Assembly (NCBI GenBank): GCA_022710975.1
Contig: JAKLGA010000002.1
Coordinates: 310,001-374,000, forward strand
Origin: Myxococcota bacterium
Lineage (GTDB): Bacteria; Myxococcota; B64-G9
Reading direction: 5' to 3'
Length of the DNA: 64,000 bases
Shown here: piece by piece, positions 1 through 64,000 of the stretch
Position numbering within the stretch: position 1 is the stretch's first letter
Layout of the letters: the number at the start of each line of letters is the position of its first letter
Program-made: the position numbers and the translations under genes
Notes under the pieces: model-generated
Database searches by the model: none
What the model was told of the DNA's origin: nothing
Seen by the model: only the letters and a program-made list of their open reading frames with translations

Positions 1-70
1 GCGCCTCGCCCTGGGGCTTCCCGCAGAAGGAGCAGGCCACCGGCGGGTTCACTTCTTCCTTGGACGCCAT
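1..70 (-). CDS. N-terminus of a ClpX-type C4 zinc-finger protein (partial)
   Basis: Only the first 23 codons lie in the window; the gene continues past the left edge. The start ATG (70-68) follows AGGAGG (complement of 83-88) by 12 nt. The visible peptide contains CSFCGKPQGEA, which matches the first CxxC half of the zinc-binding domain that opens ClpX, the unfoldase subunit of ClpXP. It could be clpX itself or a stand-alone ClpX-type zinc-finger protein; the fragment is too short to decide. Confidence 0.55.
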   Translation of the reverse strand, partial: MASKEEVNPPVACSFCGKPQGEA

Positions 71-189
71 GCGAGCTCGAAACCTCCTGCTGGCGCGTCC
101 GATACGGACGGACGCGTCCCAGGTCGAGAGTACGTCATCCGCCGCGAGGCGACAAGTTGTTTTTCGCGATCCCCGACAGCCGCGGGAGG

Positions 190-804
190 TCAGTGATCGA
201 CCAGGGCGCGCAGGTCGTCCACCAGGGCCAGGGCGCGCTCGATGATCACGCGCGGGATGCCCTGGACCTGGGCCAGGGCATCGGCCAGCCGGTCGGCCTG
301 CGCCAGCACGGCCTTGATGGCGTTCTTGGGCGCCTTGGGCTCGGGCGGGGCGAACTGCCTGAGCTCCTTGCGGAGCTGGGCCGGCGGGGTGTCGTCCAGG
401 GCCAGGTCCTTGATCTTGCGATACTCGTCGGCGTCCAGCCGATCCACTTCCTTGGCCCGGCGCAGCACCTCGACGGCGTCCGGGTCCGGGATCGGCCGCT
501 GGATGCCGTCGCGCTTGAGCACCGCGGGCTCCTCCTCCTTGAGGAAGTTGTAGGAGGCGGTCAGCTTGGCCGCGGTGCGGGGCTTGATGCGGATCTCGTC
601 CTGGCAGTAGGACTCGAAGCTCGGGTAGCCCCACTTCTCGAACATGCGCTTGCGCTGCACGCCCCACAGCACCTCGCCCAGCTCGACCCACGAGGTCTTG
701 AAACGCCGCGCGGTCTCCAGGGCCTCGTAGCGGGGCGTGCCCGGCTCGAGCTGCTCCAGCTTCTGGGCGAGGACCTGGGCACCCTTGCTCTCGACGTCCG
801 CCAT
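190..804 (-). CDS. Hypothetical protein, 204 aa
   Basis: I do not recognise a named family. The start ATG at 804 follows GGGAGGAG closely. The protein is soluble, charged and has no signal peptide. A central stretch (about residues 36-90, around WGYPSFESYCQDE and KPRTAAKL) looks like a compact helical domain reminiscent of DNA-binding or plasmid-maintenance helices. A helical C-terminus (about 150-204) is Ala/Leu-rich. It stands alone between two unrelated minus-strand genes. A nucleic-acid-binding role is only a guess. Confidence 0.75.
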   Translation of the reverse strand: MADVESKGAQVLAQKLEQLEPGTPRYEALETARRFKTSWVELGEVLWGVQRKRMFEKWGYPSFESYCQDEIRIKPRTAAKLTASYNFLKEEEPAVLKRDGIQRPIPDPDAVEVLRRAKEVDRLDADEYRKIKDLALDDTPPAQLRKELRQFAPPEPKAPKNAIKAVLAQADRLADALAQVQGIPRVIIERALALVDDLRALVDH

Positions 805-885
805 GGGCTCCTCCCGTGCTGCTCCTCGAACTGCGAGGGAGGGCGAAGGTAGCCCAGCGTCCCGGGGAAGGCAATCAAAAACTGG

Positions 886-2415
886 TTACTCGGCGGCTCC
901 GATGACGATGTAGGCGTAGCTCCCGGCGTGGATGCTGACCACCTTGAGGTGGAAGTCCACCGCCAGGCCGCCCACCTCGGCGAGGAACACGTGCATGTTC
1001 TCGCCCTGCGCCTCGGGCGGCTCCACCACGGGCCAGTCGGGGGTCGACTCGACCGTCAGCAGAGGCGCCGGCAGGTCGGGCAACCAGGTGACCACGATCG
1101 TCACGTCCTGGTCGGCCTCCCCGGTGATGGTGAACCAGTCGGCCATGTCGCCCGGGCACAGCGTCGGCATGACCGGGGCCTCGTTCGGTAGCGGGGTGGC
1201 CGTGTCCGCGGTGTCGTTCTCCTCGTACTGGTCCTCGACGCAGGCCGGCGCGTCCATGCAGCCCTCCACCCGATCGCAGATCTGCGGGGCGGTGCACAGG
1301 TCGTTGTCCGGCAGGTGCACGCAGCCAGCCTGCAGGTCGTCGCACGCGTCCTGGGTGCAGGGCACCGCGTCCGCGCAGTCGGGGGGCTGGCCGGCCAGGC
1401 AGGTGTGATCCGCCACCTGGCAGCGCTCGTCCCCGTTGCAGGGCAGGCCGTCCGCGCAGTCGGCGTCCTGGTTGCAGCAGCCCGGCACTGGCGTGAAACG
1501 GCAGATGCCCTCCTCGCAGGCCGGGCTCAGGCACACGTCCGGGTTCGCGCAGTCGGCCGTCCCGCTGCAGCGCACCACCGCCTGGCAGCCGCCCTCCTCC
1601 GGGAAGCACACCTCGTCCGCGCCGCACAGGGCGTCCTGCGCGGTGTGGGCGCAGGCCCGCCCGGCCTCGTCGCAGGCGTCCTGGGTGCAGGCCACCCGGT
1701 CGTCGCAGTCGATCGGCACCGGCAGCGCGCAGCGGAACGCCTCGCAACGGCCCAGGCCGTTGCAGTACACCCCGTCCTCGCAGTCGGCGTCCACGTAGCA
1801 GGGCAGGTTGCAGATCGGGGTCGAGAAGCAGCGCCCGTCGCAGCACAGGTTGCCCTCGCCGCAGTCCGCGTCCGCGGCGCACTCGCCCGGGCACAGGGCG
1901 CCCGTGTGGCAGGTGCCCTGGCAGCAGCGGTCGCCCTGGCCGCAGTCGGCGTCCTGGGAGCACATGCCCTGCACGCGGCAGCCGGTCAGGCGGGCGGGAT
2001 CGATGCCAGGCTGGCCCGCCACGCTCGAGCCCGGGGCGTGCTCCTCGCTCCGGCCGTCGGGGCAGGTCACGATCACCCCGCCCGACGGCAGGCGCTCGAC
2101 CTGGTAGGTCTGGCCGTCTGCCACCAGGGCGATCAGCGCCCCGCTCACCTGCCGCTCGAAGCACAGCTCCCCGCCGGGGCCATAGGCCTGGAAGGAGGCC
2201 AGGCCGACCGAGCCCTCCAGGCGGGCGCCGCTGTCCCAGGTGAGGGTGACGGCGTTGGTCTGGCCGTCGGTGGCCACCAGGCAGTCCCCGGAGGCCGCCA
2301 GGCAGGTGAACAGCGGCTCGACGCAGCTCCCACCGGACGAGCCGCCGGAGCATGCGGGCAGCAGCCCGGCCAGCGCGGCCAGGACGAGCCAGCGACCACT
2401 GCGCGGGAGGCTCAC
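886..2415 (-). CDS. Cys-rich lipoprotein with a C-terminal PPC-like domain
   Basis: The GTG start at 2415 follows AGGAGGG by 7 nt. Residues 1-22 form a lipoprotein signal ending in LLPACSGG, so the protein should be lipid-anchored in the envelope. Residues about 25-120 form an N-terminal domain. From about 140 to 400 there are Cys-rich units of the DxxPCTQDACD and DADCxDGxxC kinds that are common in myxobacterial surface proteins. The last 110 residues (YEENDTADTA..., CPGDMADWF) resemble the pre-peptidase C-terminal (PPC) beta-sandwich. No catalytic motif is visible, so a structural or adhesive surface role is inferred. It is divergent from purM. Confidence 0.85.
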   Translation of the reverse strand: MSLPRSGRWLVLAALAGLLPACSGGSSGGSCVEPLFTCLAASGDCLVATDGQTNAVTLTWDSGARLEGSVGLASFQAYGPGGELCFERQVSGALIALVADGQTYQVERLPSGGVIVTCPDGRSEEHAPGSSVAGQPGIDPARLTGCRVQGMCSQDADCGQGDRCCQGTCHTGALCPGECAADADCGEGNLCCDGRCFSTPICNLPCYVDADCEDGVYCNGLGRCEAFRCALPVPIDCDDRVACTQDACDEAGRACAHTAQDALCGADEVCFPEEGGCQAVVRCSGTADCANPDVCLSPACEEGICRFTPVPGCCNQDADCADGLPCNGDERCQVADHTCLAGQPPDCADAVPCTQDACDDLQAGCVHLPDNDLCTAPQICDRVEGCMDAPACVEDQYEENDTADTATPLPNEAPVMPTLCPGDMADWFTITGEADQDVTIVVTWLPDLPAPLLTVESTPDWPVVEPPEAQGENMHVFLAEVGGLAVDFHLKVVSIHAGSYAYIVIGAAE

Positions 2416-2511
2416 GATGGCACCCTCCTGTCCGGGCTGCTCGCCCGGGCGGTTCCCGTGGATGCGCGCAGTCTACTACGAGTGGACCGCCCGCGGCCAC
2501 CGGTTCTCCCG

Positions 2512-2540
2512 TTGACACCCCGCGGACCCTGTACTAGCTT
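2512..2540 (+). promoter_or_regulatory. Sigma-70-type promoter of purM, probably leaderless
   Basis: TTGACA (2512-2517) is separated by 17 nt from TAGCTT (2535-2540). The expected transcription start falls on or next to the ATG at 2547. No Shine-Dalgarno sequence precedes purM, so a leaderless mRNA is likely. Confidence 0.55.
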
Positions 2541-2546
2541 GCCGCC

Positions 2547-3560
2547 ATGCCGATCAGCTACCGACAGTCCGGCGTGGACATCGACGCCGGGGACGCGTTC
2601 GTCGAGGCCATCAAGCCGCTGGCCCAGAGCACCCACCGGCCCGGGGTGGTGGGCTCCCTGGGGGGGTTCGCGGGGCTCTTTCACCTGGAGCCCGGCAAGT
2701 ACCGCGATCCGCTGCTGGTCTCCTCGACCGACGGCGTGGGCACGAAGCTGAAGCTGGCCTTCGCCGCGAACCTGCACCACACGGTGGGCATCGATCTGGT
2801 GGCCATGAGCGTCAACGATCTCGTGGTCACCGGCGCCGAGCCCCTGTTCTTCCTGGACTACTTCGCCACCGGCAAGCTGGACGTGGCGCAGGGCCGAGCG
2901 ATCGTCTCCGGCGTGGCCGAGGGCTGCCGCCAGGCCGGCTGCGCCCTGCTGGGCGGCGAGACGGCCGAGATGCCCGGGCTGTACGCCCGCGGGGAGTACG
3001 ACCTGGCCGGTTTCGCGGTCGGGGTGGTCGAGCGGGACGAGCTGCTCGGCCCCGAGCGGGTGCGCGAGGGCGACGTGCTGGTGGGCATCGCCTCGAGCGG
3101 CTTGCACTCCAACGGCTTCTCCCTGGTCCGGCGGGTGTTCCTGGAGCGCGGCCAGCCCGACCAGGCCCTGCTGGAGGAGCTGCTCACCCCGACCACCATC
3201 TACGTGCGCTACGCCCTGGCGCTCAAGGCGCAGGGGCAGCTCCACGCGCTGGCCCACATCACCGGCAGCGGCCTGCCGGGCAACCTGCCGCGGGTGGTGC
3301 CGGAGACGCTGGCGGTGGAGCTGCGCCGCGGGAGCTGGCCCGAGCCGCCCATCTTCCAGCGCCTGCGGCGGGAGGGCCCGGTGGACGACGCGGACATGCT
3401 CCACACCTTCAACCTGGGGCTGGGGCTCGTCGCCATCCTGCCGGCCACGGCCGCGCCGGCGGCGCAGGCCCTGGCCGCCGAGCACGGCTTTGGAAGCTGG
3501 CAGGTCGGGCGCATCGTGCGCCGGGACGGCGGGCCGGACTTCCGCCTGCTCGACGGCTGA
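2547..3560 (+). CDS. purM: Phosphoribosylformylglycinamidine cyclo-ligase (AIR synthetase)
   Basis: This enzyme uses ATP to close FGAM to aminoimidazole ribonucleotide, the fifth step of de novo purine synthesis, in the cytoplasm. The 337-aa length is normal for the family. It opens with the typical SYRQSGVDIDAG. The ATP-binding N-domain carries STDGVGTKLKLA and GIDLVAMSVND; GGETAEMPGLY, GIASSGLHSNGFSL and HITGSGLPGNLPR are also PurM hallmarks. There is no Shine-Dalgarno sequence, in keeping with the promoter just upstream. The next gene follows after 18 nt and is probably co-transcribed, although its product has no obvious link to purines. Confidence 0.98.
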   Translation: MPISYRQSGVDIDAGDAFVEAIKPLAQSTHRPGVVGSLGGFAGLFHLEPGKYRDPLLVSSTDGVGTKLKLAFAANLHHTVGIDLVAMSVNDLVVTGAEPLFFLDYFATGKLDVAQGRAIVSGVAEGCRQAGCALLGGETAEMPGLYARGEYDLAGFAVGVVERDELLGPERVREGDVLVGIASSGLHSNGFSLVRRVFLERGQPDQALLEELLTPTTIYVRYALALKAQGQLHALAHITGSGLPGNLPRVVPETLAVELRRGSWPEPPIFQRLRREGPVDDADMLHTFNLGLGLVAILPATAAPAAQALAAEHGFGSWQVGRIVRRDGGPDFRLLDG

Positions 3561-3578
3561 GGCGGTCGGAGCGGCGCG

Positions 3579-5024
3579 ATGTCCCGCCCGAGCTTCCACG
3601 ACGTGATCGTGGTGGGTACGGACCTGGCGGGCCTGATGGCCGCGGGTCTGCTGCAGCGCCACAAGTACCGCACCCTGCTGCTGGGGCACGGGGGGCTGCG
3701 CAGCCGCTACCTGCACGACGGTCAGCCCCTCCCCGCCGCGCCCCTGATGTTGCCGCTGCGCGGCGCCGCGCCCGGCCTGGACGAGGTGCTGGCCGCGCTG
3801 GCCGTCGAGGATCCGGTCCACCAGCTCGGCGACGGGGGCGGCGTGCCGGCCCAGGTGGTCACGCCCTCCCGGCGCCTCGATCTGGGCCCGGATCCGGTCC
3901 GCCTGGAGGCCGAGCTGGAGCGCGCCTGGCCCGAGGAGCGCGCCCCCTTCCTGGCGCGGGTGGCGCAGGCCCAGCGCCGCCAGGAGACGCTCCAGGCGCT
4001 GCTGACCGAGCGGCCTACCCTGCCGCCCGAGAGCTTCGGCGAGCGCATGCGGCTGCGGCGCTGGCAGCGGGCGCTCGAGCCGCCCACCGCGCAGGCCCCG
4101 GAGCCCTCGGCGCTGTGGCGCATCCTGTCCCGGGCCGGGGACTTCCTGGCCCACCTGCCCGAGGGCGCCAGCGCCCCGGCGGCGCGCGATCGGCTGGTGC
4201 TCTCCCTGCTGGACGGCCTGCGCTACGTGCCCGACCTGCCGGAGCGGCTGCTCGAGTCCCTGAGGCGCTCGGGGGTCGAGGTGCGGGCCGAGGCCCTGGT
4301 GGAGGAGATCGGGGTCGAGTCCGGACGGCTGTGCCAGGTGCGCACGGCGCGCGGCGCGGACGGCTGCCGCTGCAACACCCTGCTGTCGGGCTTGCCGCTG
4401 ACCGAGCTGCTGGAGCTCGTCCCGCCCAAGCAGCGCAGCCGCGCCGCGCGGTTGCTGGTCGACACCAGCCGGCCGCTGGAGAGCGTGTTCACCTCCCACC
4501 TGGTCGTGCCCGCGTCCGCCCTGCCGCTGGGCATGGGCCGCCACGTGCTGCTGGTCCGCGACCCCGGGGCGGCGCTCGAGGAGGACAACCTGGTGAGGAT
4601 CCAGGCGCTGCCCTTCCCCGGGCGGCGGGAGCGGGTGCATGTGTGCCTGTCCTGCCTGGTCTCGTTCCGCAAGCGGCCGCTCGGCCGGGAGCACCTGGGG
4701 CCGCTCAGCAAGCGCGTGTTCAAGGCGGCCGCCTGGCTGATGCCCTTCCTCGAGGAGCACCTCGAAGGCATGTCCAGCCCCTTCTGGGAGGGTCGCCCCG
4801 ACGACGCGGGCCACCCCACTCCCTGGCTCATCCACCGGACCCTGGAGTCCGACCGGCCCACCTGGCTGGGCCTGGCGCTGGTGCCGGCGCAGCCGGTCTA
4901 CAAGAACCTCTGGCTGGCCGGACCCGAGGTGCTGCCCGCCCTGGGGGTCGAGGGCCAGGCCCACACCGCGCTCCAGCTCACGGCCGCGGTGCGGAAGCGC
5001 TTCCCGCTGCGCGCCGCGCTGTAA
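3579..5024 (+). CDS. FAD/NAD(P)-dependent oxidoreductase, phytoene-desaturase-like
   Basis: The N-terminus (VIVVGTDLAGLMAAGLL, residues 9-25) is a Rossmann dinucleotide-binding motif in which Asp-Leu replaces the usual Gly-x at the second glycine. Near the C-terminus, NLWLAGPEVLPALG resembles the flavin-contacting motif of phytoene-desaturase and amine-oxidase-like proteins. The middle of the 481-aa protein is divergent, with no recognisable substrate domain. The substrate is unknown. It starts 18 nt after purM with a weak GGAG site and is probably in the same transcript. The altered glycine motif leaves open a non-catalytic or atypical flavoprotein. Confidence 0.75.
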   Translation: MSRPSFHDVIVVGTDLAGLMAAGLLQRHKYRTLLLGHGGLRSRYLHDGQPLPAAPLMLPLRGAAPGLDEVLAALAVEDPVHQLGDGGGVPAQVVTPSRRLDLGPDPVRLEAELERAWPEERAPFLARVAQAQRRQETLQALLTERPTLPPESFGERMRLRRWQRALEPPTAQAPEPSALWRILSRAGDFLAHLPEGASAPAARDRLVLSLLDGLRYVPDLPERLLESLRRSGVEVRAEALVEEIGVESGRLCQVRTARGADGCRCNTLLSGLPLTELLELVPPKQRSRAARLLVDTSRPLESVFTSHLVVPASALPLGMGRHVLLVRDPGAALEEDNLVRIQALPFPGRRERVHVCLSCLVSFRKRPLGREHLGPLSKRVFKAAAWLMPFLEEHLEGMSSPFWEGRPDDAGHPTPWLIHRTLESDRPTWLGLALVPAQPVYKNLWLAGPEVLPALGVEGQAHTALQLTAAVRKRFPLRAAL

Positions 5025-5038
5025 CGCTCAGAAAATGC

Positions 5039-5067
5039 TTGATCTCCCGTGCAGCCCGTGCTAATGC
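5039..5067 (+). promoter_or_regulatory. Sigma-70-type promoter of rpmB
   Basis: TTGATC (5039-5044), a 17-nt spacer and TAATGC (5062-5067) precede rpmB. The implied start near 5074 gives a leader of about 62 nt that contains the inverted repeat at 5080-5115. Confidence 0.5.
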
Positions 5068-5079
5068 ACCACGCGCACA

Positions 5080-5115
5080 ACGGCCCCTGGGAGGCCCCAC
5101 AGGCCCACGGGCCGT
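5080..5115 (+). promoter_or_regulatory. Inverted repeat in the rpmB leader
   Basis: ACGGCCC (5080-5086) and GGGCCGT (5109-5115) form a perfect 7-bp stem with a 22-nt loop, ending about 20 nt before the rpmB start. It could be a leader hairpin that tunes L28 synthesis. There is no direct evidence of function. Confidence 0.3.
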
Positions 5116-5135
5116 GGCGAACGAAGAGGTGGACC

Positions 5136-5324
5136 ATGTCGAGGAAGTGTGAGCTTTGCGGCAAGAGCCCCAAGTCGGGCAACCGCGTGTCCCACGCCAA
5201 CAACAAGACCCGCATGCGCCAGCTGCCCAACCTCCAGATCGTGCACGTGGAGGAGAACGGCCGGCACTTCACCCGCCGGGTCTGCACCCAGTGCATCAAG
5301 TCCGGTCTGGTGGCCAAGGCCTGA
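5136..5324 (+). CDS. rpmB: 50S ribosomal protein L28, zinc-binding form
   Basis: L28 is a component of the large ribosomal subunit. The 62-aa product begins [16 protein letters not shown] and keeps the family core (VSHANNKT, RFxRVC-like end). It carries two CxxC pairs (Cys5/8 and Cys50/53), so it is the zinc-ribbon (C+) form rather than the zinc-free paralogue often induced under zinc starvation. I chose the ATG at 5136 because GAAGAGG lies just upstream and the protein then aligns with normal L28; an in-frame ATG at 5049 would add a 29-residue extension unlike L28. The gene is monocistronic, with its own promoter and a strong terminator about 120 nt downstream. Confidence 0.97.
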
Positions 5325-5442
5325 CCAGGCGACCGTCCGCCCCCATCGAACCCCACGTCCGCAGCAGACGAACGAGGAACGCGCTCGAGGACCGGGCGTG
5401 CCCCTCGCGCACCGCGGGATCGCCGTGCTCCCAGCAAAAAAG

Positions 5443-5466
5443 AAGGGACCTCTTGCGAGGTCCCTT
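5443..5466 (+). terminator. Rho-independent terminator after rpmB
   Basis: AAGGGACCTC, loop TTGC, GAGGTCCCTT form a perfect 10-bp stem with a 4-nt loop, flanked by an A-rich run upstream and T-rich sequence downstream. It could act in both directions. Confidence 0.85.
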
Positions 5467-5776
5467 GTTGTCCCTTTGGCCACGAAGACAGGGGGAGACA
5501 GGAAGGCCGTACCGTCACCCTTGTGCCAAAGAAACAACTCGTTGCTTCGATGTCATGCGCGCTCTTTCCAGCCAGCGCAGCTGGCCCCAACCTTAGCCCG
5601 AAAAGACCTGCCTGTCAACAATCAGGACCCTTGAATTTCGGGATCGAAACAGATATATTTTCCTTTGTTTTCATATTATTACGTATTTCATCACCGATTC
5701 CGAGGCGTTGTATCAACCGCTGGCGCCGCTCGACGTTCGTGATTGATTGGTAAGGCTTTTTCTCCTTTCGCCTGAC

Positions 5777-5792
5777 GTGTCATGTTTGACAC
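5777..5792. promoter_or_regulatory. Operator-like palindrome GTGTCA-N4-TGACAC
   Basis: A perfect 6-bp inverted repeat with a 4-nt centre lies 22 bp upstream of the -35 element of the promoter at 5815. It is a plausible activator or repressor site; the protein that would bind is unknown. Confidence 0.4.
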
Positions 5793-5814
5793 ATCGCCGA
5801 AATATCGGGACGAC

Positions 5815-5844
5815 TTGACGGGGCGGCAGGAGGGCTCCTACACT
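5815..5844 (+). promoter_or_regulatory. Sigma-70-type promoter of the zinc-ribbon ORF
   Basis: TTGACG (5815-5820), an 18-nt spacer and TACACT (5839-5844) predict a start near 5851, giving a leader of about 28 nt before the ORF at 5879. Confidence 0.5.
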
Positions 5845-5878
5845 GCCTGCTGGACGTTCCTCGACCCGGAGGCCCATC

Positions 5879-6094
5879 CTGGAGGAGAGAATCCCCTGCC
5901 CTTACTGCGGTGAGAGAAACGTGGTCGGCAGCAACATCTGCGGGCGGTGCTTGCGCTCGATCCGCGAGGTGGCCAACCCCGAGCGGGAGGACTACATCGA
6001 GACCGCCAAGACCTCGAACCCCAGCCGCGGCGCGGGTGGCCTCCTGCGGCGCCTGCTGCGCTGGTGGCGCCGGCGGGGCCGCCGGGCCCTGTGA
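5879..6094 (+). CDS. Small zinc-ribbon protein, probable CTG start
   Basis: The reading frame encodes ERIPCPYCGERN followed by NICGRCLRSIRE, i.e. two CxxC knuckles (Cys7/10 and Cys21/24 counted from the CTG) spaced as in a zinc ribbon, then an acidic stretch and a very Arg-rich tail. No ATG, GTG or TTG lies in frame between an upstream stop at 5816 and the first Cys. CTG at 5879 is preceded by GGAGG at 5868-5872 with ideal spacing, and a promoter lies just upstream. The 71-aa frame stops 2 nt before the convergent MaoC gene ends. Function is unknown; nucleic-acid or protein binding is plausible. The start codon is inferred. Confidence 0.55.
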   Translation: MEERIPCPYCGERNVVGSNICGRCLRSIREVANPEREDYIETAKTSNPSRGAGGLLRRLLRWWRRRGRRAL

Positions 6095-6096
6095 CC

Positions 6097-6936
6097 TCAG
6101 CTCCCGGTCTCGGCCAGCCCGTCGCGGATGACCTCGTCGCCCCGCTGGTTGCGCACCAGGAAACCCAGGTGGCCAGGGGTCTCCAGGCGCCAGGCGACCA
6201 CGTGCAGCTCGTCATTCAGGAAGACCGGCTTCGCGAACCGCACCGCCAGCCGGCGCAGCCGGGCCGGGTCGCCGCCCAGCCCGCGCTTCAGCACGGCGGT
6301 CTGGGCGAGGGCCATGGTGCACAGGCCCTGCAGGATGACGCCCGGGAAGCCCATGGCGCGGGCGAAGCTCTCGTCCATGTGGATGGGGTTCCGGTCGCCC
6401 GAGGCGTCCGCGTAGCGCACGGTCTGGTCCGGATCGACCCGCAGCACCTCCTCGAACAGCGTCTCCGCGGGCACGACGCTGGGCTTGTCGGCCTTCCTGG
6501 GACGGCTGGGATCGGGCGGCGCGCGGAAGAAGAAGGCGGCCCTGGCGTCGACCACCTGCACGCCCTTCTGGTTGTGCGAGGCGAACCCCAGGGTGAGGAT
6601 CTCGCCGCTGCCCTTGTCCTCCAGGGAGATCACCTGGCCCTGGGTGGTGATCGTGTCCCCGGGCACGACGGGCGCCAGGAAGCGGTTGTCCTGGCCGGCG
6701 TGGACCATGCGGCCCAGCTCGGCCTGGCCGGTCAGCTCGGGGTCGAACAGGATCTGCATGAAGCCGTCGAGCAGCCAGCGCACCGCGAACATGGGCGAGG
6801 CGACGGCGGAGTCGTCGGCGGCCAGGAGCGGGTGCTCCTCCTTGGTGGCCCGGGCGTAGGCGAGCATGCCCTCGCGGGTGACCTGGAAGGTGAGCTCGGG
6901 GTAAGCCTTGCCGACCAGCTGCGTGTTCACTCCCAT
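6097..6936 (-). CDS. MaoC-like two-domain hydratase/dehydratase
   Basis: The 279-aa protein has two hot-dog domains: an N-terminal FAS1-type dehydratase domain (about 1-140) and a C-terminal MaoC domain (about 165-275). The latter carries the hydratase-2 motif YADASGDRNPIHMDE with the catalytic Asp and His, then GFPGVILQGLCTMA. Such proteins hydrate enoyl-CoA or dehydrate 3-hydroxyacyl thioesters. The ATG at 6936 is chosen because AAGGAGG sits just upstream; longer frames add sequence unlike the family. The physiological substrate cannot be told from sequence; a fatty-acyl-CoA role is likely. The gene stands alone. Confidence 0.88.
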   Translation of the reverse strand: MGVNTQLVGKAYPELTFQVTREGMLAYARATKEEHPLLAADDSAVASPMFAVRWLLDGFMQILFDPELTGQAELGRMVHAGQDNRFLAPVVPGDTITTQGQVISLEDKGSGEILTLGFASHNQKGVQVVDARAAFFFRAPPDPSRPRKADKPSVVPAETLFEEVLRVDPDQTVRYADASGDRNPIHMDESFARAMGFPGVILQGLCTMALAQTAVLKRGLGGDPARLRRLAVRFAKPVFLNDELHVVAWRLETPGHLGFLVRNQRGDEVIRDGLAETGS

Positions 6937-7038
6937 GGATCCGGCCCTCCTTGGCGGTCTCGGGCTGTTCGGCCACGTCCACCCACCCGCCATGCATGCC
7001 ACGGCCGAGGCGAACCAGTCAACCCGCGGGACCCGCGT

Positions 7039-8823
7039 TCAGGGCTCGTCCTGGGTGAGCGGCGTTCCGCTCCCCGCCCCGCTGGCCGGACCGGGCGCCT
7101 CCCCGGCCCCGTCTGGCGGCGCGGGCTCGGGGCCGCCGCCGTACATGCGCGCGAGCTGCGCGCCGTTGTAGTAGTGCGCCAGGATCTCGTCGTAGGTGTG
7201 GCCCTGCTCGGCCATGCCCGTCGCGCCGACCTGGCACAGCCCCGCCCCGTGCCCCCAGCCGCCGCCGACGAAGCGGAAGCCGACCACCATCTGCTCGGCG
7301 TCGAGCTGCGGCTCCACCTCGAACATGGCGCTCTTCAGCCAGCCGAAGAGCTGGCGGATGGGCAGCTCGCGCTGCACCACCAGATCGCCCTCCGCGCCCA
7401 CCACGCGCACGACCAGCGCCCGGCCCGAGGCCCCGCGCTGGAGCACCTGGATGGACAGGATCGGCCCGAGCGGCTTCACCGCGGCCACCAGGCGCTCCAC
7501 CTCGGCGGCCGGGATGACCTTCTCCCAGCGGAACAGGCCCGGCCGGGCGAAGGAGGACAGCTGGCAGTAGGCCGGCGGCCTGGCCCCGAGCCACTCCCCG
7601 AGCCGGCGGGCCAGCCCGCCCTGCCAGCGGGAGGCCTCCCGGGCCGGCATGTCGGGCCGGCCGCGCAGGGCCGGGCTCGGGGGGTGGGCCCACACGGCGT
7701 CGTTGTCCTCCGTGTGCCCGCCGCACACGGCGCTGTAGACCGAGTCCACCAGCTCCGCGCGGTGGAACAGGAGCTGCCCGCGGGTCGCGCGCACGGCCCG
7801 GCTGGCCCGCGGGTGCTCGGCGCCCACGCCCGAGTAGACCTGGCAGTGGGTCTCGGCGCAGAGCTGGAAGGGCTCCAGGAAGTGGCGGGTGCCGATCTTG
7901 GCGAACACCTCCCCGCGGGCCACCACGGCCTGGGCCTTGAGCGCCTCCATGGGGGCCGTGGGGAAGATCTCCGCCGGCACGAGGCCCTCCAGCAGGCGGT
8001 CCGCGTCGACGCGGTTCACCACCACCAGCCCGCCGCGCCGGTCGAGCGTCACCAGGATCTCCCCGGCGAAGCGCCGGTCCTCGAAGCCGTGCCAGGCGTA
8101 CCCCCGGCCGTACTCCACCCGGTGCACGACCACCGGCGCCTCGCCTGCGGGCCTGGCCTCGGCCAGCTCGAAGATCGTCTCCTGCACCCCGCCGCGCGGA
8201 TCGAGCAGGCGGATGGAGCCCGAGGGCCGCCTGGCCAGGTGGGCGTGCACGAAGGTGCGGCTGCCGTGCCGGCGGAAGAGCTCCTGGGCGGCCAGCTCGG
8301 CCTCGGCCTCGGTGGGGAAGGCGCGCACGCCGAGCAGGTAGGTGCGGTTGTCGATCACCCGCCCGCCCAGGCCGAACACCGAGCCCACCTCGAAGACCTG
8401 CACGTCCTCGCCGCGCCCGGACCACAGGCGCATGGCCTGGGCCAGCTCGTCCGTGCGGGCGAAGGGCAAGCTCTCCACCGCGCACCAGTAGGCCACCTGG
8501 GCCGGCTGGAAGTCCGCCGCCTCCAGGGACCAGCGCACGCCCGGGGGCACGCGCAGCTCCTTGGCGACGAGCTGCCCCTCGACCTCCACCCGGCCGCGCA
8601 GCACGAGCCCCCCGGGCGAGGACAGCTCGACCCGCGCCTGCTGCTCCATCAGCCCGATGGTCACCAGGGGTGTGCCGGTCGGGCCGAAGTGGATCTGGGA
8701 GGAGTACAGCAGCCCGAGCTCGTCGCCGCCCAGGCCGTCCGGCTCCTCGGCCCGGGCCGGCGGCGCCCAGGCCAGCAGCGCCAGGGCCAGGCTCAGGAGC
8801 CGGATCTCAGGCGTTCGGGCCAA
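7039..8823 (-). CDS. Exported SpoIID/LytB-domain protein
   Basis: The likely start is TTG at 8823 preceded by GAGGTG, giving a 594-aa protein with a Sec signal peptide ending APPARAEE. It overlaps the end of the upstream lipoprotein gene by 31 nt, so translation may be coupled. The C-terminal half is a SpoIID/LytB domain: MEALKAQAVVARGEVFAK, QLCAETHCQVYSGV, AVCGGHTEDN and FVGGGWGHGAGLCQVGATG. SpoIID in sporulating Firmicutes is a peptidoglycan lytic transglycosylase; LytB modulates an amidase. In this Gram-negative setting it most likely modifies envelope peptidoglycan. The Pro/Gly-rich C-terminus (about 560-594) looks unstructured. No longer in-frame start is supported. Confidence 0.85.
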   Translation of the reverse strand: MARTPEIRLLSLALALLAWAPPARAEEPDGLGGDELGLLYSSQIHFGPTGTPLVTIGLMEQQARVELSSPGGLVLRGRVEVEGQLVAKELRVPPGVRWSLEAADFQPAQVAYWCAVESLPFARTDELAQAMRLWSGRGEDVQVFEVGSVFGLGGRVIDNRTYLLGVRAFPTEAEAELAAQELFRRHGSRTFVHAHLARRPSGSIRLLDPRGGVQETIFELAEARPAGEAPVVVHRVEYGRGYAWHGFEDRRFAGEILVTLDRRGGLVVVNRVDADRLLEGLVPAEIFPTAPMEALKAQAVVARGEVFAKIGTRHFLEPFQLCAETHCQVYSGVGAEHPRASRAVRATRGQLLFHRAELVDSVYSAVCGGHTEDNDAVWAHPPSPALRGRPDMPAREASRWQGGLARRLGEWLGARPPAYCQLSSFARPGLFRWEKVIPAAEVERLVAAVKPLGPILSIQVLQRGASGRALVVRVVGAEGDLVVQRELPIRQLFGWLKSAMFEVEPQLDAEQMVVGFRFVGGGWGHGAGLCQVGATGMAEQGHTYDEILAHYYNGAQLARMYGGGPEPAPPDGAGEAPGPASGAGSGTPLTQDEP

Positions 8824-9803
8824 ACCTGCACCTCGTACCTTCGACGGAGCGCCTGGCGCAGGTCGTCCGCGGCCGCGCGGCGCCGGTCGCGGCGGATGGC
8901 GTCCTCGAGTCCGGCGCGGGCGGCCTCCACGCTCTCGCCCGAGCCCGGCCGGGTGGCGCCGCGCCGCAGCAGGCAGGCCGTGTCCCCGACCCAGAAGACA
9001 CGGCTGACCGCGCCCTGCCCGTCGAGGCCGGCCAGCTCCCTGGCCACCTCGGGGGCGAGCTGGCTGAGGGAGGGCTCGAGGGGCGAGCCCCAGGCCGACT
9101 CGATCCGCAGGCACGGCTGGCCGCGGGCGCGGGCCCAGGCCTGTGACAGGAACGCGTCGAGATCGCTCGCGCGCTCGCCCACCTCCTGGCGCAGCCCGTC
9201 CAGCAGGGCGGCCACCTGCTCGCGGGTGAGCAGGGGCGGCTGGTCCGGGTGCTCGGCCTGATCGGGGAACGGCGCGGCGCTGACCAGCACGGCGTCCACG
9301 CGGGAGGGCTCGAACAGCGGCGACTGGCCGTTGGCGAGGAAGCGCTGCACCTCCTCCGCGTGCCGGCGGACGAGGTCCTCCTCGACGACCGGGCGGGCGT
9401 CCACCCGGGCCATGGCCCGGTCGAGCAGCAGCCTGGCCGCCAGCCTCGCGCGCGCCTCCTCGAGGTCCCGGCCCTCGGGTCGGCCGGCCGGCGACCGCGC
9501 GCGGGCCTCGGCCGCCAGGGCCAGGAGCTCGGTGGCCAGCCCCACCTGCTCCTCGATGGACGATGCGGAGAGCTCCCCGGCCGGCAGGCCCTGGCTGGCC
9601 CGGAGCTCGAGCGCCAGCCGGGCCAGCGGCGCCACCTCGTCGAGCCGCAGCTCCTCGCCGGCCACCCGGGCCACCACGGGTCCCGTGGGCCCCGCCGTCG
9701 GGGCCAGCCCGGCCTCCCCCGGCAGGTCGTCGCAGCCGCCGAGGAGCGCGCCCGCGAGCAGCAGGCACGGCGCGAGCAGGCGGGGTCGCAGCGGGCACCT
9801 CAT
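8793..9803 (-). CDS. SurA/parvulin-like lipoprotein
   Basis: The signal peptide ends in LLGGCDD, a lipobox, so the mature protein is lipid-anchored. Residues about 42-160 resemble the helical N-domain of SurA-type chaperones (VARVAGEELRLDEVAPLARLA, then long helices). The rest keeps the layout of peptidyl-prolyl isomerase lipoproteins (SRVDAVLVSA, LSQLAPEVARELAGL, VSRVFWVGDTACLLRRG). Clear parvulin active-site residues are not obvious, so chaperone rather than isomerase activity is likely. Its 3' end overlaps the SpoIID/LytB gene, suggesting co-expression of an outer-envelope folding factor and a peptidoglycan enzyme. Confidence 0.75.
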   Translation of the reverse strand: MRCPLRPRLLAPCLLLAGALLGGCDDLPGEAGLAPTAGPTGPVVARVAGEELRLDEVAPLARLALELRASQGLPAGELSASSIEEQVGLATELLALAAEARARSPAGRPEGRDLEEARARLAARLLLDRAMARVDARPVVEEDLVRRHAEEVQRFLANGQSPLFEPSRVDAVLVSAAPFPDQAEHPDQPPLLTREQVAALLDGLRQEVGERASDLDAFLSQAWARARGQPCLRIESAWGSPLEPSLSQLAPEVARELAGLDGQGAVSRVFWVGDTACLLRRGATRPGSGESVEAARAGLEDAIRRDRRRAAADDLRQALRRRYEVQVWPERLRSGS

Positions 9804-9869
9804 GCCCCCGAATCATACACGGAGCGCCGCCGGCATCAACCCATTCGGAGATCAGGACGGGGACCAACC

Positions 9870-12800
9870 TCAGGTGGCAGCAACCCTTCGGCGGCCTCGG
9901 AGTCCGACGAGGAGGGCCAGTCCAACCGCCAGCAGCCAGCCGGAGCCTGCCTCCTCGCCCGTGGCGTCGCAACCGCAGCCGCCGCTGCACGTGGGCCGGC
10001 CGGGCTGGCAGGCACCCGACCAGCAGTGGTCGTCCGCGGTGCACTCGTCCCCGTCATCGCAGGTGGTGCTGGTCGGGAGCGCTTGAGCCTCACAGTTGCC
10101 AGTGACCGGATCGCAGACCCCCGCGATGCAGGGTGCCGCAAGGGCGCTGCAGTCCTTGGGTGTGCCCTGGCAGATCCCGGCGGCGCAGAGATCGTTCTCG
10201 GTGCAGGCGTCGCCGTCGTCGCAAAGGCCGACGTGCGACGCATGCACGCAGCCGCTCTGGGGGTCGCACGTGTCGTCGGTGCACGGATCCTGGTCGTCGC
10301 AGGCCACGGCACTGCCATCACACGCGCCGTTCGCGCACACATCCCCCGCGGTGCAGGCGTCCCCGTCGTCGCAGGGGCCAGGCCGGGGGTTGTGGGTGCA
10401 ACCAGTCGACAGGCTGCAGTCGTCGGCGGTGCAGGGGTTCTGGTCGTCGCACTCGAGGGGCACACCCGGCTGGCACTGGCTCGCCTCGCAGGAGTCGGCG
10501 CCGTTGCAGGCGTTCCCATCGTCGCAGTCGGCGTCCTGCTGGCAGGGACGGCAGCCCCGGGCGTCGCCGTCGATGCTTCCGTCGCAGTCGTTGTCCAGTC
10601 CGTCCTGGCAGGCCGCGGAGCCGATCGGGCCCTCGAACGCGCCGGGGTTCACCGCGGCTTGCCCGTCGTCGCAATCACTCCCACCGCAAGCAGAGGCGAG
10701 GTAGCCGTCGCCGTCCAGGTCCGCGGGCACGCCGCTGCACCGCCCGTTCGCGCAACTGTCCTGCATGCTGCAGGCGTCGCCGTCGTCGCAGGGCGCGGTG
10801 TTGTAGGCGTGTCCGCAGCCCCCCAGCGGGTCGCAGGAGTCGTCGGTGCAGGGGTCCTGGTCGTCGCAGGCCAGGGCCGCGCCGGTGCAGACGCCCAGGC
10901 TGCAGGTGTCGTCCTCGGTGCAGGGATCGCCGTCGTCGCACACGGGCGATGGACGCCAGGCGAACGAGCCGCCGGCGTTGGTGCACACCGCCGTTTCCCC
11001 GCCACAGACCTGTTCCCCGCAGAGCTGGCCAGCGTTGCAGGCGAACGTCTCGCCACCGCCGCAGGTCCCGTCCGCGCCGGACGCACCGCAGCCGGAGCAG
11101 GCCCGACCTAGGGTCAGCAACGCCCCGGTGCAGGTGTCGGCGCAGGTTCCGGCCGCGCTGGCGCAGCCCGCAACTGGGTCGCACACAGCCAGGCAGCAGC
11201 CGCCCGCGGCGCAGGCCGTGACCACGGGCGCGCAGGCGCACGCGGCCTGGCAGGCGCCCGCGCCGTCGCAGGTCCGCTGGCAGGTCTCGGGGTAGTCGTT
11301 CCAGGCGGGGCCCTCGCAGCCGTCCGCCGGGCACGGACCCGTCCCGCAGTCGTCCGGGTAGTCCGCGGGCCGGTTGCTCCAGGCGGTCCGCGCCAGGGCC
11401 GGGTCGCAGTAGGTGCACCCCGAGGTCGGCTCCCCGGCCAGGTGCCAGGCGCCCTCGATGTAGCACTGGTCGGTGACGCACGCACCCGCCAGGCACAGCC
11501 CACCCGCACAGTCCGCCCCGTCCGCCCCTGGCGAATACTCGCAAGCGCCTCCGGTAGGACAAGCAGCAGGCAAGCCTTGGCACTCCCCGGGCGTAATGCA
11601 CGGGTCAAAGCAGCAGGTGTCTACGACGCAATTGCCGCTCAGGCAGTCGATCACGTCATCACAGTCGGCACCATTCGCAAACGGTCCCTCGGACCCGTAG
11701 TAGACAAATGCCCCCCCCTCACCGATTTGGCCATGGTCGTAGAATCGCGACCCTACGATGACGTCGCCAAAACCATCACCGTTGACATCTCCGGCCGAGG
11801 CAACGGAGAAACCGAACCTTGCATCAAGGTTATTCGACTCCACGCTCCAGAATGCCGTTTGAGAAAGCCCGCCAGCAGAGCCGAGGTAAGCCCAAGCCCT
11901 GCCTTCGCTCGACTCGCCGTTGCTAGCCAAGTACTCCCCGACGATGGCATCGTCGTAACCATCGCCATTCACATCCCCGGCCGAGGCGACAGACCAGCCG
12001 AAGTACGCGTTCGATTGGTAATCCCCTGCGACCCAGGCGCGAGTATATGGCGGACCCGCTGCAGAACCATGGTACGCATAGGCCAGGCCCCTGGATTGGA
12101 AACTGGGTGCACCGACAATGATGTCGGCGAGTCCATCGCCGTTTAGGTCTCCGGCAGAGGCCACGGACCGACCAAAGTCTCCATAGACAAGTCCCGATGG
12201 CTCGATCCAGTCGGCCGCAGGAGAGAGGCCCGTAGCCGCGCCGTGGTAGATGTAAATCCATCCCTCCGTAGGGTGATTGGGACGCCCACACATAGATGCT
12301 CCGACGATGATATCGTCAAAGCCATCGCCATTTAGGTCACCAGCCGAAGCGACGGAGAATCCGTAGTTGGAAGGTGACTGGTCCGAATCAGCACTCCAGG
12401 CCGCAGATGGCGACAGGCCTACTGCCGAGCCGTAGTAAACCCAGGCACGGCCTTCGAGGAGTGGGTCATTCGCGTAGCCGAATGCTCCGACGATGACGTC
12501 ATTATAGCCGTCACCGTTCACGTCCCCAGCTGAGGCCACCGAAAAACCAAAAAACGCGTTGTCCTGGCCCGACTCCGCGGACCAGGCAGGATCCGACGAG
12601 AGACCCGAAGCAGAACCGTGGTAGACCCAGGCACCCCCCTGGTTTTGCAGTCCGTCGTTATAGTAGGGCGCACCAACGATCACATCGTCATAGCCATCGC
12701 CGTTCACGTCCCCGGCTGAGGCAACAGAAGCGCCAAATTCTGCGCCGTTCTCGTCTGACGCTGCGGTCCAATTTGGTGAAGCCGACAGGCCAGAGGCAGA

Positions 12801-13124
12801 GCCATGGAAGACGAAGGCCCGGCCTGGAGGGATGTCGAAGTTCGACACGCCAGGAGCCCCAACGATGATGTCGCCGAACCCGTCGCCATTAACGTCTCCG
12901 GCCGAGGCCACTGACGTTCCGAATCTCGCAGACTCCTCGTCCAGCTCCCCGAACCAGTCAGGAACCACCGAAAGCCGGTCGGCCTTGCTGAGTGAGCCCT
13001 GCCTTGGGGCCACGTGCTGCAAGGAGGCCCCTAGTTCGGAGTCGGTGTCCGGCTGGCACCCGGCCGCCAGGAAGACCAGCGCCACCCCCGCCGCGAGCCC
13101 CCGGACCGCGCTTCGCCGAGCCAT
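9870..13124 (-). CDS. FG-GAP repeat / Cys-rich surface protein with MYXO-CTERM tail
   Basis: The 1084-aa protein starts with a lipoprotein-like signal (FLAAGCQPDT). Residues about 55-480 hold seven FG-GAP units of the form SVASAGDVNGDG(Y/F)xDxIVGAP, expected to fold as an integrin-like calcium-binding beta-propeller. The rest is Cys-rich, with many C-DDGDPCTxDDxC units and one MopE-type motif (GGSDCDDGQAAVNPGAFEG ... DGLDNDCDGSIDGD). The end has a Cys pair, a hydrophobic helix (GWLLAVGLALLVGL) and RGRRR, a MYXO-CTERM sorting signal. It is probably processed and displayed at the surface. The propeller part uses visibly less GC-biased codons than the Cys-rich part. Confidence 0.9.
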   Translation of the reverse strand: MARRSAVRGLAAGVALVFLAAGCQPDTDSELGASLQHVAPRQGSLSKADRLSVVPDWFGELDEESARFGTSVASAGDVNGDGFGDIIVGAPGVSNFDIPPGRAFVFHGSASGLSASPNWTAASDENGAEFGASVASAGDVNGDGYDDVIVGAPYYNDGLQNQGGAWVYHGSASGLSSDPAWSAESGQDNAFFGFSVASAGDVNGDGYNDVIVGAFGYANDPLLEGRAWVYYGSAVGLSPSAAWSADSDQSPSNYGFSVASAGDLNGDGFDDIIVGASMCGRPNHPTEGWIYIYHGAATGLSPAADWIEPSGLVYGDFGRSVASAGDLNGDGLADIIVGAPSFQSRGLAYAYHGSAAGPPYTRAWVAGDYQSNAYFGWSVASAGDVNGDGYDDAIVGEYLASNGESSEGRAWAYLGSAGGLSQTAFWSVESNNLDARFGFSVASAGDVNGDGFGDVIVGSRFYDHGQIGEGGAFVYYGSEGPFANGADCDDVIDCLSGNCVVDTCCFDPCITPGECQGLPAACPTGGACEYSPGADGADCAGGLCLAGACVTDQCYIEGAWHLAGEPTSGCTYCDPALARTAWSNRPADYPDDCGTGPCPADGCEGPAWNDYPETCQRTCDGAGACQAACACAPVVTACAAGGCCLAVCDPVAGCASAAGTCADTCTGALLTLGRACSGCGASGADGTCGGGETFACNAGQLCGEQVCGGETAVCTNAGGSFAWRPSPVCDDGDPCTEDDTCSLGVCTGAALACDDQDPCTDDSCDPLGGCGHAYNTAPCDDGDACSMQDSCANGRCSGVPADLDGDGYLASACGGSDCDDGQAAVNPGAFEGPIGSAACQDGLDNDCDGSIDGDARGCRPCQQDADCDDGNACNGADSCEASQCQPGVPLECDDQNPCTADDCSLSTGCTHNPRPGPCDDGDACTAGDVCANGACDGSAVACDDQDPCTDDTCDPQSGCVHASHVGLCDDGDACTENDLCAAGICQGTPKDCSALAAPCIAGVCDPVTGNCEAQALPTSTTCDDGDECTADDHCWSGACQPGRPTCSGGCGCDATGEEAGSGWLLAVGLALLVGLRGRRRVAAT

Positions 13125-13259
13125 GCCATCCTCCCTCGCTGGGCCCCGTGGGGCCGGCCCTGGTGAACCCTCTGCCCGACCATCCCACTGCCTACCGACC
13201 GTGTGCCGATGGTAGCACGGGGCGAGGACCCGGGGTCAACGGTCCAGGCCGGCCCGCCA

Positions 13260-13288
13260 TTGACAGGTCCAGGATGGGGTGTTACGCA
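13260..13288 (+). promoter_or_regulatory. Possible promoter of the malic enzyme gene
   Basis: TTGACA (13260-13265) is followed after 16-17 nt by TTACGC/TACGCA (13282-13288). The -35 is perfect but the -10 is weak. The 213-bp gap before the gene (13125-13337) also serves the divergent FG-GAP gene. Confidence 0.35.
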
Positions 13289-13337
13289 GGCCGGGTCGCG
13301 CCGACACGCGAGGACACACCCACCCGGAGGCCCCCCG

Positions 13338-14696
<1,359 letters not shown>

Positions 14697-14742
14697 TCGC
14701 ACCCCGAGCCCCTGCCCTGCCCGCCCCGTCCAGCCGATCGGG

Positions 14743-14772
14743 TTGCACCCCGCCGACCCGTCGCGTTACGCT
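14743..14772 (+). promoter_or_regulatory. Sigma-70-type promoter of the NTF2-like lipoprotein gene
   Basis: TTGCAC (14743-14748), an 18-nt spacer and TACGCT (14767-14772) lie about 40 nt before the start at 14815. Confidence 0.4.
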
Positions 14773-14814
14773 GGGGCAGACCACCCGACCCTGATCTCCC
14801 GGGAGGGAACCGCC

Positions 14815-15831
14815 ATGACCCGACTGTCCGTCGTTTTCACCGCGCTGGCGTGCCTGGCGCTGGGAGCCTGTGAGTCCAAGCCCTGCGCCCAGCCCGACGC
14901 AGCGAGCCCGGAGCCGCCGCGGGCCGTCTCGCCGGCCGAGGCCGCGCTCACGCCCGCGCTGCAGGCCTTCAACGCCGTCAGCCTGCCCCGGGTGGCCGAG
15001 CTGTTCTGCGAGGACCACGAGCTGGTCCTGCCCGTGGCCGGGCAGCCTCCGCTGCGCGGCCGGGCCGGGATCCTGTCCGCGCTGCAGAGCGTGCAGCTCG
15101 CCTTCCCCGACGCCCAGCTCCGGCTCCGGCGCGTGCTCGACAACGGCGCGGACTGGGCGGCGGAGCTGAGCTTCTCGGGCACCCACCAGGCCGAGTTCCT
15201 GGGCGTGCCGGCCTCGCAGAAGCGGATCGACTTCCACTTCGCGCTGCTCGGCCAGGTCCGCGAGGGCCGGCTCGCCCGCACGCACGTGGTGGGCAACGGG
15301 CTCGCCCTGCTCAGGCAGCTCAAGGGCGACGCCGAGCACCTGCCGCCCGGCCCGGTCGTGCCCGAGCGGCCCGAGCTGGCGGTTGGCCCGGGCCCGGAGG
15401 CGCAGGTCGCCGCCGTGCGCGCGCTGTTCGAGGCCTTCGACACCGGCGACGTCGCCGCGCTCAAGGCGCTGGTGACCGAGGACGTGTCGGTCCTCGCCCT
15501 GGGCGACGGCAAGCTGCTCAGCGGGAGCGCGGAGCTCGGCGAGGCGCTGCTCCAGGAGCGCCAGGCCTTCCAGGGCGGGGTGAGGATCGAGCGCGTGTTC
15601 GCCGCGGGCGACTGCGCCGCGGCGCTGGTCGTGGTGGAGGGCAAGCTGATCGGCGACACCGGCCCCTACAAGGCCAGCGGCCGGAGCTTCCGGGAGGCCG
15701 GCCTGGACGTGTTCCGCTTCTCGGGCGGCAAGATCCGCACCTGGAACAACTACCGCAACGTGCTGGACGTGCTGACCCAGCTCGGCCTCTTCCCGCCACC
15801 GGCCCCGGCGCCGGCGCCCGGCGGCAAGTGA
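14815..15831 (+). CDS. Lipoprotein with two NTF2/SnoaL-like domains
   Basis: The ATG at 14815 follows GGGAGGG. The signal peptide ends LALGACESK, a clear lipobox. Two similar alpha+beta halves follow (about residues 40-170 and 195-325). Each starts with a helix such as LTPALQAFNAVSLPRVAELF or VAAVRALFEAFDTGDVAALK and ends in strands with a terminal NTF2-type motif (FRFSGGKIRTWNNYRN). SnoaL-like proteins bind or turn over small polyketide-like or other hydrophobic ligands; no catalytic residue can be assigned. The Pro-rich C-terminus abuts the next gene, whose start lies within a few nt, so the two are co-transcribed. Confidence 0.8.
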   Translation: MTRLSVVFTALACLALGACESKPCAQPDAASPEPPRAVSPAEAALTPALQAFNAVSLPRVAELFCEDHELVLPVAGQPPLRGRAGILSALQSVQLAFPDAQLRLRRVLDNGADWAAELSFSGTHQAEFLGVPASQKRIDFHFALLGQVREGRLARTHVVGNGLALLRQLKGDAEHLPPGPVVPERPELAVGPGPEAQVAAVRALFEAFDTGDVAALKALVTEDVSVLALGDGKLLSGSAELGEALLQERQAFQGGVRIERVFAAGDCAAALVVVEGKLIGDTGPYKASGRSFREAGLDVFRFSGGKIRTWNNYRNVLDVLTQLGLFPPPAPAPAPGGK

Positions 15832-15842
15832 GGGCTGCCCCG

Positions 15843-17576
15843 ATGGCGCGCCTCCCCCTGATGCCGCTGGTCTGCCTGGCCGCCCTGGCGGCCGCCTGCG
15901 ACGGCGGCGGCGAGCCCGCCGACCCGTGCGCCGGCGTGACCTGCTCCGGGCTCGGCGACTGCGCCGTGCTCGGCGGGAGCGAGCCCGTGTGCGTGTGCCG
16001 CGACGGCCACCACGCCGAGGGGCTCACCTGCGTGCCCGACAGCGATGCCTGCCAGGACGTGGCCTGTGGCGGGCACGGCGACTGCGTGCTGCAGGCCGGG
16101 GCCGCGCTGTGCGTGTGCGACATCGGCTACCACGCCGACGGGCTCGTGTGCGTGGAGAACGATCCGCTCGATCCGTGCGCCGCGGTGGACTGCTCCGGGC
16201 ACGGCCAGTGCCGGGCCGAGGGCGGCGCGGCCTCGTGCGCCTGCGACGCGGGCTACCACGCCGAGGGGCTGGCCTGCCTCGAGGACGTGGTCGCGGAGCC
16301 GTGCCAGGGGGTCACCTGCTCGGGGCACGGGCGCTGCGAGGTGGTGGCGGACCAGGCCACCTGCGCCTGCGACCCGGGTTACGCGCCGGACGGGCTCGCC
16401 TGCCTGGCCGTCGACGTGTGCGCCGGCGTCGACTGCTCGGGCCACGGGAGCTGCTCCGCGCCGGAGGGCATCGCCCTGTGCGCCTGCGAGCCGGGCTACG
16501 TGCCCTCCGGGCTGGCCTGCGTCGAGAGCGGCGCGCCCGGCCCGGGCCCGGTGTGGTTCGTGCACACCTCCGATCACCACTTCGGGGACAGCGACGACGC
16601 CGCGACCCGGCTGGAAGTCCTGCAGCGCGACCTGCTGCCGATCCTCGAGCCGGCCGCGGCCGTGCTGTCGGGCGACACGACCGAGGGCGGGACCGGCCCG
16701 GAGTGGGCGGCCTACCACGGGGCCATCGACGCCTTCGCGCCGCTCTACCCCGCCTGGGTCGAGATCCCCGGCAACCACGACGTCAAGGAGGACGGCGAGG
16801 ATCGCTTCCGCTCCGAGGCGATCGCCGGCCGCGCGGGCGCGGGCCTGTACGGCCAGGCCCTGCTCGACACCGCGGCGGGCCCGGTGCGGCTGCTGCGCGC
16901 CAACACCGCCGACAGCGACCTGGTCGCGGTCAACCTGTCCGGGAGCTTCGGCGCCGCCCAGGCCACCGCGCTCATGGCGCTCGAGGACGGGGATCCGCCC
17001 AGCGCCTACACGCTGGTCACCGGCCACCACCCGATGACCGGCCCGCTCCGGCTGTACCTCGGCTTCGAGCGCATGCAGACCCTGCTGGCGGCCACGGGCG
17101 CCCAGGCCTACCTGTGCGGACACGTGCACGCCCAGGCCTTCACCTGGCTGGGGGACGTGCTGGTGGTCCAGGCCGACAGCCTGGGGAAGTCCGATGCGGC
17201 CAAGGCGATCCTGCTGGCCCTCGACCAGACCGGCCCCTCGGCCAAGCTGCTGCCGCTCGACGGCAGCCAGACCTGGCCGCTGGTGATGATCACCTCCCCG
17301 GCCGACGACGCGCTCGGCGGGGTCAACCCGCGCGCGGCCACCTACCCGCCGGGCAGCCAGGTCCTGGCGCGGGCGCTGGTGTTCGCCCCGGGCGCCCTGT
17401 CCCACGTCGAGTTCCGGCTCGGCGGCGAGGTCTTCTACGCCGCCGAGATCCGCGAGCACGTCTGGGAGGCGACGGTCACCCTGCCGGCCAGCGCGGAGTC
17501 CGTGAGCCTGACGGCGGTCGCCACCGGCGCGGACGGCGCCTCCGACGACGCGATCACCTTCGACGTGGGCCCCTGA
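15843..17576 (+). CDS. EGF-repeat metallophosphoesterase lipoprotein
   Basis: From the ATG at 15843 (a GTG at 15828 overlapping the previous stop is an alternative) the signal ends LAAAACDGGG, a lipobox. Five EGF-like units (about 25-230; CSGHGxC, CACDxGYxxxGLxC) are followed by a calcineurin-like metallophosphoesterase domain (about 240-490) with metal-ligand motifs HTSDHHFG, LSGDTTEGG, IPGNHDV, TGHHPM and CGHVHAQ. A C-terminal beta-sandwich (about 490-577) follows. The array of eukaryote-like EGF repeats on a phosphoesterase is unusual. A surface phosphohydrolase acting on nucleotides or phosphate esters is inferred; the substrate is unknown. Confidence 0.88.
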   Translation: MARLPLMPLVCLAALAAACDGGGEPADPCAGVTCSGLGDCAVLGGSEPVCVCRDGHHAEGLTCVPDSDACQDVACGGHGDCVLQAGAALCVCDIGYHADGLVCVENDPLDPCAAVDCSGHGQCRAEGGAASCACDAGYHAEGLACLEDVVAEPCQGVTCSGHGRCEVVADQATCACDPGYAPDGLACLAVDVCAGVDCSGHGSCSAPEGIALCACEPGYVPSGLACVESGAPGPGPVWFVHTSDHHFGDSDDAATRLEVLQRDLLPILEPAAAVLSGDTTEGGTGPEWAAYHGAIDAFAPLYPAWVEIPGNHDVKEDGEDRFRSEAIAGRAGAGLYGQALLDTAAGPVRLLRANTADSDLVAVNLSGSFGAAQATALMALEDGDPPSAYTLVTGHHPMTGPLRLYLGFERMQTLLAATGAQAYLCGHVHAQAFTWLGDVLVVQADSLGKSDAAKAILLALDQTGPSAKLLPLDGSQTWPLVMITSPADDALGGVNPRAATYPPGSQVLARALVFAPGALSHVEFRLGGEVFYAAEIREHVWEATVTLPASAESVSLTAVATGADGASDDAITFDVGP

Positions 17577-17807
17577 GCGCCTGCCCCGGGGAGAACCCCG
17601 CGGAGCCCCGCCGCCCACCGGCGGAATCCCACCTCGCGGGGCCTGTGGAGAAACTGTGGATTGATTGGGGAACGGGTGGGGACGGAGGTGTGGGACGCGT
17701 GGGGAAAACCCTGAGGAAAAGCCTGTGTTTTCCGGGTAGAAAGGGGGCTGGAAAGGCTGTGGACAGGTCTGGGGCTCACGGGTGGAGAAGGTGTGGAGTC
17801 CCGCCCC
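17577..17807. other. Gap between convergent genes with four TGTGGA hexamers
   Basis: TGTGGA occurs in the same orientation at 17644, 17655, 17758 and 17792, the core of a reversed DnaA-type box (TGTGGATAA) though none is a full match. GGAAAA (17715-17720) and TTTTCC (17728-17733) form a weak hairpin that could terminate either neighbour. No gene is seen. Confidence 0.35.
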
Positions 17808-18200
17808 TCACCCCACGGTGATGTCGAAGCCCGGCGGGTTCTCGAGGTGCTTCTTGACGGCGCACTTCTGGGCCGAGCGGACGATGGCCGCGTGGTGCTC
17901 CTGTCCGACACCCGCGGGCAAGCGGATGGACATGCGCACCTTGCCGATCAAGCCCGTGGACGGATCGCGCTCGTGGTCCTGGAGGATCTGCAGGCCCCCG
18001 GTTGGCAGGCCGCGCGCCTTGAGGTAGCCCAGCACGTAGATGCCCGCGCACGTGCCCAGCGAGGCCAGGAACAGGGAGAAGGGCGTGGGCGCCGAGCCCT
18101 CCCCGCCCCCCTCGGCCGGTTGGTCGGTGTGCACCGTGAAGCCGCCGAGCTGCGCGTCCACCCTCAGTCCGCCCGGGAAGCTCACCACCAGGTCCGCCAT
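17808..18200 (-). CDS. OsmC-family protein
   Basis: The 130-aa product follows a strong GGAGGAGGAG site. OsmC-family proteins are dimeric thiol-dependent peroxidases that reduce organic hydroperoxides. The two redox cysteines are present: Cys51 in SLGTCAGIYVLGYL and Cys113 in SAQKCAVKKHLE. The sequence resembles the OsmC/YhfA-type branch rather than Ohr; the physiological substrate is uncertain. It lies downstream of the Stig1-like gene on the same strand (89-nt gap with a hairpin GCCGGG-N7-CCCGGC at 18248-18266), and shows no ECF motif of its own. Confidence 0.9.
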   Translation of the reverse strand: MADLVVSFPGGLRVDAQLGGFTVHTDQPAEGGGEGSAPTPFSLFLASLGTCAGIYVLGYLKARGLPTGGLQILQDHERDPSTGLIGKVRMSIRLPAGVGQEHHAAIVRSAQKCAVKKHLENPPGFDITVG

Positions 18201-18289
18201 GACTGAAGCTCCTCCTCCCCCACCGCCCTCAAGGTGGGTCCGCCTCTGCCGGGCGTCAACCCCGGCCAGCGGGCCGCGAGGGTCCCCGC

Positions 18290-20176
18290 TCACCAGGCCA
18301 TGGGGCACTGGTCGGCCTGGACACAGACGATCACACCCGGGTCGCCCGGGTACGGGCAGCAGCGCGTCTGGCCCTGGCACTCCTCGCAGGGGCAGGCGTC
18401 GCAGCCGCGGGCGAGGGTGAACGCGCGGCAGTCGCCGCGCGCGCACAGCTCGTCCACGGCGCAGGTGAGGTTGCACTCGCCGCAGTTCAAGGGATGGACG
18501 TTGAACGCGGCGTCGGTCACGCAGGACTGCGCGTTTGGATCGCAGCTCGTCGTCGGGCCCATGCAGTTGTTGACGCAGTTGCTGTTCATGCAGAAGTCCT
18601 GCTGTCCCGTGCACGTCCGCCCGCACTGGCCGCAGTTCGTGTCGTCGCTGCGGGTGTCCACGCAGGCCCCGGCGCACAGCGTCAGGCCCGGCCGGCAGGC
18701 GCACTGGCCATCCAGACAGTACTGGGCATCCTCGCAGACGGTGCCGCAGCCGCCGCAGGCCGTGGGATCGTCCTGCAGATCGAGGCACTGGTCCACTCCG
18801 CCCACCTCGCAGAGGCTCAGGCCGGCCGCGCAGCCGCACACCCCGGCGGTGCACAACCCGAACAGCGGATCGCAGCTCGTGCCGCAGGCCCCGCAGTGAT
18901 CCTCGTCGGTGTCCAGGTCCGCGCACGCCCCGCCGCAGTCCTGGGTGCCGGCCGGGCAGGAGCAAGCGCCGTCCTGGCAGACCGCACCCGTGTCGCAGCG
19001 CGTGTCGCAGGTGCCGCAGTGGTCCGGGTCGAGGTCCAGGGACACGCAGCCCTCGCCGCACAGGCTGAGCCCGACCGGGCACTGGCAGGCGCCGGAGACG
19101 CACACGGCGGCGTCCCCGCAGTCGGTCTGGCAATCGCCGCAGTGCTCCGGATCCGAGGACAGCTCCGCGCACACGGCGCCGCAGTCCACCTGGCCGGACG
19201 GGCACACGCACACGCCCGAGGTGCAGGTCGCGCCCGCGGGGCAAGCCTCGGGGCAAGAGCCGCAGTGCTGGAGGTCGCTCGACAAATCCGTGCACACCCC
19301 GCCGCAGTCCACCAGCTCGCCCGGGCAGGGTTGGCACACGCCCGCGACGCACTCCGCGCCCACCAGACACTCCTCGCCGCAGATCCCGCAGTTGGCGGGA
19401 TCCGTGGCCAGCTCCGCGCACACGTCCCCGCAGTTGACCTCTCCGGCCGGGCAGGTGCACACCCCGGCGGCGCAGGTGCCACCCTCCCCGCAGGCCGCCC
19501 CGCAGGCGCCGCAGTTCGCCATATCGGTCTGGAGGTCGGCGCACACGCTCCCGCAGTCACTCCACCCTGCCGGGCACACGCAGCCGCCCGAGATGCACTC
19601 CTCTCCGGGGATGCAGGCCACGTCGCACGTGCCGCAGTAGCCCGGATCGCTGGACAGATCCGCGCAGGCCTCCCCGCAGTTCACCTCTCCGGCGGGGCAG
19701 GTGCACACGCCGTCCGCGCAGGTGCCACCCTCGCCGCAGGGTCGGTTGCAGGCGCCGCAGTGGTCCATGTCGGTCAGGAGATCGGCGCAGGCGTCCCGGC
19801 AGCGCTCGGTCCCCTCCGGGCACTGGCAGGCGCCCGACACGCACTCCCCACCGGTCGGACAGTCCCGGCCGCAGGCGCCACAGTTCGCCTCGTCCGCGGA
19901 CAGGTCCACGCACTCGGTGTCGCACTCGAGCAGCCCCGCGGGGCAGCCCGCGAGACACCCGCCCAGGTGGCATAGCTCCCCGTCCTCGCAGGCGTCTCCG
20001 CATGCGCCACAGTTCTGCTCATCGGCCTGGAGATCGACGCAGGCGCCGTCGCAGGCGGTCAGGCCCGTGTCGCAAGCTCCCGGCCTGGAAGTGGAATCAC
20101 AGGCGGGCTGGAGGCAGACGGCGGCCAGGAGCAGCACCCACGCGAAGGCCGGGACGATCCGAGCACCGCGAGACAT
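18290..20176 (-). CDS. Stig1-like Cys-rich repeat protein (13 units), probable lipoprotein
   Basis: The ATG at 20176 follows GAGGAGGACACC. The signal ends VCLQPACDST, a probable lipobox. The rest is 13 tandem units of about 34-36 residues of the form CPAGxxxCGxxCxDLxxDxxxCGxCxxxC...GxCxxGxC, as in Stig1-like proteins described from myxobacteria. The last unit is divergent (CDPNAQSCVTD) and leads into a 40-residue end module with CPCEEC, RCCPYPGDP and CVQADQCP, shared with the protein encoded at 23822-26086. The Cys pairs imply oxidative folding outside the cytoplasm. Together with PilY1 it may form part of a surface or pilus-tip assembly. It has its own ECF-type promoter. Confidence 0.9.
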   Translation of the reverse strand: MSRGARIVPAFAWVLLLAAVCLQPACDSTSRPGACDTGLTACDGACVDLQADEQNCGACGDACEDGELCHLGGCLAGCPAGLLECDTECVDLSADEANCGACGRDCPTGGECVSGACQCPEGTERCRDACADLLTDMDHCGACNRPCGEGGTCADGVCTCPAGEVNCGEACADLSSDPGYCGTCDVACIPGEECISGGCVCPAGWSDCGSVCADLQTDMANCGACGAACGEGGTCAAGVCTCPAGEVNCGDVCAELATDPANCGICGEECLVGAECVAGVCQPCPGELVDCGGVCTDLSSDLQHCGSCPEACPAGATCTSGVCVCPSGQVDCGAVCAELSSDPEHCGDCQTDCGDAAVCVSGACQCPVGLSLCGEGCVSLDLDPDHCGTCDTRCDTGAVCQDGACSCPAGTQDCGGACADLDTDEDHCGACGTSCDPLFGLCTAGVCGCAAGLSLCEVGGVDQCLDLQDDPTACGGCGTVCEDAQYCLDGQCACRPGLTLCAGACVDTRSDDTNCGQCGRTCTGQQDFCMNSNCVNNCMGPTTSCDPNAQSCVTDAAFNVHPLNCGECNLTCAVDELCARGDCRAFTLARGCDACPCEECQGQTRCCPYPGDPGVIVCVQADQCPMAW

Positions 20177-20220
20177 GGTGTCCTCCTCGAGGCCCGACAG
20201 GGTGCGGGCCTCTGGCGTAC

Positions 20221-20245
20221 TACGCACGGCCGCCAGAGGAGGTAA
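20221..20245 (-). promoter_or_regulatory. ECF-type promoter (site 1) before the Stig1-like gene
   Basis: Read on the minus strand: TTACC (20245-20241), 15 nt, GCGTA (20225-20221). The same motif precedes PilY1, the second Stig1-like gene, the sigma gene itself and the divergent lipoprotein gene. Confidence 0.65.
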
Positions 20246-20265
20246 CGCGGAGCGGAGCGGCGCGC

Positions 20266-23200
20266 CTAGAGCACCCGGCCCCAGTGGATCATCTGGGCGC
20301 TCGGCGCCAGGCCCGGGACGGTCACGGTGTAGACCGAGGTGCCCACCGGCAGGGTCAGCGAAGCTCTGCCATCCGGCGTGAACACGACCGACGGCGAGGT
20401 GAGCGGGCCTCCCACACCGGGCTGGAACGGGGCTATGACCGGCGTGGTGAAGTCGTCGAAGTCGAGGCCGTACAGCCTGCCCGTGCCCGGCTCGCAGCGG
20501 TTCGGGTTGGCGATGTAAGTGGTGTAGTAGACGTTGCCGCCCGCCACGAACGGCTTGCCCCACATGCGCTCACCGGCGCCCAGCGCCAACCGCATCTGCG
20601 GATCGAGGTAACCCACGGCGTCCGGCGTGCGGTAGCTCGAGGCGTCGCCCGACAGGGTCTGCTCCACCCCGAAGAAGTACTCCTGGGCGGTGCGGACCTC
20701 GAAGGTGTCGTTCTCGCCCGTGCCGAAGAACAGCACCAGGTTGCGCTCGTAGTTCAGCGCCAGGGTGGGCGGCACCATGATCGGCCGCGGCGTGAGCCCC
20801 GCGTCGCGCTGCATGTCGAACCAGGGCGAGGGCGGCTTGGTGGGGTCGTTTTCCACCCGGCCCACGTCCCAGAGGTAGGTCGTGGCGCCGGCCACGTTGG
20901 GCTGGATCAGCATGTTGCTCACCACGCTCTTCTCGGTCTCCAGCCCGTCGTCCTTGTACAGCGCGGTCTCGAAGCCGACCTGGTACACCCGGCCCTTGGT
21001 GGTGGGGAAGAAGGCCGAGGTGATGTACTCGCCCAGGTGGACGTTGTAGGCCACCGGCGTGCCGGCCATGCTCTCGATCATGAAGTCCTGGTCCACGGAC
21101 AGCTCGAAGCGGCCCTGGTGCTCGTGATCCACGAAGTCGCAGCCCTCGGTCTTGAGGAAGATGTAGACGCCTCCGGCCACGTTCTTCGGCTTCTGGAAGG
21201 TGTAGTGGCAGGGCGTGGTCCCGTTCCCGTTGCAGCCCGGCATGCCCGTGCCCGGGTTGTAGCAGCAGTCCTTCTGGTAGAGCGTGTCCGTCTCGGTCAC
21301 CGTGCAGTAGTCGAGCAGCTCCGGCGGCAGGTAGGGAGGGTTCTGGACCTCGAGCCGCTTCTCGTCGCACCACCAGCCCTCGCCGTCGAAGTTGTTGCCG
21401 TTGCCGATGTGGTTCCAGGTGGAGGTCGGATCCGTCGCCAGGGTGTTGTAGAAATCGTCCAGCAGCGCCTGGTTGCCGGCGTTCACCGCCTCCGAGATCA
21501 GGAAGCGCTTGAGCAGCTTGCCGGTCTCCACGTCGATCACGTGCACCGAGTTGGCGAGGATCAGGCCCTCGACGAAGTCGATGCAGCTCATGACGTTCAG
21601 CAGCGAGGAGGTCGGCACGTAACCGCCGGGGACGATCATCACCGGCTTGCTGATGTAGGGCGGATCACCCGCGCTGGCGTTCGCGTCCTTCAGCCAGACC
21701 TGGCCCACGACGGGCTGGGAGTGGGAGAAGGCCCGCGAGCCCGAGCACTGCTTGAGGGAGTAGTCCAGGGAGATGTCCACGTCGGGCCGGTACTCCCACA
21801 GGTACTTGGGGTTCTGTGGGTCGGTCACGTCCAGCGCGAAGTAGCCCGAGCCGCCCCCGCGCAGGCTGCCGAACAGCACCGTGCGGTAGGCGCCCAGGAT
21901 GGGCTGGTTGGCGGCGTCCTTGACCGGGTTGCCCAGCTTGTCGAGCAGCGGCACGTCTTTGAAGTACACGTCGCGCACCACGGGCGTGTTGTCCACGTAG
22001 TAGTCGTGCCGCACGCGCACGTTCTGGATCTTGTGCAGGAGCTGGTTGGGGATGAAGGCCCACAGCTCCCGGCCGGTCTCGTCCGCCCCCACCCCGTCCA
22101 CGTCCTCGGCCACGAAGGCGTGCAGCATGCCGTCGTTGGCGCCCACGTACACCATGGTGTGGCGATCGATGTTGTTGCGGAAGTAGAACTCGTACTTGAA
22201 GTCCTCGCCCAGCGCGGACGGCGCGGTCACCACCGCCGGGCTGGAGTGGAAGATGTCGCCCAGCCAGGGGGCGGTCACGGTCACCTTGTCGCCCACCGAG
22301 GTGGTCCCGGGCACGCCGCGCACGAAGTTCTTGATCTTGTCCGAGAGCGCCGGCACGCCGATGCCCTCGCTGTCCCACAGGCACATCCAGGGATCGGTGT
22401 CGTGCAGCCCGGCCTCGAAGGAGTACAGGCCGTCGTCCGGGTTGGCCGACACCGGCCGGGGGAGCTGGCTGGCCAGGAAGGTGGAGGAGCGCGGGTCGTG
22501 GACCACGGTGTAGAGGCGCCGCGAGTTCGAGTTCTGGGCGGCCAGCACCTCGTCGAAGCGGGTCCACTGGGCCTGCGGGGTCCACTGCGGATTCCCGTCC
22601 CCGTCCAGGATCACCGGGATGCGGATGAGGTGGCCCTGCCAGCCGATGCCCGACAGGCTGACCTCGAAGTAGGCGGCGAACTGGAAGCTCTTGTCGTAGG
22701 TCAGGCTGGAGGCCACCGAGGTCATCTCGGTGCGGCTGGCCGCGCCGGACAGGATGGCGTCCAGCACGGCCGAGAAGGCCAGGTAGAGCGTCAGCGGGTT
22801 GTCGGCCACGAAGGAGGGCACCAGCCCGCCCGAGCCGGCGTAGGCGATGGGGTCGGTCCAGGGGCGCACGTCGCCGAAGCCGACCACGAACACCGGGATG
22901 CCCATGGAGAACAGGTTGAAGGCCTCCTGCTCGGGCGAGGAGTAGCCGTAGTCCCAGGGCCCGTTGTTGCCGCCGTCGGTCATCAGCAGCACGAATCTCC
23001 GGCGGCAGAGCTCCATGGGGTCCGTGTAGGCCGGGGTGACCTCGGTGGTCCAGTGGGTGTAGTACCAGCGGGCGTCCCACAGCGAGGCGTTCAGCGGGGT
23101 GCAGCCGGTCGCCCCGGCCGCACAGGCGCCGTCCTGGACCTTGACGTTGTTGCCCAGGATGTCCGTGGGATCGGCCGGATCGACGAGATCGACCAGCCCC

Positions 23201-23673
23201 CCGCCGACGGCGCCGCGCTGCTTGATGCCTATCTGGCCCTTGCTGGCCTTGGAGTCGCCCGTGCCCCAGGCCGGGTAGTTCCACACGGTGCTGCCCCTGC
23301 ACCAGCCACAGCCGCAGGGCCGGTCGTCGTCGAACGTGGCGAAACCGAAACGGACCAGGTCCTTGTAGATGTCCAGGATGCCGTTCGGAGACTGGCGGGT
23401 GAGGTCGCCGCACGTGCCGCGCTGCCACAGGTAGGTCCCGGTGAGCACCTCGCGGGTGGCGAGTTGGGCCGAGCAGAAGCCGGCCGCCGTCCCGCTGCCG
23501 CAGGGGTACCAGCCGCCCGCCATGGAGCCCGAGGTGTCGATGATCACGAAGACGTCGGGCAGGGCCAGCAGGGGATCGTCCCCCGAGTAGATCCCCTGCG
23601 CCCGTGCCGGGGCCCAGCTCGCCAGCGCGGCCAGCGCAGTGCCGAACGCCACCAGCGCCGCTCTCCTCGTCAT
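20266..23673 (-). CDS. pilY1: PilY1-like type IV pilus tip adhesin with VWA domain
   Basis: The 1135-aa protein has a Sec signal peptide ending APARAQG. A von Willebrand A domain (about 35-340) contains DVFVIIDTSGSM with the DxSxS metal site. The C-terminal two thirds is a PilY1 beta-propeller: VYVGANDGMLHAFVAEDVDG, ELWAFIPNQLL, YYVDNTPVVRDVY and GSLRGGGSGYFALDVTDP. PilY1 is the tip adhesin and assembly factor of type IV pili. An internal section about residues 690-800 (Cys-rich, KDCCYNPGTG) may be a lineage-specific insert. Pilus genes are absent from the window. It lies between two Stig1-like paralogues and is preceded by an ECF-type promoter, so its expression is probably coupled to the adjacent sigma factor. 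Confidence 0.92.
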   Translation of the reverse strand: MTRRAALVAFGTALAALASWAPARAQGIYSGDDPLLALPDVFVIIDTSGSMAGGWYPCGSGTAAGFCSAQLATREVLTGTYLWQRGTCGDLTRQSPNGILDIYKDLVRFGFATFDDDRPCGCGWCRGSTVWNYPAWGTGDSKASKGQIGIKQRGAVGGGLVDLVDPADPTDILGNNVKVQDGACAAGATGCTPLNASLWDARWYYTHWTTEVTPAYTDPMELCRRRFVLLMTDGGNNGPWDYGYSSPEQEAFNLFSMGIPVFVVGFGDVRPWTDPIAYAGSGGLVPSFVADNPLTLYLAFSAVLDAILSGAASRTEMTSVASSLTYDKSFQFAAYFEVSLSGIGWQGHLIRIPVILDGDGNPQWTPQAQWTRFDEVLAAQNSNSRRLYTVVHDPRSSTFLASQLPRPVSANPDDGLYSFEAGLHDTDPWMCLWDSEGIGVPALSDKIKNFVRGVPGTTSVGDKVTVTAPWLGDIFHSSPAVVTAPSALGEDFKYEFYFRNNIDRHTMVYVGANDGMLHAFVAEDVDGVGADETGRELWAFIPNQLLHKIQNVRVRHDYYVDNTPVVRDVYFKDVPLLDKLGNPVKDAANQPILGAYRTVLFGSLRGGGSGYFALDVTDPQNPKYLWEYRPDVDISLDYSLKQCSGSRAFSHSQPVVGQVWLKDANASAGDPPYISKPVMIVPGGYVPTSSLLNVMSCIDFVEGLILANSVHVIDVETGKLLKRFLISEAVNAGNQALLDDFYNTLATDPTSTWNHIGNGNNFDGEGWWCDEKRLEVQNPPYLPPELLDYCTVTETDTLYQKDCCYNPGTGMPGCNGNGTTPCHYTFQKPKNVAGGVYIFLKTEGCDFVDHEHQGRFELSVDQDFMIESMAGTPVAYNVHLGEYITSAFFPTTKGRVYQVGFETALYKDDGLETEKSVVSNMLIQPNVAGATTYLWDVGRVENDPTKPPSPWFDMQRDAGLTPRPIMVPPTLALNYERNLVLFFGTGENDTFEVRTAQEYFFGVEQTLSGDASSYRTPDAVGYLDPQMRLALGAGERMWGKPFVAGGNVYYTTYIANPNRCEPGTGRLYGLDFDDFTTPVIAPFQPGVGGPLTSPSVVFTPDGRASLTLPVGTSVYTVTVPGLAPSAQMIHWGRVL

Positions 23674-23740
23674 GGCCTGCCTCCCTCGTTCACCCGTGAG
23701 GAACGACGAGGCCAGCGAGCACGCGGGCCTCGGGAGCGAG

Positions 23741-23764
23741 TACGCGGGGGGGTTGAAAAGGTAA
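23741..23764 (-). promoter_or_regulatory. ECF-type promoter (site 2) before pilY1
   Basis: Minus strand: TTACC (23764-23760), 14 nt, GCGTA (23745-23741), about 68 nt upstream of the ATG at 23673. Confidence 0.65.
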
Positions 23765-23821
23765 CGGACGGCGGAGTGGCGCGCTGGCGCCACCCGCCGC
23801 GTGGACTGCCCGAGGTTTGGC

Positions 23822-26086
23822 TCAGCCGCCCATCGGGCACTGGTTGCCCTGGACGCAGAGGATCACGGACGGATCGCCGGGGTAGGTGCAGCAGCGGCTG
23901 CCGTCCGCGCAGTTCTGGCAGGGGCAGGAGTCGCAGCCCAGGGCCGCGTCGAAGGCCACGCAGGCGCCCTGCACGCACAGCTCGCCCACGGCGCAGACCA
24001 GGTTGCAGCCGCCGCAGTGGATCGGGCTGGTGTTGAAGACCGAGTCGAACACGCAGGACTGGGCATTCGGATCGCACTCGGTGGTCTGGCCTGAGCAGGA
24101 CATCACGCAGTTGTTGTTCTGGCAGAACGCGCCCACGCCGGCCTGGCCCGTGCACTCCCGGCCGCACTGGCCGCAGTTCGCGTCGTCGCTGCGGGTGTCC
24201 ATGCACGCCCCGCCGCAGTCCGTGAGCCCCGGCCGGCAGGCACACGCGCCATCCAGGCAATACTGGGTGTCCCCGCAGACGCCGGTGCAGCTGCCGCAGC
24301 TCTCCGGATCATCGAGGAGATCGCGGCAGACGTTGGCGCCCTCGTCGCAGTTGGCCAGCCCGGCCATGCACTCGCACACGCCCGCGGTGCACATCCCGAA
24401 AGCGGGGTCGCACGCCGTGCCGCAGGCCCCGCAGTTGGCCTCGTCGCTGGCGAGGTCCGCGCACGCCCCGCCGCAGTCCTGGGTCCCGGCAGGGCACTCG
24501 CACTGGCCGTCCTGGCAGATGGCTCCTTCCGGACAATCGTGCCCGCACTGGCCGCAGTTGGCCGGATCGAGGAGGAGCGACACGCAGGCGCCGTCGCAGG
24601 CGGTCAGCCCCAGCGGGCACTGGCAGGCGCCGGAGATGCACTCGGCCCCTTCGTCGCACGCGATCTGGCAGCCACCGCAGAGATCCGGATCGGTGGAGAG
24701 GTCCGCACATTCCACCCCACAGTCCACCAGTCCGTCCGGGCAGGTGCACACCCCGTCGAGGCACTCGGCCCCCGCGGGGCAGTGGGTCTCGCACGCCCCG
24801 CAGTGCTGCACGTCCGAGGCGAGGTCCGTGCACACACCGCCGCAGTCCACCAGCTCGCCCGGGCAGGGCTGGCACACGCCCGCGATGCACTCGGCGCCCA
24901 GGGCGCACTCCACGCCGCACTGGCCGCAGTTGGTGATGTCGGTGGCCAGGTCCGCGCACAGATCGCCGCAGTTCACCAAGCCGGCGGGGCAGGTGCACAC
25001 CCCACCCACGCAGCTGCCGCCCTCGCCGCACAGCGTCCCGCATGCGCCGCAGTTCTGCATGTCGGTCTGGAGATCCGCGCACACGTCGCCGCAGTCGGTC
25101 CAGCCTTCCGGGCAGACGCACGCACCCGAGAGGCACTCCTCCCCGGGCAGGCAGACCACCTCGCAGGTGCCGCAGTGGCTGGCGTCGCTGGACAGATCGG
25201 CGCAGTCATCGCCGCAGTTCACCAACCCCGCCGGGCACAGGCACAAGCCGTCCTGACAGGTGCCGCCGAGGCCGCACAGGTTGCCGCAGCTCCCGCAGTT
25301 GCCGAGGTCGGTCAACAGATCAGCGCACGCGTCGCCGCACAGCACCTCGTCGGCCGCGCAGCGGCACAGGCCCGAGATGCACTCCCCGCCCAGCGGGCAG
25401 GCCACGGCGCACGAGCCGCAGTGGAGCACGTCGCTGGACAGATCCGCGCACACCTGGTCGCAGTCCACCTCGCCCACGGGACAAGTGCAGGCCCCCGCCT
25501 CGCACAGGGCGGTGGGGGGGCAGGCGTTGCCGCAGGCCCCGCAGTGGTCCTCGTCCGTCGTCCAGTCGACGCACTCACCCGCGCACTCCTCGGCATCCGC
25601 CTGGCAAGCGCAATGCCCGTCGACGCAGTTCGCCAGGGCACCGCAGGCGTTGAGGCAGGAGCCGCAGTGGCCCTCGTCGGTCGCCAGGTCCACGCAGCTG
25701 CCTGCGCAGTCCGTCTCCCCCGCTCCACAGGCGGGCTGGCACAGCCCGCCCAGGCACTCCACCCCGGGGTCGCAGGCGTGGTCGCACGACCCGCAGTTCG
25801 CCTCGTCCGTGGCCAGGTCCACGCACGCCCCGGAGCAGTCCGCCTCCCCTGCCCCGCAGCCGGCCTGGCACGCTCCGTCCACGCACTCCACCCCGGGGTC
25901 GCAGGCGTGGTCACACGTCCCGCAGTTCGTCTCGTCCGTAGCCAGGTTCACGCACACCCCGGAGCAGTCCGCCTCCTGGATATCGCACTCCAGAGGGCTG
26001 GACTCACTTCCACACCCCGCTCCTCCCAGGCAGAGCGCCAGCAGTGTCTCGAGCGCGAGCAGCCCTCTGGAAATACGACTCCTCAT
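23822..26086 (-). CDS. Stig1-like Cys-rich repeat protein (16 units), probable lipoprotein
   Basis: A strong GAGGAGGAGGTG site precedes ATG 26086. The signal ends GGAGCGSE, a probable lipobox. Sixteen Cys-rich units follow, similar to those in the 18290-20176 protein; the last twelve match that protein's units 2-13 in order, so this copy has three extra N-terminal units. The end module (SCPCQNC, RCCTYPGDP, CVQGNQCP) matches the paralogue closely. The two proteins are therefore an old duplication around PilY1 with unit gain or loss. Function is not known; a structural surface or pilus-associated role is inferred. Confidence 0.9.
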   Translation of the reverse strand: MRSRISRGLLALETLLALCLGGAGCGSESSPLECDIQEADCSGVCVNLATDETNCGTCDHACDPGVECVDGACQAGCGAGEADCSGACVDLATDEANCGSCDHACDPGVECLGGLCQPACGAGETDCAGSCVDLATDEGHCGSCLNACGALANCVDGHCACQADAEECAGECVDWTTDEDHCGACGNACPPTALCEAGACTCPVGEVDCDQVCADLSSDVLHCGSCAVACPLGGECISGLCRCAADEVLCGDACADLLTDLGNCGSCGNLCGLGGTCQDGLCLCPAGLVNCGDDCADLSSDASHCGTCEVVCLPGEECLSGACVCPEGWTDCGDVCADLQTDMQNCGACGTLCGEGGSCVGGVCTCPAGLVNCGDLCADLATDITNCGQCGVECALGAECIAGVCQPCPGELVDCGGVCTDLASDVQHCGACETHCPAGAECLDGVCTCPDGLVDCGVECADLSTDPDLCGGCQIACDEGAECISGACQCPLGLTACDGACVSLLLDPANCGQCGHDCPEGAICQDGQCECPAGTQDCGGACADLASDEANCGACGTACDPAFGMCTAGVCECMAGLANCDEGANVCRDLLDDPESCGSCTGVCGDTQYCLDGACACRPGLTDCGGACMDTRSDDANCGQCGRECTGQAGVGAFCQNNNCVMSCSGQTTECDPNAQSCVFDSVFNTSPIHCGGCNLVCAVGELCVQGACVAFDAALGCDSCPCQNCADGSRCCTYPGDPSVILCVQGNQCPMGG

Positions 26087-26168
26087 CGCACACCTCCTCC
26101 TCGGCGGTCCATGGCGCCACAGACCGGCCTGGGTCGAAGACGTCGACAGACCTTGGCGCTGGCTCTAC

Positions 26169-26193
26169 TACGCGGGGGAGGCGGTGCGGGTAA
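26169..26193 (-). promoter_or_regulatory. ECF-type promoter (site 3) before the second Stig1-like gene
   Basis: Minus strand: TTACC (26193-26189), 15 nt, GCGTA (26173-26169), in the gap after the anti-sigma gene and 83 nt before the ATG at 26086. Confidence 0.65.
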
Positions 26194-26202
26194 CGGCGGC
26201 GC

Positions 26203-27303
26203 TCACCACTGGACCTTGTAGTCGCGAATCTCGACCCGTCGCTCGGGCTGCAGCGCCTCCGCGGGCGGGTGTGGGCGGACGGCGGGCTCCGGCGGCTGGT
26301 CGACCGGGGCAGGCCCGGGAACGTCCGCCGCCATCGCCAGCGCCGGGCCCATGCTCAGGCTGCGGCGATTGCCCAGCACGTCCTCGGCCACCAGCTCGAG
26401 GTGCTGGCCGGGCTTGACCCGGACGCGCTCGGCGAAGCGGCCCTGCGCATCCAGGGCGATGGGGCGGCCGTTGAGCCACACCCGGGCATGCGTGTCGGCC
26501 TGGCCAGCCACGGGCAGGGCCGCCGAGGCGACCAGCGCGCCCTGGGGCTCCCGCAGCGAGATCTCGACCGTGTCCCGGACCGGAACAGGCGTGGGGACCT
26601 CTGTCCCCGGGGCCAGGCGCACCTGCAGCCCGGCCTGGAGCGGCAGGCGCCGCTCGCCCGCCACCACCTCGGCCTGGCCCTTGCGAACCGCGACCACCGC
26701 GCGCCCGCCCTCCAGGGCCAGGGCGTCGAAGGCCCCCTGGCGGCCCTCGACCAGGGTGCGCGAGGGCCGGTGGGTCACCTGCACCGCGCGCCGCCCGCCG
26801 TCGAGCAGCTCCACGCTCACCCGGCCGAGCTCGAGCTCCAGGCTGCGCATCGCCGGCTCGAGCCGCACCAGGCGCACGGCGGTCGCCGCGTGCAGGATGA
26901 CCCGCGCGTCCGGGTCCAGGTCGAGCTCCGCGCGGGAGTCATCGCCCACGGACACGAGGTCCTGCGCGTGGAGCACCTCCCCCATCCGCACCGGCGATCG
27001 CTGGCCCGCCGCCACCCGGTGGACCTCTCCGCTCACCTGCCGCACCCGGCAGCTCCCCGGCCCGAGGTGCCGGTCCCCGCCGGGCGCGCCCAGCAAGAAG
27101 AAGAGGATCACGCCCAGCGCCAGCCCGGCGAGCAAGCCTCCGCCGGCCCAGGCCAGCCGCGGCGAGAGGCGTCGGCCTGGCCCCACAGGACGGGCCACCC
27201 CTTCGCGCCTCAGCGCGTCCAGGATGGCAGGGGCCAGATCCCGGGAGAGCTCCGGTCGCGGCAGCTCCGAGAGCTGGCGCTCGAGTTCTTCAGGCGAATT
27301 CAT
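26203..27303 (-). CDS. FecR-domain anti-sigma factor
   Basis: The 366-aa protein starts with a cytoplasmic helical segment (EELERQLSELP, residues 1-45) that would hold the sigma factor. One membrane span follows (about 51-73; LAWAGGGLLAGLALGVILFFLL), then a periplasmic FecR-like beta domain (about 85-215; RVRQVSGEVHRVAAGQ, DDSRAELDLDPDARVIL). A second beta-sandwich domain follows (about 230-330), with a Pro-rich end. Its ATG overlaps the sigma gene's stop (ATGA), so the pair are translated together. No zinc-binding ZAS motif is seen, so the release signal is probably sensed in the periplasm by the FecR part. Confidence 0.85.
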   Translation of the reverse strand: MNSPEELERQLSELPRPELSRDLAPAILDALRREGVARPVGPGRRLSPRLAWAGGGLLAGLALGVILFFLLGAPGGDRHLGPGSCRVRQVSGEVHRVAAGQRSPVRMGEVLHAQDLVSVGDDSRAELDLDPDARVILHAATAVRLVRLEPAMRSLELELGRVSVELLDGGRRAVQVTHRPSRTLVEGRQGAFDALALEGGRAVVAVRKGQAEVVAGERRLPLQAGLQVRLAPGTEVPTPVPVRDTVEISLREPQGALVASAALPVAGQADTHARVWLNGRPIALDAQGRFAERVRVKPGQHLELVAEDVLGNRRSLSMGPALAMAADVPGPAPVDQPPEPAVRPHPPAEALQPERRVEIRDYKVQW

Positions 27304-27875
27304 GTCTCGTCAGCTCCTGCCTCGGACGCCTCGAGCAAGCTCCTCAGCCGGGCGCGCGCCCGGCTGACCCGCATCTTCAGCACCAGCGCCGGCACGCCCA
27401 GCGCCTGGCCCATCTCCTGGTAGCTCATGCCCTCGTGGAACTTGAGCAACAGGGCCACGCGACCCTTCTCGGGCAGGGCCATCAAAGCCCGTTCGAGCCG
27501 CTGGGCGCGCTCCCTGCGCGAGGCCGGATCGCCCTCGCCGGGCGGCTGGGCAGCCAGGCCCTCGACCACCTCCAGCTCCATGGGGATCGCCTGCCTGCGG
27601 GCGTTCCGGTGCCAGGAGTGGCTCAGGTTGATCCCGAGCCGCACCAGCCACGGCCAGAACGGCCGCTCCAGGTCGTACAGGTGGAGCTTGCGGAAGGCCA
27701 GCAGGAAGGACTCCTGGGTCAGATCCTCCGCCGCGGCGCGATCGCGCACCAGGCGGAGCAGCAGGCCGAAGAGCCGCCGTTGATACCACCGCACGACCTC
27801 CCCGTAGGGCTCCAGGCAGCCGCGCTGGCACTCCTCGAGGATCGCGCGCTCGCGCTCCCTGCTGGGTGTTCCCAT
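27300..27875 (-). CDS. ECF RNA polymerase sigma factor
   Basis: Region 2 is seen in RDRAAAEDLTQESFLLAFRK with the region 2.3-2.4 tryptophan stretch (RPFWPWLVRLGINLSHSWHR). Region 4 is LPEKGRVALLLKFHEGMSYQEMG followed by MRVSRARARLRSLL. The 191-aa length is typical. I use the ATG at 27875; an upstream GTG is possible because the Shine-Dalgarno is weak. It overlaps and is co-translated with the FecR anti-sigma gene. The motif TTACC-N15-ACGTA about 40 nt upstream suggests it transcribes its own gene as well as the Stig1-like, pilY1 and beta-helix genes next to it. Confidence 0.95.
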   Translation of the reverse strand: MGTPSRERERAILEECQRGCLEPYGEVVRWYQRRLFGLLLRLVRDRAAAEDLTQESFLLAFRKLHLYDLERPFWPWLVRLGINLSHSWHRNARRQAIPMELEVVEGLAAQPPGEGDPASRRERAQRLERALMALPEKGRVALLLKFHEGMSYQEMGQALGVPALVLKMRVSRARARLRSLLEASEAGADET

Positions 27876-27914
27876 GTCGCTCGCCAGACGCTCGCTCCCT
27901 TTCTCCACCGATCC

Positions 27915-27939
27915 TACGTCCAGGGCGCCTGCTTGGTAA
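27915..27939 (-). promoter_or_regulatory. Autoregulatory ECF-type promoter (site 4) before the sigma gene
   Basis: Minus strand: TTACC (27939-27935), 15 nt, ACGTA (27919-27915), about 40 nt before the sigma start. Confidence 0.6.
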
Positions 27940-27963
27940 CCCGACACGCACGGCCTCCGTCTG

Positions 27964-27988
27964 TTACCCATGAGCATCCGCGATCGTA
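27964..27988 (+). promoter_or_regulatory. ECF-type promoter (site 5), divergent, before the beta-helix lipoprotein gene
   Basis: Plus strand: TTACC (27964-27968), 15 nt, TCGTA (27984-27988), about 60 nt before the ATG at 28051. It faces away from site 4 across a 25-bp interval. Confidence 0.6.
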
Positions 27989-28050
27989 TGCCAGCATGCA
28001 ACCGGAGGGCCCTTGAGGGAGGGCCCGTTCCGCTCTAGGATGGGCCCGGA

Positions 28051-29256
28051 ATGAGAGCTCCGCCCTTCGACGCCCTCTTGCTCCTGGGTGGCGCGCTGCT
28101 CGCGGCGGGCGGGCTGACCGCCTGCACCCGAGCCAACCCGGCCTACTGCGCCACGGCCGAGGACTGCGCGGACCCTGGCCTGCCGGTGTGTGACGCCGCC
28201 ACCCACGCCTGCGTGCCGGGCGCCGACGGGGAGGAGGCGGGCCCGGATGGGGGCGGGGGCGAGGACGGCCAGGACGCCCGGGACGCCGGGGATGGCCAGG
28301 ACGAGGCGTCCTCGGAGGAGCAGGCCGACGAGGGGGCGGACGCGGCCCGCGTCGGGTGGTTCGTGGATGCCCAGGCCTGCCCGGGTTCGGGAGTCGGCAC
28401 CGAGGCCGATCCCTTCTGCACCATCCAGGAGGCCCTGGACGCGGCCAGCCCGGGCCAGACGATCTGGATCGCGGCCGGCACCTACGCGGAGAGCCTCAGC
28501 CTGTCGGAGGACATCTCCCTGATCGGGGCGCCAGGGGTGCTGCTGAACGGGTCGAGCTGCCCCATCCTGGCGGTGATGGGCGGCGCCCGGGTGTCGCTGC
28601 GTTCTCTCACCCTCACCTCCTCCGGGTCCGGCTCGAACGGCCTGCTGCAGGTGGTGGGCAGCGCCGCGTTGACCGCGCAGGAGCTCCACCTGGGGCCGAG
28701 CAGCTGCGTGGGCCTGCGCTGCTCGCAGGCCAGCTGCGCCCTGGACCGGTCGGTGGTCCAGGGCAACTCGGCCGGCGGCCTGGATCTCGGCCAGAGCCTG
28801 TACGACGTGACCAACACCTTCGTGACGGACAACGGGCCGACCGGGCAGATCGGCGCTGCGCGGCTCGATCAGCCGGTCGCAGGCTCTCGCTTCGCCTTCA
28901 ACACCCTGGCGTTCAACCAGACCCAGGGCATGAACGGCGCGGGCCTGACCTGCCAGACCACGGCGGTCGCGGACTCCTGCGTGCTGTGGGAGAACGCCGG
29001 CGGGGACGTGTCCGCGAACTGCACCGTGAGCTACTCCGACGTCTCGCAGGCCCCGGGCACCTACGCCGGGACCGGCAACCAGAACGTGGAGCCGCTCTTC
29101 CGCGACGAGCTCGGCCGCGACCTGCACCTCGAACCGGGCTCCCCCTGCATCAACGCCGGGAACCCCGCGCCGGCCAGTGTGCCCGACCATGATCACGACG
29201 GGCAGCTCCGCCCGCAGGGTGGTCGCGCGGACCAGGGCGCCCACGAGGCTGGCTGA
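28051..29256 (+). CDS. Right-handed beta-helix lipoprotein
   Basis: The signal ends GGLTACTRA, a lipobox, followed by a short Cys-rich N-terminal unit (CATAEDCADPGLPVCDAATH). A long Asp/Gly/Glu-rich spacer follows (about 55-108), then a parallel beta-helix region (about 110-375; DPFCTIQEALDAASPGQTIW, IAAGTYAESLSLSEDISLIG). This resembles DUF1565/pectate-lyase-like folds. The end HDHDGQLRPQGGRADQGAHE is typical of such proteins. No polysaccharide-lyase catalytic residues could be named, so a surface binding or structural role is likely. It is divergent from the sigma factor and has an ECF-type promoter. Confidence 0.85.
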   Translation: MRAPPFDALLLLGGALLAAGGLTACTRANPAYCATAEDCADPGLPVCDAATHACVPGADGEEAGPDGGGGEDGQDARDAGDGQDEASSEEQADEGADAARVGWFVDAQACPGSGVGTEADPFCTIQEALDAASPGQTIWIAAGTYAESLSLSEDISLIGAPGVLLNGSSCPILAVMGGARVSLRSLTLTSSGSGSNGLLQVVGSAALTAQELHLGPSSCVGLRCSQASCALDRSVVQGNSAGGLDLGQSLYDVTNTFVTDNGPTGQIGAARLDQPVAGSRFAFNTLAFNQTQGMNGAGLTCQTTAVADSCVLWENAGGDVSANCTVSYSDVSQAPGTYAGTGNQNVEPLFRDELGRDLHLEPGSPCINAGNPAPASVPDHDHDGQLRPQGGRADQGAHEAG

Positions 29257-29265
29257 ACGATCCCC

Positions 29266-30513
29266 TCAGAAGCGGAAGGTCCCCGAGAGGCTGAAGCCCC
29301 CGTCGCCGGGGACGAACCCGAGGCTGGCCGCCGACCCAGGTTGGTCTTCGCCTGGCTCATCCCCTAATAGAACCAGGATGAGGGCCGTACCCAGCAAAGC
29401 CGCCCCGGTTCCCAGGAGCACGGCCCCTGGCACCAGCGTGTCGTAGATCTCGGGGCAGCGCACGCCAGATGGGGCGTCACAGGTCCCCTGGCCGTCCAGC
29501 CCGACCAGCACGCCTCCCGGCACGCTCGCGGCCAGCCCCAGCCCGAGGGTCACCCAGGCGTAGGTGCTCGGCTGCGCCCACCACGGCCTGGGCGCCGGGA
29601 CAGGCTGGGCCTTCACCACGGGCGCGGCGAGAGGCGGCGCCGCGATGCTCGGAGGCGCGGGCGGGGCTTCCACCACCAGCCTGGCCTCGGAGACCGGTCC
29701 AGCCAGGGGGGCCGCGAGCCCGGCCCGGACCAGGATCTCCCCCGGGCCGGCTCCGGCGGCGAGGTGCAGCATGGCCTCGAAGTGCCCGGGCGAGGTCTCC
29801 CGCGGGCTGTCGATGTCGGCCCCCTCGGCCAGGAGCAGTACCGGGGCCTCGGCCCAGGGTCGGCCGGCCGCGTCCACCGCGAACAGGTGCAGGCGGGCCT
29901 CGCGTTGGTCGGGAAGACACAACCTGGTCGTCTCGGCCAGCAACCACAGCGGCTCGAGCGCGGGCACCCCCAGATCGATGGTGCGCCGGTCGCCGCTCTT
30001 GAGGATCAGCTCGCCCTGCTCGGTGCCGGGCGGGGCCTCGAAGGGCATCACGGCCAGGCCGCGAGCATCGGCGTGGATCGGGCCGAAGGAGCGGCCCGCC
30101 ACCTCCAGCGAGACCTCGGCCCCGGGCTCGGTTTCCACCCGGACCGTGCCCGCGCCCCACAGCGGCAGCGCGACCCAGGCCAGCGCCCGGCCCGGCAGGC
30201 GCGCCACGAGGATCTCGAGCTGCGGGAAACGCGCCGCGGGCGGACGGTACTCCGCCTCGAACCGGCCGGGACCGACCGCGCGCAGCGGACCGACCGCCCC
30301 CAGCCGGACGAGCACCTCCGGAGCGGCGGCGTGGTCCGGCGCGCCCGCCCCGTCCCCCACCTGGATCCTCACGCGGACGAGCTCCACCTGGCCCAGGACC
30401 AACGAGGCGGGCTCCAGCGCGATCTCGAGGCGACAGGCCGGGACCTGCGGGGGCTGCGCGGCCTGCACCGCGAGCCAGATGATTCCCAGCCAGCATGGCG
30501 TGACGCAGGGCAT
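29266..30513 (-). CDS. Putative envelope protein with beta-sandwich domains and C-terminal membrane spans
   Basis: The 415-aa protein has an N-terminal signal or anchor (LGIIWLAVQAAQPP), then two or three Ig-like beta domains (about 25-290; LEIALEPASLVLGQVELVRVRI and EAMLHLAAGAGPGEILVRAG). A Pro/Ala-rich linker (about 295-325) leads to two hydrophobic segments (about 330-352 and 372-393) and a short tail. No known family is recognised. The Shine-Dalgarno sequence is poor, so the start at 30513 is provisional. It ends 9 nt from the convergent beta-helix gene. A membrane-anchored surface protein is inferred. Confidence 0.7.
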   Translation of the reverse strand: MPCVTPCWLGIIWLAVQAAQPPQVPACRLEIALEPASLVLGQVELVRVRIQVGDGAGAPDHAAAPEVLVRLGAVGPLRAVGPGRFEAEYRPPAARFPQLEILVARLPGRALAWVALPLWGAGTVRVETEPGAEVSLEVAGRSFGPIHADARGLAVMPFEAPPGTEQGELILKSGDRRTIDLGVPALEPLWLLAETTRLCLPDQREARLHLFAVDAAGRPWAEAPVLLLAEGADIDSPRETSPGHFEAMLHLAAGAGPGEILVRAGLAAPLAGPVSEARLVVEAPPAPPSIAAPPLAAPVVKAQPVPAPRPWWAQPSTYAWVTLGLGLAASVPGGVLVGLDGQGTCDAPSGVRCPEIYDTLVPGAVLLGTGAALLGTALILVLLGDEPGEDQPGSAASLGFVPGDGGFSLSGTFRF

Positions 30514-30558
30514 CGCGGGGGACTCTAGCCGCCCGTGACCGGGCTGGCAAGGGCCCCC

Positions 30559-30587
30559 TCGACGCGGGCGGGAGAGGACGCTAGTAT
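30559..30587 (+). promoter_or_regulatory. Promoter of the nine-gene lipoprotein operon
   Basis: TCGACG (30559-30564), a 17-nt spacer and TAGTAT (30582-30587) predict a start near 30594, about 43 nt before the first ATG. Confidence 0.4.
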
Positions 30588-30636
30588 ACCCACGGCGGCC
30601 CCCCCCGGGGTAAGGCAGGACAGGGAGAAGACCAGG

Positions 30637-31674
30637 ATGCGGGCAGGCTGGACGATCACCGTGGCGATGGCGGCCGCGCTCGCGGCCGCGGGCTGCGAGG
30701 ACTCGCGGCTCCTGGTGCGCCAGCCGCCCGGCGAGCACCTGGACGTGTTCCAGCAGACCCCGGCCCCCACCGTGGACGTGCTGTGGGTGGTGGACAACTC
30801 GGCCTCCATGGCCGAGGAGCAGGAGGCCCTGGCCCAGAACTTCGGCTCCTTCCTCGAGTACCTGCAGGACACGGGCGCGAACTACCACATCGGGGTCATC
30901 TCCACCGACGTGTACAGCGAGGGCCACCAGGGGCGGCTGCAGGGCACGGTGCCCTTCATCAGCCCGCTCACCCCCTACGCCCCCGACGTCTTCGCCGAGA
31001 ACGTGCGCGTGGGCACCGAGGGCAAGGGCGACGAGCAGGGCTTCCGCGCGGCGCTGCTGGCGCTCGACGAGCCCCTGGTCAGCACCGCCAACGCCGGCTT
31101 CCTACGCGAGGCGGCCTACCTGTTCCTGATCTTCGTGTCCGACGAGGACGACAAGTCGTTCGGGGACGTGGGCTACTTCGTGCGCCGCTTCGAGCAGATC
31201 AAGGGAGTGGGCAACGACGGCATGGTCAACATCGGCGCGGTCGTGGAGACCGAGCTCGGCACCTGCCCCGACGCAGAGCCGGGCGTGCGCTACGCCGCGC
31301 TGGCCGCCGAGGTGGGCGGGCTGGCCCGCTCCATCTGCGGGGACTTCGGCGGGGCCCTCGACGCGCTCGGCTTCTCGGCCGCCGGCCTCAAGCGCAACTT
31401 CTCCCTGAGCCTGCCCGCCGTGCCCGAGTCCGTGGCGGTCTGGGTCAAGACCCCCTGCGGGCGGCCCTGGGCCAGCGCCGGGCTGTGCGCCGAGGTGTTC
31501 GACGACTGCGGCGGCCAGTCCTCCGAGGTGTTCGGCGCCACCTGCGTGCTGCGCCAGGCGCTCCCGGACGGGTGGTCGTACGACCCGGACACCGGCAGCG
31601 TGCGGTTCCACGGCGCGGCCGTGCCGCCCTTCGGCGCGGTGATCGAGGTCGGCTACATCCTGGAGGAGGACTAG
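30637..31674 (+). CDS. VWA-domain lipoprotein
   Basis: The ATG at 30637 follows AGGGAG. The signal ends LAAAGCEDS, a lipobox. A von Willebrand A domain fills about residues 40-260: VLWVVDNSASMAEEQEAL carries the metal-ion-dependent adhesion motif DxSxS, followed by GVISTDVYSEGH and FLIFVSDEDDKSFGD. VWA domains bind protein or polysaccharide partners through the metal site. The C-terminus (about 270-345) carries several Cys. It is the first gene of a run whose members are 2-19 nt apart or overlap by 4 nt. The binding partner is unknown. Confidence 0.88.
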   Translation: MRAGWTITVAMAAALAAAGCEDSRLLVRQPPGEHLDVFQQTPAPTVDVLWVVDNSASMAEEQEALAQNFGSFLEYLQDTGANYHIGVISTDVYSEGHQGRLQGTVPFISPLTPYAPDVFAENVRVGTEGKGDEQGFRAALLALDEPLVSTANAGFLREAAYLFLIFVSDEDDKSFGDVGYFVRRFEQIKGVGNDGMVNIGAVVETELGTCPDAEPGVRYAALAAEVGGLARSICGDFGGALDALGFSAAGLKRNFSLSLPAVPESVAVWVKTPCGRPWASAGLCAEVFDDCGGQSSEVFGATCVLRQALPDGWSYDPDTGSVRFHGAAVPPFGAVIEVGYILEED

Positions 31675-31676
31675 CC

Positions 31677-33131
31677 ATGCGCCCCCGCGCGCTCGCCCAG
31701 GCCGCCTTGCTGGCCGCCCTGTCGGCCGCGCTCGGCGCCTGCGACGACAGCGGCCTGCGCCTGGCCCCGCCCGACCTGCAGCTCGGCGCGGATCAACTGG
31801 ACTTCGGCGCGGTGGCGGTCGGGCGGACCGAGACGCGCCGGCTGGTGGCCCGCAACCTGGGCGACGGCCCGCTGCGGCTGGAGTACGCGCTGGAGGGCCA
31901 GGACGGCGGGGCCTTCGGCATGACGCTGGCCCCCCCGGAGGTCGCGCCCGGCGGGCTGGTCGAGCTGGAGGTGGCCTTCGCCCCCCCGGACGACCGGCGC
32001 TTCGAGGCACTGCTGGTGCTGCTGTCGAACGACCCCGACCAGGCGCGCGCCGAGGTGCGGCTCGGCGGCGACGGCTTCCGCAGCGGCGCCCTGGAGGTGG
32101 AGCCCAGGGAGGTGGACTTCGGGCTGGTCGCGGCCGGCCAGGTGGGCCTGGGCCAGGTGACCCTCCGCAACGCGGGCGACGGCGAGCTCCTGGTGCTGGG
32201 CATCGAGCTCGGACAGGACACCCACCCGGACTACCAGATCATGACGTCCACCCGCACCCCGGCCGACCTGGCCGGAGGCGCCGAGGTGCGGCTCAACCTG
32301 GCCTACCGCCCGGACGGGGACAGCCAGCCCCCGGGCCTGGGCCGGCTGGTGGTGAGGGCCGCCGATCCCCGGAACCCGCGGGTCGAGGTGCTGCTGCGCG
32401 CCGGGCTGAATCGCGCCCCGCTGGCGGACGCCGGCGCGGACCAGCAGGTCGCGCCCCTGTCCGAGGTGAGCCTGGACGGCTCGGCCAGCTCCGATCCGGA
32501 CGGCGACCTGCCGCTGACCTTCGCCTGGAGCCTGGCGCGGGCGCCCGAGGGCTCCAGCGCGGCGCTGCTCGACGCGGACCTGCCCGTCGCCCGCCTGGTG
32601 CCCGACCTGGTGGGGCTGTACGAGGCCGAGCTGTGGGTGACCGACGCGACCGGGCTGCGCAGCCTGCTGCCCGACCGGGCCGCGATCACCGCGCTGCCCG
32701 CCGAGCGGCTGCTGGTGGAGCTGGTGTGGGACTCGCCGCTCGGGGACCTAGACCTGCACCTGATCTCGCCTGGCGGCGCCTTCGGCGGGCTGCTGGACTG
32801 CTTCTACGCCAACCCCGCGCCGGACTGGGGCGTGTCCGGCGACAGCGCGGACGACCCCCGGCTGCTGCGCGACGACCTGGCCGGCTTCGGCCCGGAGACC
32901 ATCGGCTACGCCGCGCCCATCGACGGGAGCTACGTGGTGAGCGCGCACTACTTCGCGGCCCACACCCCCTCCGGCAGCGAGCCCACCACCGCCACCCTGC
33001 GCGTGTTCGTGGACGGGCTGCTGGCGGCCGAGGTCACCCGGCGCCTGCAGTCCCAGGGGGAAACCTGGGAGGCGGTCCGGGTGCAGTGGCCCGAGGGCGT
33101 GGTGAGTCCCCTGGACGGAGGCGCGCCATGA
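31677..33131 (+). CDS. Lipoprotein with ASH, PKD and YfaP-like (DUF2135) domains
   Basis: The 484-aa protein starts 2 nt after the VWA gene, with GGAGGAGG upstream, and has a lipobox (LGACDDS). Two ASH/Hydin-like beta domains follow (about 30-130 and 135-240; LDFGAVAVGRTETRRLVARN and VDFGLVAAGQVGLGQVTLRN). A PKD domain occupies about 245-335 (NRAPLADAGADQQVAP, SLDGSASSDPDGD). A C-terminal module starts LLVELVWDSPLGDLDLHLIS and resembles YfaP/DUF2135. These modules are scaffolds or binding domains; no enzyme is visible. It overlaps the next gene by ATGA. Confidence 0.88.
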   Translation: MRPRALAQAALLAALSAALGACDDSGLRLAPPDLQLGADQLDFGAVAVGRTETRRLVARNLGDGPLRLEYALEGQDGGAFGMTLAPPEVAPGGLVELEVAFAPPDDRRFEALLVLLSNDPDQARAEVRLGGDGFRSGALEVEPREVDFGLVAAGQVGLGQVTLRNAGDGELLVLGIELGQDTHPDYQIMTSTRTPADLAGGAEVRLNLAYRPDGDSQPPGLGRLVVRAADPRNPRVEVLLRAGLNRAPLADAGADQQVAPLSEVSLDGSASSDPDGDLPLTFAWSLARAPEGSSAALLDADLPVARLVPDLVGLYEAELWVTDATGLRSLLPDRAAITALPAERLLVELVWDSPLGDLDLHLISPGGAFGGLLDCFYANPAPDWGVSGDSADDPRLLRDDLAGFGPETIGYAAPIDGSYVVSAHYFAAHTPSGSEPTTATLRVFVDGLLAAEVTRRLQSQGETWEAVRVQWPEGVVSPLDGGAP

Positions 33132-34597
33132 GCGCTCTGCGCCCGGGAGGCTGCGCGCTCGCCCTGCTCGCCCTGCTCTCAGGCTGCGGCGGCGGGACCC
33201 AGGGCCAGGGCGACGGCGGTCCGGATCCGCAGGCCTGCCAGAGCCGCCTGGACTGCTCCGGCCGGCTGGGCTGCACGGACGGGCTGTGCGGACGCTGCCA
33301 GCGCGACCGCGACTGCCTGGTCACCGAGTTCTGCCACCCCCTGGACCAGCTCTGCTCGCTGTTCGTCGAGGGCGAGTGCGCCCTCAATCAGGACTGCGCG
33401 CTGGGCGAGTTCTGCGTGCAGGGCAGCTGCAAGCCCGCCAGCCAGGTGGTGGCCTGCCGGGACGCGGGCGACTGCGCGGCGGGCGAGCGCTGCGACCCGC
33501 TCAACCTGGTGTGCGTGCTCGATCTGGGTTGCAACCGGGACGAGGACTGCGCCGCGGGCGAGGTGTGCAGCGTGGCCACCCACCGCTGCGAGAGCGCCTG
33601 CACGCCGGCCACGCAGGAGGTCATCTGCGGGCAGGGCCTGTTCTGCGACACCTTCGGCCGCTGCGTGGAGTGCTTCGAGGACGATCAGTGCGGGCTGGGC
33701 CTCACCTGCAACCTGGAGGTCCAGCGCTGCGAGGGCCAGAACAGCTGCCTGACCAGCCGCGACTGCGACCCCGGCCTGGTGTGCAACCCGCAGACCCGCC
33801 AGTGCACCAGCCCGCCGCCGGCCTGCCTGTCCAACGCCGACTGCCCCACGGGCAGCCAGTGCGACCCGGGCAGCGGCGCGTGCGTGTCCGCGGAGTGCCG
33901 CCCGGACGGCCTCGAGCCCAACGACTTCCCGGAGAGCGCCGCGCCGCTGGCGACCGGCCGGCACGAGCGGCTGAACCTGTGCCCGGGCGATCGGGACTTC
34001 TACGCGCTCGGCCTGGTGCGCGGCGACCGGGTGCAGGTGATCGCCACCACCGACTTCCTGTCGTCCGACAGCTTCCAGCTGGTGCTGCTCGATCCGACCG
34101 CGAGCGAGGTCCTCCAGGAGGGCTCGCTGCTGCTGGACCACGTGGTGGCCGGCACGGGGACGCACCTGGTGAGGGTGCAGACGCTCGACCCGCAGGCGAG
34201 CTACGCGCTGCTGGTGACCGTGACCCGCGGGGTGCCGTGCGACGACGACGCCCGCGAGCCGGACGACTCCGCCCTGCAGGCGCGGCCGATCGCGCCGGGC
34301 AGCTACCCGGGGCTGGCGCTGTGCCCGCAGGACGAGGACTGGTACAGCCTGGAGCGGCCGCTGGGCGCGCGCCTGCTGGCCCGGCTGAGCTACCCGGCGC
34401 TGCAGGGCGATCTGGACCTGGATCTGGTGGCGGGCGACGGGCAGACGCTGGTGATGCGCTCGGCCACCGCGGGCGACACCGAGGTGGTCTACGCGGAGGG
34501 CGGCCCGGGCACGCGCTACTACCTGCGGGTGTACGCCGAGGGCTCCAACCAGAACCGCTACCAGCTCGACGTGGAGCTGACGGCCGGGGAACGCTGA
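33128..34597 (+). CDS. Cys-rich lipoprotein with two PPC-like domains
   Basis: ATG overlaps the previous stop (ATGA). The signal ends ALLSGCGGG, a lipobox. Residues about 30-260 are a run of Cys-rich units (DRDCLVTEFC, DCALGEFCVQGSC, DCAAGERCDP) resembling the two paralogues further downstream. Two PPC-like beta-sandwich domains follow (about 260-370 and 375-485; LEPNDFPESA, CPGDRDFYAL and EPDDSALQA, CPQDEDWYSL). PPC domains bind surface polymers or aid secretion. No enzymatic domain is seen. A structural role in a multi-protein surface complex is inferred from the operon. Confidence 0.88.
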   Translation: MSALRPGGCALALLALLSGCGGGTQGQGDGGPDPQACQSRLDCSGRLGCTDGLCGRCQRDRDCLVTEFCHPLDQLCSLFVEGECALNQDCALGEFCVQGSCKPASQVVACRDAGDCAAGERCDPLNLVCVLDLGCNRDEDCAAGEVCSVATHRCESACTPATQEVICGQGLFCDTFGRCVECFEDDQCGLGLTCNLEVQRCEGQNSCLTSRDCDPGLVCNPQTRQCTSPPPACLSNADCPTGSQCDPGSGACVSAECRPDGLEPNDFPESAAPLATGRHERLNLCPGDRDFYALGLVRGDRVQVIATTDFLSSDSFQLVLLDPTASEVLQEGSLLLDHVVAGTGTHLVRVQTLDPQASYALLVTVTRGVPCDDDAREPDDSALQARPIAPGSYPGLALCPQDEDWYSLERPLGARLLARLSYPALQGDLDLDLVAGDGQTLVMRSATAGDTEVVYAEGGPGTRYYLRVYAEGSNQNRYQLDVELTAGER

Positions 34598-34614
34598 AGG
34601 GCGAGGGTGAGCTC

Positions 34615-37600
34615 ATGCGCGCGCGGCGAGCACACACGGTTCGGGCGGGCGGGCTGCTGGCCCTGGCGACCGCGGCGCTGCTGGCCGTGGGCTGCCCGGA
34701 CGCGGGGCCCGCGGCCGACGCCGGGCCGGACGCCGACGCCGACGGGGGGCCGGACGGGGACGCCGACGGCGGGCCGGACCAGGACGCCGACGGCGACGCG
34801 GACGGAGCGGACGACGGGGCCGACGCGGGCCCGGTCGAGCTCGGCCTGGGCGCGGTCCTGCCCTCGCGCGGCCCGACCGAGGGCGGCACCTGGGTCAACC
34901 TGTTGGGCGAGGGCTTCGTGCGCGGCATCGGCGAGAGCCCCTTCGACGCCCGCGACGTGACCGACGTGACCTTCGGAGACAACCCGGCCATCGACATCGA
35001 GGTGGTGCGCGACGACATGATCAGCGTGCGCACCCCGCCCGGGCTGGCCGGGCCGTGCCAGGTGGTGGTCGAGAACCCCAACGGGCGCGTCGTCCTCCCG
35101 GGCGGCTTCACCTTCTTCGACAAGCTGATCACCGGCCAGGTGAGCCCCACCGATCTCGCGGCCGGGGGCGGCACGCCCTTCACGGTCGAGGGCTCCGGCT
35201 TCACCGCCGACACCCGGGTGCTGGTGGGCGGGCGGCTGGCGCCCTCGCTCGAGCTGGAGAGCGCCGAGCTGCTGCGGATGGTGGCCCCGCCGGGCGCGCC
35301 CGGCCTCGCCGACCTCGAGGTGGTCAACCGCAACGGCCGCGCCCTGATCTACCGCGGCATGCGCTACCACGCCCGCCCGGAGCTGACCGGGCTGGAGCCC
35401 CCGGCCGGCCCGGCCGAGGGCGGCACGCCCGTGGCGATCCGCGGTCTGGGACTCGAGCCGGGCTGCCAGGTGTGGATCGGCGGCGCGCCGGCTGCCGGCG
35501 TCACCTGGGTGGCGGACGACCGGCTGGAGGCCGTGAGCCCGCCGGGCGCGGCCGGACCGGCCGAGGTGCGGGTCGCCTGCGCCGTGGAGGAGGCCCTGCT
35601 GGAGGGCGGATTCGTGTACCTGCCGCCGGCCACCGGGGCGCTCGGCCTGCTGGCGCTCGCCCCGCCGGCCGGCCCCGAGGGCGGCGGCCAGCGCGTGGCC
35701 CTGTGCGGGGAGGGCTTCGCGGCCGGGCTCGACGAGGTGCGCTTCGGCACGGCCGCGGCGACGGGGCTGTCGGTCCAGGACGACCGGCTGGCCTGGGCGA
35801 CCACCCCGGCGGGCAGCCCGGGCGCGGTGGACGTCGAGGTGCGCGCCGGCGCGGCCACGGCCCAGGCCCCGGCGGCCTTCCGCTACTTCACCCCGCTCGC
35901 GCTCGACGGCGTGGAGCCGGCCGAGGCGCCCGCCGCCGGCGGGGCGCCGTTCACCCTGCACGGGCACGGCTTCCACGCGGGAGTGGAGGTGCGGGTGGGC
36001 GGGCTGCCGGCCTCCGGCCTCGAGCTCGTGTCACCCGACGAGCTGCGGGCGATCAGCCCGCCGGGCTCCCCCGGCGCGGTCGAGCTCGAGGTGCGCGACG
36101 GAGACAGCCGCGCCAGCCTGCCCTGGCGGCTGACGGGCACGCTGAGCCTCCTGCGCGCGGAGCCCGACTCCGGCGGCCAGGCGGGCGGCACCTACGTGCT
36201 GCTGCTGGGCGACGGGCTGGGCGCGGACGCGCAGGTGTGGTTCGGCGAGCGCGAGGCCAGCGTGGTGCAGGCCCTGTCCACCAGCCTGCTGGCCGTGCGC
36301 AGCCCGCGCGGCGAGCCCGGCGAGGTGAGCGTGGCGGTGGAGCGCGGCGGGGCGCGGGCCGAGCTGCCCGGCGGCTTCTCCTACTTCGATCCCACCAACG
36401 ACCGAGGCGGCGCCTCGGGCGGCCCGCTCCAGGGCGCGCTGTACGTCACCGCGCTGGACGGCACGTACTCCAAGTACGGCCTCCCGCTGCCGGGCGCCAC
36501 GGTGCTGCTCGAGGAGCCGGCGCTCAACGGCCTGACCGACGACCGCGGCCAGGTCACCTTCTCGGGGCCGTCCCTGGTGCGGGCCGTGACGCTCACCGTG
36601 GCCAAGGAGGGCTACCAGGCCACCACCCTGGTGGGCCTGGACGCGGCCGCGCTGACCGTCTACCTGTTCCCCAACGAGCAGGAGCCCATCGACATCAACC
36701 CGGGCGATCCGCCCAAGCTGAGCGTGCTGTCCGGGCGCGTGTTCGGCTTCAAGGACGTGCCCTGGCTGCCGCTGCCGGCGGGCGCCCAGCTCGAGGCGCG
36801 GGTCGGCTCCACCTCCTACAGCCTCTACTCGGTGCCGCCCTTCGCCGGCGTGCCACAGGGGTTGCCGGTGACCGAGGACGGCGGCACCTACGAGTTCACC
36901 GTGCGGCTGGGCGAGTACAGCCTGGTGGCGCTGTACGGGGTGAGCGATCCGGCCCTGGGCACCTTCACCCCGGCCCTGATGGGCGTGCGCCGGGCCATCC
37001 AGGTGCCCAGCGAGGACCCGGTCTCCGGCCAGGACATCGTGCTGGGCACGGCGCTGGACCAGGGCGTGGTGGTGACCCTGGTCGATCCGCCGGTCGGCAG
37101 CCTGGGAGAGCCGGTGCAGTACGGGGCCTACGTGAGCCTGGACCTCGGCCGGGATGGCGTGGTCTACCTCGATCAGGCCAAGGGCGTCAGCAACATGCTC
37201 TCGCTCTCGCGCCTGCCCGCGGCCAGCGCGGACGCCTTCCTGTTCGTGGCCCAGGCCAGCAGCCAGGGCGGCTACCCCTACTCCTACGTGTTCGGCCGCC
37301 AGGCCGGCGACCTGTCCGGCGGCATCTCGCTCGGGCCCTTCCTGGGCTTCCCGCGCATCCTGAGCCCGGCCCCGGACGGCCCGCTCGAGGGCGGCCGGAT
37401 CGCCTGGCAGGTGGACGGACCCACGCCCATGCTCACCCAGGTGCTGGTGCAGACCGCGGAGCTCATCCCGCGCGTCCTGTGGCGGGTGGTGTTGCCCGGC
37501 GGGCAGACCGAGGTGACCCTGCCCGAGGAGCTGCTCGGGCTGCTGCCGCGCGGGGAGCCCCTGCTGATGCTGATCTACACGGCCAACTCGCCGCGCTTCG

Positions 37601-37686
37601 AGTTCGATCGCTTCAACTACGGCCAGCTCTCCACGGGCCGCTGGACCGCCTACACGGTCAACTTCGCCAGCTTCACCGCGCCCTGA
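34615..37686 (+). CDS. IPT/TIG-repeat lipoprotein
   Basis: The 1023-aa protein begins with a lipobox (LLAVGCPDAG) and a long Asp/Ala/Gly-rich spacer (about 25-70). Six IPT/TIG units follow (about 75-600), each with a G-T-x-V/F-x-L/I-x-G-x-G-F core such as LEPPAGPAEGGTPVAIRGLG and VEPAEAPAAGGAPFTLHGHG. Next is a carboxypeptidase-regulatory-like beta domain (about 605-690; GATVLLEEPALNGLTDDRGQ) and a beta-rich C-terminus (about 700-1023). This is a classic extended, rod-like surface protein. No catalytic motif is visible. It sits 17 nt after the PPC gene in the same transcription unit. Confidence 0.9.
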   Translation: MRARRAHTVRAGGLLALATAALLAVGCPDAGPAADAGPDADADGGPDGDADGGPDQDADGDADGADDGADAGPVELGLGAVLPSRGPTEGGTWVNLLGEGFVRGIGESPFDARDVTDVTFGDNPAIDIEVVRDDMISVRTPPGLAGPCQVVVENPNGRVVLPGGFTFFDKLITGQVSPTDLAAGGGTPFTVEGSGFTADTRVLVGGRLAPSLELESAELLRMVAPPGAPGLADLEVVNRNGRALIYRGMRYHARPELTGLEPPAGPAEGGTPVAIRGLGLEPGCQVWIGGAPAAGVTWVADDRLEAVSPPGAAGPAEVRVACAVEEALLEGGFVYLPPATGALGLLALAPPAGPEGGGQRVALCGEGFAAGLDEVRFGTAAATGLSVQDDRLAWATTPAGSPGAVDVEVRAGAATAQAPAAFRYFTPLALDGVEPAEAPAAGGAPFTLHGHGFHAGVEVRVGGLPASGLELVSPDELRAISPPGSPGAVELEVRDGDSRASLPWRLTGTLSLLRAEPDSGGQAGGTYVLLLGDGLGADAQVWFGEREASVVQALSTSLLAVRSPRGEPGEVSVAVERGGARAELPGGFSYFDPTNDRGGASGGPLQGALYVTALDGTYSKYGLPLPGATVLLEEPALNGLTDDRGQVTFSGPSLVRAVTLTVAKEGYQATTLVGLDAAALTVYLFPNEQEPIDINPGDPPKLSVLSGRVFGFKDVPWLPLPAGAQLEARVGSTSYSLYSVPPFAGVPQGLPVTEDGGTYEFTVRLGEYSLVALYGVSDPALGTFTPALMGVRRAIQVPSEDPVSGQDIVLGTALDQGVVVTLVDPPVGSLGEPVQYGAYVSLDLGRDGVVYLDQAKGVSNMLSLSRLPAASADAFLFVAQASSQGGYPYSYVFGRQAGDLSGGISLGPFLGFPRILSPAPDGPLEGGRIAWQVDGPTPMLTQVLVQTAELIPRVLWRVVLPGGQTEVTLPEELLGLLPRGEPLLMLIYTANSPRFEFDRFNYGQLSTGRWTAYTVNFASFTAP

Positions 37687-37705
37687 GGGAGGCGGGCACC
37701 CAGGC

Positions 37706-38719
37706 ATGCACCCCTCCCTCTCCCCCTGCCCAGCCCTGCGCTCCCTCGGCCCGCTGGCGGTCGGCCTGCTGGCGCTCGGGCTGCCCACCGGCTGCGACAC
37801 CGGCGCACAGCTCTCCACCATCTGCCGCGGGGACGAGGACTGCCCGCCCGGCTACCGCTGCGAGCTGTCCACGGGCCTGTGCCTGTGCGCCAGCGACGAG
37901 GTGTGCGGCCCGGACGAGTACTGCGCCCCGGACGGCCGCTGCCGCCGGCGCATGGCCTGCGACACGAACCTGGATTGCCCGCTGGGCACCTTCTGCGACT
38001 CGACCACCGGCAACTGCATCGAGCAGGACAAGTGCACCGACGACAAGCAGTGCCCGCTGGGGCAGATCTGCTCCGAGGTCACCTTCCGCTGCGCCCCGGG
38101 CTGCCGCCAGAACGGCGACTGCCCGCTGGGCGACGTGTGCCGCGAGGGCGCCTGCCGCGGCGGGCTGTGCGAGGACACGTCCTACTGTGCCTACGGCGAG
38201 CTGTGCGAGCCCGCCAGCCAGACCTGCTCCAGCCCCTACGACGACGAACTCGCCCCCTTCTGCGCCCCGTGCCGCCCGACCAGCGTGAGCGAGCCGAACC
38301 GCTGCGGCCCGGGCCCGAACTTCTGCATCATGACCGGCAACGATCCCTCGCTGGCGCCCTTCTGCGGGGTGGACTGCAGCCAGGGCCAGGAGTGCCCCAA
38401 CGGCTACGGCTGCCACCTGATCCTGACCGCGCCCGACGGGAGCTGCCAGGCGGACGGGGAGTGCCCCTCGGGGAGCTGCCACATCAACGAGGGCGACACG
38501 GTCGGCTTCTGCCTGTGCGCCACCGACGCCGAGTGCCCGCAGGACGCCTGCGACGACTTCGCCTTCGAGTGCCGCCTGACCCGCCGGCCCTGCAGCCCGG
38601 GCGGCGCCGAGTGCGATCGGCCCATCTACTGCATCGAGGGGCTGTGCCTGCTCGGCAGGAACTGCGCCCCGGTGGAGGGGCTGCGCTGCGCGGACCTCAC
38701 CGGCGGGGTGGCGCCGTGA
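37706..38719 (+). CDS. Cys-rich lipoprotein, copy A of a tandem pair
   Basis: The 337-aa protein has a lipobox (LGLPTGCDTG). It holds a chain of Cys-rich units such as CRGDEDCPPGYRCELSTGLC, CGPDEYCAPDGRC, DCPLGTFCDSTTGNC and DCPLGDVCREGAC. The second half is less regular (GPGPNFCIMTG, CSQGQECPNGYGC, DDFAFECRLTRRPCSPGG). It overlaps the next gene by GTGA. The first half is almost identical, at DNA level, to copy B; the second half is only related. No enzymatic domain is seen; a surface role is inferred. Confidence 0.87.
   Translation: MHPSLSPCPALRSLGPLAVGLLALGLPTGCDTGAQLSTICRGDEDCPPGYRCELSTGLCLCASDEVCGPDEYCAPDGRCRRRMACDTNLDCPLGTFCDSTTGNCIEQDKCTDDKQCPLGQICSEVTFRCAPGCRQNGDCPLGDVCREGACRGGLCEDTSYCAYGELCEPASQTCSSPYDDELAPFCAPCRPTSVSEPNRCGPGPNFCIMTGNDPSLAPFCGVDCSQGQECPNGYGCHLILTAPDGSCQADGECPSGSCHINEGDTVGFCLCATDAECPQDACDDFAFECRLTRRPCSPGGAECDRPIYCIEGLCLLGRNCAPVEGLRCADLTGGVAP
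37808..38208 (+). repeat. 401-bp direct repeat, copy A
   Basis: This block differs from 38791-39191 at only three bases over 401 bp (offset 983). Flanking sequence on both sides diverges sharply, so the block behaves as a unit of recent duplication or gene conversion. Confidence 0.95.
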
Positions 38720-39693
38720 GCCGGGCGGTCGTCACCTGCGGGCTGGTCCTGCTGGCCCTCCCGCTGCTGCCGGGCTGCGAGCAGAGCACGCAGCTCTCCA
38801 CCATCTGCCGCGGGGACGAGGACTGTCCGCCCGGCTACCGCTGCGAGCTGTCCACGGGCCTGTGCCTGTGCGCCAGCGACGAGGTGTGCGGCCCGGACGA
38901 GTACTGCGCCCCGGACGGCCGCTGCCGCCGGCGCATGGCCTGCGACACGAACCTGGATTGCCCGCTGGGCACCTTCTGCGACTCGACCACCGGCAACTGC
39001 ATCGAGCAGGACAAGTGCACCGACGACAAGCAGTGCCCGCTGGGGCAGATCTGCTCCGAGGTCACCTTCCGCTGCGCCCCGGGCTGCCGCCAGAACGGCG
39101 ACTGCCCGCTGGGCGACGTGTGCCGCGAGGGCGCCTGCCGCGGCGGGCTGTGCGAGGACAAGTCCTACTGCGCCTACGGCGAGCTGTGCGATCTCGACAG
39201 CGACAGCTGCTACGACCCGTACGATCCGGACCTCAGCCCGTTCTGCGACACGTGCCGTTCGGCCACCATCTACGAGCCGAGCCAGTGCGGCCCCGGGCCC
39301 AACTTCTGCCTGGTGCGCGCGGGCGACCTGACCCTGCCGCCCTACTGCGGCGTGGACTGCAGCCAGGGCCAGGAGTGCCCCAACGGCTACGACTGCTTCT
39401 CGGTGCGCATCGTGTACACCAGCGACAACTGCCGCAGCGACGCGGAGTGCGACTCGGGCAGCTGCTACATCAAGGAGGGCGACGAGCTCGGATTCTGCCT
39501 GTGCACCTCCATGGCGCAGTGCCCTCAGGACTCATGCGACGACTTCACCTTCGAGTGCCGCGTGACCCGCCGGCCCTGCACCCCGGGCGGAAACGAGTGC
39601 GACCGGCCCATCTACTGCATCGACGGCTACTGCCACATCGGCTACAACTGCAAGCCCGTCGAAGGGCTGCGCTGCGAAGACGTGCTACAATGA
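38716..39693 (+). CDS. Cys-rich lipoprotein, copy B of a tandem pair
   Basis: GTG start overlaps the previous stop. The 325-aa protein has a lipobox (LLPGCEQST). Its N-terminal half is nearly identical to copy A; the C-terminal half differs (DKSYCAYGELCDLDSDSC, GPGPNFCLVRAGD, CFSVRIVYTSDNC), though motifs such as CGVDCSQGQECPNGY and CDDFTFECRVTRRPCTPGG remain. The pattern suggests shared partner binding by the first half and separate specificity in the second. It overlaps the HEAT-repeat gene by ATGA. Confidence 0.87.
   Translation: MSRAVVTCGLVLLALPLLPGCEQSTQLSTICRGDEDCPPGYRCELSTGLCLCASDEVCGPDEYCAPDGRCRRRMACDTNLDCPLGTFCDSTTGNCIEQDKCTDDKQCPLGQICSEVTFRCAPGCRQNGDCPLGDVCREGACRGGLCEDKSYCAYGELCDLDSDSCYDPYDPDLSPFCDTCRSATIYEPSQCGPGPNFCLVRAGDLTLPPYCGVDCSQGQECPNGYDCFSVRIVYTSDNCRSDAECDSGSCYIKEGDELGFCLCTSMAQCPQDSCDDFTFECRVTRRPCTPGGNECDRPIYCIDGYCHIGYNCKPVEGLRCEDVLQ
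38791..39191 (+). repeat. 401-bp direct repeat, copy B
   Basis: Partner of the block at 37808-38208; three mismatches in 401 bp. Confidence 0.95.
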
Positions 39694-40541
39694 GCCCAGG
39701 TGGAACCGCACCCATGAGCACCGCTCGCACCGAGCCCCTCCATCCGCGCCGGCCGGTCTGGCTGCTGGGCATCGTCATGGCGCTGCTCGCGCCCAGCGGC
39801 GCCGCGGCCCAGGCCGACCCGGAGCTGCTCACGGCGCTCCAGGACTCGAGCTTCAAGGTGCGCCTGCGCGCCGCCGTGATGATCGGCAAGAAGAAGATGA
39901 AGGACGCCGCCCCGGCGTTGCGCAAGGCGCTGGAGGACGAGCAGGACGTGGTGCGCGCCGCGGCCGCCGCCTCGCTCGGCCAGGTCGGAGATCAGGAGTC
40001 GCGCCCGCTGCTGGCCAAGCTGATCAACCACTCCAGCGAGGCGGTGCGCAAGTCGGCCACCAAGGGCCTGACCGAGCTGGACGGCGCGCTCGGCGGACGC
40101 AAGTACCTGCTGGTGTTCGACCCCCCGGTGTTGCCGGCCGGTGTGAGCGCGGGCCAGGGCGCCCGGCTCCTGCGGGCGGTCAAGAAGGAGCTCGGCCGCA
40201 GCGCGGTGTCCGTGCCGAGCGTGGGCGAGGAGAGCGTGCTGCAGGGCGGCCCGCTGAACGAGCACATCGAAGCGCGCGGGCTGACCGGCATGCGCATCCA
40301 GACCAAGCTGGTCAAGCTGCAGGCCACCCAGAGCGGGGTGGTGTGCAAGGTGAGCATCATGGTGGTGACCGTGGCCCGCAACCGCATGGAGTTCGCGGGC
40401 AACGGCGAGGGCGAGGCCGAGGTGGACGGGGAGCTGGACGACGACACGCGGGTGGAGATCGAGGAGCAGCTCCTGGACGCCGCGGGCCAGGCCGCGGCGC
40501 AGGAGGTGTCCGGGTTCCTCACCCGCCGTACCGGTCCGTAG
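39690..40541 (+). CDS. Exported HEAT-repeat protein
   Basis: The ATG at 39690 overlaps the previous stop; an in-frame ATG at 39714 with GGTGG upstream is an alternative start. A signal peptide (about 28-45; LLGIVMALLAPSGAAAQ) is followed by two or three HEAT/PBS-lyase-like repeats (about 46-120; SSFKVRLRAAVMIGKKKMK and DEQDVVRAAAAASLGQVGD). A C-terminal alpha/beta domain (about 130-283) is not recognised. HEAT repeats are protein-binding solenoids. Its position between surface lipoproteins and the membrane protein suggests a periplasmic adaptor. Confidence 0.82.
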   Translation: MSPGGTAPMSTARTEPLHPRRPVWLLGIVMALLAPSGAAAQADPELLTALQDSSFKVRLRAAVMIGKKKMKDAAPALRKALEDEQDVVRAAAAASLGQVGDQESRPLLAKLINHSSEAVRKSATKGLTELDGALGGRKYLLVFDPPVLPAGVSAGQGARLLRAVKKELGRSAVSVPSVGEESVLQGGPLNEHIEARGLTGMRIQTKLVKLQATQSGVVCKVSIMVVTVARNRMEFAGNGEGEAEVDGELDDDTRVEIEEQLLDAAGQAAAQEVSGFLTRRTGP

Positions 40542-40558
40542 CCGGAGGAGAGTGTCCC

Positions 40559-41155
40559 ATGGCAGAGGCTTTCGATCCGAAGAAGAAGCGGCGCCTGCGG
40601 AACCTGCTGCTGGACAAGCGGTTCCAGCTCAAGTACACGGCGGCGGTGGTGGTGATCACCAGCCTGCTGTGCATCGTCCTGGGCTTCTTCCTGTACCGCT
40701 CCCAGCAGGAGACCTCCCAGGTGGCCCTGGTCGGGCTGGACGAGGAGGTCAAGGCCGCCATGAGCGACGAGCTGGCCAGCGAGGACCGCAAGGTCCTGTT
40801 CGTCCTGGTGGCTTGCCTGGGCGGCCTGGTGTTCGCCATGTCTCTCCTGGGCATCGTGGCCACGCACAAGATCGCCGGCCCGGCCTTCGCCGTGCGGCGC
40901 AACCTGTCGCGCATCGCCGACGGCGAGCTGCCCCAGGTGCGCGCGCTGCGGCCGGGCGACGAGCTGCAGTCCGTGGGCGAGGAGCTGCAGCGCATGGTGG
41001 GCACCCTGCGCGGGCGCGAGCAGAAGGACGTCGAGCTGCTGGCGAACACCATCCTGGCGCTGACCACCTCGTCGGCCTCGGGCCCCGATCCGGCGCTGCT
41101 CGAGGCGCTCAAGGCCGCCCACAAGGAGAAGCACGAGCGCCTCAACCAGGCCTGA
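40559..41155 (+). CDS. HAMP-like membrane protein
   Basis: The 198-aa protein starts after GGAGGAG. A basic N-terminus precedes TM1 (about 24-46; YTAAVVVITSLLCIVLGFFL). A short extracytoplasmic loop leads to TM2 (about 78-102), and a HAMP-like linker follows (about 104-155), beginning with THKIAGPAFAVRRNL and containing DGELPQVRALRPGDELQSVG. A coiled coil ends the protein; there is no kinase, cyclase or methyl-accepting domain. HAMP modules relay signals across membranes. It lies between an exported HEAT protein and a diadenylate cyclase gene, so a signal relay is tempting but unproven. Confidence 0.82.
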   Translation: MAEAFDPKKKRRLRNLLLDKRFQLKYTAAVVVITSLLCIVLGFFLYRSQQETSQVALVGLDEEVKAAMSDELASEDRKVLFVLVACLGGLVFAMSLLGIVATHKIAGPAFAVRRNLSRIADGELPQVRALRPGDELQSVGEELQRMVGTLRGREQKDVELLANTILALTTSSASGPDPALLEALKAAHKEKHERLNQA

Positions 41156-41201
41156 GCGTCCTCCCTGCCCGCGGCCCCCAGCCCCCCTCGCCTGCCAGGT
41201 T

Positions 41202-41231
41202 TTTGCGCCCGCGCGCGGCCTGCCGTACCAT
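41202..41231 (+). promoter_or_regulatory. Possible internal promoter for the diadenylate cyclase gene
   Basis: TTTGCG (41202-41207), an 18-nt spacer and TACCAT (41226-41231) lie in the 94-nt gap, the largest in the operon. The cyclase may be transcribed separately as well as by read-through. Confidence 0.35.
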
Positions 41232-41249
41232 GGCCGTGCGAGGTGAGGC

Positions 41250-42311
41250 ATGCCCAGCGCCGAGGACAAGCAGCAACCCAAGAAGGACACCACGGCCAAG
41301 GCGGAGCCCGCGCCGGCCTCGGAGCCCGCGGCCAAGCTCCCGGCCAAGCCCGAGCCGAAGGCCGAGGCCCCCCCTGGAAAGCCAGGGCCTGCCAAGCCGG
41401 AACCCCCGGCCAAGCCGCCCCCCAAGGAGCGCCCGCTGACCGAGCCGCAGGCCTTCCTGAAGGAGGCCCTGGCCGCGGCCCGGCACCTGGAGGTCGACCG
41501 GCTGCTGATGATCTGCGACGAGGCCGGGCCGCTCGAGCTGCTCATCGGCCGCGGGGTGAAGAAGAAGGCCGTGCTGGCCACCAGCTCGGAGAAGCAACAC
41601 CTGCGCTGCGAGGAGCTCGGCCTGGCCCACGTGGCCATCCCGCCCTTCGCCTTCGACCGGCTGGACAAGATCAAGGTCGCCTTGAGCGCCAGCCAGTCCG
41701 CCGGCAGCGTGGCGGATGGCGACTTGGTGTTGTGCCTGGTCGGCCGTCCGGGCTCACCCGAGACCGACACCAGCATGCTGACCCGGGTCGGGCAGCACTC
41801 GGAGGAGCAGTCGGCCCTGGGCGCGCTCATCGCCGGGGGCGAGGTCTCCCCGCAGGTGCTGGACGCCGTGCTGCAGATGGCGCTCAGCGTGGGTTTCGAC
41901 GGCATCGAGGGCACCCCGGTGGGCACCATCCTGGTGGTCGGCGACTCGACCGCCATCATGGAGAAGTCCAAGCAGCTCACCCTGAACCCGTTCCAGGGCT
42001 ACTCCGAGGATGATCGCAACATCCTGGATCCGAAGATCCGCGACGCGGTCCGGAACTTCTGCCTGCTCGACGGGGCCATCGTGGTGCGCGAGGACGGCGT
42101 GCTGCTGGCCGCGGGCCGCTACCTGCGCCCCCCGGAGACGCTGGACATCGACCTGCCCATGGGCCAGGGCACCCGGCACGCCGCGGCCAAGGCTATCACC
42201 CAGGTGACCCACGCGGTCGCCTTCGTGGTCTCGAAGACCACCGGCGCGGTCAGCATCTACCGCGCGGGTGGGCTGGTGGTGGAGATCAAGCAGCCGAGGA
42301 GAAGGACCTAA
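41250..42311 (+). CDS. Diadenylate cyclase-like protein (DacZ/CdaZ type)
   Basis: Diadenylate cyclases make the second messenger cyclic di-AMP from two ATP. The DAC domain fills about residues 190-350. Motif 1 is LLDGAIVVREDGVLLAAGRY (Asp274-Gly275-Ala276); motif 2 is GTRHAAAKAI (307-316), where the RHR of DisA/CdaA reads Arg-His-Ala. The ending AFVVSKTTGAVSIYRAGG is typical. Residues about 70-185 (RGVKKKAVLATSSEK, GDLVLCLVGRPG) resemble the pyruvate-kinase C-terminal-like domain of archaeal DacZ. The first 65 residues are a Lys/Ala/Pro-rich tail. Whether the Arg-to-Ala change leaves it active is unknown. It is the last gene of the lipoprotein operon. Confidence 0.78.
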   Translation: MPSAEDKQQPKKDTTAKAEPAPASEPAAKLPAKPEPKAEAPPGKPGPAKPEPPAKPPPKERPLTEPQAFLKEALAAARHLEVDRLLMICDEAGPLELLIGRGVKKKAVLATSSEKQHLRCEELGLAHVAIPPFAFDRLDKIKVALSASQSAGSVADGDLVLCLVGRPGSPETDTSMLTRVGQHSEEQSALGALIAGGEVSPQVLDAVLQMALSVGFDGIEGTPVGTILVVGDSTAIMEKSKQLTLNPFQGYSEDDRNILDPKIRDAVRNFCLLDGAIVVREDGVLLAAGRYLRPPETLDIDLPMGQGTRHAAAKAITQVTHAVAFVVSKTTGAVSIYRAGGLVVEIKQPRRRT

Positions 42312-42329
42312 GGTCTCCTCCGGAGACCT
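42311..42329. terminator. Hairpin shared by two convergent genes
   Basis: AGGTCTCC (42311-42318), loop TCC, GGAGACCT (42322-42329): a perfect 8-bp stem spanning both stop codons. There is no clear U-tract, so efficiency is uncertain. Confidence 0.55.
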
Positions 42330-42648
42330 AGCAGGAGCATTCTCCGCAGCTCTTGTCACCGCCCCTGGACAGCGGGATCTTGGGATCGACGCGGTAACCG
42401 CGGAAGAAGCCCTTCTCCACGAAGTCCACGCACACACCGCCCGTCTGCTGGAGCAGGGCCTTCTCGATCACCACCTTCAGGCCATCGAACTCGAACTTCT
42501 CGTCGGTCTCTTTTGGCTCATCCAGAGCCAATGCCAGGGTGGGCCCCGCTCACCCATGGGACAGGTAGATGCGGAAGGCCCCCTCGACCTTCTCGCGCTG
42601 CCCGAATTCCTTGAGCTTTGCCTGGGCGGACTGGGTCACCTCGACCAT
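42328..42648 (-). CDS. HesB/IscA-like selenoprotein with in-frame UGA (Sec33)
   Basis: ATG at 42648 follows AAAGGAG. The frame reads FRIYLSHG, then TGA (42552-42550), then AGPTLALALDEP without a frameshift, ending in SCGECSC and TAG. Read through, the 106-aa product is a complete A-type iron-sulfur scaffold/carrier (HesB/IscA) in which the first conserved Cys (normally GCxG after the second strand) is Sec33; Cys101, Cys104 and Cys106 supply the C-terminal ligands. HesB-like proteins are a reported prokaryotic selenoprotein family. A 7-bp hairpin starts 18 nt after the UGA, as needed for a bacterial SECIS. Ordinary calling would split this into two small ORFs. Selenocysteine genes (selA, selB, selC) are not in the window. 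Confidence 0.88.
42513..42531 (-). promoter_or_regulatory. Bacterial SECIS hairpin
   Basis: In the minus-strand mRNA, UUGGCUC, loop UGGAU and GAGCCAA form a perfect 7-bp stem with a G-containing loop. It begins 18 nt and its loop 25 nt downstream of the UGA, within the range for SelB-binding elements. Confidence 0.75.
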
Positions 42649-42800
42649 CTCCCACGCTCCTTTCCGCACCGAACCGGAGGTGCCGACCACGGCCCCGGCG
42701 TGCGAATAAAGGATAGTTCGGGTTTTGTATTCCGTCAACGGCCAATCGCCGGAGAAATGGCCGCCGCCGGCGGGCGACCAAGCCGCGGGAGGAGCACGAC

Positions 42801-43427
42801 ATGATCGTCCATCCGTCCGTGGAGAAGTACCTCGAGGGTATCCAGCCGGCGCGTGACGCGGTGCTGGCCGACATGGAGGCCGAGGCGCTGCGCCGGGACT
42901 TCCCTGCGGTGGGCCCCCAGGTGGGCGCCCTGCTGGGCCTGCTGGCCCGGTCCGCCGGCGCACGCAGGGTGCTCGAGCTCGGCTCGGGGTTCGGCTACTC
43001 GGCCGTGTGGTTCGCCCGGGCGCTGCCGGACGGGGGTGAGGTGCACCTGACCGACAGCTCCGCGGAGCTGCTGGAGTCCGCCAGGGGCTACCTGGCGCGG
43101 GCCGGCCTGGCCGACCGCGCCAGGCTCCACCTGGGCGAGGCGCTCGGGGTGGCCCGGGGGCTCCAGGGACCGTTCGACCTCGTCTTCAACGACATCGACA
43201 AGGAGCACTACCCCGAGGTGGTGGCCCCGGCGCTGCGCCTGCTCCGGCCGGGCGGGCTGCTGGTGACCGACAACGCCCTGTGGCACGGCCGGGTGACCCA
43301 GCCCGCTCGCAGGGACGCGGCCACCCGGGGCGTGCGCGCCTACAACCGGGCGGTCCTCTCCCACCCCGAGCTCAGCACGGTCATCCTGCCGCTGCGGGAC
43401 GGCGTGGCGGTCAGCGTGAAGCGCTGA
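42801..43427 (+). CDS. O-methyltransferase, SAM-dependent (class I)
   Basis: The 208-aa protein resembles catechol/caffeoyl-CoA-type O-methyltransferases. It carries motif I VLELGSGFGYSAVWFARALP (SAM binding), EVHLTDSSAELLE, FDLVFNDIDKEHYPEV (acidic metal-site residues) and LLVTDNALWHGRV. These enzymes methylate catechol-like oxygens with a divalent metal. The start ATG 42801 follows GGGAGGAG. It is monocistronic and divergent from the selenoprotein gene. The substrate cannot be told. Confidence 0.92.
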   Translation: MIVHPSVEKYLEGIQPARDAVLADMEAEALRRDFPAVGPQVGALLGLLARSAGARRVLELGSGFGYSAVWFARALPDGGEVHLTDSSAELLESARGYLARAGLADRARLHLGEALGVARGLQGPFDLVFNDIDKEHYPEVVAPALRLLRPGGLLVTDNALWHGRVTQPARRDAATRGVRAYNRAVLSHPELSTVILPLRDGVAVSVKR

Positions 43428-43431
43428 AGCC

Positions 43432-43575
43432 TCAGCGATGGGAGGCGGGGATCGAGACGGGCGCGGGCTGCTCCACGGCGGGGCGGCTGCTGGCCTCCTC
43501 GCTCTGGAACGCGAGCACGAGCACCGCCCAGAACACCAGGCAGACCACCACGGCGATCACCAGGGCGCGCAGCAT
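43432..43575 (-). CDS. Small single-span membrane protein, 47 aa
   Basis: The frame starts MLRALVIAVVVCLVFWAVLV, a hydrophobic membrane segment, and continues with a polar tail ending PASHR. GAGGTGA sits about 6 nt before the ATG at 43575. It stops 5 nt from the end of the convergent methyltransferase gene. Its function is unknown; the good ribosome-binding site and compact design make it a likely real small protein. Confidence 0.6.
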   Translation of the reverse strand: MLRALVIAVVVCLVFWAVLVLAFQSEEASSRPAVEQPAPVSIPASHR

Positions 43576-43757
43576 CGCTTCACCTCGCGGGCGCTTGTTG
43601 TATCCCATCTGCGACGGAAGTCAAGCACACCCCAAGCAAGCCGGATGCCAGCCAGTAGCGCCACGAAAAGGGGCCCGAGTCCGATGGGTTGGCGTGCAGC
43701 CAGGCCCGGGTCGAGGGGCCGCCGTGTCCGCCGGCCCACGCCTCCAGGCCCGGCGCG

Positions 43758-44924
43758 TCACTTGCCGCACAGGGAGGCCGGGTCGGGCGCGCAGCTCCAG
43801 CGCGGAGCGCAGAAGGCGTAGGCGACGAGCTCGGGCGCCGGTCCGTTCGGACAGCTCGCGTACCAGCCCTCCTCGCGGAAGCCGATGCCATCGCAGACGG
43901 CCGTGCACCCCTCGCACCTGCCGACCAGCAGCACCTGGTCGGTGCAGGAGTCTCGCCAGGCCTCCTGGCCGGTGGGATCGGGCTGGCAGACGGGCGGACA
44001 GGCCGGGGCCAGGCACTCGCACCAGGGCACCGTGGCGCCCCCGGGGCAGGTGAAGGGCCTCCGCGCTCCCAGGTCACAGCCCTGGGGACAATCCGCCAGG
44101 CAGTTGAAGGTGTTCTCGTGCGGATCGCAGACCCGGTCGCTGCAGTCCACGCAGTACAGCGGGTTGTCCTCGCACACCAAGTCGGGCGGGCAGTCGATCA
44201 CCGGGTGGAGACCGGCGCAGCAGCCGTCGGCCGACGCCACCGCCAGGCCCTCGGTGCTGCAGCTCGAGTCGCAGCGGGCGGTGCAGGTGCCCGCCTGGCA
44301 GGCCCACACCCCGACGCACTGGAGCGGCCAGGCGAGCTGGAGGCAGTCGGCGAAGGTGGTGCAGGGCACCTGCACGCAGTCGATCGGGCAGCTCCCCTGG
44401 TCCTCGCCGCCCGCGTCGTCGCAGGTGCCATCCGGACAGGTGCTCGCGTCGCACACGGCCTGGCAGATCGACTGCTCGCAGCTCCAGTGCCCGGCGCACC
44501 CCTGCGGCCAGGCGCCCCCCAGGCAGTCGGCGGGCTGGTTGCAGTCCGGGGGGGGCAGGCAGTCCGCCACGCACTCGCCGCCGTCGCAACGCCAGGCGCC
44601 CCCGAATTCGCAGGGCAGCGCGCCCGTGCAGTCGCCGTCGGCGCTGCACACGGGCGTGTCGCACACGGCCTGGCAGACGCCGGCCTGGCACTCCCAGTGC
44701 CCGACGCAGTTCAGCGGCCAGTCGTGGCCCTCGCAGGCGGCGGCCAGGGTGCACTCGGGCTGGCACAGGGGCCGGCACTCCCCGTCGATGCAGGCCCACT
44801 CACAGCCGGCGCCCGGATCCCCGGAGCAGCCCTGGGGGCTCACGCAGGCCGGCCCCTCGCTGGCCGAGCAGGCCAGCAGGCTCAGCGCAGACAGCGCGGC
44901 GAGCCAGACTCCCAAGTTCTTCAT
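43758..44924 (-). CDS. Cys-rich lipoprotein
   Basis: From ATG 44924, after GGGAGGA, the signal ends SLLACSASE, a lipobox. The 388-aa protein has about 40 Cys in units unlike the Stig1 and DxDC types elsewhere in the window: DCLxxAWPxxCxGxWxCxxGxCxxxCD (for example DWPLNCVGHWECQAGVCQA). A separate C-terminal part has RVCDPHENTFNCLADCPQGC and CPNGPAPELVAYAFCAP. No enzymatic domain is seen. It may be co-transcribed with the phosphatase gene upstream on the same strand (52-nt gap). Confidence 0.85.
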   Translation of the reverse strand: MKNLGVWLAALSALSLLACSASEGPACVSPQGCSGDPGAGCEWACIDGECRPLCQPECTLAAACEGHDWPLNCVGHWECQAGVCQAVCDTPVCSADGDCTGALPCEFGGAWRCDGGECVADCLPPPDCNQPADCLGGAWPQGCAGHWSCEQSICQAVCDASTCPDGTCDDAGGEDQGSCPIDCVQVPCTTFADCLQLAWPLQCVGVWACQAGTCTARCDSSCSTEGLAVASADGCCAGLHPVIDCPPDLVCEDNPLYCVDCSDRVCDPHENTFNCLADCPQGCDLGARRPFTCPGGATVPWCECLAPACPPVCQPDPTGQEAWRDSCTDQVLLVGRCEGCTAVCDGIGFREEGWYASCPNGPAPELVAYAFCAPRWSCAPDPASLCGK

Positions 44925-44976
44925 GGCGCGTCCTCCCTGCCCCTCACCCATTCCTACACCCGGGGGCAGGCGCGGG

Positions 44977-45612
44977 TCACGGGGACCTCGGCGCTTCCCG
45001 GCCGGCCTCGACCTTCTTCTTCAGCGCCTCCACGTCCGTCTCGCGGATGAAACGGAGGAGGTTGGTCCACACCTCGTGGTAGCCGAACTCGCCCTCGGTC
45101 ATTTCCCGCAGGGCCTCGTCCTTGGTCCAGCCCTGCACCACCAGGCGGTAGAAGGCCGCCATGGTCCCGGTGCGATCCGCGCCGTGTTGGCAGTGGACGA
45201 AGACGGGCTGCCGGGCCGGATCGGTGGCCACGCGCAGGAACTGCAGCACGTGCTTCTCCTTGACCCCCCAGGCCGCCATGGGGATGTGCACGTAGTCCAG
45301 CTTGGTGCCCTTGAGCAGCTTCCGATCGGAGTGGAGCTGGCGCAGGCTGATCACCGTCTTGATGCCCAGGCCCTCCAGGTTGCGGAAGCCCTCCGCGCTG
45401 GGCTGCGCGCCGCGGTAGAGCTGGTCGGACACCTTGTGCAGGTTGGGCGCCCCGGCGAGCTGGACGGGCTGCGCCCACTCCGGCGGGCGGGCGGGCGGCT
45501 TGTCCGCGGCCTCGTCCCCCGCCAGGGCCGGGAGCCCGAACGCGAGCACCCAGGCCAGGGACCACACGCCAACCCCCGTGGACGACCACCCCTTCGCACG
45601 ACTCCCGAGCAT
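44977..45612 (-). CDS. Exported tyrosine/dual-specificity phosphatase-like protein
   Basis: GAGGAGG lies 7 nt before the ATG at 45612. The 211-aa protein has an N-terminal signal segment (LAWVLAFGLPALAGDE) and a cysteine-phosphatase domain (about 50-195). The P-loop is VHCQHGADRTGT, i.e. the CX5R motif with Cys141 and Arg147; YRGAQPSAEGFRNL and GIKTVISLRQ are typical of SIW14-like/DSP phosphatases. The product should act in the periplasm or outside, on phosphoproteins or phosphoinositide-like compounds. The general-acid Asp is not certain. It is unusual to see an exported member. Confidence 0.87.
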   Translation of the reverse strand: MLGSRAKGWSSTGVGVWSLAWVLAFGLPALAGDEAADKPPARPPEWAQPVQLAGAPNLHKVSDQLYRGAQPSAEGFRNLEGLGIKTVISLRQLHSDRKLLKGTKLDYVHIPMAAWGVKEKHVLQFLRVATDPARQPVFVHCQHGADRTGTMAAFYRLVVQGWTKDEALREMTEGEFGYHEVWTNLLRFIRETDVEALKKKVEAGREAPRSP

Positions 45613-45650
45613 GTTCGCCTCCTCGCGCACCCGGATCGCCCCGGGGCGGT

Positions 45651-46013
45651 TCAGGTCAGCCAGCGGACCACCAGCGCCACGCCCAGGACCAGGCCGAAGA
45701 ACGCCAGCACGCCGAGCTCCTTGAGCAGCACGACGGCCAGGATGAAGCGCCAGCCCAGGCTGGGGAACAGCCAGCGGGCGTAGGAGCAGGCCAGCAGGAA
45801 CAGCATGACCATGGCGGCGCCGGCCACCGGCGCCACCCGGGTGCCCTCCTGCCCGAAGGCCAGCAGGAACGCCAGGGCGCCCAGGGCCACCACGTGCATG
45901 ACGATGAGCGCGTCGAGCCCCCTCCTGGCCCATGGGCCCGGGAGCGGGCGGACGGGTCCCGTGGACCGGGCGGTGGGCGCTTCAGGACGGCCGGGGACAT
46001 CCTCGGTCTGCAT
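45651..46013 (-). CDS. Small membrane protein, 120 aa
   Basis: The likely start is ATG 46013, although no clear Shine-Dalgarno precedes it. A hydrophilic N-terminus (about 1-35) precedes three or four hydrophobic spans (ALIVMHVVALGALAFLLAFG; MVMLFLLACSYARWLFPSLG; a long C-terminal pair). I do not recognise a family. It is followed closely by the phosphatase gene on the same strand (38-nt gap), so they are probably co-transcribed. Confidence 0.65.
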   Translation of the reverse strand: MQTEDVPGRPEAPTARSTGPVRPLPGPWARRGLDALIVMHVVALGALAFLLAFGQEGTRVAPVAGAAMVMLFLLACSYARWLFPSLGWRFILAVVLLKELGVLAFFGLVLGVALVVRWLT

Positions 46014-46031
46014 GCGTTGCCACTCTACCAT

Positions 46032-46075
46032 CGGGGACGGAGGTCGGGCAACACGGGGACGGAGGTCGGGCAACA
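46032..46075. repeat. Perfect 22-bp tandem repeat
   Basis: The 22-bp unit beginning CGGGGACGGAGGTCGGG is present twice in direct tandem (46032-46053 and 46054-46075) in the gap between divergent genes, 28 nt before the promoter of the TPR gene. Confidence 0.95.
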
Positions 46076-46102
46076 GGCTGAAGAGAACACGCTTTTTTGC
46101 GA

Positions 46103-46131
46103 TTGACCGGCCCGGCGGCAGGATCTAAGAT
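46103..46131 (+). promoter_or_regulatory. Sigma-70-type promoter of the TPR gene, probably leaderless
   Basis: TTGACC (46103-46108), a 17-nt spacer and TAAGAT (46126-46131) lie so close to the ATG at 46141 that the start of transcription should fall within 1-3 nt of it. No Shine-Dalgarno is present. Confidence 0.6.
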
Positions 46132-46140
46132 GCCTCCCCA

Positions 46141-46980
46141 ATGCCGGCGAACCAGACAGACACCAAGGTCGAGGCGCTCAACCAGCGAGGCATCGAGCTG
46201 GCCGACAAAGGCTGGCTGGAGGAGGCCCTCAAGGAGTTCGGCCGGGCCATCGAGCTGGCCCCCAAGGCCGCGTTCCCCTACCTGAACCGCGCCAGCGTGT
46301 ACGTGGAGCAGGGGCGCAACCTCGACGCGCTCCAGGACCTGCTGACCGCCATCCGGCTGGCACCGCAGGACCCGTCGACCCACTACCATCTCGGCATTTT
46401 CCTTGCGCAGCGGGGAGTTGAGCTCGGGAAGGCCGAGCTCCACTCGAGCCTGCAGATGGAGCCCGACCAGATCGACGCCTGGCTCCAGATCGGCGCCATC
46501 CACGCCGAGCGCGGCGAGTGGCCCGAGGCCGAGGCCGCCTACCAGGCCGCGCTGGACATCGATCCCTCCGATCCATGGGCCAACCGGGAGCTGGGGCTGG
46601 TGTTGCTCGACCGCGGCGAGGTGCACGAGGCCATCCAGTACCTGCGGTTCGCGCGCCAGCAGCTCCCGGAGGACGAGGAGCTCGAGGTGGACCTGGCGCT
46701 GGCCTACATGCAGGCCGGTTTCCACTCCAAGGCGGAGAAGGGCCTGCGGACCGTGGCGGGCCGCTCCCCGCAGAACCTGCACGCGCAGTACAACCTGGCC
46801 GCGCTGCTGGCCGAGCGCGGCGACCTCGACCAGGCCATGCCCTTCCTCGAGGCGGCCGCCCGCATCCACGCGGTGCGGGTCAAGGACTGGCTGCGCGAGG
46901 ACACCTTCTTCGACAACGTCCGGGAGTCCCCCCGCTTCCAGGAGTTCGTGAAACAGTCTCTGCCACAAGATGTTGGGTAG
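46141..46980 (+). CDS. TPR protein
   Basis: The 279-aa cytoplasmic protein consists of about seven tetratricopeptide repeats (about 10-245; for example ALNQRGIELADKGWLEEALK, DAWLQIGAIHAERGEWPEAE and YNLAALLAERGDLDQAMPFL). A C-terminal helix (about 245-279) ends it. TPR scaffolds mediate protein contacts. The gene precedes smc by 160 nt with a separate promoter in between, so a role in chromosome segregation is not implied. It is likely translated from a leaderless mRNA. Confidence 0.9.
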   Translation: MPANQTDTKVEALNQRGIELADKGWLEEALKEFGRAIELAPKAAFPYLNRASVYVEQGRNLDALQDLLTAIRLAPQDPSTHYHLGIFLAQRGVELGKAELHSSLQMEPDQIDAWLQIGAIHAERGEWPEAEAAYQAALDIDPSDPWANRELGLVLLDRGEVHEAIQYLRFARQQLPEDEELEVDLALAYMQAGFHSKAEKGLRTVAGRSPQNLHAQYNLAALLAERGDLDQAMPFLEAAARIHAVRVKDWLREDTFFDNVRESPRFQEFVKQSLPQDVG

Positions 46981-47017
46981 GGTCACCCATCCCGGAACCA
47001 CCGCTGGGAGTTTTTGC

Positions 47018-47046
47018 TTGCCAGCCCGACCCTTCTGTGGTACATG
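47018..47046 (+). promoter_or_regulatory. Possible promoter of smc
   Basis: TTGCCA (47018-47023), a 17-nt spacer and TACATG (47041-47046) lie about 95 nt before the smc start. Confidence 0.35.
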
Positions 47047-47140
47047 CCGGATCCGTTTCGAGTCGTCGGAACTCCCGAGGGTTGCACGGAAAACCGTCTC
47101 TTCGATCGACCCCGGGGTTCCCCAGCGCGTGGAGTGAGCC

Positions 47141-50100
47141 TTGAAGATTCGCCGGCTTGAGATCCAGGGCTTCAAGTCCTTCATGGAGCGCACCAAGCTC
47201 CGCTTCGACGATGGCATCACCGGCATCGTCGGACCCAACGGCTGCGGCAAGAGCAACGTGGTGGACGCCATCCGCTGGGTCATGGGCGAGCAGAGCGCGC
47301 GCATCCTGCGCGGCAAGAACATGGAGGACGTGATCTTCGCCGGCAGCGAGACCAAGCCGGCCATGGGCATGGCGGAGGTGGCGATCACCTTCCAGAACGA
47401 CGGGCGCAACGTGCCGCCGGAGTACGCCGGCCACACCGAGATCACCGTCGGTCGCCAGCTCTTCCGCTCCGGGGAGAGCGAGTACTCGATCAACCGCACC
47501 CCCTGCCGCCTGCTGGATGTGCAGGAGCTGTTCATGGGCACGGGCGTGGGCACCAAGGCCTACTCGATCATCGGCCAGGGGCAGATCGGCCTGCTGGTGA
47601 CCCAGAAGCCCCAGGATCGGCGGGCGCTCATCGAGGAGGCGGCCGGCGTCAGCAAGTACAAGGCCCGCCGCAAGGTGGCCGAGCGCAAGATGGACCAGAC
47701 CCGGCAGAACCTGCTGCGCGTGCAGGACGTGGTGCAGGAGATCAAGCGCAGCATGGACAGCCTGCAGCGCCAGGCGCGCAAGGCCGCCCGCTACCACAAG
47801 CTGCGCGATCAGCTCCGGGAGATCGAGCTGCACACCGCCGCCCACAAGATGCTGGAGCTCGGCGCCTGCGCGCGCCACCTGGGCGCCCGGCAGCAGGTGC
47901 TCGGCGCGCGCGACGCGGAGCTCGCGGCCGAGGTGGCCCGGCTGGAGGCTCAGGTCGAGCGCCAGCGGGTCCAGCTCCTCGACGACGACCGGGCGCTGAA
48001 CGAGGTGCAGGAGCGGCTGCTGGGCACCGACAACCAGATCAAGCTCAACGAGAAGAACATCGAGTTCCTGCACCGCGAGCTGGATCACCTGTCCCAGCGC
48101 GGGCAGGAGTCCACCCGCGAGGTCGAGGCCCTGCGGGCCCAGGCCGAGGGCCTGGGCCGCGAGGTGCAGGCCGGCGAGCAGGCCCTGCGCGACCTCGACC
48201 AGGTGGCGGAGAACGCCGCCACCCGGCTGCTGGAGCACCAGGAGATCCACCGGGCGCAGACCGCCAAGGTGGAGCAGCTCGAGGCCGAGGTGGACGCAGA
48301 CCGGCAGCGCCAGATGAGCACCTCGGAGACGGCCGCCGAGCTGCGCTCGCGCCTGGCCGGGCTCGAGCAGCGGCTGATCGACCTCGAGGGCCGCCTGGCC
48401 CAGGCCGAGGCGGAGCGCGGCGCGCTGGGCGAACGCCTGAAGGGGCTGCAGGTCTCGAAGCTCGATCGCGCCGAGAAGCTGTCCCAGCTCAAGCAGCTCC
48501 ACCTCAACCTGATCGAGAAGCGCGAGTTCGACGAGAACACGCTGACCGACCTGCGCGCGCGCGCGGCGACCGACGAGGCCAAGGCCATGGCCCTCAAGGA
48601 GGAGATCGGCCACAAGCGCTCCCGCCTGAGCTCGCTGCGGGAGATCGAGCGCAACTACGAGGGCTGCGCCAACGGCGTGCGCTTCGTCATGCGCCACGCG
48701 CAGGAGCGGCGCGAGGAGCAGCGGGTGGTGGGGCTGGTGGCCGACATCGTGCGCGCCCCGGCCCGCTTCGAGACCGCCGTCCAGGCTGTGCTCGGCGATC
48801 GGCTCCAGAGCGTGGTGGTCCGCTCCCAGGACACCGGCCTGGAGGCCATCGAGCTGCTGAAGAAGGAGTCCGAGGGGCGCTCCTCTTTCATCCCCGTGGA
48901 CCTGCGGGCGCGCAAGGACGACGGTGGGGCCTCCACCCTGGCGGGGCCCGGGGTGCTGGGGCCGATGGCCCAGCTCATCCAGTTCGAGGAGGACTACCGC
49001 CGGGTGGTCCAGCACCTGGTGGGCGACGTGGTGGTGGTCGAGGACCTGCCGACCGCCATGCGCATCTGGACCGGCAACGGGCACCGGGCCACCCTGGTCA
49101 CTTTGGACGGCGAGGTGCTCACGGCCGAGGGCACCCTCACGGGCGGCTCGCTGGAGGGCCCCGGCATCCACATGCTCGAGAGCAAGCGCGAGATCCGCGA
49201 GCTGGAGGAGCGGCTGGCCGTGCTGGAGGCCGAGCTGCGCATGGTCCAGGACCGCCAGGGCAAGCTCAAGGCGGACATGGCCGTGCTGACCGCGAGCATC
49301 GACAGCCTGCGGCAGAACTCGCACGACGAGGAGCTGCGCATCGTCGACCAGCAGAAGGACCTCCACCACCTGCACGAGCAGCTCGAGGGCCTGACCCGGC
49401 ACCAGGAGCACCTGGGCGCCGAGGCCGACAAGCTGTCCGCCACCCTGGCGGAGGCGCGCGCGGAGCGGGAGCGCACCGAGGCCGCGCTGGCCAAGCTGCA
49501 CGGCGAGGCGGCCGACCTCGAGGCGCGGGTGCGCACCGGGCGGGAGCTGGTCGAGCGCGAGCGCCGGGTCCTGGCCAGCCAGGGCCAGGCGCTGACCGAG
49601 CTGAAGGTCCAGGCCGCCGCCGCGGGCGAGCGGCAGGAGTCCGCCCGGCGCAACCAGGATCACCTGCTGCGCACGCGCGAGGACTTCGAGCGGCGGATGG
49701 AGCGCCTGCGCGGGGACATCAGCCAGGGCAACGTGCAGACGGTCGAGGGCCGGCAGCGCATCGCCGAGAGCCAGAGCGAGATCTCCACCCTGCTGGCCCA
49801 GCGCGAGAGGCACCAGTCCGAGCTGGCCGTGCGCCGCGAGGGGTACGAGGGTCTGCTGGCGGAGGTGCGTGAGGCCGAGCAGCGGGTCAAGGAGCGCCGC
49901 GCCGAGGCGGGCGCGGTCACCAGCGAGCTCTCGGCCGCCGGCCTGCGGGCGCGCGAGGTGGACATGGAGCTCCAGCACCTGGTGGCGCGCATCCGCCAGG
50001 GCTACAAGCTGGAGCTGGCCGACAGCCTGTCCGCCTACCACATGCTGCCGCCGCCCAGCGCCGAGGCCGAGGAGCGCGCCGAGCACTTCCGGCGCGAGAT

Positions 50101-50746
50101 CGAGCGCATGGGCGACGTGAACCCCCACGCGGTCGAGGAGTACGAGCGGCTGTCCCAGCGTTACCAGTTCCTCACCACCCAGAGCCAGGATCTGAACGAC
50201 TCGCTGGACAAGCTGCAGAAGGTCATCACCAAGATCAACCGCACCAGCCGCAAGCGGTTCCGCGAGGCCTTCGAGGCCATCAACGGCAAGTTCCAGGAGG
50301 TTTTCCCGCGCCTGTTCAACGGCGGGCGAGCCGAGCTGGTCCTGCAGGAGAGCGAGGACCTGCTGGAGTCCGGGGTGGACATCGCCGCTCAGCCGCCCGG
50401 CAAGAAGCTGCAGAACATCGAGCTGCTGTCCGGCGGCGAGAAGGCGCTCACCGCGGTGGCGCTGCTGTTCAGCATCTTCCTGATCAAGCCCACCCCGTTC
50501 TGCCTGCTGGACGAGGTGGACGCGCCGCTGGACGAGGTCAACATCGACCGCTTCAACGCCATGGTGAAGGAGATGTCGCGCAGCAGCCAGTTCATCCTGA
50601 TCACCCACAACAAGCGCACCATGGAGCTGCTCGACCGCCTTTACGGCGTGACCATGGAGGAGCCCGGCATCTCCACCGTGGTCAGCGTGGCCCTCCGGGA
50701 GACCAAGGACGGCGCCCCGCCCGAGGTGGTCCGCCAGGCCGGCTGA
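47141..50746 (+). CDS. smc: Chromosome partition/condensation protein Smc
   Basis: Smc is the ATPase core of the bacterial condensin that compacts and segregates the chromosome with ScpA/ScpB. TTG at 47141 follows GGAG; the 1201-aa length is typical. Domains: N-head with Walker A GPNGCGKSN (about 31-39) and IGQGQIGLLVTQKPQDRRAL; coiled coil; hinge (about 505-680; YEGCANGVRFVMRHAQ, ADIVRAPARFETAVQAVLGD); coiled coil; C-head with the ABC signature LLSGGEKALTAVALLF (about 1095) and Walker B FCLLDEVDAPLDE (about 1120). All motifs are intact. scpA/scpB are not nearby. ftsY lies convergent. Confidence 0.98.
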   Translation: MKIRRLEIQGFKSFMERTKLRFDDGITGIVGPNGCGKSNVVDAIRWVMGEQSARILRGKNMEDVIFAGSETKPAMGMAEVAITFQNDGRNVPPEYAGHTEITVGRQLFRSGESEYSINRTPCRLLDVQELFMGTGVGTKAYSIIGQGQIGLLVTQKPQDRRALIEEAAGVSKYKARRKVAERKMDQTRQNLLRVQDVVQEIKRSMDSLQRQARKAARYHKLRDQLREIELHTAAHKMLELGACARHLGARQQVLGARDAELAAEVARLEAQVERQRVQLLDDDRALNEVQERLLGTDNQIKLNEKNIEFLHRELDHLSQRGQESTREVEALRAQAEGLGREVQAGEQALRDLDQVAENAATRLLEHQEIHRAQTAKVEQLEAEVDADRQRQMSTSETAAELRSRLAGLEQRLIDLEGRLAQAEAERGALGERLKGLQVSKLDRAEKLSQLKQLHLNLIEKREFDENTLTDLRARAATDEAKAMALKEEIGHKRSRLSSLREIERNYEGCANGVRFVMRHAQERREEQRVVGLVADIVRAPARFETAVQAVLGDRLQSVVVRSQDTGLEAIELLKKESEGRSSFIPVDLRARKDDGGASTLAGPGVLGPMAQLIQFEEDYRRVVQHLVGDVVVVEDLPTAMRIWTGNGHRATLVTLDGEVLTAEGTLTGGSLEGPGIHMLESKREIRELEERLAVLEAELRMVQDRQGKLKADMAVLTASIDSLRQNSHDEELRIVDQQKDLHHLHEQLEGLTRHQEHLGAEADKLSATLAEARAERERTEAALAKLHGEAADLEARVRTGRELVERERRVLASQGQALTELKVQAAAAGERQESARRNQDHLLRTREDFERRMERLRGDISQGNVQTVEGRQRIAESQSEISTLLAQRERHQSELAVRREGYEGLLAEVREAEQRVKERRAEAGAVTSELSAAGLRAREVDMELQHLVARIRQGYKLELADSLSAYHMLPPPSAEAEERAEHFRREIERMGDVNPHAVEEYERLSQRYQFLTTQSQDLNDSLDKLQKVITKINRTSRKRFREAFEAINGKFQEVFPRLFNGGRAELVLQESEDLLESGVDIAAQPPGKKLQNIELLSGGEKALTAVALLFSIFLIKPTPFCLLDEVDAPLDEVNIDRFNAMVKEMSRSSQFILITHNKRTMELLDRLYGVTMEEPGISTVVSVALRETKDGAPPEVVRQAG

Positions 50747-51146
50747 GCGGCCGCTCCAGATCGAAATCCGGCCAGCTGCTGGAGCAAGGCACCTTGCGCA
50801 GGGCCGAGGACTGTCTGAACCCACCTCAGACCCACGCGAGGTGGCGACGGCAATTCGAGTTCGCCTGGCGGCAGAGCCACCGAGCGTGAAGGTGCCGGTG
50901 AGTTCCGCAGGCCCGAGCAAAGGTGCCTTGCGGAGGCCAAGGAAGGTCGGGTGAAGTCGAGCAACGCCTCCGCAGGGTGCCTCTACTTGGGCCTGCGGAA
51001 CTCGCCTGGAACATCGCGCGCGGAGGCTCTCCAGCTGCTCACTCCGGCACGGCGCGAGGGTCGCCTCCTTGCGCGTCTTTCGGTTGGCTCAAACAGTCCT
51101 CGGCCCTGCGTAGAGGCACCCTGCTCCGGCTTGGAGTTCGCACGAG
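50747..51146. repeat. 400-bp non-coding gap filled by an imperfect inverted repeat (smc-ftsY)
   Basis: No gene is supported. Left arm 50781-50937 and right arm 50966-51127 are imperfect reverse complements around a centre near 50951. Two blocks are nearly exact: ACAGTCCTCGGCCCTGCG (right, 51093-51110; complement of 50797-50814) and GGGCCTGCGGAACTC (right, 50989-51003; complement of 50900-50914). The left arm also holds a direct repeat of a GAGCAA...CCTTGCG...GGCC...AGGA unit (from 50782 and 50916). It may be a pair of dispersed-repeat elements or a large structured transcription end for the two convergent genes. Confidence 0.7.
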
Positions 51147-52655
51147 CTAGAGGAAGAGGGCCTTGACGAAGGCCTCGGCCTGGAAGGGCCGCAGGTCCTC
51201 GACGCCCTCGCCGATGCCGATGTAGCGCACCGGGATGCCGAAGGTGTCGGCGATGCCGATCACCACCCCGCCCTTGGCGGTTCCGTCGAGCTTGGTCAGC
51301 ACGATGCCGGTCAGACTGAGGGCCTGGTGGAACTCCTTGGCCTGGTTGATGGCGTTCTGGCCCGTGGTGGCGTCGAGCACCAGCCACACGTGGTGCGGGG
51401 CGCCCTCCATGGCCTTGCCGCACACGCGCTGGATCTTGCGCAGCTCCTCCACCAGGTTGACCTTGGTGTGCAGCCGGCCGGCCGTGTCGGCCAGCACCAG
51501 GTCCGCGCCCTGGCTCCGGGCGGCGCTGATGGCGTTGAACACGACCGCGCCCGGATCGCTGCCGTCCTGGCCGCGGATGACCTGGGTGCCCGAGCGCTGC
51601 CCCCAGACCTGGAGCTGCTCGGCCGCGGCGGCGCGGAAGGTGTCGCCGGCCGCCAGCACCACCCGCTTGCCGTCCCGGGCGAAGCGCTGGGCCAGCTTGC
51701 CGATGGTGGTGGTCTTGCCCGTGCCGTTGACCCCCACCAGCAGCACCACCTCCGGCTTGTGGGCGGCGAAGTCGAGCGGCGGCGCGGGCAGGTCCAGCAT
51801 GGCGCGGATGCGCTCCTTGAGGGCCTGCAGCAGCATGCGGGGATCCCCGCGCTCCTTGCGGCCGATCTCCTTCTGCAGGAACTCGAGCAGCTTCTGGGCG
51901 GTGCGCACGCCGATGTCGGCGGTGAACAGGATCTCCTCGATCTCCTCCACCTGGTCTTCGCTGAGCGCGCCGCGCCCGAACATCGAGGTCAGCCGGCTGA
52001 CGAAGCCGGAGCGGGTGGCGCTGAGGCCCTCCTCCAGGCTGCGGGGCGGCCCCTCCACGACCGGGGCCGGGGCAGGCTTCTCCACGACCGGGGCCGGGGC
52101 AGGCTCCTCCGCGGCCGGAGCCGGGGCAGGCTTCTCCACGACCGGCGCCGGGGCAGGCTCTTCGCCTGCCGGTCCTTCCTCTTCGCCGGCCCCTCCTTCA
52201 CCCTCCAAGAACTCTTCTTCCTCGTCCTCGGCCCCCATGTCGCGCAGCGCGCGGAGCTTGGCCTCGTGCTGGCGCTGGAGCTCCTCGTCCACGTCGCCGC
52301 GCTCGTCGCGGCGGGTCTGCGCGCGCTCGAGCAGCTCCTCCTGGACGCTGGTCGAGGGCTCCTCCGGCCCCTCTTCCTCTTCTTCGTCCGCCTCCTCCGC
52401 GGTGCGCCGCCGCGCCTCGGCCCACAGCCGGGCGGTGCGGGCGGCCTCGGCCTGGTCCTCGGGCACATCGCGGAAGCGCGCGCCCTTGCCGCGCAGCGCC
52501 TTGCGCACGAAGGCCAGGATCAGCCAGCCGAAGAACAGCACCACCAGGGCGAGCCCGAGGATCGCGGCCCAGTCGCCGCCGGATTCGTCGGCAGCCTTGG
52601 CGGCCTCGGGGGCCGAGGCCAGGAGGCGCAGCATCTCGTTCGTGGTCCAGCTCAT
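51147..52655 (-). CDS. ftsY: Signal recognition particle receptor FtsY
   Basis: FtsY is the membrane receptor that docks the signal recognition particle and delivers ribosomes to SecYEG, using GTP. The 502-aa protein has an N-terminal membrane span (about 28-50; WAAILGLALVVLFFGWLIL), an acidic Glu-rich region (about 85-160), a Pro-Ala-rich repeat linker (about 163-205), an N-domain helix bundle and the G-domain. G-domain motifs are GVNGTGKTTTIGKLA (about 305), DTAGRLHTK (about 388) and TKLDGTAKGG (about 454). The true N-terminal transmembrane anchor is not present in E. coli FtsY but is seen in some other bacteria. Confidence 0.97.
   Translation of the reverse strand: MSWTTNEMLRLLASAPEAAKAADESGGDWAAILGLALVVLFFGWLILAFVRKALRGKGARFRDVPEDQAEAARTARLWAEARRRTAEEADEEEEEGPEEPSTSVQEELLERAQTRRDERGDVDEELQRQHEAKLRALRDMGAEDEEEEFLEGEGGAGEEEGPAGEEPAPAPVVEKPAPAPAAEEPAPAPVVEKPAPAPVVEGPPRSLEEGLSATRSGFVSRLTSMFGRGALSEDQVEEIEEILFTADIGVRTAQKLLEFLQKEIGRKERGDPRMLLQALKERIRAMLDLPAPPLDFAAHKPEVVLLVGVNGTGKTTTIGKLAQRFARDGKRVVLAAGDTFRAAAAEQLQVWGQRSGTQVIRGQDGSDPGAVVFNAISAARSQGADLVLADTAGRLHTKVNLVEELRKIQRVCGKAMEGAPHHVWLVLDATTGQNAINQAKEFHQALSLTGIVLTKLDGTAKGGVVIGIADTFGIPVRYIGIGEGVEDLRPFQAEAFVKALFL
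52056..52163. repeat. Four 27-bp tandem repeats in ftsY
   Basis: Four imperfect copies of a 27-bp unit encode the 9-residue linker repeat PAPVVEKPA (variants with AAE). Length polymorphism between strains is expected. Confidence 0.85.
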
Positions 52656-52798
52656 CGTCTCGCTCCCGGACGTGTGCGGGCGGAGAAATTAGCATCCGCG
52701 CCAGGCCCAGACAAGGGATTTGGCGAGGCCCGGTTGCTTCCGGAGGAGCGCCGTACGACAATGTGCCAGGGCCGCCAGGGGCGGCCCTGGAGGCCCCG

Positions 52799-54130
52799 AT
52801 GAGGAAGCTCCCGTGCCTGTGGCTGGCGGTGGCGTGGCTGGGCTGGGCGATCTCCGCCTGCGACAGCGGCGGGGGCGCCGAGGACGCCAGCGATGGCTTC
52901 ACCCAGGACGGCGCCGCGGACGGGGACGGCGATCAGGGCGAGGATGACAGCGGAGTGGTCGACGACGACGGCGGTGAGGTGGACGACGACAGCGGCCAGA
53001 CGGAGGACGACGGCGGCCAGGGAGAGGACGGTAGCGATCCACAGACAGGAGATGGCACCGACGCCGCCATCGAAGATGGTGACGGCGACGAGCCCGAGGA
53101 CGATGGCGGTCCTGCGGACGACGAGGGCCAGGCCGAGGACGAGGGCGCGGTGATCGGTCCCCTGGCGGGCTGCGTCGAGGGCGACTTCTTCCCCTTTCAC
53201 GGAGATCTGCACGCCCACTCGACCCAGTCCGACGGGGACGATGATCCCGAGACCGCCTTCCTGTGGGCCCGCGACGAGGCCCACCTGGACATCTTCGCCC
53301 TGACCGACCACATGGAGCAGTTCATCTGGCCGCTGACCGAGTGGGGGGACTGCAAGGACCTCGCGGACAGCTTCTACGCCCCGGGCAGCTTCGTGGCGCT
53401 GTGCGGGTTCGAGTTCGCCACGGCCTGGTTCGGCCTGAGCGGGCACAACAACGTGTTCTTCTCGGCCGACCTGTTCAACCAGCTCAGCGACATCTCCGGG
53501 TTCTACGACCAGCTCGCGGCCTGCGACACGTGCATCGGCCAGTTCAACCACCCCGGCGACTCGTCCGGGCACAACTGGAACGACTTCGAATTCCACGCCG
53601 GAGCGGGCAGGAACCTGGCCATGATGGAGTTCAACACCGACGGCGACGCCTGGGGCATGTTCTTCCAGGCCCTGGATGTGGGCTGGCACCTGTCGCCCCA
53701 GTACAACACGGACCGCCACGGCACCTACGCCGGCGCCAACTACCAGCGCACCAGCGGGTTCTTCCTGCGCGAGGCCACCCGCGAGGAGCTGTACGACGCC
53801 ATGCTGCACCGGCGGACCTTCATGAGCCACGACCGGAACTCGAGCATCGCCCTGAAGGCCGGCAGCTGCTGGATGGGCTCGCGCCTGAGCGGGGTCGTCA
53901 CCCTGCCGCTCACGGTCGAGGTCCAGGACGACGACGCGGGCGAGGGTTTCGCCAGCGTCGAGTTCTTCGGGCCCTCGCAGCAGCTCATCCACACCACCGA
54001 CTGCGCCGGGGCCAACCCGTGCACCGCCACCTACGACTACCTGGTGGTGGGTCGGACCTTCGTGGTCGCCCGGGCCACCCAGGCGGACGGCGACCTGCTG
54101 ATCTCCGCCCCGATCTGGGCCCAGCCCTAG
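52799..54130 (+). CDS. PHP-domain phosphoesterase-like lipoprotein
   Basis: GGAGG lies 6 nt before the ATG at 52799. The signal ends AISACDSGG, a lipobox. A very acidic Asp/Glu/Gly spacer (about 25-120) is followed by a PHP domain (about 130-340), starting FHGDLHAHSTQSDG (metal-binding HxH) and AHLDIFALTDHMEQF. It has further His/Asp ligands in GQFNHPGDSS, and a C-terminal beta-sandwich (about 350-443). PHP proteins are metal-dependent phosphoesterases, similar to the CehA/McbA-like lineage. The substrate is not known. The next gene follows 8 nt later. Confidence 0.85.
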   Translation: MRKLPCLWLAVAWLGWAISACDSGGGAEDASDGFTQDGAADGDGDQGEDDSGVVDDDGGEVDDDSGQTEDDGGQGEDGSDPQTGDGTDAAIEDGDGDEPEDDGGPADDEGQAEDEGAVIGPLAGCVEGDFFPFHGDLHAHSTQSDGDDDPETAFLWARDEAHLDIFALTDHMEQFIWPLTEWGDCKDLADSFYAPGSFVALCGFEFATAWFGLSGHNNVFFSADLFNQLSDISGFYDQLAACDTCIGQFNHPGDSSGHNWNDFEFHAGAGRNLAMMEFNTDGDAWGMFFQALDVGWHLSPQYNTDRHGTYAGANYQRTSGFFLREATREELYDAMLHRRTFMSHDRNSSIALKAGSCWMGSRLSGVVTLPLTVEVQDDDAGEGFASVEFFGPSQQLIHTTDCAGANPCTATYDYLVVGRTFVVARATQADGDLLISAPIWAQP

Positions 54131-54138
54131 GAGCCGGG

Positions 54139-55275
54139 ATGCGCGCGCTCACCCTCGCCTGTGGTCTTCTGCTCGTTTGTGGGTCAGGTGGGTGCGGATC
54201 GGGCGAGGGCGGCGGGGGCGGCTGGCCGCCCGACAGGTTCGGCCCCCACCAGGTCGGCTTCCGCATGCTCGAGCTCTGGGACGCCGCCCGCGCTCGGCCG
54301 GTCACCACCGCCCTGTGGTACCCGGCCCCGCGGCCGGGCGCCGGGGCGGTGCGCGCGAACTACCTGGCCATCCTCGAGGGGCGCGCCTACGAGGGCGTCC
54401 CCGCGGCCGTGGCGGACGGGCCGTTCCCCCTGGTCATGTTCTCCCACGGCAACCAGGGGGTCGCGGTCCAGTCCCCCAGCCTGTGCGAGCACCTGGCCTC
54501 CCAGGGTTTCGTGGTGGCCGCCCCGACCCACGCGGGCAACACCATCGTCGACAGCCCCTCGGCCGAGGAGATGGCCGCGGCCGCCCTGGCCCGCCCCCTG
54601 GATGTGGCCTTCGCCCTGGCAGAGACCCTGGCGATCGGCGCGGAGCCGGGCTCCGACCTCCACGGCCTCGTCGACCCCGATCGCCTGGGGGTGATGGGCC
54701 ACAGCTTCGGCGGCTACACCACCCTCGTCCTGGCCGGAGGCCGGGTGGACGTGGACGCCGCCCAGGCGCGCTGCGCGGCCGGCGTCCCGAACGACGTGTT
54801 CTGCCCGGCCATCGCCCACCTGCCCGCGGGCAGCACGCTCGCACGGCCGGACGGCCTGCCCCGCTTCGCGGCCGCCCTGGCGCTCGCGCCCGGCTCCTGG
54901 GGCGCCTTCGGAGACGACGGGCTCGCGGGCGTGGACGCGCCGACCCTGGTCATGGGCGGCACCCACGACGAGTTCACCCTCCAGGACACCCTGCCGATCT
55001 ACGCCGGGCTGCCGCCGCCCAAGGCCCTGGTCGACCTCGAGGGCGCCGGGCACATGGCCTTCACCGACCTGTGCCGCATGGAGCTCCCGGTGCCCGAGCT
55101 CCAGGCCATGTGCGACCCGGCCACCCACCTGGACATGGCCCGCGGCTTCGAGCTCATCCACGCCTTCGCCGCGCGCTTCCTGCGCTCCCAGCTCGGAGGC
55201 GAGCCAGCGCTGGCCGACGGGCTGGCGGAGTCCCCGGACTGGCCCGAGGCGCACGTCGAGCGAGAGGGGATCTGA
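54139..55275 (+). CDS. Alpha/beta-hydrolase lipoprotein
   Basis: AGGAG precedes the ATG at 54139; the signal ends GSGGCGSGE, a lipobox. The 378-aa protein resembles dienelactone-hydrolase/PAF-acetylhydrolase-like esterases. It has an oxyanion-type FPLVMFSHGNQG, the nucleophile elbow GVMGHSFGGYT (Ser189), an acid strand TLVMGGTHDEF and a catalytic-His candidate in EGAGHMAFTD. It is likely a surface or periplasmic esterase. It is co-transcribed with the PHP-domain gene (8-nt gap). Confidence 0.87.
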   Translation: MRALTLACGLLLVCGSGGCGSGEGGGGGWPPDRFGPHQVGFRMLELWDAARARPVTTALWYPAPRPGAGAVRANYLAILEGRAYEGVPAAVADGPFPLVMFSHGNQGVAVQSPSLCEHLASQGFVVAAPTHAGNTIVDSPSAEEMAAAALARPLDVAFALAETLAIGAEPGSDLHGLVDPDRLGVMGHSFGGYTTLVLAGGRVDVDAAQARCAAGVPNDVFCPAIAHLPAGSTLARPDGLPRFAAALALAPGSWGAFGDDGLAGVDAPTLVMGGTHDEFTLQDTLPIYAGLPPPKALVDLEGAGHMAFTDLCRMELPVPELQAMCDPATHLDMARGFELIHAFAARFLRSQLGGEPALADGLAESPDWPEAHVEREGI

Positions 55276-55306
55276 GGCCACCGGAGGGCGGGCCGGAGAC
55301 CCTCCC

Positions 55307-56434
55307 CTACCTGGCGGTCTTCCGCATCTGCGCGAGGATGTCCTTGTAGCGCGGGTCGGAGCGGAGCGCGCCGAGGTCCTCGTCCGCCTCGAGCACGTCG
55401 GGCTGGACGAAGCCGTTCAGCGCGGCGATGTGCAGGTAGCGGAAGGCCATGTTGGCCTTGCGCTGCAGCGCGTAGATGCAGGCCATGTTGTAGTAGGCGT
55501 CCGAGAAGTTGGCGTCCACCTCGAGGGCCTTCTTGTACCACTCCAGCGCGGCCTCGTAGTCGTGGCGCGCGTAGTAGGTGACCCCCACGCCGTTCAGCGC
55601 CTCGGGCCGGGTGGGGTCGAGCTCGCTGGCGGCCAGGAAGCTCTTGCGGGCCCGCTCGAACTGGCCGGTCTGCAGGAAACCCGCGCCGCTCTCCATGGCC
55701 GAGCGCCAGGTGCCCTCGTTCTGCGCGTACTTGGCGGGATCGGGCTTCTCCACCTCGGCCACCAGGGCCTGGCCGCTCTCGTCCTTGGGCTCCTCGCCGG
55801 CCGGATCGCCGGGCGGTGGCTCGACCGGGCCGCCCTCGGCGGTGCCGGCGTCGGGCGCGGGTTCGGCCACGGCGGTGCCGGCGTCGGGCGCGGGCTCGGC
55901 CACGGCCGTGCCGGCGTCGGGCGCGGGCTCGGCCACGGCCGTGCCGGCGTCGGGCGCGGGCTCCGCCACGCCGGCGTCGGGCGCGGGCGGCTTGACCGGG
56001 ACGGGGGGCTTCCTGGGCTGGGGCCTCACCTTGCGGAGCACGACGCCGTCCTTGTTGCCCTTGCCGCCCACCTGGCAGCCCTCGCCCGCCTTGAAGTGGG
56101 CCGCGCCCGAGAGCACCCTGCCCTCGCGCGCCACCAGCATGACCATGGGGGCCCAGCCGTCGCCCTGGCAGCCCTTGCCCTTGAGGCAGTAGCGCATCTT
56201 GCCCGCCAGGCTGTCCTCGAGCAGCACGCCGGAGAACACCTCGTCGCCCTTCTTGAAGGGGCACACGGCGCACCTGGCGGACACCTTGCCCACCACCTTG
56301 GCGCCGGTCTGCTTGAGCTCCAGCAGCCCCAGCGGGCTCCAGAAGGGCCCCGAGACCTTGAGCCCCTGGGCCCGGGCGATCGCCGGGGCCACGAGCGCGC
56401 ACACCAGCGCCGAGACGAGCAGGAATCTACGCAT
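55307..56434 (-). CDS. Exported TPR protein with a Pro-Ala-rich linker
   Basis: GGAGG and GAGGAG lie just before the ATG at 56434. A Sec signal peptide (ending AIARAQG) is followed by a small Cys-containing domain (about 25-130; CAVCPFKKGDEVFSG, GEGCQVGGKGNKDG). A linker with four copies of AEPAPDAGTAV (about 150-200) leads to TPR repeats (about 240-330; EALNGVGVTYYARHDYEAAL, DAYYNMACIYALQRKANMAF) and a C-terminal tail of the kind seen in bacterial TPR proteins (LEADEDLGALRSDPRYKDIL). A periplasmic scaffold role is inferred. It lies 65 nt after the cyclic-nucleotide-binding gene. Confidence 0.83.
   Translation of the reverse strand: MRRFLLVSALVCALVAPAIARAQGLKVSGPFWSPLGLLELKQTGAKVVGKVSARCAVCPFKKGDEVFSGVLLEDSLAGKMRYCLKGKGCQGDGWAPMVMLVAREGRVLSGAAHFKAGEGCQVGGKGNKDGVVLRKVRPQPRKPPVPVKPPAPDAGVAEPAPDAGTAVAEPAPDAGTAVAEPAPDAGTAVAEPAPDAGTAEGGPVEPPPGDPAGEEPKDESGQALVAEVEKPDPAKYAQNEGTWRSAMESGAGFLQTGQFERARKSFLAASELDPTRPEALNGVGVTYYARHDYEAALEWYKKALEVDANFSDAYYNMACIYALQRKANMAFRYLHIAALNGFVQPDVLEADEDLGALRSDPRYKDILAQMRKTAR
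55841..55973. repeat. Four 33-bp tandem repeats in the TPR gene
   Basis: About four copies of a 33-bp unit encode AEPAPDAGTAV in the flexible linker; copies are nearly identical, suggesting recent slippage. Confidence 0.85.
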
Positions 56435-56499
56435 GGCTCCTCGACCTCCCGACCCACCCCTGCCCCGCCCCGTTCCGACGGGCCGGACAGGGAGTTGGT

Positions 56500-56988
56500 T
56501 CATCCCTTGCCCGCGAGCGCCTTGGCGATGGTGTCCTGGGCGCGGGCCCTCATCATGGCCTCCATGAGCTTCCTGAGCTTCGGGTTGGCCGCCAGCAAGG
56601 GCTCCAGCTCCGTCCGCCCGAACAGCACGAGCTCGCAGGGCTCCACGGCCCGCACGCTGGCCGTGCGGGGTTTGCCCAGCAGGAAGCCCACCTCGCCGAA
56701 GATGGCCCCCCGCGCGAGGTGACCGAGCTCCAGCCGGCCGCGCGGCCCCTGGCCCCACACCTCGACCGAGCCGGAGTAAACCAGGAACAGCACGTCCCCG
56801 GGCTCGCCCTCGCGCAGGATCACCTCCCCGGCCGCGCAGCGCAGCAGGCGCCCGGCGCGGAAGAGCAGATCCAGCTCCTCCCGCTTCAGCCCCTTGAACA
56901 GCACCTGCTTCTCCAGGAAGGCGCACACCGGGAGCAGCCCCGACAGGGGCCGGGCCGTCGTCAGATCGGCTTTCTTCTCCGCGCTCAT
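56500..56988 (-). CDS. Cyclic-nucleotide-binding domain protein
   Basis: The 162-aa protein is one cNMP-binding domain of the CRP/FNR fold (about 30-145): GEVILREGEPGDVLFLVYSG, ARGAIFGEVGFLLGKPRTAS (phosphate-binding cassette FGE...PRTAS) and a C-terminal helix. There is no helix-turn-helix, kinase or channel domain, so it is probably a stand-alone effector or regulator. The cassette could bind cAMP, cGMP or another ligand. Its position upstream of the exported TPR protein on the same strand suggests one transcript. Confidence 0.88.
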   Translation of the reverse strand: MSAEKKADLTTARPLSGLLPVCAFLEKQVLFKGLKREELDLLFRAGRLLRCAAGEVILREGEPGDVLFLVYSGSVEVWGQGPRGRLELGHLARGAIFGEVGFLLGKPRTASVRAVEPCELVLFGRTELEPLLAANPKLRKLMEAMMRARAQDTIAKALAGKG

Positions 56989-57040
56989 GCTCAGCTCATG
57001 GGTACCAGACCAGGGCGCCGCCGGGCAAGCGACTGCGTCC

Positions 57041-58354
57041 TCAGGGGGTCCGGCCGAACACGCGCCCGAGGATGTCGTCCACGCGGGCCAGCAGGCGGGC
57101 CTCGTCGAAGGCCGCCTCCAGCGCCTCGCGCCCCACCAGCCCGACCACCTCGGCGTCCGCCAGCAGGAGCTCGCGCAGCGTCCCCCGCCCCTCCCAGGCC
57201 GCCAGGGCGTGGCGCTGGACCAGCCCGTAGGCCCGCTCGCGCTCCACCCCGGCCTGGACGATCTTCAGCAGGACGCTCTGGCTGAACACCAGCCCGCGGG
57301 TGAGCTCGAGGTTCGCGCGCATGCGCTCCGGGTGCACCTCCAGGCCGCGCACGATGCGGGTCATGCGCTCCAGGGCGTAGTCGGCGAGCGCGGTGGCGTC
57401 CGGGCCGATCACCCGCTCGACCGACGAGTGGGAGATGTCCCGCTCGTGCCACAGGGCCACGTCCTCGAGGGCCGCCCCGGCGTAGGCCCGCAGCAGCCGG
57501 GCCACCCCGGTCAGGTTCTCGCAGCCGATCGGGTTCTTCTTGTGGGGCATGGCCGAGGAGCCGCGCTGGCCCTTGCCGAAGGGCTCGGCGGCCTCGCCCA
57601 CCTCGGTGCGCTGCAGGTGGCGGAGGTTGATGGCCATCTTCTCCAGGCTGGCGCCCAGGTTGGCCAGCGCCGAGAAGAGCTCCGCGTGCCGATCGCGCTG
57701 CACCACCTGGTTGGAGACGGGCTCGAAGGCGAGCCCCAGCCGGGCGCAGACCGCCTCCTCCACCGCCGGCGGCAGGTGGGCGAAGGTGCCCACCGCGCCC
57801 GACAGCTTGCCCACCGCGACCGCCTTGCGGCCGGCCTCGAGCCGCGCGCGCTGGCGGCCCAGCTCCTCCCACCACAGGGCCAGCACCAGGCCGAAGGTGG
57901 TCGGCTCGGCGTGGATGCCGTGGGTGCGGCCCACCATGACCGTGTGCCGGTGGCGCTCGGCCTGCTCGCGCACGGCCACCCGCAGGCCGTCGAGCCCCGC
58001 CAGCAGCCGATCGCAGGCCGCGGCGAGCTGCAGCCCGAGCGCCGTGTCCAGCACGTCGGAGGAGGTCATGCCCAGGTGCAGGTAGCGGGCGTCGGGCCCC
58101 AGGCGCCGCTCCACGTGGGTCAGGAAGGCGATCACGTCGTGGCGGGTCTCGGCCTCGATGGCCTCGATCGCCCGGGCGTCCTGGGCCGTGAGCTGCCAGC
58201 GGCCGGCGCGGAGCCTGCGGGCCACCTCGGCCGGCACCAACCCCTGCGCGGCCATGGCCTCGGCGGCGGTGAGCTCAACCTCCAGCCAGAGCTGGTAGCG
58301 GCTCTCGTCGCTCCACAGGGCGCCCATCTCGGGCCGGGTGTACCTGGGGATCAA
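57041..58354 (-). CDS. purB: Adenylosuccinate lyase
   Basis: PurB splits SAICAR and adenylosuccinate with release of fumarate in purine synthesis. TTG at 58354 follows GAGGAGG, so the 437-aa protein starts (M)[20 protein letters not shown], typical for the family. Motifs: [35 protein letters not shown] and the signature [17 protein letters not shown]. The fumarase/aspartase-fold helices are complete. The family's usual start confirms TTG; longer frames add unrelated residues. It is not linked to purM here (54 kb apart). Confidence 0.97.
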
Positions 58355-58451
58355 GGAGCACCTCCTCGCGTCGCGGCGCGGTCCGGGCCGCATTCTCCCC
58401 GCCCCCGATGGGGGAGTCAACGCGCCCGAGGAAGCCCGCCGGATCCGCGAG

Positions 58452-58481
58452 TTGACAAGGTGCGTCGAAGTCGGGAACAAT
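58452..58481 (+). promoter_or_regulatory. Sigma-70-type promoter of the SCP2/Fe-ADH operon
   Basis: TTGACA (58452-58457), an 18-nt spacer and AACAAT (58476-58481) predict a start near 58489, 36 nt before the first ATG. Confidence 0.55.
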
Positions 58482-58524
58482 GGCCCCCGAGACGCGCTCT
58501 GCCACCAACCAATGGGAGGGTCCC

Positions 58525-58947
58525 ATGTCACTGGATTTCCCGTCCGAGGCCTGGACCGCCGCCTACAAGGACGTCCTCAACAACGATCCCGGCTACAAGG
58601 TCGCGGGGGCGCCGTGGACCGCCGGGGCGCTCACCTTCGTGGTCAAGGCCGAGCCCTCGATCGGCCTCAAGGAGGACGTGTCCTTCATCCTCGACGTCCA
58701 CCAGGGCGTGTGCCGCGACGCGAAGATCTCCACCATGGAGGAGGGCGCCAAGCAGCCCTTCGTGATCACCGGCTCCTACGCCCAGTGGAAGTCGGTCATC
58801 AAGAAGGAGCTCGACCCGGTCAAGGCCATGATGCAGGGCAAGCTCAAGCTCAAGGGCAACCTGCCCATGATCGTCCGCAACGTGAAGGCCGCCCAGTCCC
58901 TGGTCGAGAACGCCTCGAAGATCGACACCCACTTCCTGGACGAGTGA
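58525..58947 (+). CDS. SCP2-like sterol/lipid-binding protein
   Basis: The 140-aa protein starts after GGGAGGG. It resembles the SCP-2 fold: SFILDVHQGVCRDAKISTME, FVITGSYAQWKSVIKKELD, MMQGKLKLKGNLPMIVRN. SCP2-like domains carry acyl or sterol lipids. It is the first gene of a three-gene operon with an iron-type alcohol dehydrogenase and a second SCP2-like protein, suggesting transfer of a lipid-type substrate. The ligand is not known. Confidence 0.82.
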   Translation: MSLDFPSEAWTAAYKDVLNNDPGYKVAGAPWTAGALTFVVKAEPSIGLKEDVSFILDVHQGVCRDAKISTMEEGAKQPFVITGSYAQWKSVIKKELDPVKAMMQGKLKLKGNLPMIVRNVKAAQSLVENASKIDTHFLDE

Positions 58948-58972
58948 CGGGAACCACCCGCAGGGGGTCGCC

Positions 58973-60139
58973 GTGAGCTACGACGCCGATCTGAGCTTCG
59001 TCTTCGCCCACACGCCCAAGGTCGTGTTCGGCGCCAGGGCCGCCGACAGCGTCGGCGATCTGGTCACCGAGCTGGGCGGCCAGCGGACGGTCATCGTCAC
59101 CGACGCCTTCCTGGCCGGCCAGACCGACCTGGTGAAGCGCCTCGGCAAGAGCCTGGGCGACCGCCTGGCGGGCGTGTTCAGCGGGGTGATCCCCGACCCC
59201 ACCGCGCCCTCGGTCGACGAGGGTGCGGCCTTCGCCCGGGAGCGCGGCGCCGATCTGCTCATCTCGCTCGGCGGCGGCTCGGCCATCGACACCGGCAAGG
59301 CCATGGCGGTCGTGCTGACCGAGGGCGGCAAGATCCTCGAGCACGAGGGCTACCACGCGCTGACCCGCCGGCTGACCCCGCACATCGCCGTGCCCACCAC
59401 GGCCGGCACCGGCTCGGAGATGACGCTGGTCACGGTCATCACCGACCCGGCCCGCGGGCAGAAGACCTTCGTGGGCAGCCACTTCCTGCACCCGGACGTG
59501 GCGCTGCTGGATCCGACCTTCACCACCGGCATGCCCGCCAGGCTGACGGCGGCCACGGGCATGGACGCCATGAGCCACGCGGTGGAGGCGCTCATCTCCA
59601 CGCTGCGGCAGCCGCTCTCGGACGCGGCCGCGCTGCAGGCCATCGAGCTGATCGCCACGCACCTGCCGCGCGCCCTGGCGCAGCCGGACGACCTGCACGC
59701 CCGGGGGCAGATGCTGCTGGCCGCCTGCCTGGCCGGCACGGCCTTCTCCAACGCCATGGTCAGCCTGAACCACGCCATGGCCCACAGCCTGGGGGCGCTC
59801 CACCACGTGCACCACGGCACGCTGAACGCGGCGCTCCTGCCGCACACCATGCGCTTCTTCGCCGCCGACGTGGGCGACCGCTTCACCCGCGTGGCCAGCG
59901 CGCTGGGGGGCGCGACCCGGGGCCTGGGCGACGAGGCGGCGGCCCGCCAGGCGGCGGATCTCATGCAGGCCTTCGTCCACCGGGTGGGCCTCACCACCCG
60001 CCTGGGCGAGCTGGGCGTGCCCGCCGAGAGCCTGCCCCAGGTGGCCGAGCTGTCCCTGTCGGACGGCTCCATCATCTACAGCCCGCGGCCGGTCATGGAC
60101 CCCGCGGAGATCGAGGCCCTGCTGCGGCAGGCCCACTGA
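58973..60139 (+). CDS. Iron-type alcohol dehydrogenase
   Basis: GTG 58973 begins a 388-aa NAD(P)-dependent alcohol dehydrogenase of the iron-containing family. Motifs: DLLISLGGGSAIDTGKA (nucleotide site), HIAVPTTAGTGSEMT, TAATGMDAMSHAVEALIS, and the metal-ligand segment NHAMAHSLGALHHVHHG with the conserved His residues. The family oxidises primary alcohols or reduces aldehydes; the substrate cannot be told. Its place between two SCP2-like genes suggests a long-chain or sterol-like substrate, though short-chain alcohols remain possible. Confidence 0.92.
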   Translation: MSYDADLSFVFAHTPKVVFGARAADSVGDLVTELGGQRTVIVTDAFLAGQTDLVKRLGKSLGDRLAGVFSGVIPDPTAPSVDEGAAFARERGADLLISLGGGSAIDTGKAMAVVLTEGGKILEHEGYHALTRRLTPHIAVPTTAGTGSEMTLVTVITDPARGQKTFVGSHFLHPDVALLDPTFTTGMPARLTAATGMDAMSHAVEALISTLRQPLSDAAALQAIELIATHLPRALAQPDDLHARGQMLLAACLAGTAFSNAMVSLNHAMAHSLGALHHVHHGTLNAALLPHTMRFFAADVGDRFTRVASALGGATRGLGDEAAARQAADLMQAFVHRVGLTTRLGELGVPAESLPQVAELSLSDGSIIYSPRPVMDPAEIEALLRQAH

Positions 60140-60154
60140 GCGAGGGAGAGAGTC

Positions 60155-60592
60155 ATGCCCGAGTGCAGCGGCAGCCCCTCCGTGGTGATCGACTCCGGCG
60201 CCCAGGAGAACGGCCTGGCCAACATGCTGGCCGACCTGATGCGGCAGAACATGGAGGCCCACCCGGCCAAGGCGCGCGCCTTCCGCCGGCTGAGGGCCTC
60301 GGTGGCCATCACCGCCCCGGACGCCGAGGTGTCCTTGACCATGAACTTCAACCGCGGCGCGTGCGTGATCTTCGACGGCGTGGTGGGCCAGCCCGCGCTC
60401 CACATCCAGGCCGACAGCGAGACCATCCTGAAGCTGTCCAACCTGCCGCTCAGGCTGGGTTTGCCGGACCCCCTGGCGCCGGAGTCCAAGGCCCTGGTCC
60501 AGGATCTGCTGGCCCGGCGGGTGGTCATCAAGGGCCTGGCCCTGCACCCGCTGACGCTGGTGCTGCTGACCCAGGTCATCTCGGTGGTCTGA
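60155..60592 (+). CDS. Second SCP2-like protein of the operon
   Basis: The 145-aa protein starts 15 nt after the dehydrogenase gene. Segments such as VSLTMNFNRGACVIFDGVVG and PALHIQADSETILKLSNLP fit an SCP2/lipid-transfer fold, but similarity to the first SCP2-like protein is weak by eye. The C-terminus (RVVIKGLALHPLTLVLLTQV) is hydrophobic and could line a ligand pocket. No enzyme motif is seen. A lipid-binding role is inferred from the fold and its neighbours. It ends 9 nt before the convergent ABC-F gene. Confidence 0.68.
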   Translation: MPECSGSPSVVIDSGAQENGLANMLADLMRQNMEAHPAKARAFRRLRASVAITAPDAEVSLTMNFNRGACVIFDGVVGQPALHIQADSETILKLSNLPLRLGLPDPLAPESKALVQDLLARRVVIKGLALHPLTLVLLTQVISVV

Positions 60593-60601
60593 GCCCGGCC
60601 C

Positions 60602-62404
<1,803 letters not shown>

Positions 62405-62407
62405 GGC

Positions 62408-62977
62408 TCACCCGGCCGCATACAGGCCCCGCGCGCGGATGTAGGCGGCGACCGATCCGGGCACCAGGCCGGTGAGCGGCAGCCCCGCGGCGGCGCGGCG
62501 GCGCACCTCGGTCGAGGAGATGTCGGGCAGATCGAGCGCGGACGTGCGCCAGGACGGATCCGCGGCCGGGTGCCCGGGCCGGCGCAGCACCAGGAACGGC
62601 GCGCGCGCCCGCAGCGCCTCGAAGTTCCACCACTGGGGCAGCTCGGGCAGCAGGTCCGAGCCCACCACGATGGTGAACTCGGCCCCGGGCGTGTGGGCCG
62701 AGAGGTGCCCGAGCGTGTCGAAGGTCCGGTTGGGCGCGTCGCCGAACAGCTCCCGCTCGGCCTCGCACACCACCACCCGCCCGCCGAACGGCCGCGCGCA
62801 CAGGGCGCACATCTCCACCCGCGCGGCGAAGGGGCTCAGCTGCTTGCCGAAGGCGTGCCGGTAGGTGGGTAGCATCCACACCCGCTCGAAGCCCTCGCCC
62901 TCGAGCAGCAGCAGGCAGGCGAGCTGGTGGGCCAGGTGGGGCGGATCGAATGATCCGCCGAACAGCGCGATCTTCAA
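62408..62977 (-). CDS. nadD: Nicotinate-nucleotide adenylyltransferase
   Basis: NadD makes deamido-NAD from nicotinate mononucleotide and ATP. TTG at 62977 follows GGAGGAGG and overlaps the upstream gene's stop (TTGA). The 189-aa length is normal. Motifs: IALFGGSFDPPHLAH (the GGxFDPxHxxH nucleotidyltransferase site) and the C-terminal DISSTEVRRRAA (SxTxxR). EFTIVVGSDLLPELPQW holds substrate contacts. It is translationally coupled to the muramidase gene upstream. Confidence 0.96.
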   Translation of the reverse strand: MKIALFGGSFDPPHLAHQLACLLLLEGEGFERVWMLPTYRHAFGKQLSPFAARVEMCALCARPFGGRVVVCEAERELFGDAPNRTFDTLGHLSAHTPGAEFTIVVGSDLLPELPQWWNFEALRARAPFLVLRRPGHPAADPSWRTSALDLPDISSTEVRRRAAAGLPLTGLVPGSVAAYIRARGLYAAG

Positions 62978-64000
62978 GGCGCCTCCTCCGGGTAGAGCAG
63001 CAGCGATCGGCGGGCCTCGGCGAACGCGGCGCAGTCGGCCTCCCAGCGCTCCGCCAGGGGCGCGAGGTCCGCGTCCTGCTCCACGGCCAGGCGCAGCGCG
63101 GGCGAGCCGCTGAGCAGGTCGAGGGCCGGCCGCGCGGCCTCGAACTCGTAGGGCTCTGCCCGCCAGGCGAAACGGTCGGGCGCCAGGCGCCGCGCGAGCT
63201 GCAGCAGGCGCGCGCCGGTCCACACCGGCCGGAAGGCCTGCCGATCGGTCACGTGGAGCTGCACGCCGCCGCACGCCTGCCCGGCGTGCTTGTGGAAGGT
63301 CGGCTGGAAGGTCGTGGCGCGGAAGCGCACCCCCGGCAGCCCGGCCGCCTCGAGCTCCCGGGCCAGCCGCGCCCCGTCCAGCCAGGGGGCGCCCACCAGC
63401 TCGAACGGCCGGGTGGTGCCGCGCCCCTCGCTCAGGTTGGTGGCCTCCAGCAGGCAGGCGCCCGGGTAGACCGTGGCCGTCTCCAGGCTGGGCATGTTCG
63501 GCGAAGGCATCACCCAGGGCAGCCCGGTGCGCTCGAACCCGTCCGCGCGGCGCCAGCCCCGGGCGGGCACCACCTCGAGCTCGGCCGCCACCCCCTCCCG
63601 CAGGGCCTGCCGGGCCAGCTCCCCGAGCGTCAGCCCGTGGCGCACGGGCACCGCGTGGGCGCCGACGAAGGAGCGGCAGGCGTCGGTGAGCAGCGGGCCC
63701 TCCAGCCGCAGGCCGCCCAGCGGGTTCGGCCGATCGAGCAGCAGCAGCGGCACCCCCGCCCGGGCGCACTCCTCCAGGCAGTAGCGCACGCTGGCGGCGA
63801 AGGTGTAGTAGCGGCAGCCGACGTCCTGCAGGTCGGCCACCAGCAGCTCCAGATCGACCAGGCTGCCGGCCGGGGGGCGCAGGCTGGCGGGCGAGGCGCC
63901 GTAGAGGCTGACGAGCTCCGCCCGGCCGGTCCGGGCGGTCGCCGAGACGGGCCACATGTCCTGCGCCGCGCTCGTCAGGCCGTGCTCGGGGGTGAACACC
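62974..64000 (-). CDS. NamZ-type exo-beta-N-acetylmuramidase (DUF1343), 5' end cut by the window
   Basis: The visible 341 residues match the NamZ/DUF1343 family: FTPEHGLTSAAQDM, ELVSLYGASPASLR, DLQDVGCRYYTFAASVRYCL, LLLLDRPNPLGGL, VMPSPNMPSLETATVYPGAC and EATNLSEGRGTTRPFELVGA. The family releases MurNAc from the end of peptidoglycan fragments for cell-wall recycling. The gene continues past the right edge, so signal peptide and start are unknown. Its stop overlaps the nadD start. Recycling and NAD synthesis have no obvious link; the overlap may be fortuitous compactness. Confidence 0.9.
   Translation of the reverse strand, partial: VFTPEHGLTSAAQDMWPVSATARTGRAELVSLYGASPASLRPPAGSLVDLELLVADLQDVGCRYYTFAASVRYCLEECARAGVPLLLLDRPNPLGGLRLEGPLLTDACRSFVGAHAVPVRHGLTLGELARQALREGVAAELEVVPARGWRRADGFERTGLPWVMPSPNMPSLETATVYPGACLLEATNLSEGRGTTRPFELVGAPWLDGARLARELEAAGLPGVRFRATTFQPTFHKHAGQACGGVQLHVTDRQAFRPVWTGARLLQLARRLAPDRFAWRAEPYEFEAARPALDLLSGSPALRLAVEQDADLAPLAERWEADCAAFAEARRSLLLYPEEAP

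What the first reader, a model, noticed from the sequence alone, without database searches (positions are those of the whole stretch)
20176..28051. Five copies of TTACC-N14/15-NCGTA define an ECF sigma regulon around pilY1
The motif occurs in five successive intergenic gaps: 20221-20245, 23741-23764, 26169-26193, 27915-27939 (minus) and 27964-27988 (plus). Each is oriented toward the gene it precedes: Stig1-like A, pilY1, Stig1-like B, the sigma gene itself and the divergent beta-helix lipoprotein. Spacing is nearly constant (14 or 15 nt) and leaders are about 25-75 nt. CGT in the -10 element is common in ECF promoters. The sigma factor is paired with a FecR-type anti-sigma factor. This predicts an envelope-signalled, autoregulated programme for a pilus adhesin and Cys-rich surface proteins, with an unusual TTACC -35.
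Basis: partly seen in the sequence, partly recalled or inferred. Interest (0 to 1): 0.85.

Follow-up and report, generated by a model that had tools for sequence, protein, structure and literature searches.

The report
Five-promoter local ECF regulon with PilY1
One 8-kb stretch of this bacterial genome holds the only five copies in the whole genome of a two-part promoter-like sequence, one in front of a sigma-factor gene and each of four surface-protein genes, one of which is a relocated duplicate of the cell's pilus-tip gene; the cell therefore probably has a self-switched module for changing its surface and its pilus tip.

Summary
GTTACC-N15/16-CGTA occurs exactly five times in the 7.13-Mb genome. 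All five copies lie in this 7.8-kb locus, each 39-82 nt before a start codon and pointing at it. De novo search of the five upstream regions finds it as the only 6+4 pattern shared by all five; 300 simulated and 300 real control sets gave none. Corrections: the sites lie in four gaps, not five; the sigma-FecR junction has no site.
Best reading: an autoregulated, strictly local ECF sigma/FecR-type anti-sigma regulon with a non-canonical -35 (GTTACC, not AAC-type) and a normal ECF -10 (CGTA). Targets are two MXAN_6577-like Cys-rich lipoproteins, a beta-helix lipoprotein and PilY1. Promoter use by this sigma is inferred, not shown.
New here: this pilY1 is a duplicate (81% protein identity) of the copy in the conserved minor-pilin/pilM operon elsewhere in the genome. 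DNA similarity runs from the ribosome-binding site, 17 nt before ATG, to the stop codon, so the duplicate left its operon and sits behind one of the five promoters. No orthologous sigma was found in 8 same-family or 195 same-phylum genomes.

The parts
20221..20246 (-). Promoter-like site of StigA: GTTACC-N16-CGTA (CGTAGTA)
23741..23765 (-). Promoter-like site of pilY1: GTTACC-N15-CGTA
26169..26194 (-). Promoter-like site of StigB: GTTACC-N16-CGTA (CGTAGTA), 9 nt after the FecR stop codon
27915..27940 (-). Promoter-like site of the sigma gene (autoregulation site): GTTACC-N16-CGTA
27963..27988 (+). Promoter-like site of the divergent beta-helix lipoprotein: GTTACC-N16-CGTA
27300..27875 (-). ECF sigma factor, 191 aa (regions 2 and 4 only)
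   Evidence: Pfam Sigma70_r2 1.1e-11, Sigma70_r4_2 6.6e-10; NCBIfam sigma70-ECF 76.2 bits over cut-off 42.9
26203..27303 (-). FecR-domain putative anti-sigma factor, 366 aa: N-terminal segment of about 54 aa, one TM (55-73), FecR domain (116-211), weak Ig-like/Glucodextranase-B match (253-312)
   Evidence: overlaps the sigma gene by 4 nt (ATGA)
23822..26086 (-). StigB: Cys-rich (138 Cys) MXAN_6577-like / Stig1-repeat protein, probable lipoprotein
20266..23673 (-). PilY1 duplicate, 1135 aa, signal peptide, MIDAS-like IIDTSGSM, PilY1 beta-propeller domain
18290..20176 (-). StigA: Cys-rich (114 Cys) MXAN_6577-like / Stig1-repeat protein, 65% identical to StigB, probable lipoprotein
28051..29256 (+). 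Beta-helix type surface lipoprotein (choice-of-anchor Q; lipobox LTAC)
17808..18200 (-). OsmC-like protein directly downstream of StigA, without a motif of its own; possibly read through from the StigA promoter
   Evidence: readthrough is inference

Best explanation
A strictly local, positively autoregulated ECF sigma / FecR-type anti-sigma module. Inferred mechanism: the single-TM FecR protein holds the sigma inactive; an unidentified envelope or surface signal relieves it; the sigma then reads five GTTACC-N15/16-CGTA promoters, its own (which also drives fecR through the ATGA overlap), two Cys-rich Stig1/MXAN_6577-like lipoproteins, a beta-helix lipoprotein, and a second pilY1. The second pilY1 arose by duplication of the T4P-operon pilY1 from its RBS to its stop codon, so it is expressed independently of the pilus operon and could supply an alternative pilus-tip adhesin to the same machine. 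Shown: site positions, genome-wide uniqueness, protein families, the duplication and its boundaries. Inferred: sigma-promoter pairing, anti-sigma action, signal, tip exchange.
For: Five of five genome-wide matches lie in one 7.8-kb locus, correctly oriented, 39-82 nt before starts. It is the unique shared bipartite pattern in the five upstream regions, with 0 of 300 controls. Its shape matches the ECF hallmarks of CGT -10, adjacent anti-sigma and autoregulation listed in PMC8103513. Sigma and FecR families and the 4-nt overlap. StigA and StigB are paralogs whose boxes agree 13/13 while the 16-nt spacers agree at only 7/16 (from the sequences), so the boxes are kept and the rest is not. The pilY1 duplication gives a natural promoter swap: 87% DNA identity from 17 nt upstream of ATG to the stop, then unrelated flanks, and the parent copy's upstream DNA lacks the motif. 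Parent location is conserved: pilY1 followed by pilM/N/O in most relatives whose contigs cover that stretch. The two copies evolve at equal rates, so the duplicate is not decaying faster.
Against: No transcription data. No orthologous locus was found in the searched relatives, so the motif cannot be footprinted across species. The -35 lacks the AAC of most ECF promoters. FecR has no close homolog (best 29% over 240 aa), so its anti-sigma role rests on domain, topology and position. The genome has many other ECF-like genes (67 candidates in the first look) that could in principle read the sites.
Confidence: 0.8

Rival explanations
1. The sites are operators for an unidentified transcription factor acting at ordinary promoters, not the -35/-10 of an ECF holoenzyme.
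For: The motif is longer and more invariant than many ECF promoters; the two divergent sites put two GTTACC boxes in inverted orientation.
Against: The halves GTTACC and CGTA are neither direct nor inverted repeats of each other; the spacing is that of a promoter, with one 15-nt case; CGT is the ECF -10; no DNA-binding regulator other than the sigma was noticed in the cluster.
Confidence: 0.1
2. The sites are ECF promoters read mainly by another of the genome's ECF sigmas; the local sigma is a by-stander or one of several readers.
For: Many ECF candidates in the genome; ECF cross-recognition is known in general (own knowledge).
Against: The sites exist nowhere else in the genome, so a sigma encoded elsewhere would have no site at its own gene; the only sigma gene with the motif is this one.
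Confidence: 0.07
3. Chance or descent: copied upstream DNA rather than selected promoter elements.
For: StigA/StigB are paralogs and share CGTAGTA.
Against: Expectation 0.00 in shuffles; spacers and flanks differ between sites; pilY1, sigma and beta-helix are unrelated genes; the pilY1 duplication did not bring its upstream region.
Confidence: 0.03

Closest known systems
ECF sigma / FecR-like regulator pairs, e.g. Leptospira LIC_12757/LIC_12756 (PMC12155086)
   Same: ECF sigma next to a one-TM FecR-domain protein; autoregulated promoter with a spacer in the 14-17 nt range and CGT in the -10.
   Different: Here the sites form a five-promoter local set for Cys-rich lipoproteins and PilY1; the Leptospira study ties the pair to iron and nutrient limitation. 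Orthology was not tested.
FecI/FecR cell-surface signalling (E. coli fec; review PMC9249621)
   Same: FecR-domain membrane protein paired with an ECF sigma.
   Different: No TonB-dependent receptor in the locus (nearest 52 kb away on the contig); the sigma gene carries the motif, whereas fecIR is not autoregulated.
Condition-dependent multiple PilY1 tips of Myxococcus xanthus (PMC7541494, PMC8833165, PMC13190605)
   Same: Several PilY1 per genome; differently regulated clusters; unlinked pilY1 genes and duplications known in Myxococcota.
   Different: M. xanthus sets come with their own minor pilins and are linked to FruA/CsgA/MrpC and HsfA; here a lone duplicated pilY1 carries an ECF-type promoter. 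No held paper was found that links PilY1 to an adjacent ECF sigma (judged from titles and abstracts).
MXAN_6577-like Cys-rich proteins (NCBIfam NF041328; Pfam Stig1)
   Same: StigA and StigB exceed the curated cut-off (380.8 and 541.6 bits against 100).
   Different: No literature found on function or regulation in the held library.

Membership tests
ECF (group IV) sigma factor | sigma regions 2 and 4, no region 3 | tested here: met
   Only Sigma70_r2 and Sigma70_r4 models match in 191 aa; sigma70-ECF over cut-off
ECF (group IV) sigma factor | cognate anti-sigma encoded with it | tested here: inconclusive
   FecR-domain, single-TM protein overlapping by 4 nt; binding not tested
ECF (group IV) sigma factor | -10 box CGT | tested here: met
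   CGTA at all five sites
ECF (group IV) sigma factor | -35 box with AAC (common, not obligatory) | tested here: not met
   GTTACC at all five sites; the later definition of an ECF does not require AAC
ECF (group IV) sigma factor | positive autoregulation (common, not obligatory) | tested here: inconclusive
   Motif ends 39 nt before the sigma start; no expression data
FecIR cell-surface signalling system | FecR-domain anti-sigma with one TM | tested here: met
   PF04773 5.2e-6 over cut-off; TM at 55-73
FecIR cell-surface signalling system | adjacent TonB-dependent transducer | tested here: not met
   17 receptor matches in the genome, nearest 52 kb away
PilY1 (T4aP tip adhesin) | PilY1 beta-propeller domain | tested here: met
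   PF05567 3.9e-15
PilY1 (T4aP tip adhesin) | linked to minor pilin genes (usual, not obligatory) | tested here: not met
   Not beside the window copy; prepilin-type genes do sit beside the parent copy at G000:C1. Unlinked pilY1 is known
MXAN_6577-like Cys-rich protein | NF041328 over curated cut-off | tested here: met

The most novel reading that the evidence does not exclude
A tip-swap module: an orphan ECF sigma with a non-AAC -35 specificity has captured a promoterless duplicate of the main pilus-tip gene, so that an envelope signal replaces or supplements the tip adhesin of an otherwise constant type IV pilus while recoating the surface with Cys-rich lipoproteins.
Probability: 0.35. Interest if true: 0.68.

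Novelty: new member of a known kind. Interest (0 to 1): 0.5.

Why it matters
The locus is a compact, self-contained and testable candidate ECF regulon: five promoter-like sites with no other copies in the genome. It offers a clean -35/-10 specificity outside the AAC class, and a clear case of a gene moved into a regulon by a duplication that starts at the ribosome-binding site. It makes the idea that bacteria switch pilus tips by transcription directly testable, and gives a regulatory context for the common but little-studied MXAN_6577/Stig1 Cys-rich proteins.

Tried and rejected
Genome-wide regulon: rejected. Exact sites occur only here. The 1-mismatch searches returned 50 and 34 matches including the exact sites, with 56 and 110 in the reversed controls, and only a handful of the matches examined lie in promoter position. 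Conservation across relatives: no genome of 39 shows a comparable cluster; the nearest sigma relatives (41% or less) and the FecR homologs have no Stig1/PilY1 neighbours, and the sigma relatives' loci have no motif. A pair of motif copies 378 bp apart in G026 falls in 35% GC DNA, one inside a frame, and was dropped. Rfam: no RNA family in the window. Structure prediction was not run: no alignment partners permitted for that tool were found for FecR, and single-sequence models would be poor. A strand folding on the leaders failed on length and was not repeated because the case does not depend on it.

Full report
Observation. The pattern GTTACC-N15/16-CGTA was found at exactly the five claimed places. 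In 100 dinucleotide shuffles of the window it was never found. In the whole genome (7,132,103 bases, 29 contigs, 98.6% complete) it occurs five times, all here; the reversed pattern, as a control, occurs twice. If five sites were scattered at random, the chance that all fall within 7.8 kb is of the order of 1e-11 (own arithmetic). Loosening to GTTACC-N14-17-CGT gives 20 matches against 26 in the control. Of the 15 matches outside the locus, 14 overlap predicted coding frames and none stands free within 250 nt upstream of a predicted gene. To allow for the choice of pattern, all bipartite 6+4, 5+4 and 4+4 words with gaps of 10-21 nt were enumerated in the five 130-nt upstream regions. Only this motif and its sub-words are shared by all five. 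300 Markov simulations and 300 sets of real window segments gave none.

Geometry. Spacers are 16 nt (four sites) and 15 nt (pilY1). The -10 end lies 39-82 nt before the start codon. StigA and StigB carry CGTAGTA. Over those two paralogous sites the boxes agree at 13 of 13 positions and the spacers at 7 of 16 (sequences).

Proteins. The sigma has regions 2 and 4 only. FecR has one TM segment at 55-73, a FecR domain at 116-211 and a weak Ig-like match at 253-312. StigA (114 Cys) and StigB (138 Cys) are MXAN_6577-like Cys-rich proteins, 65% identical to each other; by their N-termini they and the beta-helix protein look like lipoproteins (the lipoboxes of StigA and StigB were read by eye). PilY1 has the PilY1 beta-propeller model and a MIDAS-like IIDTSGSM near the N-terminus.

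The duplicated pilY1. The window PilY1 is 81% identical over its full length to a second PilY1 at G000:C1:171178-174564. That copy lies in a cluster with a response regulator, prepilin-type genes, then pilM and two further pilN/pilO-like genes (pilN and pilO named by position and look). The same order (response regulator, minor-pilin-like genes, pilY1, small protein, pilM, pilN, pilO) is seen in same-family genomes where the contig is long enough; one contig, G003, has different genes after pilY1. By shared synteny the C1 copy is at the ancestral place and the window copy is the moved duplicate; among the nine genomes of its family only this one shows two full-length copies. DNA similarity (87%) begins 17 nt before ATG, taking in the RBS GGAGGCAGGCC, and ends at the stop codon; beyond that the flanks are unrelated. 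The motif-bearing promoter was therefore not copied with the gene. dN is 0.135 and dS 0.178 (ratio about 0.76; codon bias in this GC-rich genome depresses dS, so this is not proof of positive selection). Relative-rate tests against six relatives show no asymmetry (p 0.6-1). Both copies therefore look maintained.

Relatives. The sigma's best match in 195 same-phylum genomes is 41% identical, and none of the eight other same-family genomes has a match at E 1e-20. FecR's best is 29%. None of the fetched neighbourhoods of sigma or FecR relatives contains Stig1 or PilY1 genes like these, and none of 1.34 Mb around sigma relatives contains the motif. The locus appears lineage-specific; the price is that no cross-species footprint could be made.

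Mechanism. The parts match the ECF scheme: CGT -10, neighbouring one-TM regulator, site in front of the sigma gene (hallmarks in PMC8103513; a FecR-paired autoregulated example in PMC12155086). It departs in the -35 (GTTACC, not AAC-type) and in lacking a TonB-dependent receptor nearby (nearest 52 kb), so it should not be filed as FecIR cell-surface signalling. The likely sequence of events is: signal at the envelope, release of sigma from FecR, firing of five promoters including its own. Everything after the promoter sites is inference. The functional output would be Cys-rich and beta-helix lipoproteins plus a second pilus tip. Precedents for differently regulated PilY1 sets exist in M. xanthus, and lone pilY1 genes are known in Myxococcota. 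I found no held paper linking pilY1 to an adjacent ECF sigma (titles and abstracts only).

Possible outlying members. Among the 1-mismatch sites, two stand in promoter position before exported proteins: GTGACC-N16-CGTA before a Cys-rich lipoprotein with CCSGxC repeats (G000:C2:138401) and GTTGCC-N16-CGTA before a probable secreted metalloprotease (G000:C12:208395). About two such sites are expected by chance (own rough estimate), so they are leads only.

Verdict. The kind (local autoregulated ECF regulon) is known; the -35, the cargo and the pilY1 duplicate behind an ECF-type promoter are the new parts.

Noticed in passing
20209-20239: A perfect 9-bp inverted repeat (CCTCTGGCG/CGCCAGAGG) brackets the -10 of the StigA site just after the pilY1 stop; not found at the other four sites. 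Possibly a pilY1 transcript end or an operator.
   Followed up: partly
27906-27908: In-frame GTG about 7 nt after the sigma gene's own -10: the sigma mRNA could be leaderless instead of starting at ATG 27875, which has a weak RBS.
   Followed up: no
L274 around 1501-1568 (G000:C2:138401): GTGACC-N16-CGTA before a Cys-rich CCSGxC-repeat lipoprotein gene: one mismatch from the motif.
   Followed up: partly
L289 around 1501-1572 (G000:C12:208395): GTTGCC-N16-CGTAGAG before a probable secreted metalloprotease (HESAHFFGLPD): one mismatch from the motif.
   Followed up: partly
window 20266-23673 and L155:13178-16567: dN/dS near 0.76 between the two PilY1 copies, with differences concentrated at about residues 50-200, 650-850 and 1050-1135: possible diversifying selection on tip surfaces.
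   Followed up: partly
17808-18200: OsmC-like protein gene directly downstream of StigA without its own motif; may be co-transcribed.
   Followed up: no
L046 (G194:C223): A sigma 39% identical to this one is followed by a FecR-like protein with a similar-looking Ig-like C-terminal part but different neighbours.
   Followed up: partly

Follow-up and report, generated by a model that had tools for sequence, protein, structure and literature searches.

The window, a 64,000-nt stretch of contig JAKLGA010000002.1 from a Myxococcota bacterium, carries nine plus-strand genes at positions 30637–42311 (Table 1). Their order agrees with a preliminary description of this DNA, as do the close packing of the first eight genes and the wider gap preceding the DacZ-like cyclase; successive intergenic distances are 2, −4, 17, 19, −4, −4 (or 20), 17, and 94 nt. 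Relatives keep the nine genes in the same order at roughly 40–70% identity, indicating that the arrangement exceeds chance. The further claim of a nine-gene operon did not hold. The gene order is kept within the window's family. Across relatives, three adjacent blocks are conserved separately, and genome comparison favours an eight-gene operon with an adjoining cyclase.

Table 1. Genes and candidate promoter in the analysed part of the window.
Feature	Position	Strand	Remarks
VWA/MIDAS lipoprotein	30637..31674	+	gene 1 of surface-lipoprotein module; lipobox AAGC-E; DxSxS; partial NF052240
ASH (choice-of-anchor D) + PKD + DUF2135-like lipoprotein	31677..33131	+	module gene 2; domain matches
Cys-rich lipoprotein, weak PPC-like C-terminal domains	33128..34597	+	profile matches
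IPT/TIG-repeat lipoprotein, conserved C-terminal region of ~400 residues	34615..37686	+	PF01833; NF058597
Cys-rich lipoprotein copy 1 (cys1)	37706..38719	+	334-bp block identical to copy 2
Cys-rich lipoprotein copy 2 (cys2), GTG start	38716..39693	+	4-nt overlap with copy 1
Exported HEAT-repeat protein, PelC/FlgT/CsgG-like C-terminal alpha/beta domain	39714..40541 (or from 39690)	+	no lipobox
Two-TM inner-membrane HAMP-like protein	40559..41155	+	HEAT partner gene; sub-threshold HAMP
Weak candidate cyclase promoter	41203..41231	+	TTGCGC-17-TACCAT; position of the stronger motif in relatives
DacZ-type diadenylate cyclase (DAC), Pro/Ala/Lys-rich N-terminal extension	41250..42311	+	putative separate transcription unit

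The first gene product has no Pfam VWA match and is recognized by a partial match to an NCBIfam MIDAS-adhesin profile (3.2e-14), whose 52.9 bits lie far below the equivalog score of 700 bits. Its DxSxS motif reads DNSAS; among the 29 complete VWA proteins of the module, 23 contain the motif and six lack the canonical form. Integrin-beta chains top the Foldseek list for its structure model, which is of low confidence (mean pLDDT 62.6) and lends this likeness weak support, and the VWA profile found no match among solved-structure sequences. The second protein combines ASH/HYDIN, choice-of-anchor-D, and PKD domains, with DUF2135 detected only under the cut-off. In the third, Myxo_Cys_RPT narrowly passes (25.3 bits, cut-off 25) and PPC stays sub-threshold (0.029), while the fourth contains six TIG stretches (2.6e-52 for PF01833) and also matches NF058597. 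Neither Cys-rich protein, cys1 or cys2, matched any family above cut-off. A lipobox was present in 27 of 30 VWA, 26 of 31 ASH, 25 of 32 PPC, 22 of 32 IPT, and 27 of 32 CYS called proteins; some of the misses may reflect miscalled starts or be genuine.

Loci from related genomes were read by tblastn and profile searches, with gene calling trained on each locus. In 19 of the 24 loci fetched outside the window's family, spanning nine families, VWA, ASH, PPC, IPT, and Cys genes follow one another as they do here, all on a single strand, and mostly overlap or are separated by short gaps. A second copy of the module, lacking HEAT, HAMP, and cyclase genes, is found in two genomes within the window's family; a contig end cuts one of these copies. 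Across ten families of the phylum, this module of five to six surface-lipoprotein genes, one of them for an integrin-like MIDAS protein, has kept its order. Literature searches found no description of such a module and nothing relevant on a TIG lipoprotein cluster. The best reading of the gene set is an undescribed myxobacterial surface MIDAS-lipoprotein complex, coupled in this lineage to the HEAT-HAMP pair.

Within that pair, the HEAT profile match is solid. The HAMP match of the partner is sub-threshold in the window (16.9 bits, 0.0082), and a homologue from another family (locus L147) reaches 25.1 bits against a Pfam cut-off of 25. The C-terminal domain of the HEAT protein resembles PelC, FlgT, and CsgG in fold, at a sequence identity of 8–16%; VIA-align of the HEAT model returned mainly the repeat half and hence gave little information on this domain. 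Against solved-structure sequences, the HEAT protein matched mostly designed alphaRep proteins, which offer no functional clue, and the HAMP profile had no match. The two genes are adjacent in 19 of 20 loci from seven other families; these loci were picked because both matches lay close (except L163, with HAMP only), so this count is not an unbiased adjacency rate outside the family. No work joining the HAMP domain, the HEAT repeat, and Myxococcus xanthus was found in the literature.

The last gene encodes a protein whose DAC domain is clearly recognized (PF02457, 69.3 bits, cut-off 27). Its NCBIfam DacZ match (1.3e-39, 136 bits) falls below the equivalog's 430 bits, and DacZ_P is sub-threshold (20.1 bits, cut-off 27.4). 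Across 30 aligned cyclases, the D and G of the DGA motif are invariant and its A is present in 29; R is found in all 30 and H in 24. We predict from these features that the protein is a DacZ-type diadenylate cyclase that synthesizes c-di-AMP. A first contig scan using the cyclase confirmed no relatives.

The preliminary description had placed this cyclase at the end of an outside-to-inside chain. One part of that description is supported: a conserved cluster for exported lipoproteins, followed by genes for a periplasmic HEAT protein and a membrane HAMP protein, is constant in the family. Linkage, the promoter motif, and phyletic distribution all led us to reject the cyclase as its output. A single nine-gene operon, through which surface lipoproteins would signal via HEAT and HAMP to the cyclase, draws on the order and spacing in the window, on the presence of only one diadenylate cyclase gene in the genome, and on the position of the cyclase no more than 2.3 kb from HAMP in all seven family genomes with both on one contig, which makes some coupling possible. 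No terminator-like site was found in the 94-nt gap, and a transcript could pass through it into the cyclase. However, other genes separate HAMP and cyclase in four of eight family genomes, one insertion being on the opposite strand, and the linkage kept inside the family is accompanied by a promoter motif just upstream of the cyclase start. A strict form of this motif is present in seven of the eight family genomes, and the eighth has it with an 18-nt spacer; the window's own version is weak. By comparison, the strict pattern fits none of 46 control regions preceding the other eight genes, and shuffles gave an expectation of 0.012. In none of the 22 loci examined outside the family is the cyclase, though present, linked to the lipoprotein genes, an outcome of the kind that the preliminary description itself had named as refuting its proposal; nor does the cyclase accompany the module in any of 24 loci. 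Two genomes assembled as single contigs give the distances: the cyclase lies at 5.32 Mb and the module at 11.73 Mb in G108, and cyclases lie at 1.32 and 2.39 Mb with the module at 4.02 Mb in G094. Furthermore, at least seven genomes of 92–97% completeness have a HAMP match but no DAC-domain match. Because the cyclase is unlinked outside the family, has its own promoter motif, and is separated from HAMP by other genes in half of the family genomes, a chain ending in it is unsupported, and we regard the nine-gene operon as very improbable. We infer instead a stand-alone gene forming a separate transcription unit. Linkage to HesB, which might have marked the cyclase as belonging to a housekeeping block, occurs in only four of eight family genomes and was not used. 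A family-specific trans-envelope relay might also have arisen from three formerly separate units, with a MIDAS complex, a HEAT/PelC-like linker, and a HAMP protein tuning the DacZ cyclase; were this true, cell contact would set c-di-AMP in an uncultured myxobacterial family, but we give the idea little credence.

Another reading makes the first two units mere neighbours, the module working alone and an unrelated HEAT-HAMP pair having landed downstream in the family's ancestor. Each unit is indeed found without the other in most loci examined, and HEAT and HAMP genes lie near the module in only one of the 24 non-family loci (L118, 6–8 kb upstream). Yet each of the eight family genomes that cover the Cys-HEAT junction retains it, with gaps of −4 to 125 nt, and the pair adjoins other lipoprotein genes of these kinds in three further families: in f13 and f23 it is preceded by an OmpA-type protein and followed by a MIDAS lipoprotein, and in f8 two Cys-rich lipoprotein genes precede it. 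Chance proximity of the two units is unlikely in our judgement, and the joining of the lipoprotein module to the HEAT-HAMP pair is plausible because of these MIDAS and Cys-rich neighbours in three other families. The module could alternatively serve a pilus-dependent contact system, Tad-like (Kil) or other, as its outer-membrane receptor or adhesin. A TadA/CpaF-like ATPase gene is convergent at the module's 3′ end in six loci from five families (one of them profile-checked), and one study describes Tad-like Kil pili as mediating Myxococcus contact killing (PMC12075869). Nevertheless, all six loci have the ATPase gene on the opposite strand, the window's family showed none next to the module, and the main text of that study contains "vWA" once and "lipoprotein" never (PMC12075869); a pilus partnership seems a long shot.

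The explanation that we favour, and hold to be moderately probable as a whole, is that three independently conserved units stand side by side: surface lipoproteins, a HEAT-HAMP pair, and a neighbouring cyclase. Unit 1 (30637–39693) would supply outer-membrane or surface lipoproteins: one integrin-like MIDAS protein, one with ASH and PKD domains, one rich in Cys with weak PPC domains, a long TIG-repeat rod, and one or two further Cys-rich proteins. We think that these assemble as one surface complex. Its MIDAS protein may contact another cell or a surface in a metal-dependent manner, with the TIG, PKD, and Cys-rich proteins as the putative stalk. Unit 2 (39714–41155) pairs a predicted periplasmic HEAT protein, which has a PelC/CsgG-like domain, with a HAMP protein of the inner membrane. 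In the window's lineage this unit appears to have joined the unit 1 operon, so that the two would be co-transcribed, and it probably relays the condition of the surface complex to the inner membrane. Unit 3 (41250–42311), presumably transcribed from its own promoter, is most likely a mere neighbour devoted to housekeeping c-di-AMP synthesis.

Myxobacteria and Bdellovibrio depend on cell-to-cell contact, and the module may bear on the adhesins involved. Complete genomes such as G108 carry it, and together with the HEAT-HAMP partners that it has in part of the phylum, it is directly testable. The cyclase link was the surprising part of the original idea and was lost on comparison; closely packed genes in a single genome can hint at a pathway for which relatives give contrary evidence.

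Several known systems resemble parts of the locus. Like DacZ-type enzymes, the cyclase has a DAC domain and a conserved catalytic DGA and R-H region, and a sub-threshold DacZ_P-like match lies at its N-terminal side, but in the window's family it carries the Pro/Ala/Lys-rich N-terminal extension, and it is not the NCBIfam haloarchaeal equivalog; bacterial relatives from Myxococcales have already been placed near the DacZ branch (PMC6741144). The C-terminal half of the HEAT protein shares the fold of PelC/FlgT/CsgG-like periplasmic and outer-membrane domains, a likeness by fold only, and differs from them in being fused to HEAT repeats and lacking a lipobox. CglD (NF033765) and CglB are surface VWA lipoproteins of gliding motility in Myxococcus, and gene 1 likewise encodes a VWA lipoprotein in Myxococcota. 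Gene 1 partially matches the CglD profile, but scores far below its cut-off and occupies a different gene neighbourhood, and we know of no ASH, TIG, or Cys-rich partners of CglD or CglB. The MIDAS-family adhesins of Bdellovibrio (Bd0875 and Bd1483; NF052240) share a lipobox and the partial profile match with gene 1, and their MIDAS domain is described as inserted in a beta-rich part built of N- and C-terminal regions (PMC11003981). Unlike these adhesins, gene 1 scores far below the family cut-off and sits in a conserved multi-lipoprotein cluster.

Nine plus-strand genes make up the cluster (see table), and the gene order and spacing given in the preliminary description were both recovered. Genes 1 to 8 are tightly packed, with intergenic gaps of -4 to 19 nt (20 if the later HEAT start is used), and the cyclase gene, the only DAC-domain gene in the window's genome, begins 94 nt past gene 8. 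Products of genes 1 to 6 carry signal peptides, with a lipobox in most family members. The 334-bp block shared by two Cys-rich lipoprotein genes could stem from recent gene conversion, from duplication or from the assembly itself. Taken together, our reading is of a myxobacterial surface-lipoprotein module that is widely conserved and as yet undescribed; in the window's family (f1) a HEAT-HAMP pair follows it, and beside them lies a cyclase that has a promoter motif of its own.

Features of the cluster and its surroundings (window coordinates)
Feature	Position	Strand	Character
Nine-gene cluster	30637-42311	+	
Lipoprotein genes 1-6	30637-39693	+	
Gene 1 (VWA)		+	MIDAS motif
Gene 2 (ASH)		+	ASH and PKD domains
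Gene 3 (PPC)		+	Cys-rich repeats, weak PPC domains
Gene 4 (IPT)		+	six TIG stretches
Genes 5, 6		+	Cys-rich, paralogues of each other
HEAT-HAMP pair	39714-41155	+	
Gene 7 (HEAT)		+	HEAT protein, exported
Gene 8 (HAMP)		+	two-TM protein, weak HAMP match
Gene 9 (cyclase)	41250-42311	+	DacZ-type; DAC domain well above cut-off
Identical 334-bp block	37844-38177, 38827-39160		within two Cys-rich lipoprotein genes
Divergent gene	29266-30513	-	
Promoter-like site	30522-30550	-	8 nt before start of divergent gene
HesB/IscA-like gene	42328-42648	-	in-frame TGA

A cyclase search of 58 genomes, the window's own counted, gave matches in 41: full-length in 30, one more at a contig edge, and weak partial DAC matches only in the remaining 10. 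Eight of the 30, again with the window's own, belong to f1. The loci were fetched and read by tblastn. The gene order is the same across this family, being complete in G002, G005 and G007, present with a single Cys gene in G008, partly covered where contigs break off in G003 and G004, and placed on a contig (L110) other than the cyclase's in G006. In G001, which is 70% complete, the cluster start lies at a contig end (L111) and a DAC match was not found. Two f1 genomes have a second module copy that lacks HEAT, HAMP and cyclase genes, one at L105 and one at L106, where the contig ends within the copy. VWA and Cys-rich pairs without other module genes occur at L116 (7540-9260, contig C12 of the window's own genome, G000), L121 and L123.

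Profiles built from f1 proteins (for ASH, from four further families as well) were applied to 24 loci outside the family, 4 picked on strong VWA matches and 20 on strong ASH matches. VWA, ASH, PPC, IPT and Cys genes followed in this order on one strand at 19 of them, covering nine families (f8, f23, f25, f26, f27, f28, f29, f30, f31); of the other five, one shows three genes where its contig ends, two have ASH-PPC and two have ASH only. Module spacing is mostly operon-like. The cyclase is absent from all 24 loci, and HEAT and HAMP genes appear at one (L118), 6-8 kb upstream and outside the module's unit. On this comparative sequence evidence the module is old and independent, since it occurs in nine other families and as second f1 copies, both without the cyclase. 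Its MIDAS protein has DxSxS in 23 of 29 complete copies, including all 10 from f1. A gene for a TadA/CpaF-like ATPase (profile check on the L112 copy, one of six) is convergent at the module's 3' end at L112, L117, L124, L131, L136 and L137, in five families.

Among 20 loci chosen mainly for closeness of HEAT and HAMP matches, the two genes are adjacent, without the module, in 19, from seven families (f3, f5, f8, f13, f23, f25, f31). An OmpA-type protein, HEAT, HAMP and a MIDAS lipoprotein are encoded in this order in G107 (f13; gaps 16, 13 and 14 nt) and G159 (f23; 62, 9 and 32 nt), and two Cys-rich lipoprotein genes precede the pair in G047 (f8); profile searches were run on the G107 and G047 proteins. 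Such repeated company with surface-type lipoproteins (three cases, noticed rather than random, among the 20 loci) is the best support for a presumed true link between lipoprotein and HEAT-HAMP genes in f1. At L147, a Cys-rich lipoprotein gene (5805-7271; Disintegrin Pfam match, 2.2e-12) lies immediately upstream of the pair. The predicted HEAT structure (mean pLDDT 86.7) combines HEAT repeats with a C-terminal alpha/beta domain; PelC, FlgT and CsgG are among its Foldseek matches, which points to a periplasmic location.

The nine genes had been proposed to form one operon running from surface lipoproteins through HEAT and HAMP to the diadenylate cyclase. Within f1 the gene order is conserved. 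At 22 of 22 cyclase loci of other families (upstream stretch covered mostly ~14 kb, shorter at contig ends) none of the other eight genes is nearby, the sole match being a stray opposite-strand TIG-domain match (L052). Module and cyclase lie at 11.73 and 5.32 Mb in the single-contig genome G108, and at 4.02 Mb and at 1.32 and 2.39 Mb (two cyclases) in the single-contig G094. Even in f1, other genes stand between HAMP and the cyclase: one on the opposite strand in G007, an ORF of 530 codons in G004 and one of 728 codons in G005, while in G006 the contig ends on both the HAMP and cyclase sides carry other ORFs; the gap is 94 nt in the window, 285 in G002, 40 in G003 and 49 in G008 (181 with the later called start). 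Seven genomes that are 92-97% complete (G010, G017, G030, G041, G054, G056, G159) have a HAMP match but no DAC-domain match. Linkage, insertions and promoter motif agree, with this phyletic evidence besides, in arguing that the cyclase is a unit apart from the lipoprotein and HEAT-HAMP genes, and its proposed place in the chain is not upheld.

That motif, seen in seven f1 relatives, pairs a TTGA-type hexamer with TAnnnT or a near match to it across a spacer of 17 or 18 nt; it lies 5-7 nt before the cyclase start codon, a position that suggests a leaderless or near-leaderless message. The strict pattern TTG[AC]NN-N17-TANNNT, at most 20 nt from the start, matched 7 of 8 f1 cyclase upstreams (the window among them) but none of the 46 control upstreams, which belong to the other eight genes; when the cyclase upstreams were shuffled 2,000 times, matches averaged 0.012 and never exceeded 1. 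Because the pattern was written post hoc, with C admitted at the fourth place so that the window counts, the 46 controls weigh more than the shuffles. The window has a weak copy of the motif, set 18 nt before the start, and would thus not reveal it if read alone. The promoter-like site before the divergent gene has a similar layout, and leaderless genes may be common in this genome context.

The in-frame TGA of the adjacent HesB/IscA-like gene recurs at the same place in three f1 genomes (window, G007, G006), and the window's genome has a SelB match above cut-off; the product is a candidate HesB-like selenoprotein, a known kind (PMC1794560, in part).

Among the papers listed by searches of the open-licence literature, none tied c-di-AMP to lipoproteins of such kind and none described the HEAT-HAMP pair or the module; DacZ-like cyclases of Myxococcales had already been placed near the DacZ branch in 2019 (PMC6741144, in part). 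For the module, adhesion is favoured as the putative role: its MIDAS protein is partially similar to a Bdellovibrio MIDAS adhesin, a lipobox-bearing protein whose MIDAS domain is an insertion (PMC11003981, in part), and integrin-beta chains top the Foldseek list for its low-confidence model.

Follow-up and report, generated by a model that had tools for sequence, protein, structure and literature searches.

HesB-Like Selenoproteins and the Position of a Myxococcota Member

HesB-like selenoproteins were recognized in the surveys of 2005 and 2006, with members in genera including Geobacter, Desulfovibrio, Syntrophus, and Syntrophobacter (PMC1088965, PMC1242214, PMC1794560), and a 2026 review catalogs the family with its UxGP motif without settling its role (PMC13188914). 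Mutagenesis and 75Se labeling revealed a member in Methanococcus maripaludis; the function of this protein was described as unclear, and nitrogen fixation was not impaired when its gene was disrupted (PMC11097638). We found no HesB-like selenoprotein in the literature with a demonstrated biochemical role, and no description of Myxococcota members in open-access publications. The gene examined here lies in a 64,000-nucleotide stretch of a Myxococcota genome (the window), and it is almost certainly an ordinary, well-conserved member of this selenoprotein family described some twenty years ago, real and not new in kind. With it, a Myxococcota lineage joins this family, for which the best documentation comes from methanogens, clostridia, and the sulfate reducers with their relatives.

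The window protein shares with the HesB-like selenoproteins of bacteria and methanogens (the TIGR01911 group and M. maripaludis MMJJ_08070) a common UxGP site, a relationship to the A-type carriers, and Sec in place of the HesB-domain Cys (PMC1794560, PMC13188914, PMC11097638). It differs from the TIGR01911 (HesB_rel_seleno) group in scoring below the cut-off of that model (37.9 vs. 66.35 bits), and is therefore placed in the neighboring subfamily NF038090 (IscA_HesB_Se). To this model the read-through protein, scored with Cys substituted for Sec, aligns over positions 1-98 of 101 with 104.6 bits against a cut-off of 85. The site of the TGA, the UxGP motif, and a score over the cut-off are all shared with NF038090, from which we see no essential difference; all 29 aligned relatives match the same model. 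The general Pfam family Fe-S_biosyn (PF01521) is also matched (31.3 bits, cut-off 26.3), while scores for the IscA, SufA, and ErpA equivalogs fall far below each cut-off. In contrast to the archaeal type, the SECIS element of the window gene lies inside the coding region, as it does in bacteria. The earlier note, made from the DNA letters alone, had said that the family was known among prokaryotic selenoproteins, and it is indeed a cataloged UxGP family with an NCBIfam model of its own.

The Reading Frame and Its In-Frame TGA

The coding sequence occupies 42331..42648 on the minus strand, from an ATG at 42648 to a TAG stop at 42330-42328, and encodes 106 amino acids with Sec as residue 33. Read through the single internal TGA (42550..42552, minus strand, codon 33), the product is MVEVTQSAQAKLKEFGQREKVEGAFRIYLSHG-U-AGPTLALALDEPKETDEK...SCGECSC, with UAGP at the Sec site. 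This is not a chance open frame, and homology continues through the TGA to the C-terminus. An alignment with IscA (1r94) places the Sec at the first Cys conserved in IscA/HesB, as had been claimed beforehand; this residue is Cys35 in E. coli IscA. The positions previously given for the frame, the TGA, and the hairpin downstream of it were exact. The ATG follows a ribosome-binding site of GGAG type, in line with the good site reported earlier, and a sigma-70-like match (TTGACG-17-TATCCT, 42710..42738, minus strand) about 60 nt upstream of the gene is a candidate promoter (one found vs. a mean of 0.1 in shuffled sequences). Gene callers on the standard code would cut the gene short at the UGA, and the locus offers a clean case of this.

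We read the locus as a functional NF038090-family (HesB/IscA-like) selenoprotein gene whose TGA encodes Sec, and from the sequence evidence we put the probability of this at roughly 0.95. Since TGA is normally a stop, the locus could instead be a pseudogene, an IscA/HesB gene lost to a genuine nonsense mutation, a reading that relatives speak strongly against. Among nine genera of the same family, seven (its own and six others) have an NF038090 gene that scores over the cut-off, and in every case the frame is open apart from exactly one TGA; of the remaining two genomes, one has no such gene and the other has no more than a fragment, at the end of a contig. Close relatives had been proposed as the place to look for disrupted frames, and in those compared the frame is broken nowhere except by a single TGA, at the identical codon. 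Measured against the nearest relative used (L053), changes after the TGA are commonest at the third positions of codons (12/8/21 over 60 codons), and the downstream part is therefore under coding selection. With the full Sec machinery also present in the genome, a pseudogene has next to no probability, and we rejected it on the conservation of the TGA together with the coding constraint.

The same TGA extends well beyond the family. Lower-scoring Sec forms occur in three further Myxococcota genomes (G163, G192, and G193), and selB was found in 10/10 of the examined Myxococcota genomes with a Sec form vs. 137/195 in the phylum. A scan of public named genomes with the family alignment returned 80 loci, mostly labeled Desulfobacterales, Desulfobulbaceae, Desulfovibrio, or Deltaproteobacteria, four of them from genomes already in the family search. 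One locus is truncated ahead of the site; the 79 that are readable (77 by script and two UGPP variants by eye) all have TGA at the Sec site, despite the Cys at that site in the query. A search of a plasmid collection gave two distant matches only. The suggestion that the gene is of a myxobacterial type also fits, contigs of same-family genomes being labeled Myxococcales or Deltaproteobacteria.

The SECIS Hairpin

Downstream of the TGA lies a bacterial SECIS hairpin, UUGGCUC-UGGAU-GAGCCAA (42531-42513, minus strand), identified by folding, the published model, synonymous conservation, and atypical codons. Its stem is 7 bp, its apical loop (UGGAU) is 5 nt with G as the second nucleotide, and it starts 18 nt after the TGA, giving a UGA-to-loop distance of 25 nt. 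The stem is 6 bp if the 19-mer is folded alone and 7 bp otherwise. These features agree with all of the published bacterial criteria (a loop 3-9 nt long, 4-16 bp in the upper stem, G among the first two loop nucleotides, a UGA-loop distance of 16-37 nt, and an energy of -7.5 kcal/mol or lower). The isolated hairpin reaches -10.2 kcal/mol (z = -4.0), with 0/200 shuffles as good. The folding energy of a 53-nt piece around it is not significant as a whole (z = -1.0) and was for this reason not used; the isolated hairpin and its synonymous conservation carry the argument. The 7-bp hairpin 18 nt downstream that the earlier note had described thus stands, follows the SECIS rules, and is conserved at its synonymous sites.

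This conservation is seen across 85 distinct sequences, in which the hairpin codons are nearly fixed at synonymous sites: GCT for Ala in 83/84, CTG for Leu in 85/85, GAT for Asp in 77/85, and GAG for Glu in 82/85. In the same sequences the flanking conserved Gly, Pro, Ser, Leu, and Thr have codon entropies of 1.7-2.2 bits, and the next conserved Asp beyond the hairpin is split between 48 GAT and 37 GAC. The LALDEP peptide formed part of the search pattern, and its amino-acid conservation is consequently in part ascertained; the pattern was back-translated degenerately, however, which leaves the synonymous sites of LALDEP free of ascertainment. Four of the codons involved, GCT, GAT, CCA, and AAA, are minority codons in this GC-rich genome (5%, 16%, 3%, and 2% in five window genes). 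One relative (L025) carries a compensatory pair in the stem, GGUUC...GAACC, and covariation is otherwise thin because the stem is almost invariant. The exact SECIS core matches at this locus alone in the genome, and an Rfam scan of the window returned no match.

Sec Decoding Genes in the Source Genome

The earlier note had proposed a search for selA, selB, tRNA-Sec, and selD, and all are present in the genome (7.13 Mb, 29 contigs, 98.6% complete), each over its cut-off: selA with 513 bits, selB with 291 bits (315 including a C-terminal piece), selD with 380 bits, and tRNA-Sec with 77 bits and the anticodon TCA. The selD gene (L019 1482-2418, contig C7) has an in-frame TGA of its own, which is followed by a very stable hairpin with a 3-nt loop, GGA (z -4.1). 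GGA thus occurs in the loops of both selD and the HesB-like gene, as expected if a single SelB reads both, these being two cases only. With this machinery present, SelB and Sec-tRNA would recognize the UGGAU-loop hairpin that follows closely on UGA-33, and would insert Sec. The genome also holds two elongation-factor genes about 15 kb apart with the same score to the selB model (157 bits, below the cut-off), presumably EF-Tu duplicates (L002 and L003; G000 contig C6, 55836-56960 and 40887-42011).

An open frame alone is silent on which residue is inserted, and the TGA might accordingly be read by ordinary suppression or under a changed code, for example as Trp. Against this, the alignment pairs the residue with a conserved Cys, family members have TGA throughout, the SECIS-type hairpin is synonymously constrained, and selA, selB, tRNA-Sec, and selD are all encoded. 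Moreover, TGA is the ordinary stop of the same HesB-like gene in three relatives (L023, L025, and L026). We therefore rejected a TGA=Trp or recoded genome on account of this use of TGA as a terminator and of the Sec system, and regard non-Sec decoding in general as highly improbable; the reading of TGA as Sec is retained below.

Possible Role of the Protein

The AlphaFold model of the window protein has a pLDDT of 85, falling below 50 in the tail (residues 96-106). Its best Foldseek matches in the PDB are 1r94 (E 1.6e-6), 2d2a, 1s98, and 1x0g, each with E 1e-5 or lower, and the eight best are all A-type carriers (IscA, SufA, IscA with [2Fe-2S], HI1723, and AQ_1857). The predicted structure accordingly has the A-type carrier fold, and the protein resembles canonical IscA, SufA, and ErpA in fold and sequence (1r94, 2d2a). 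It differs from them in having Sec in place of Cys35 and a CxxCxC tail in place of CGCG. The canonical three-Cys set with C-terminal CGCG is thus absent, replaced by Sec33 and a Cys-rich C-terminal tail (C101, C104, and C106; 42331..42348, minus strand) that is predicted to be disordered.

The product would then be an A-type carrier fold in which Sec replaces the first Cys ligand of the cluster and the Cys-rich tail is flexible, and its likeliest role would be to bind or hand on an Fe-S cluster, or iron or sulfur, with the selenolate acting as ligand or redox centre alongside the organism's NifU/IscU-type scaffold. We favor a role as Fe-S carrier, with some reservation. The protein could also be a Sec-based oxidoreductase or a metal- or metalloid-binding protein that reuses the A-type fold, and to this we give a smaller though substantial chance. 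The 2026 review deems most uncharacterized selenoproteins probably redox proteins and leaves the HesB-like family uncharacterized (PMC13188914), the CxxCxC tail departs from the canonical CGCG, and the M. maripaludis mutant lacks a nitrogen-fixation defect (PMC11097638). However, the nearest fold and the nearest sequences are those of A-type carriers, and at the Sec site, UAGP, neither a CxxU nor a UxxC redox motif is present.

The Fe-S context of the genome bears on the carrier role. Profile searches of the draft source genome found no canonical A-type carrier. A PF01521 search of the genome returned nothing, in itself a weak test as it missed the Sec gene too; a TIGR00049 search is the better test, as it detected the Sec gene, and it detected that gene only. 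As no canonical A-type carrier was found, the Sec-HesB protein may, if the absences hold, be the sole A-type protein in this genome. One relative (G004) has a canonical Cys-type gene besides its Sec form. In the nine draft genomes of the family, the source genome among them, profile searches did not find SufB, and NifU/IscU-type scaffolds occur in 9/9. A bolder and, in our view, unlikely proposal is that this Myxococcota lineage has no A-type protein other than Sec-HesB, which would carry Fe-S clusters with a selenolate ligand, supplied by a NifU/IscU-type scaffold in the absence of SUF, and so make Fe-S delivery selenium-dependent. Whether selenium can serve in Fe-S cluster delivery could sensibly be asked in a genome where Sec-HesB seems to stand alone among A-type proteins.

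Genomic Neighborhood

The selenoprotein locus has no operon partner pointing to a function. Both flanking genes are on the opposite strand from the selenoprotein gene, a DAC-domain gene being convergent and an O-methyltransferase divergent, and a glyoxalase-superfamily gene is the neighbor in two other genera; the neighbors thus give no function. The convergent gene (41250-42311, plus strand) encodes a DisA-type diadenylate cyclase domain (PF02457, 69 bits) with a weak match to the DacZ_P sensor domain. Its orthologue in the near relative L053 is 57% identical and occupies the same place, likewise convergent. Further away, the window contains a dual-specificity/tyrosine phosphatase domain protein (44977-45933, minus strand; PTP-NADK, DSPc) and two tandem paralogues encoding Cys-rich, lipoprotein-like proteins (37706-39693, plus strand). 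The paralogues have about 86% DNA identity over some 950 bases, and stretches of the protein encoded by their 5' parts are identical, a similarity that is that of a recent duplication or gene conversion.
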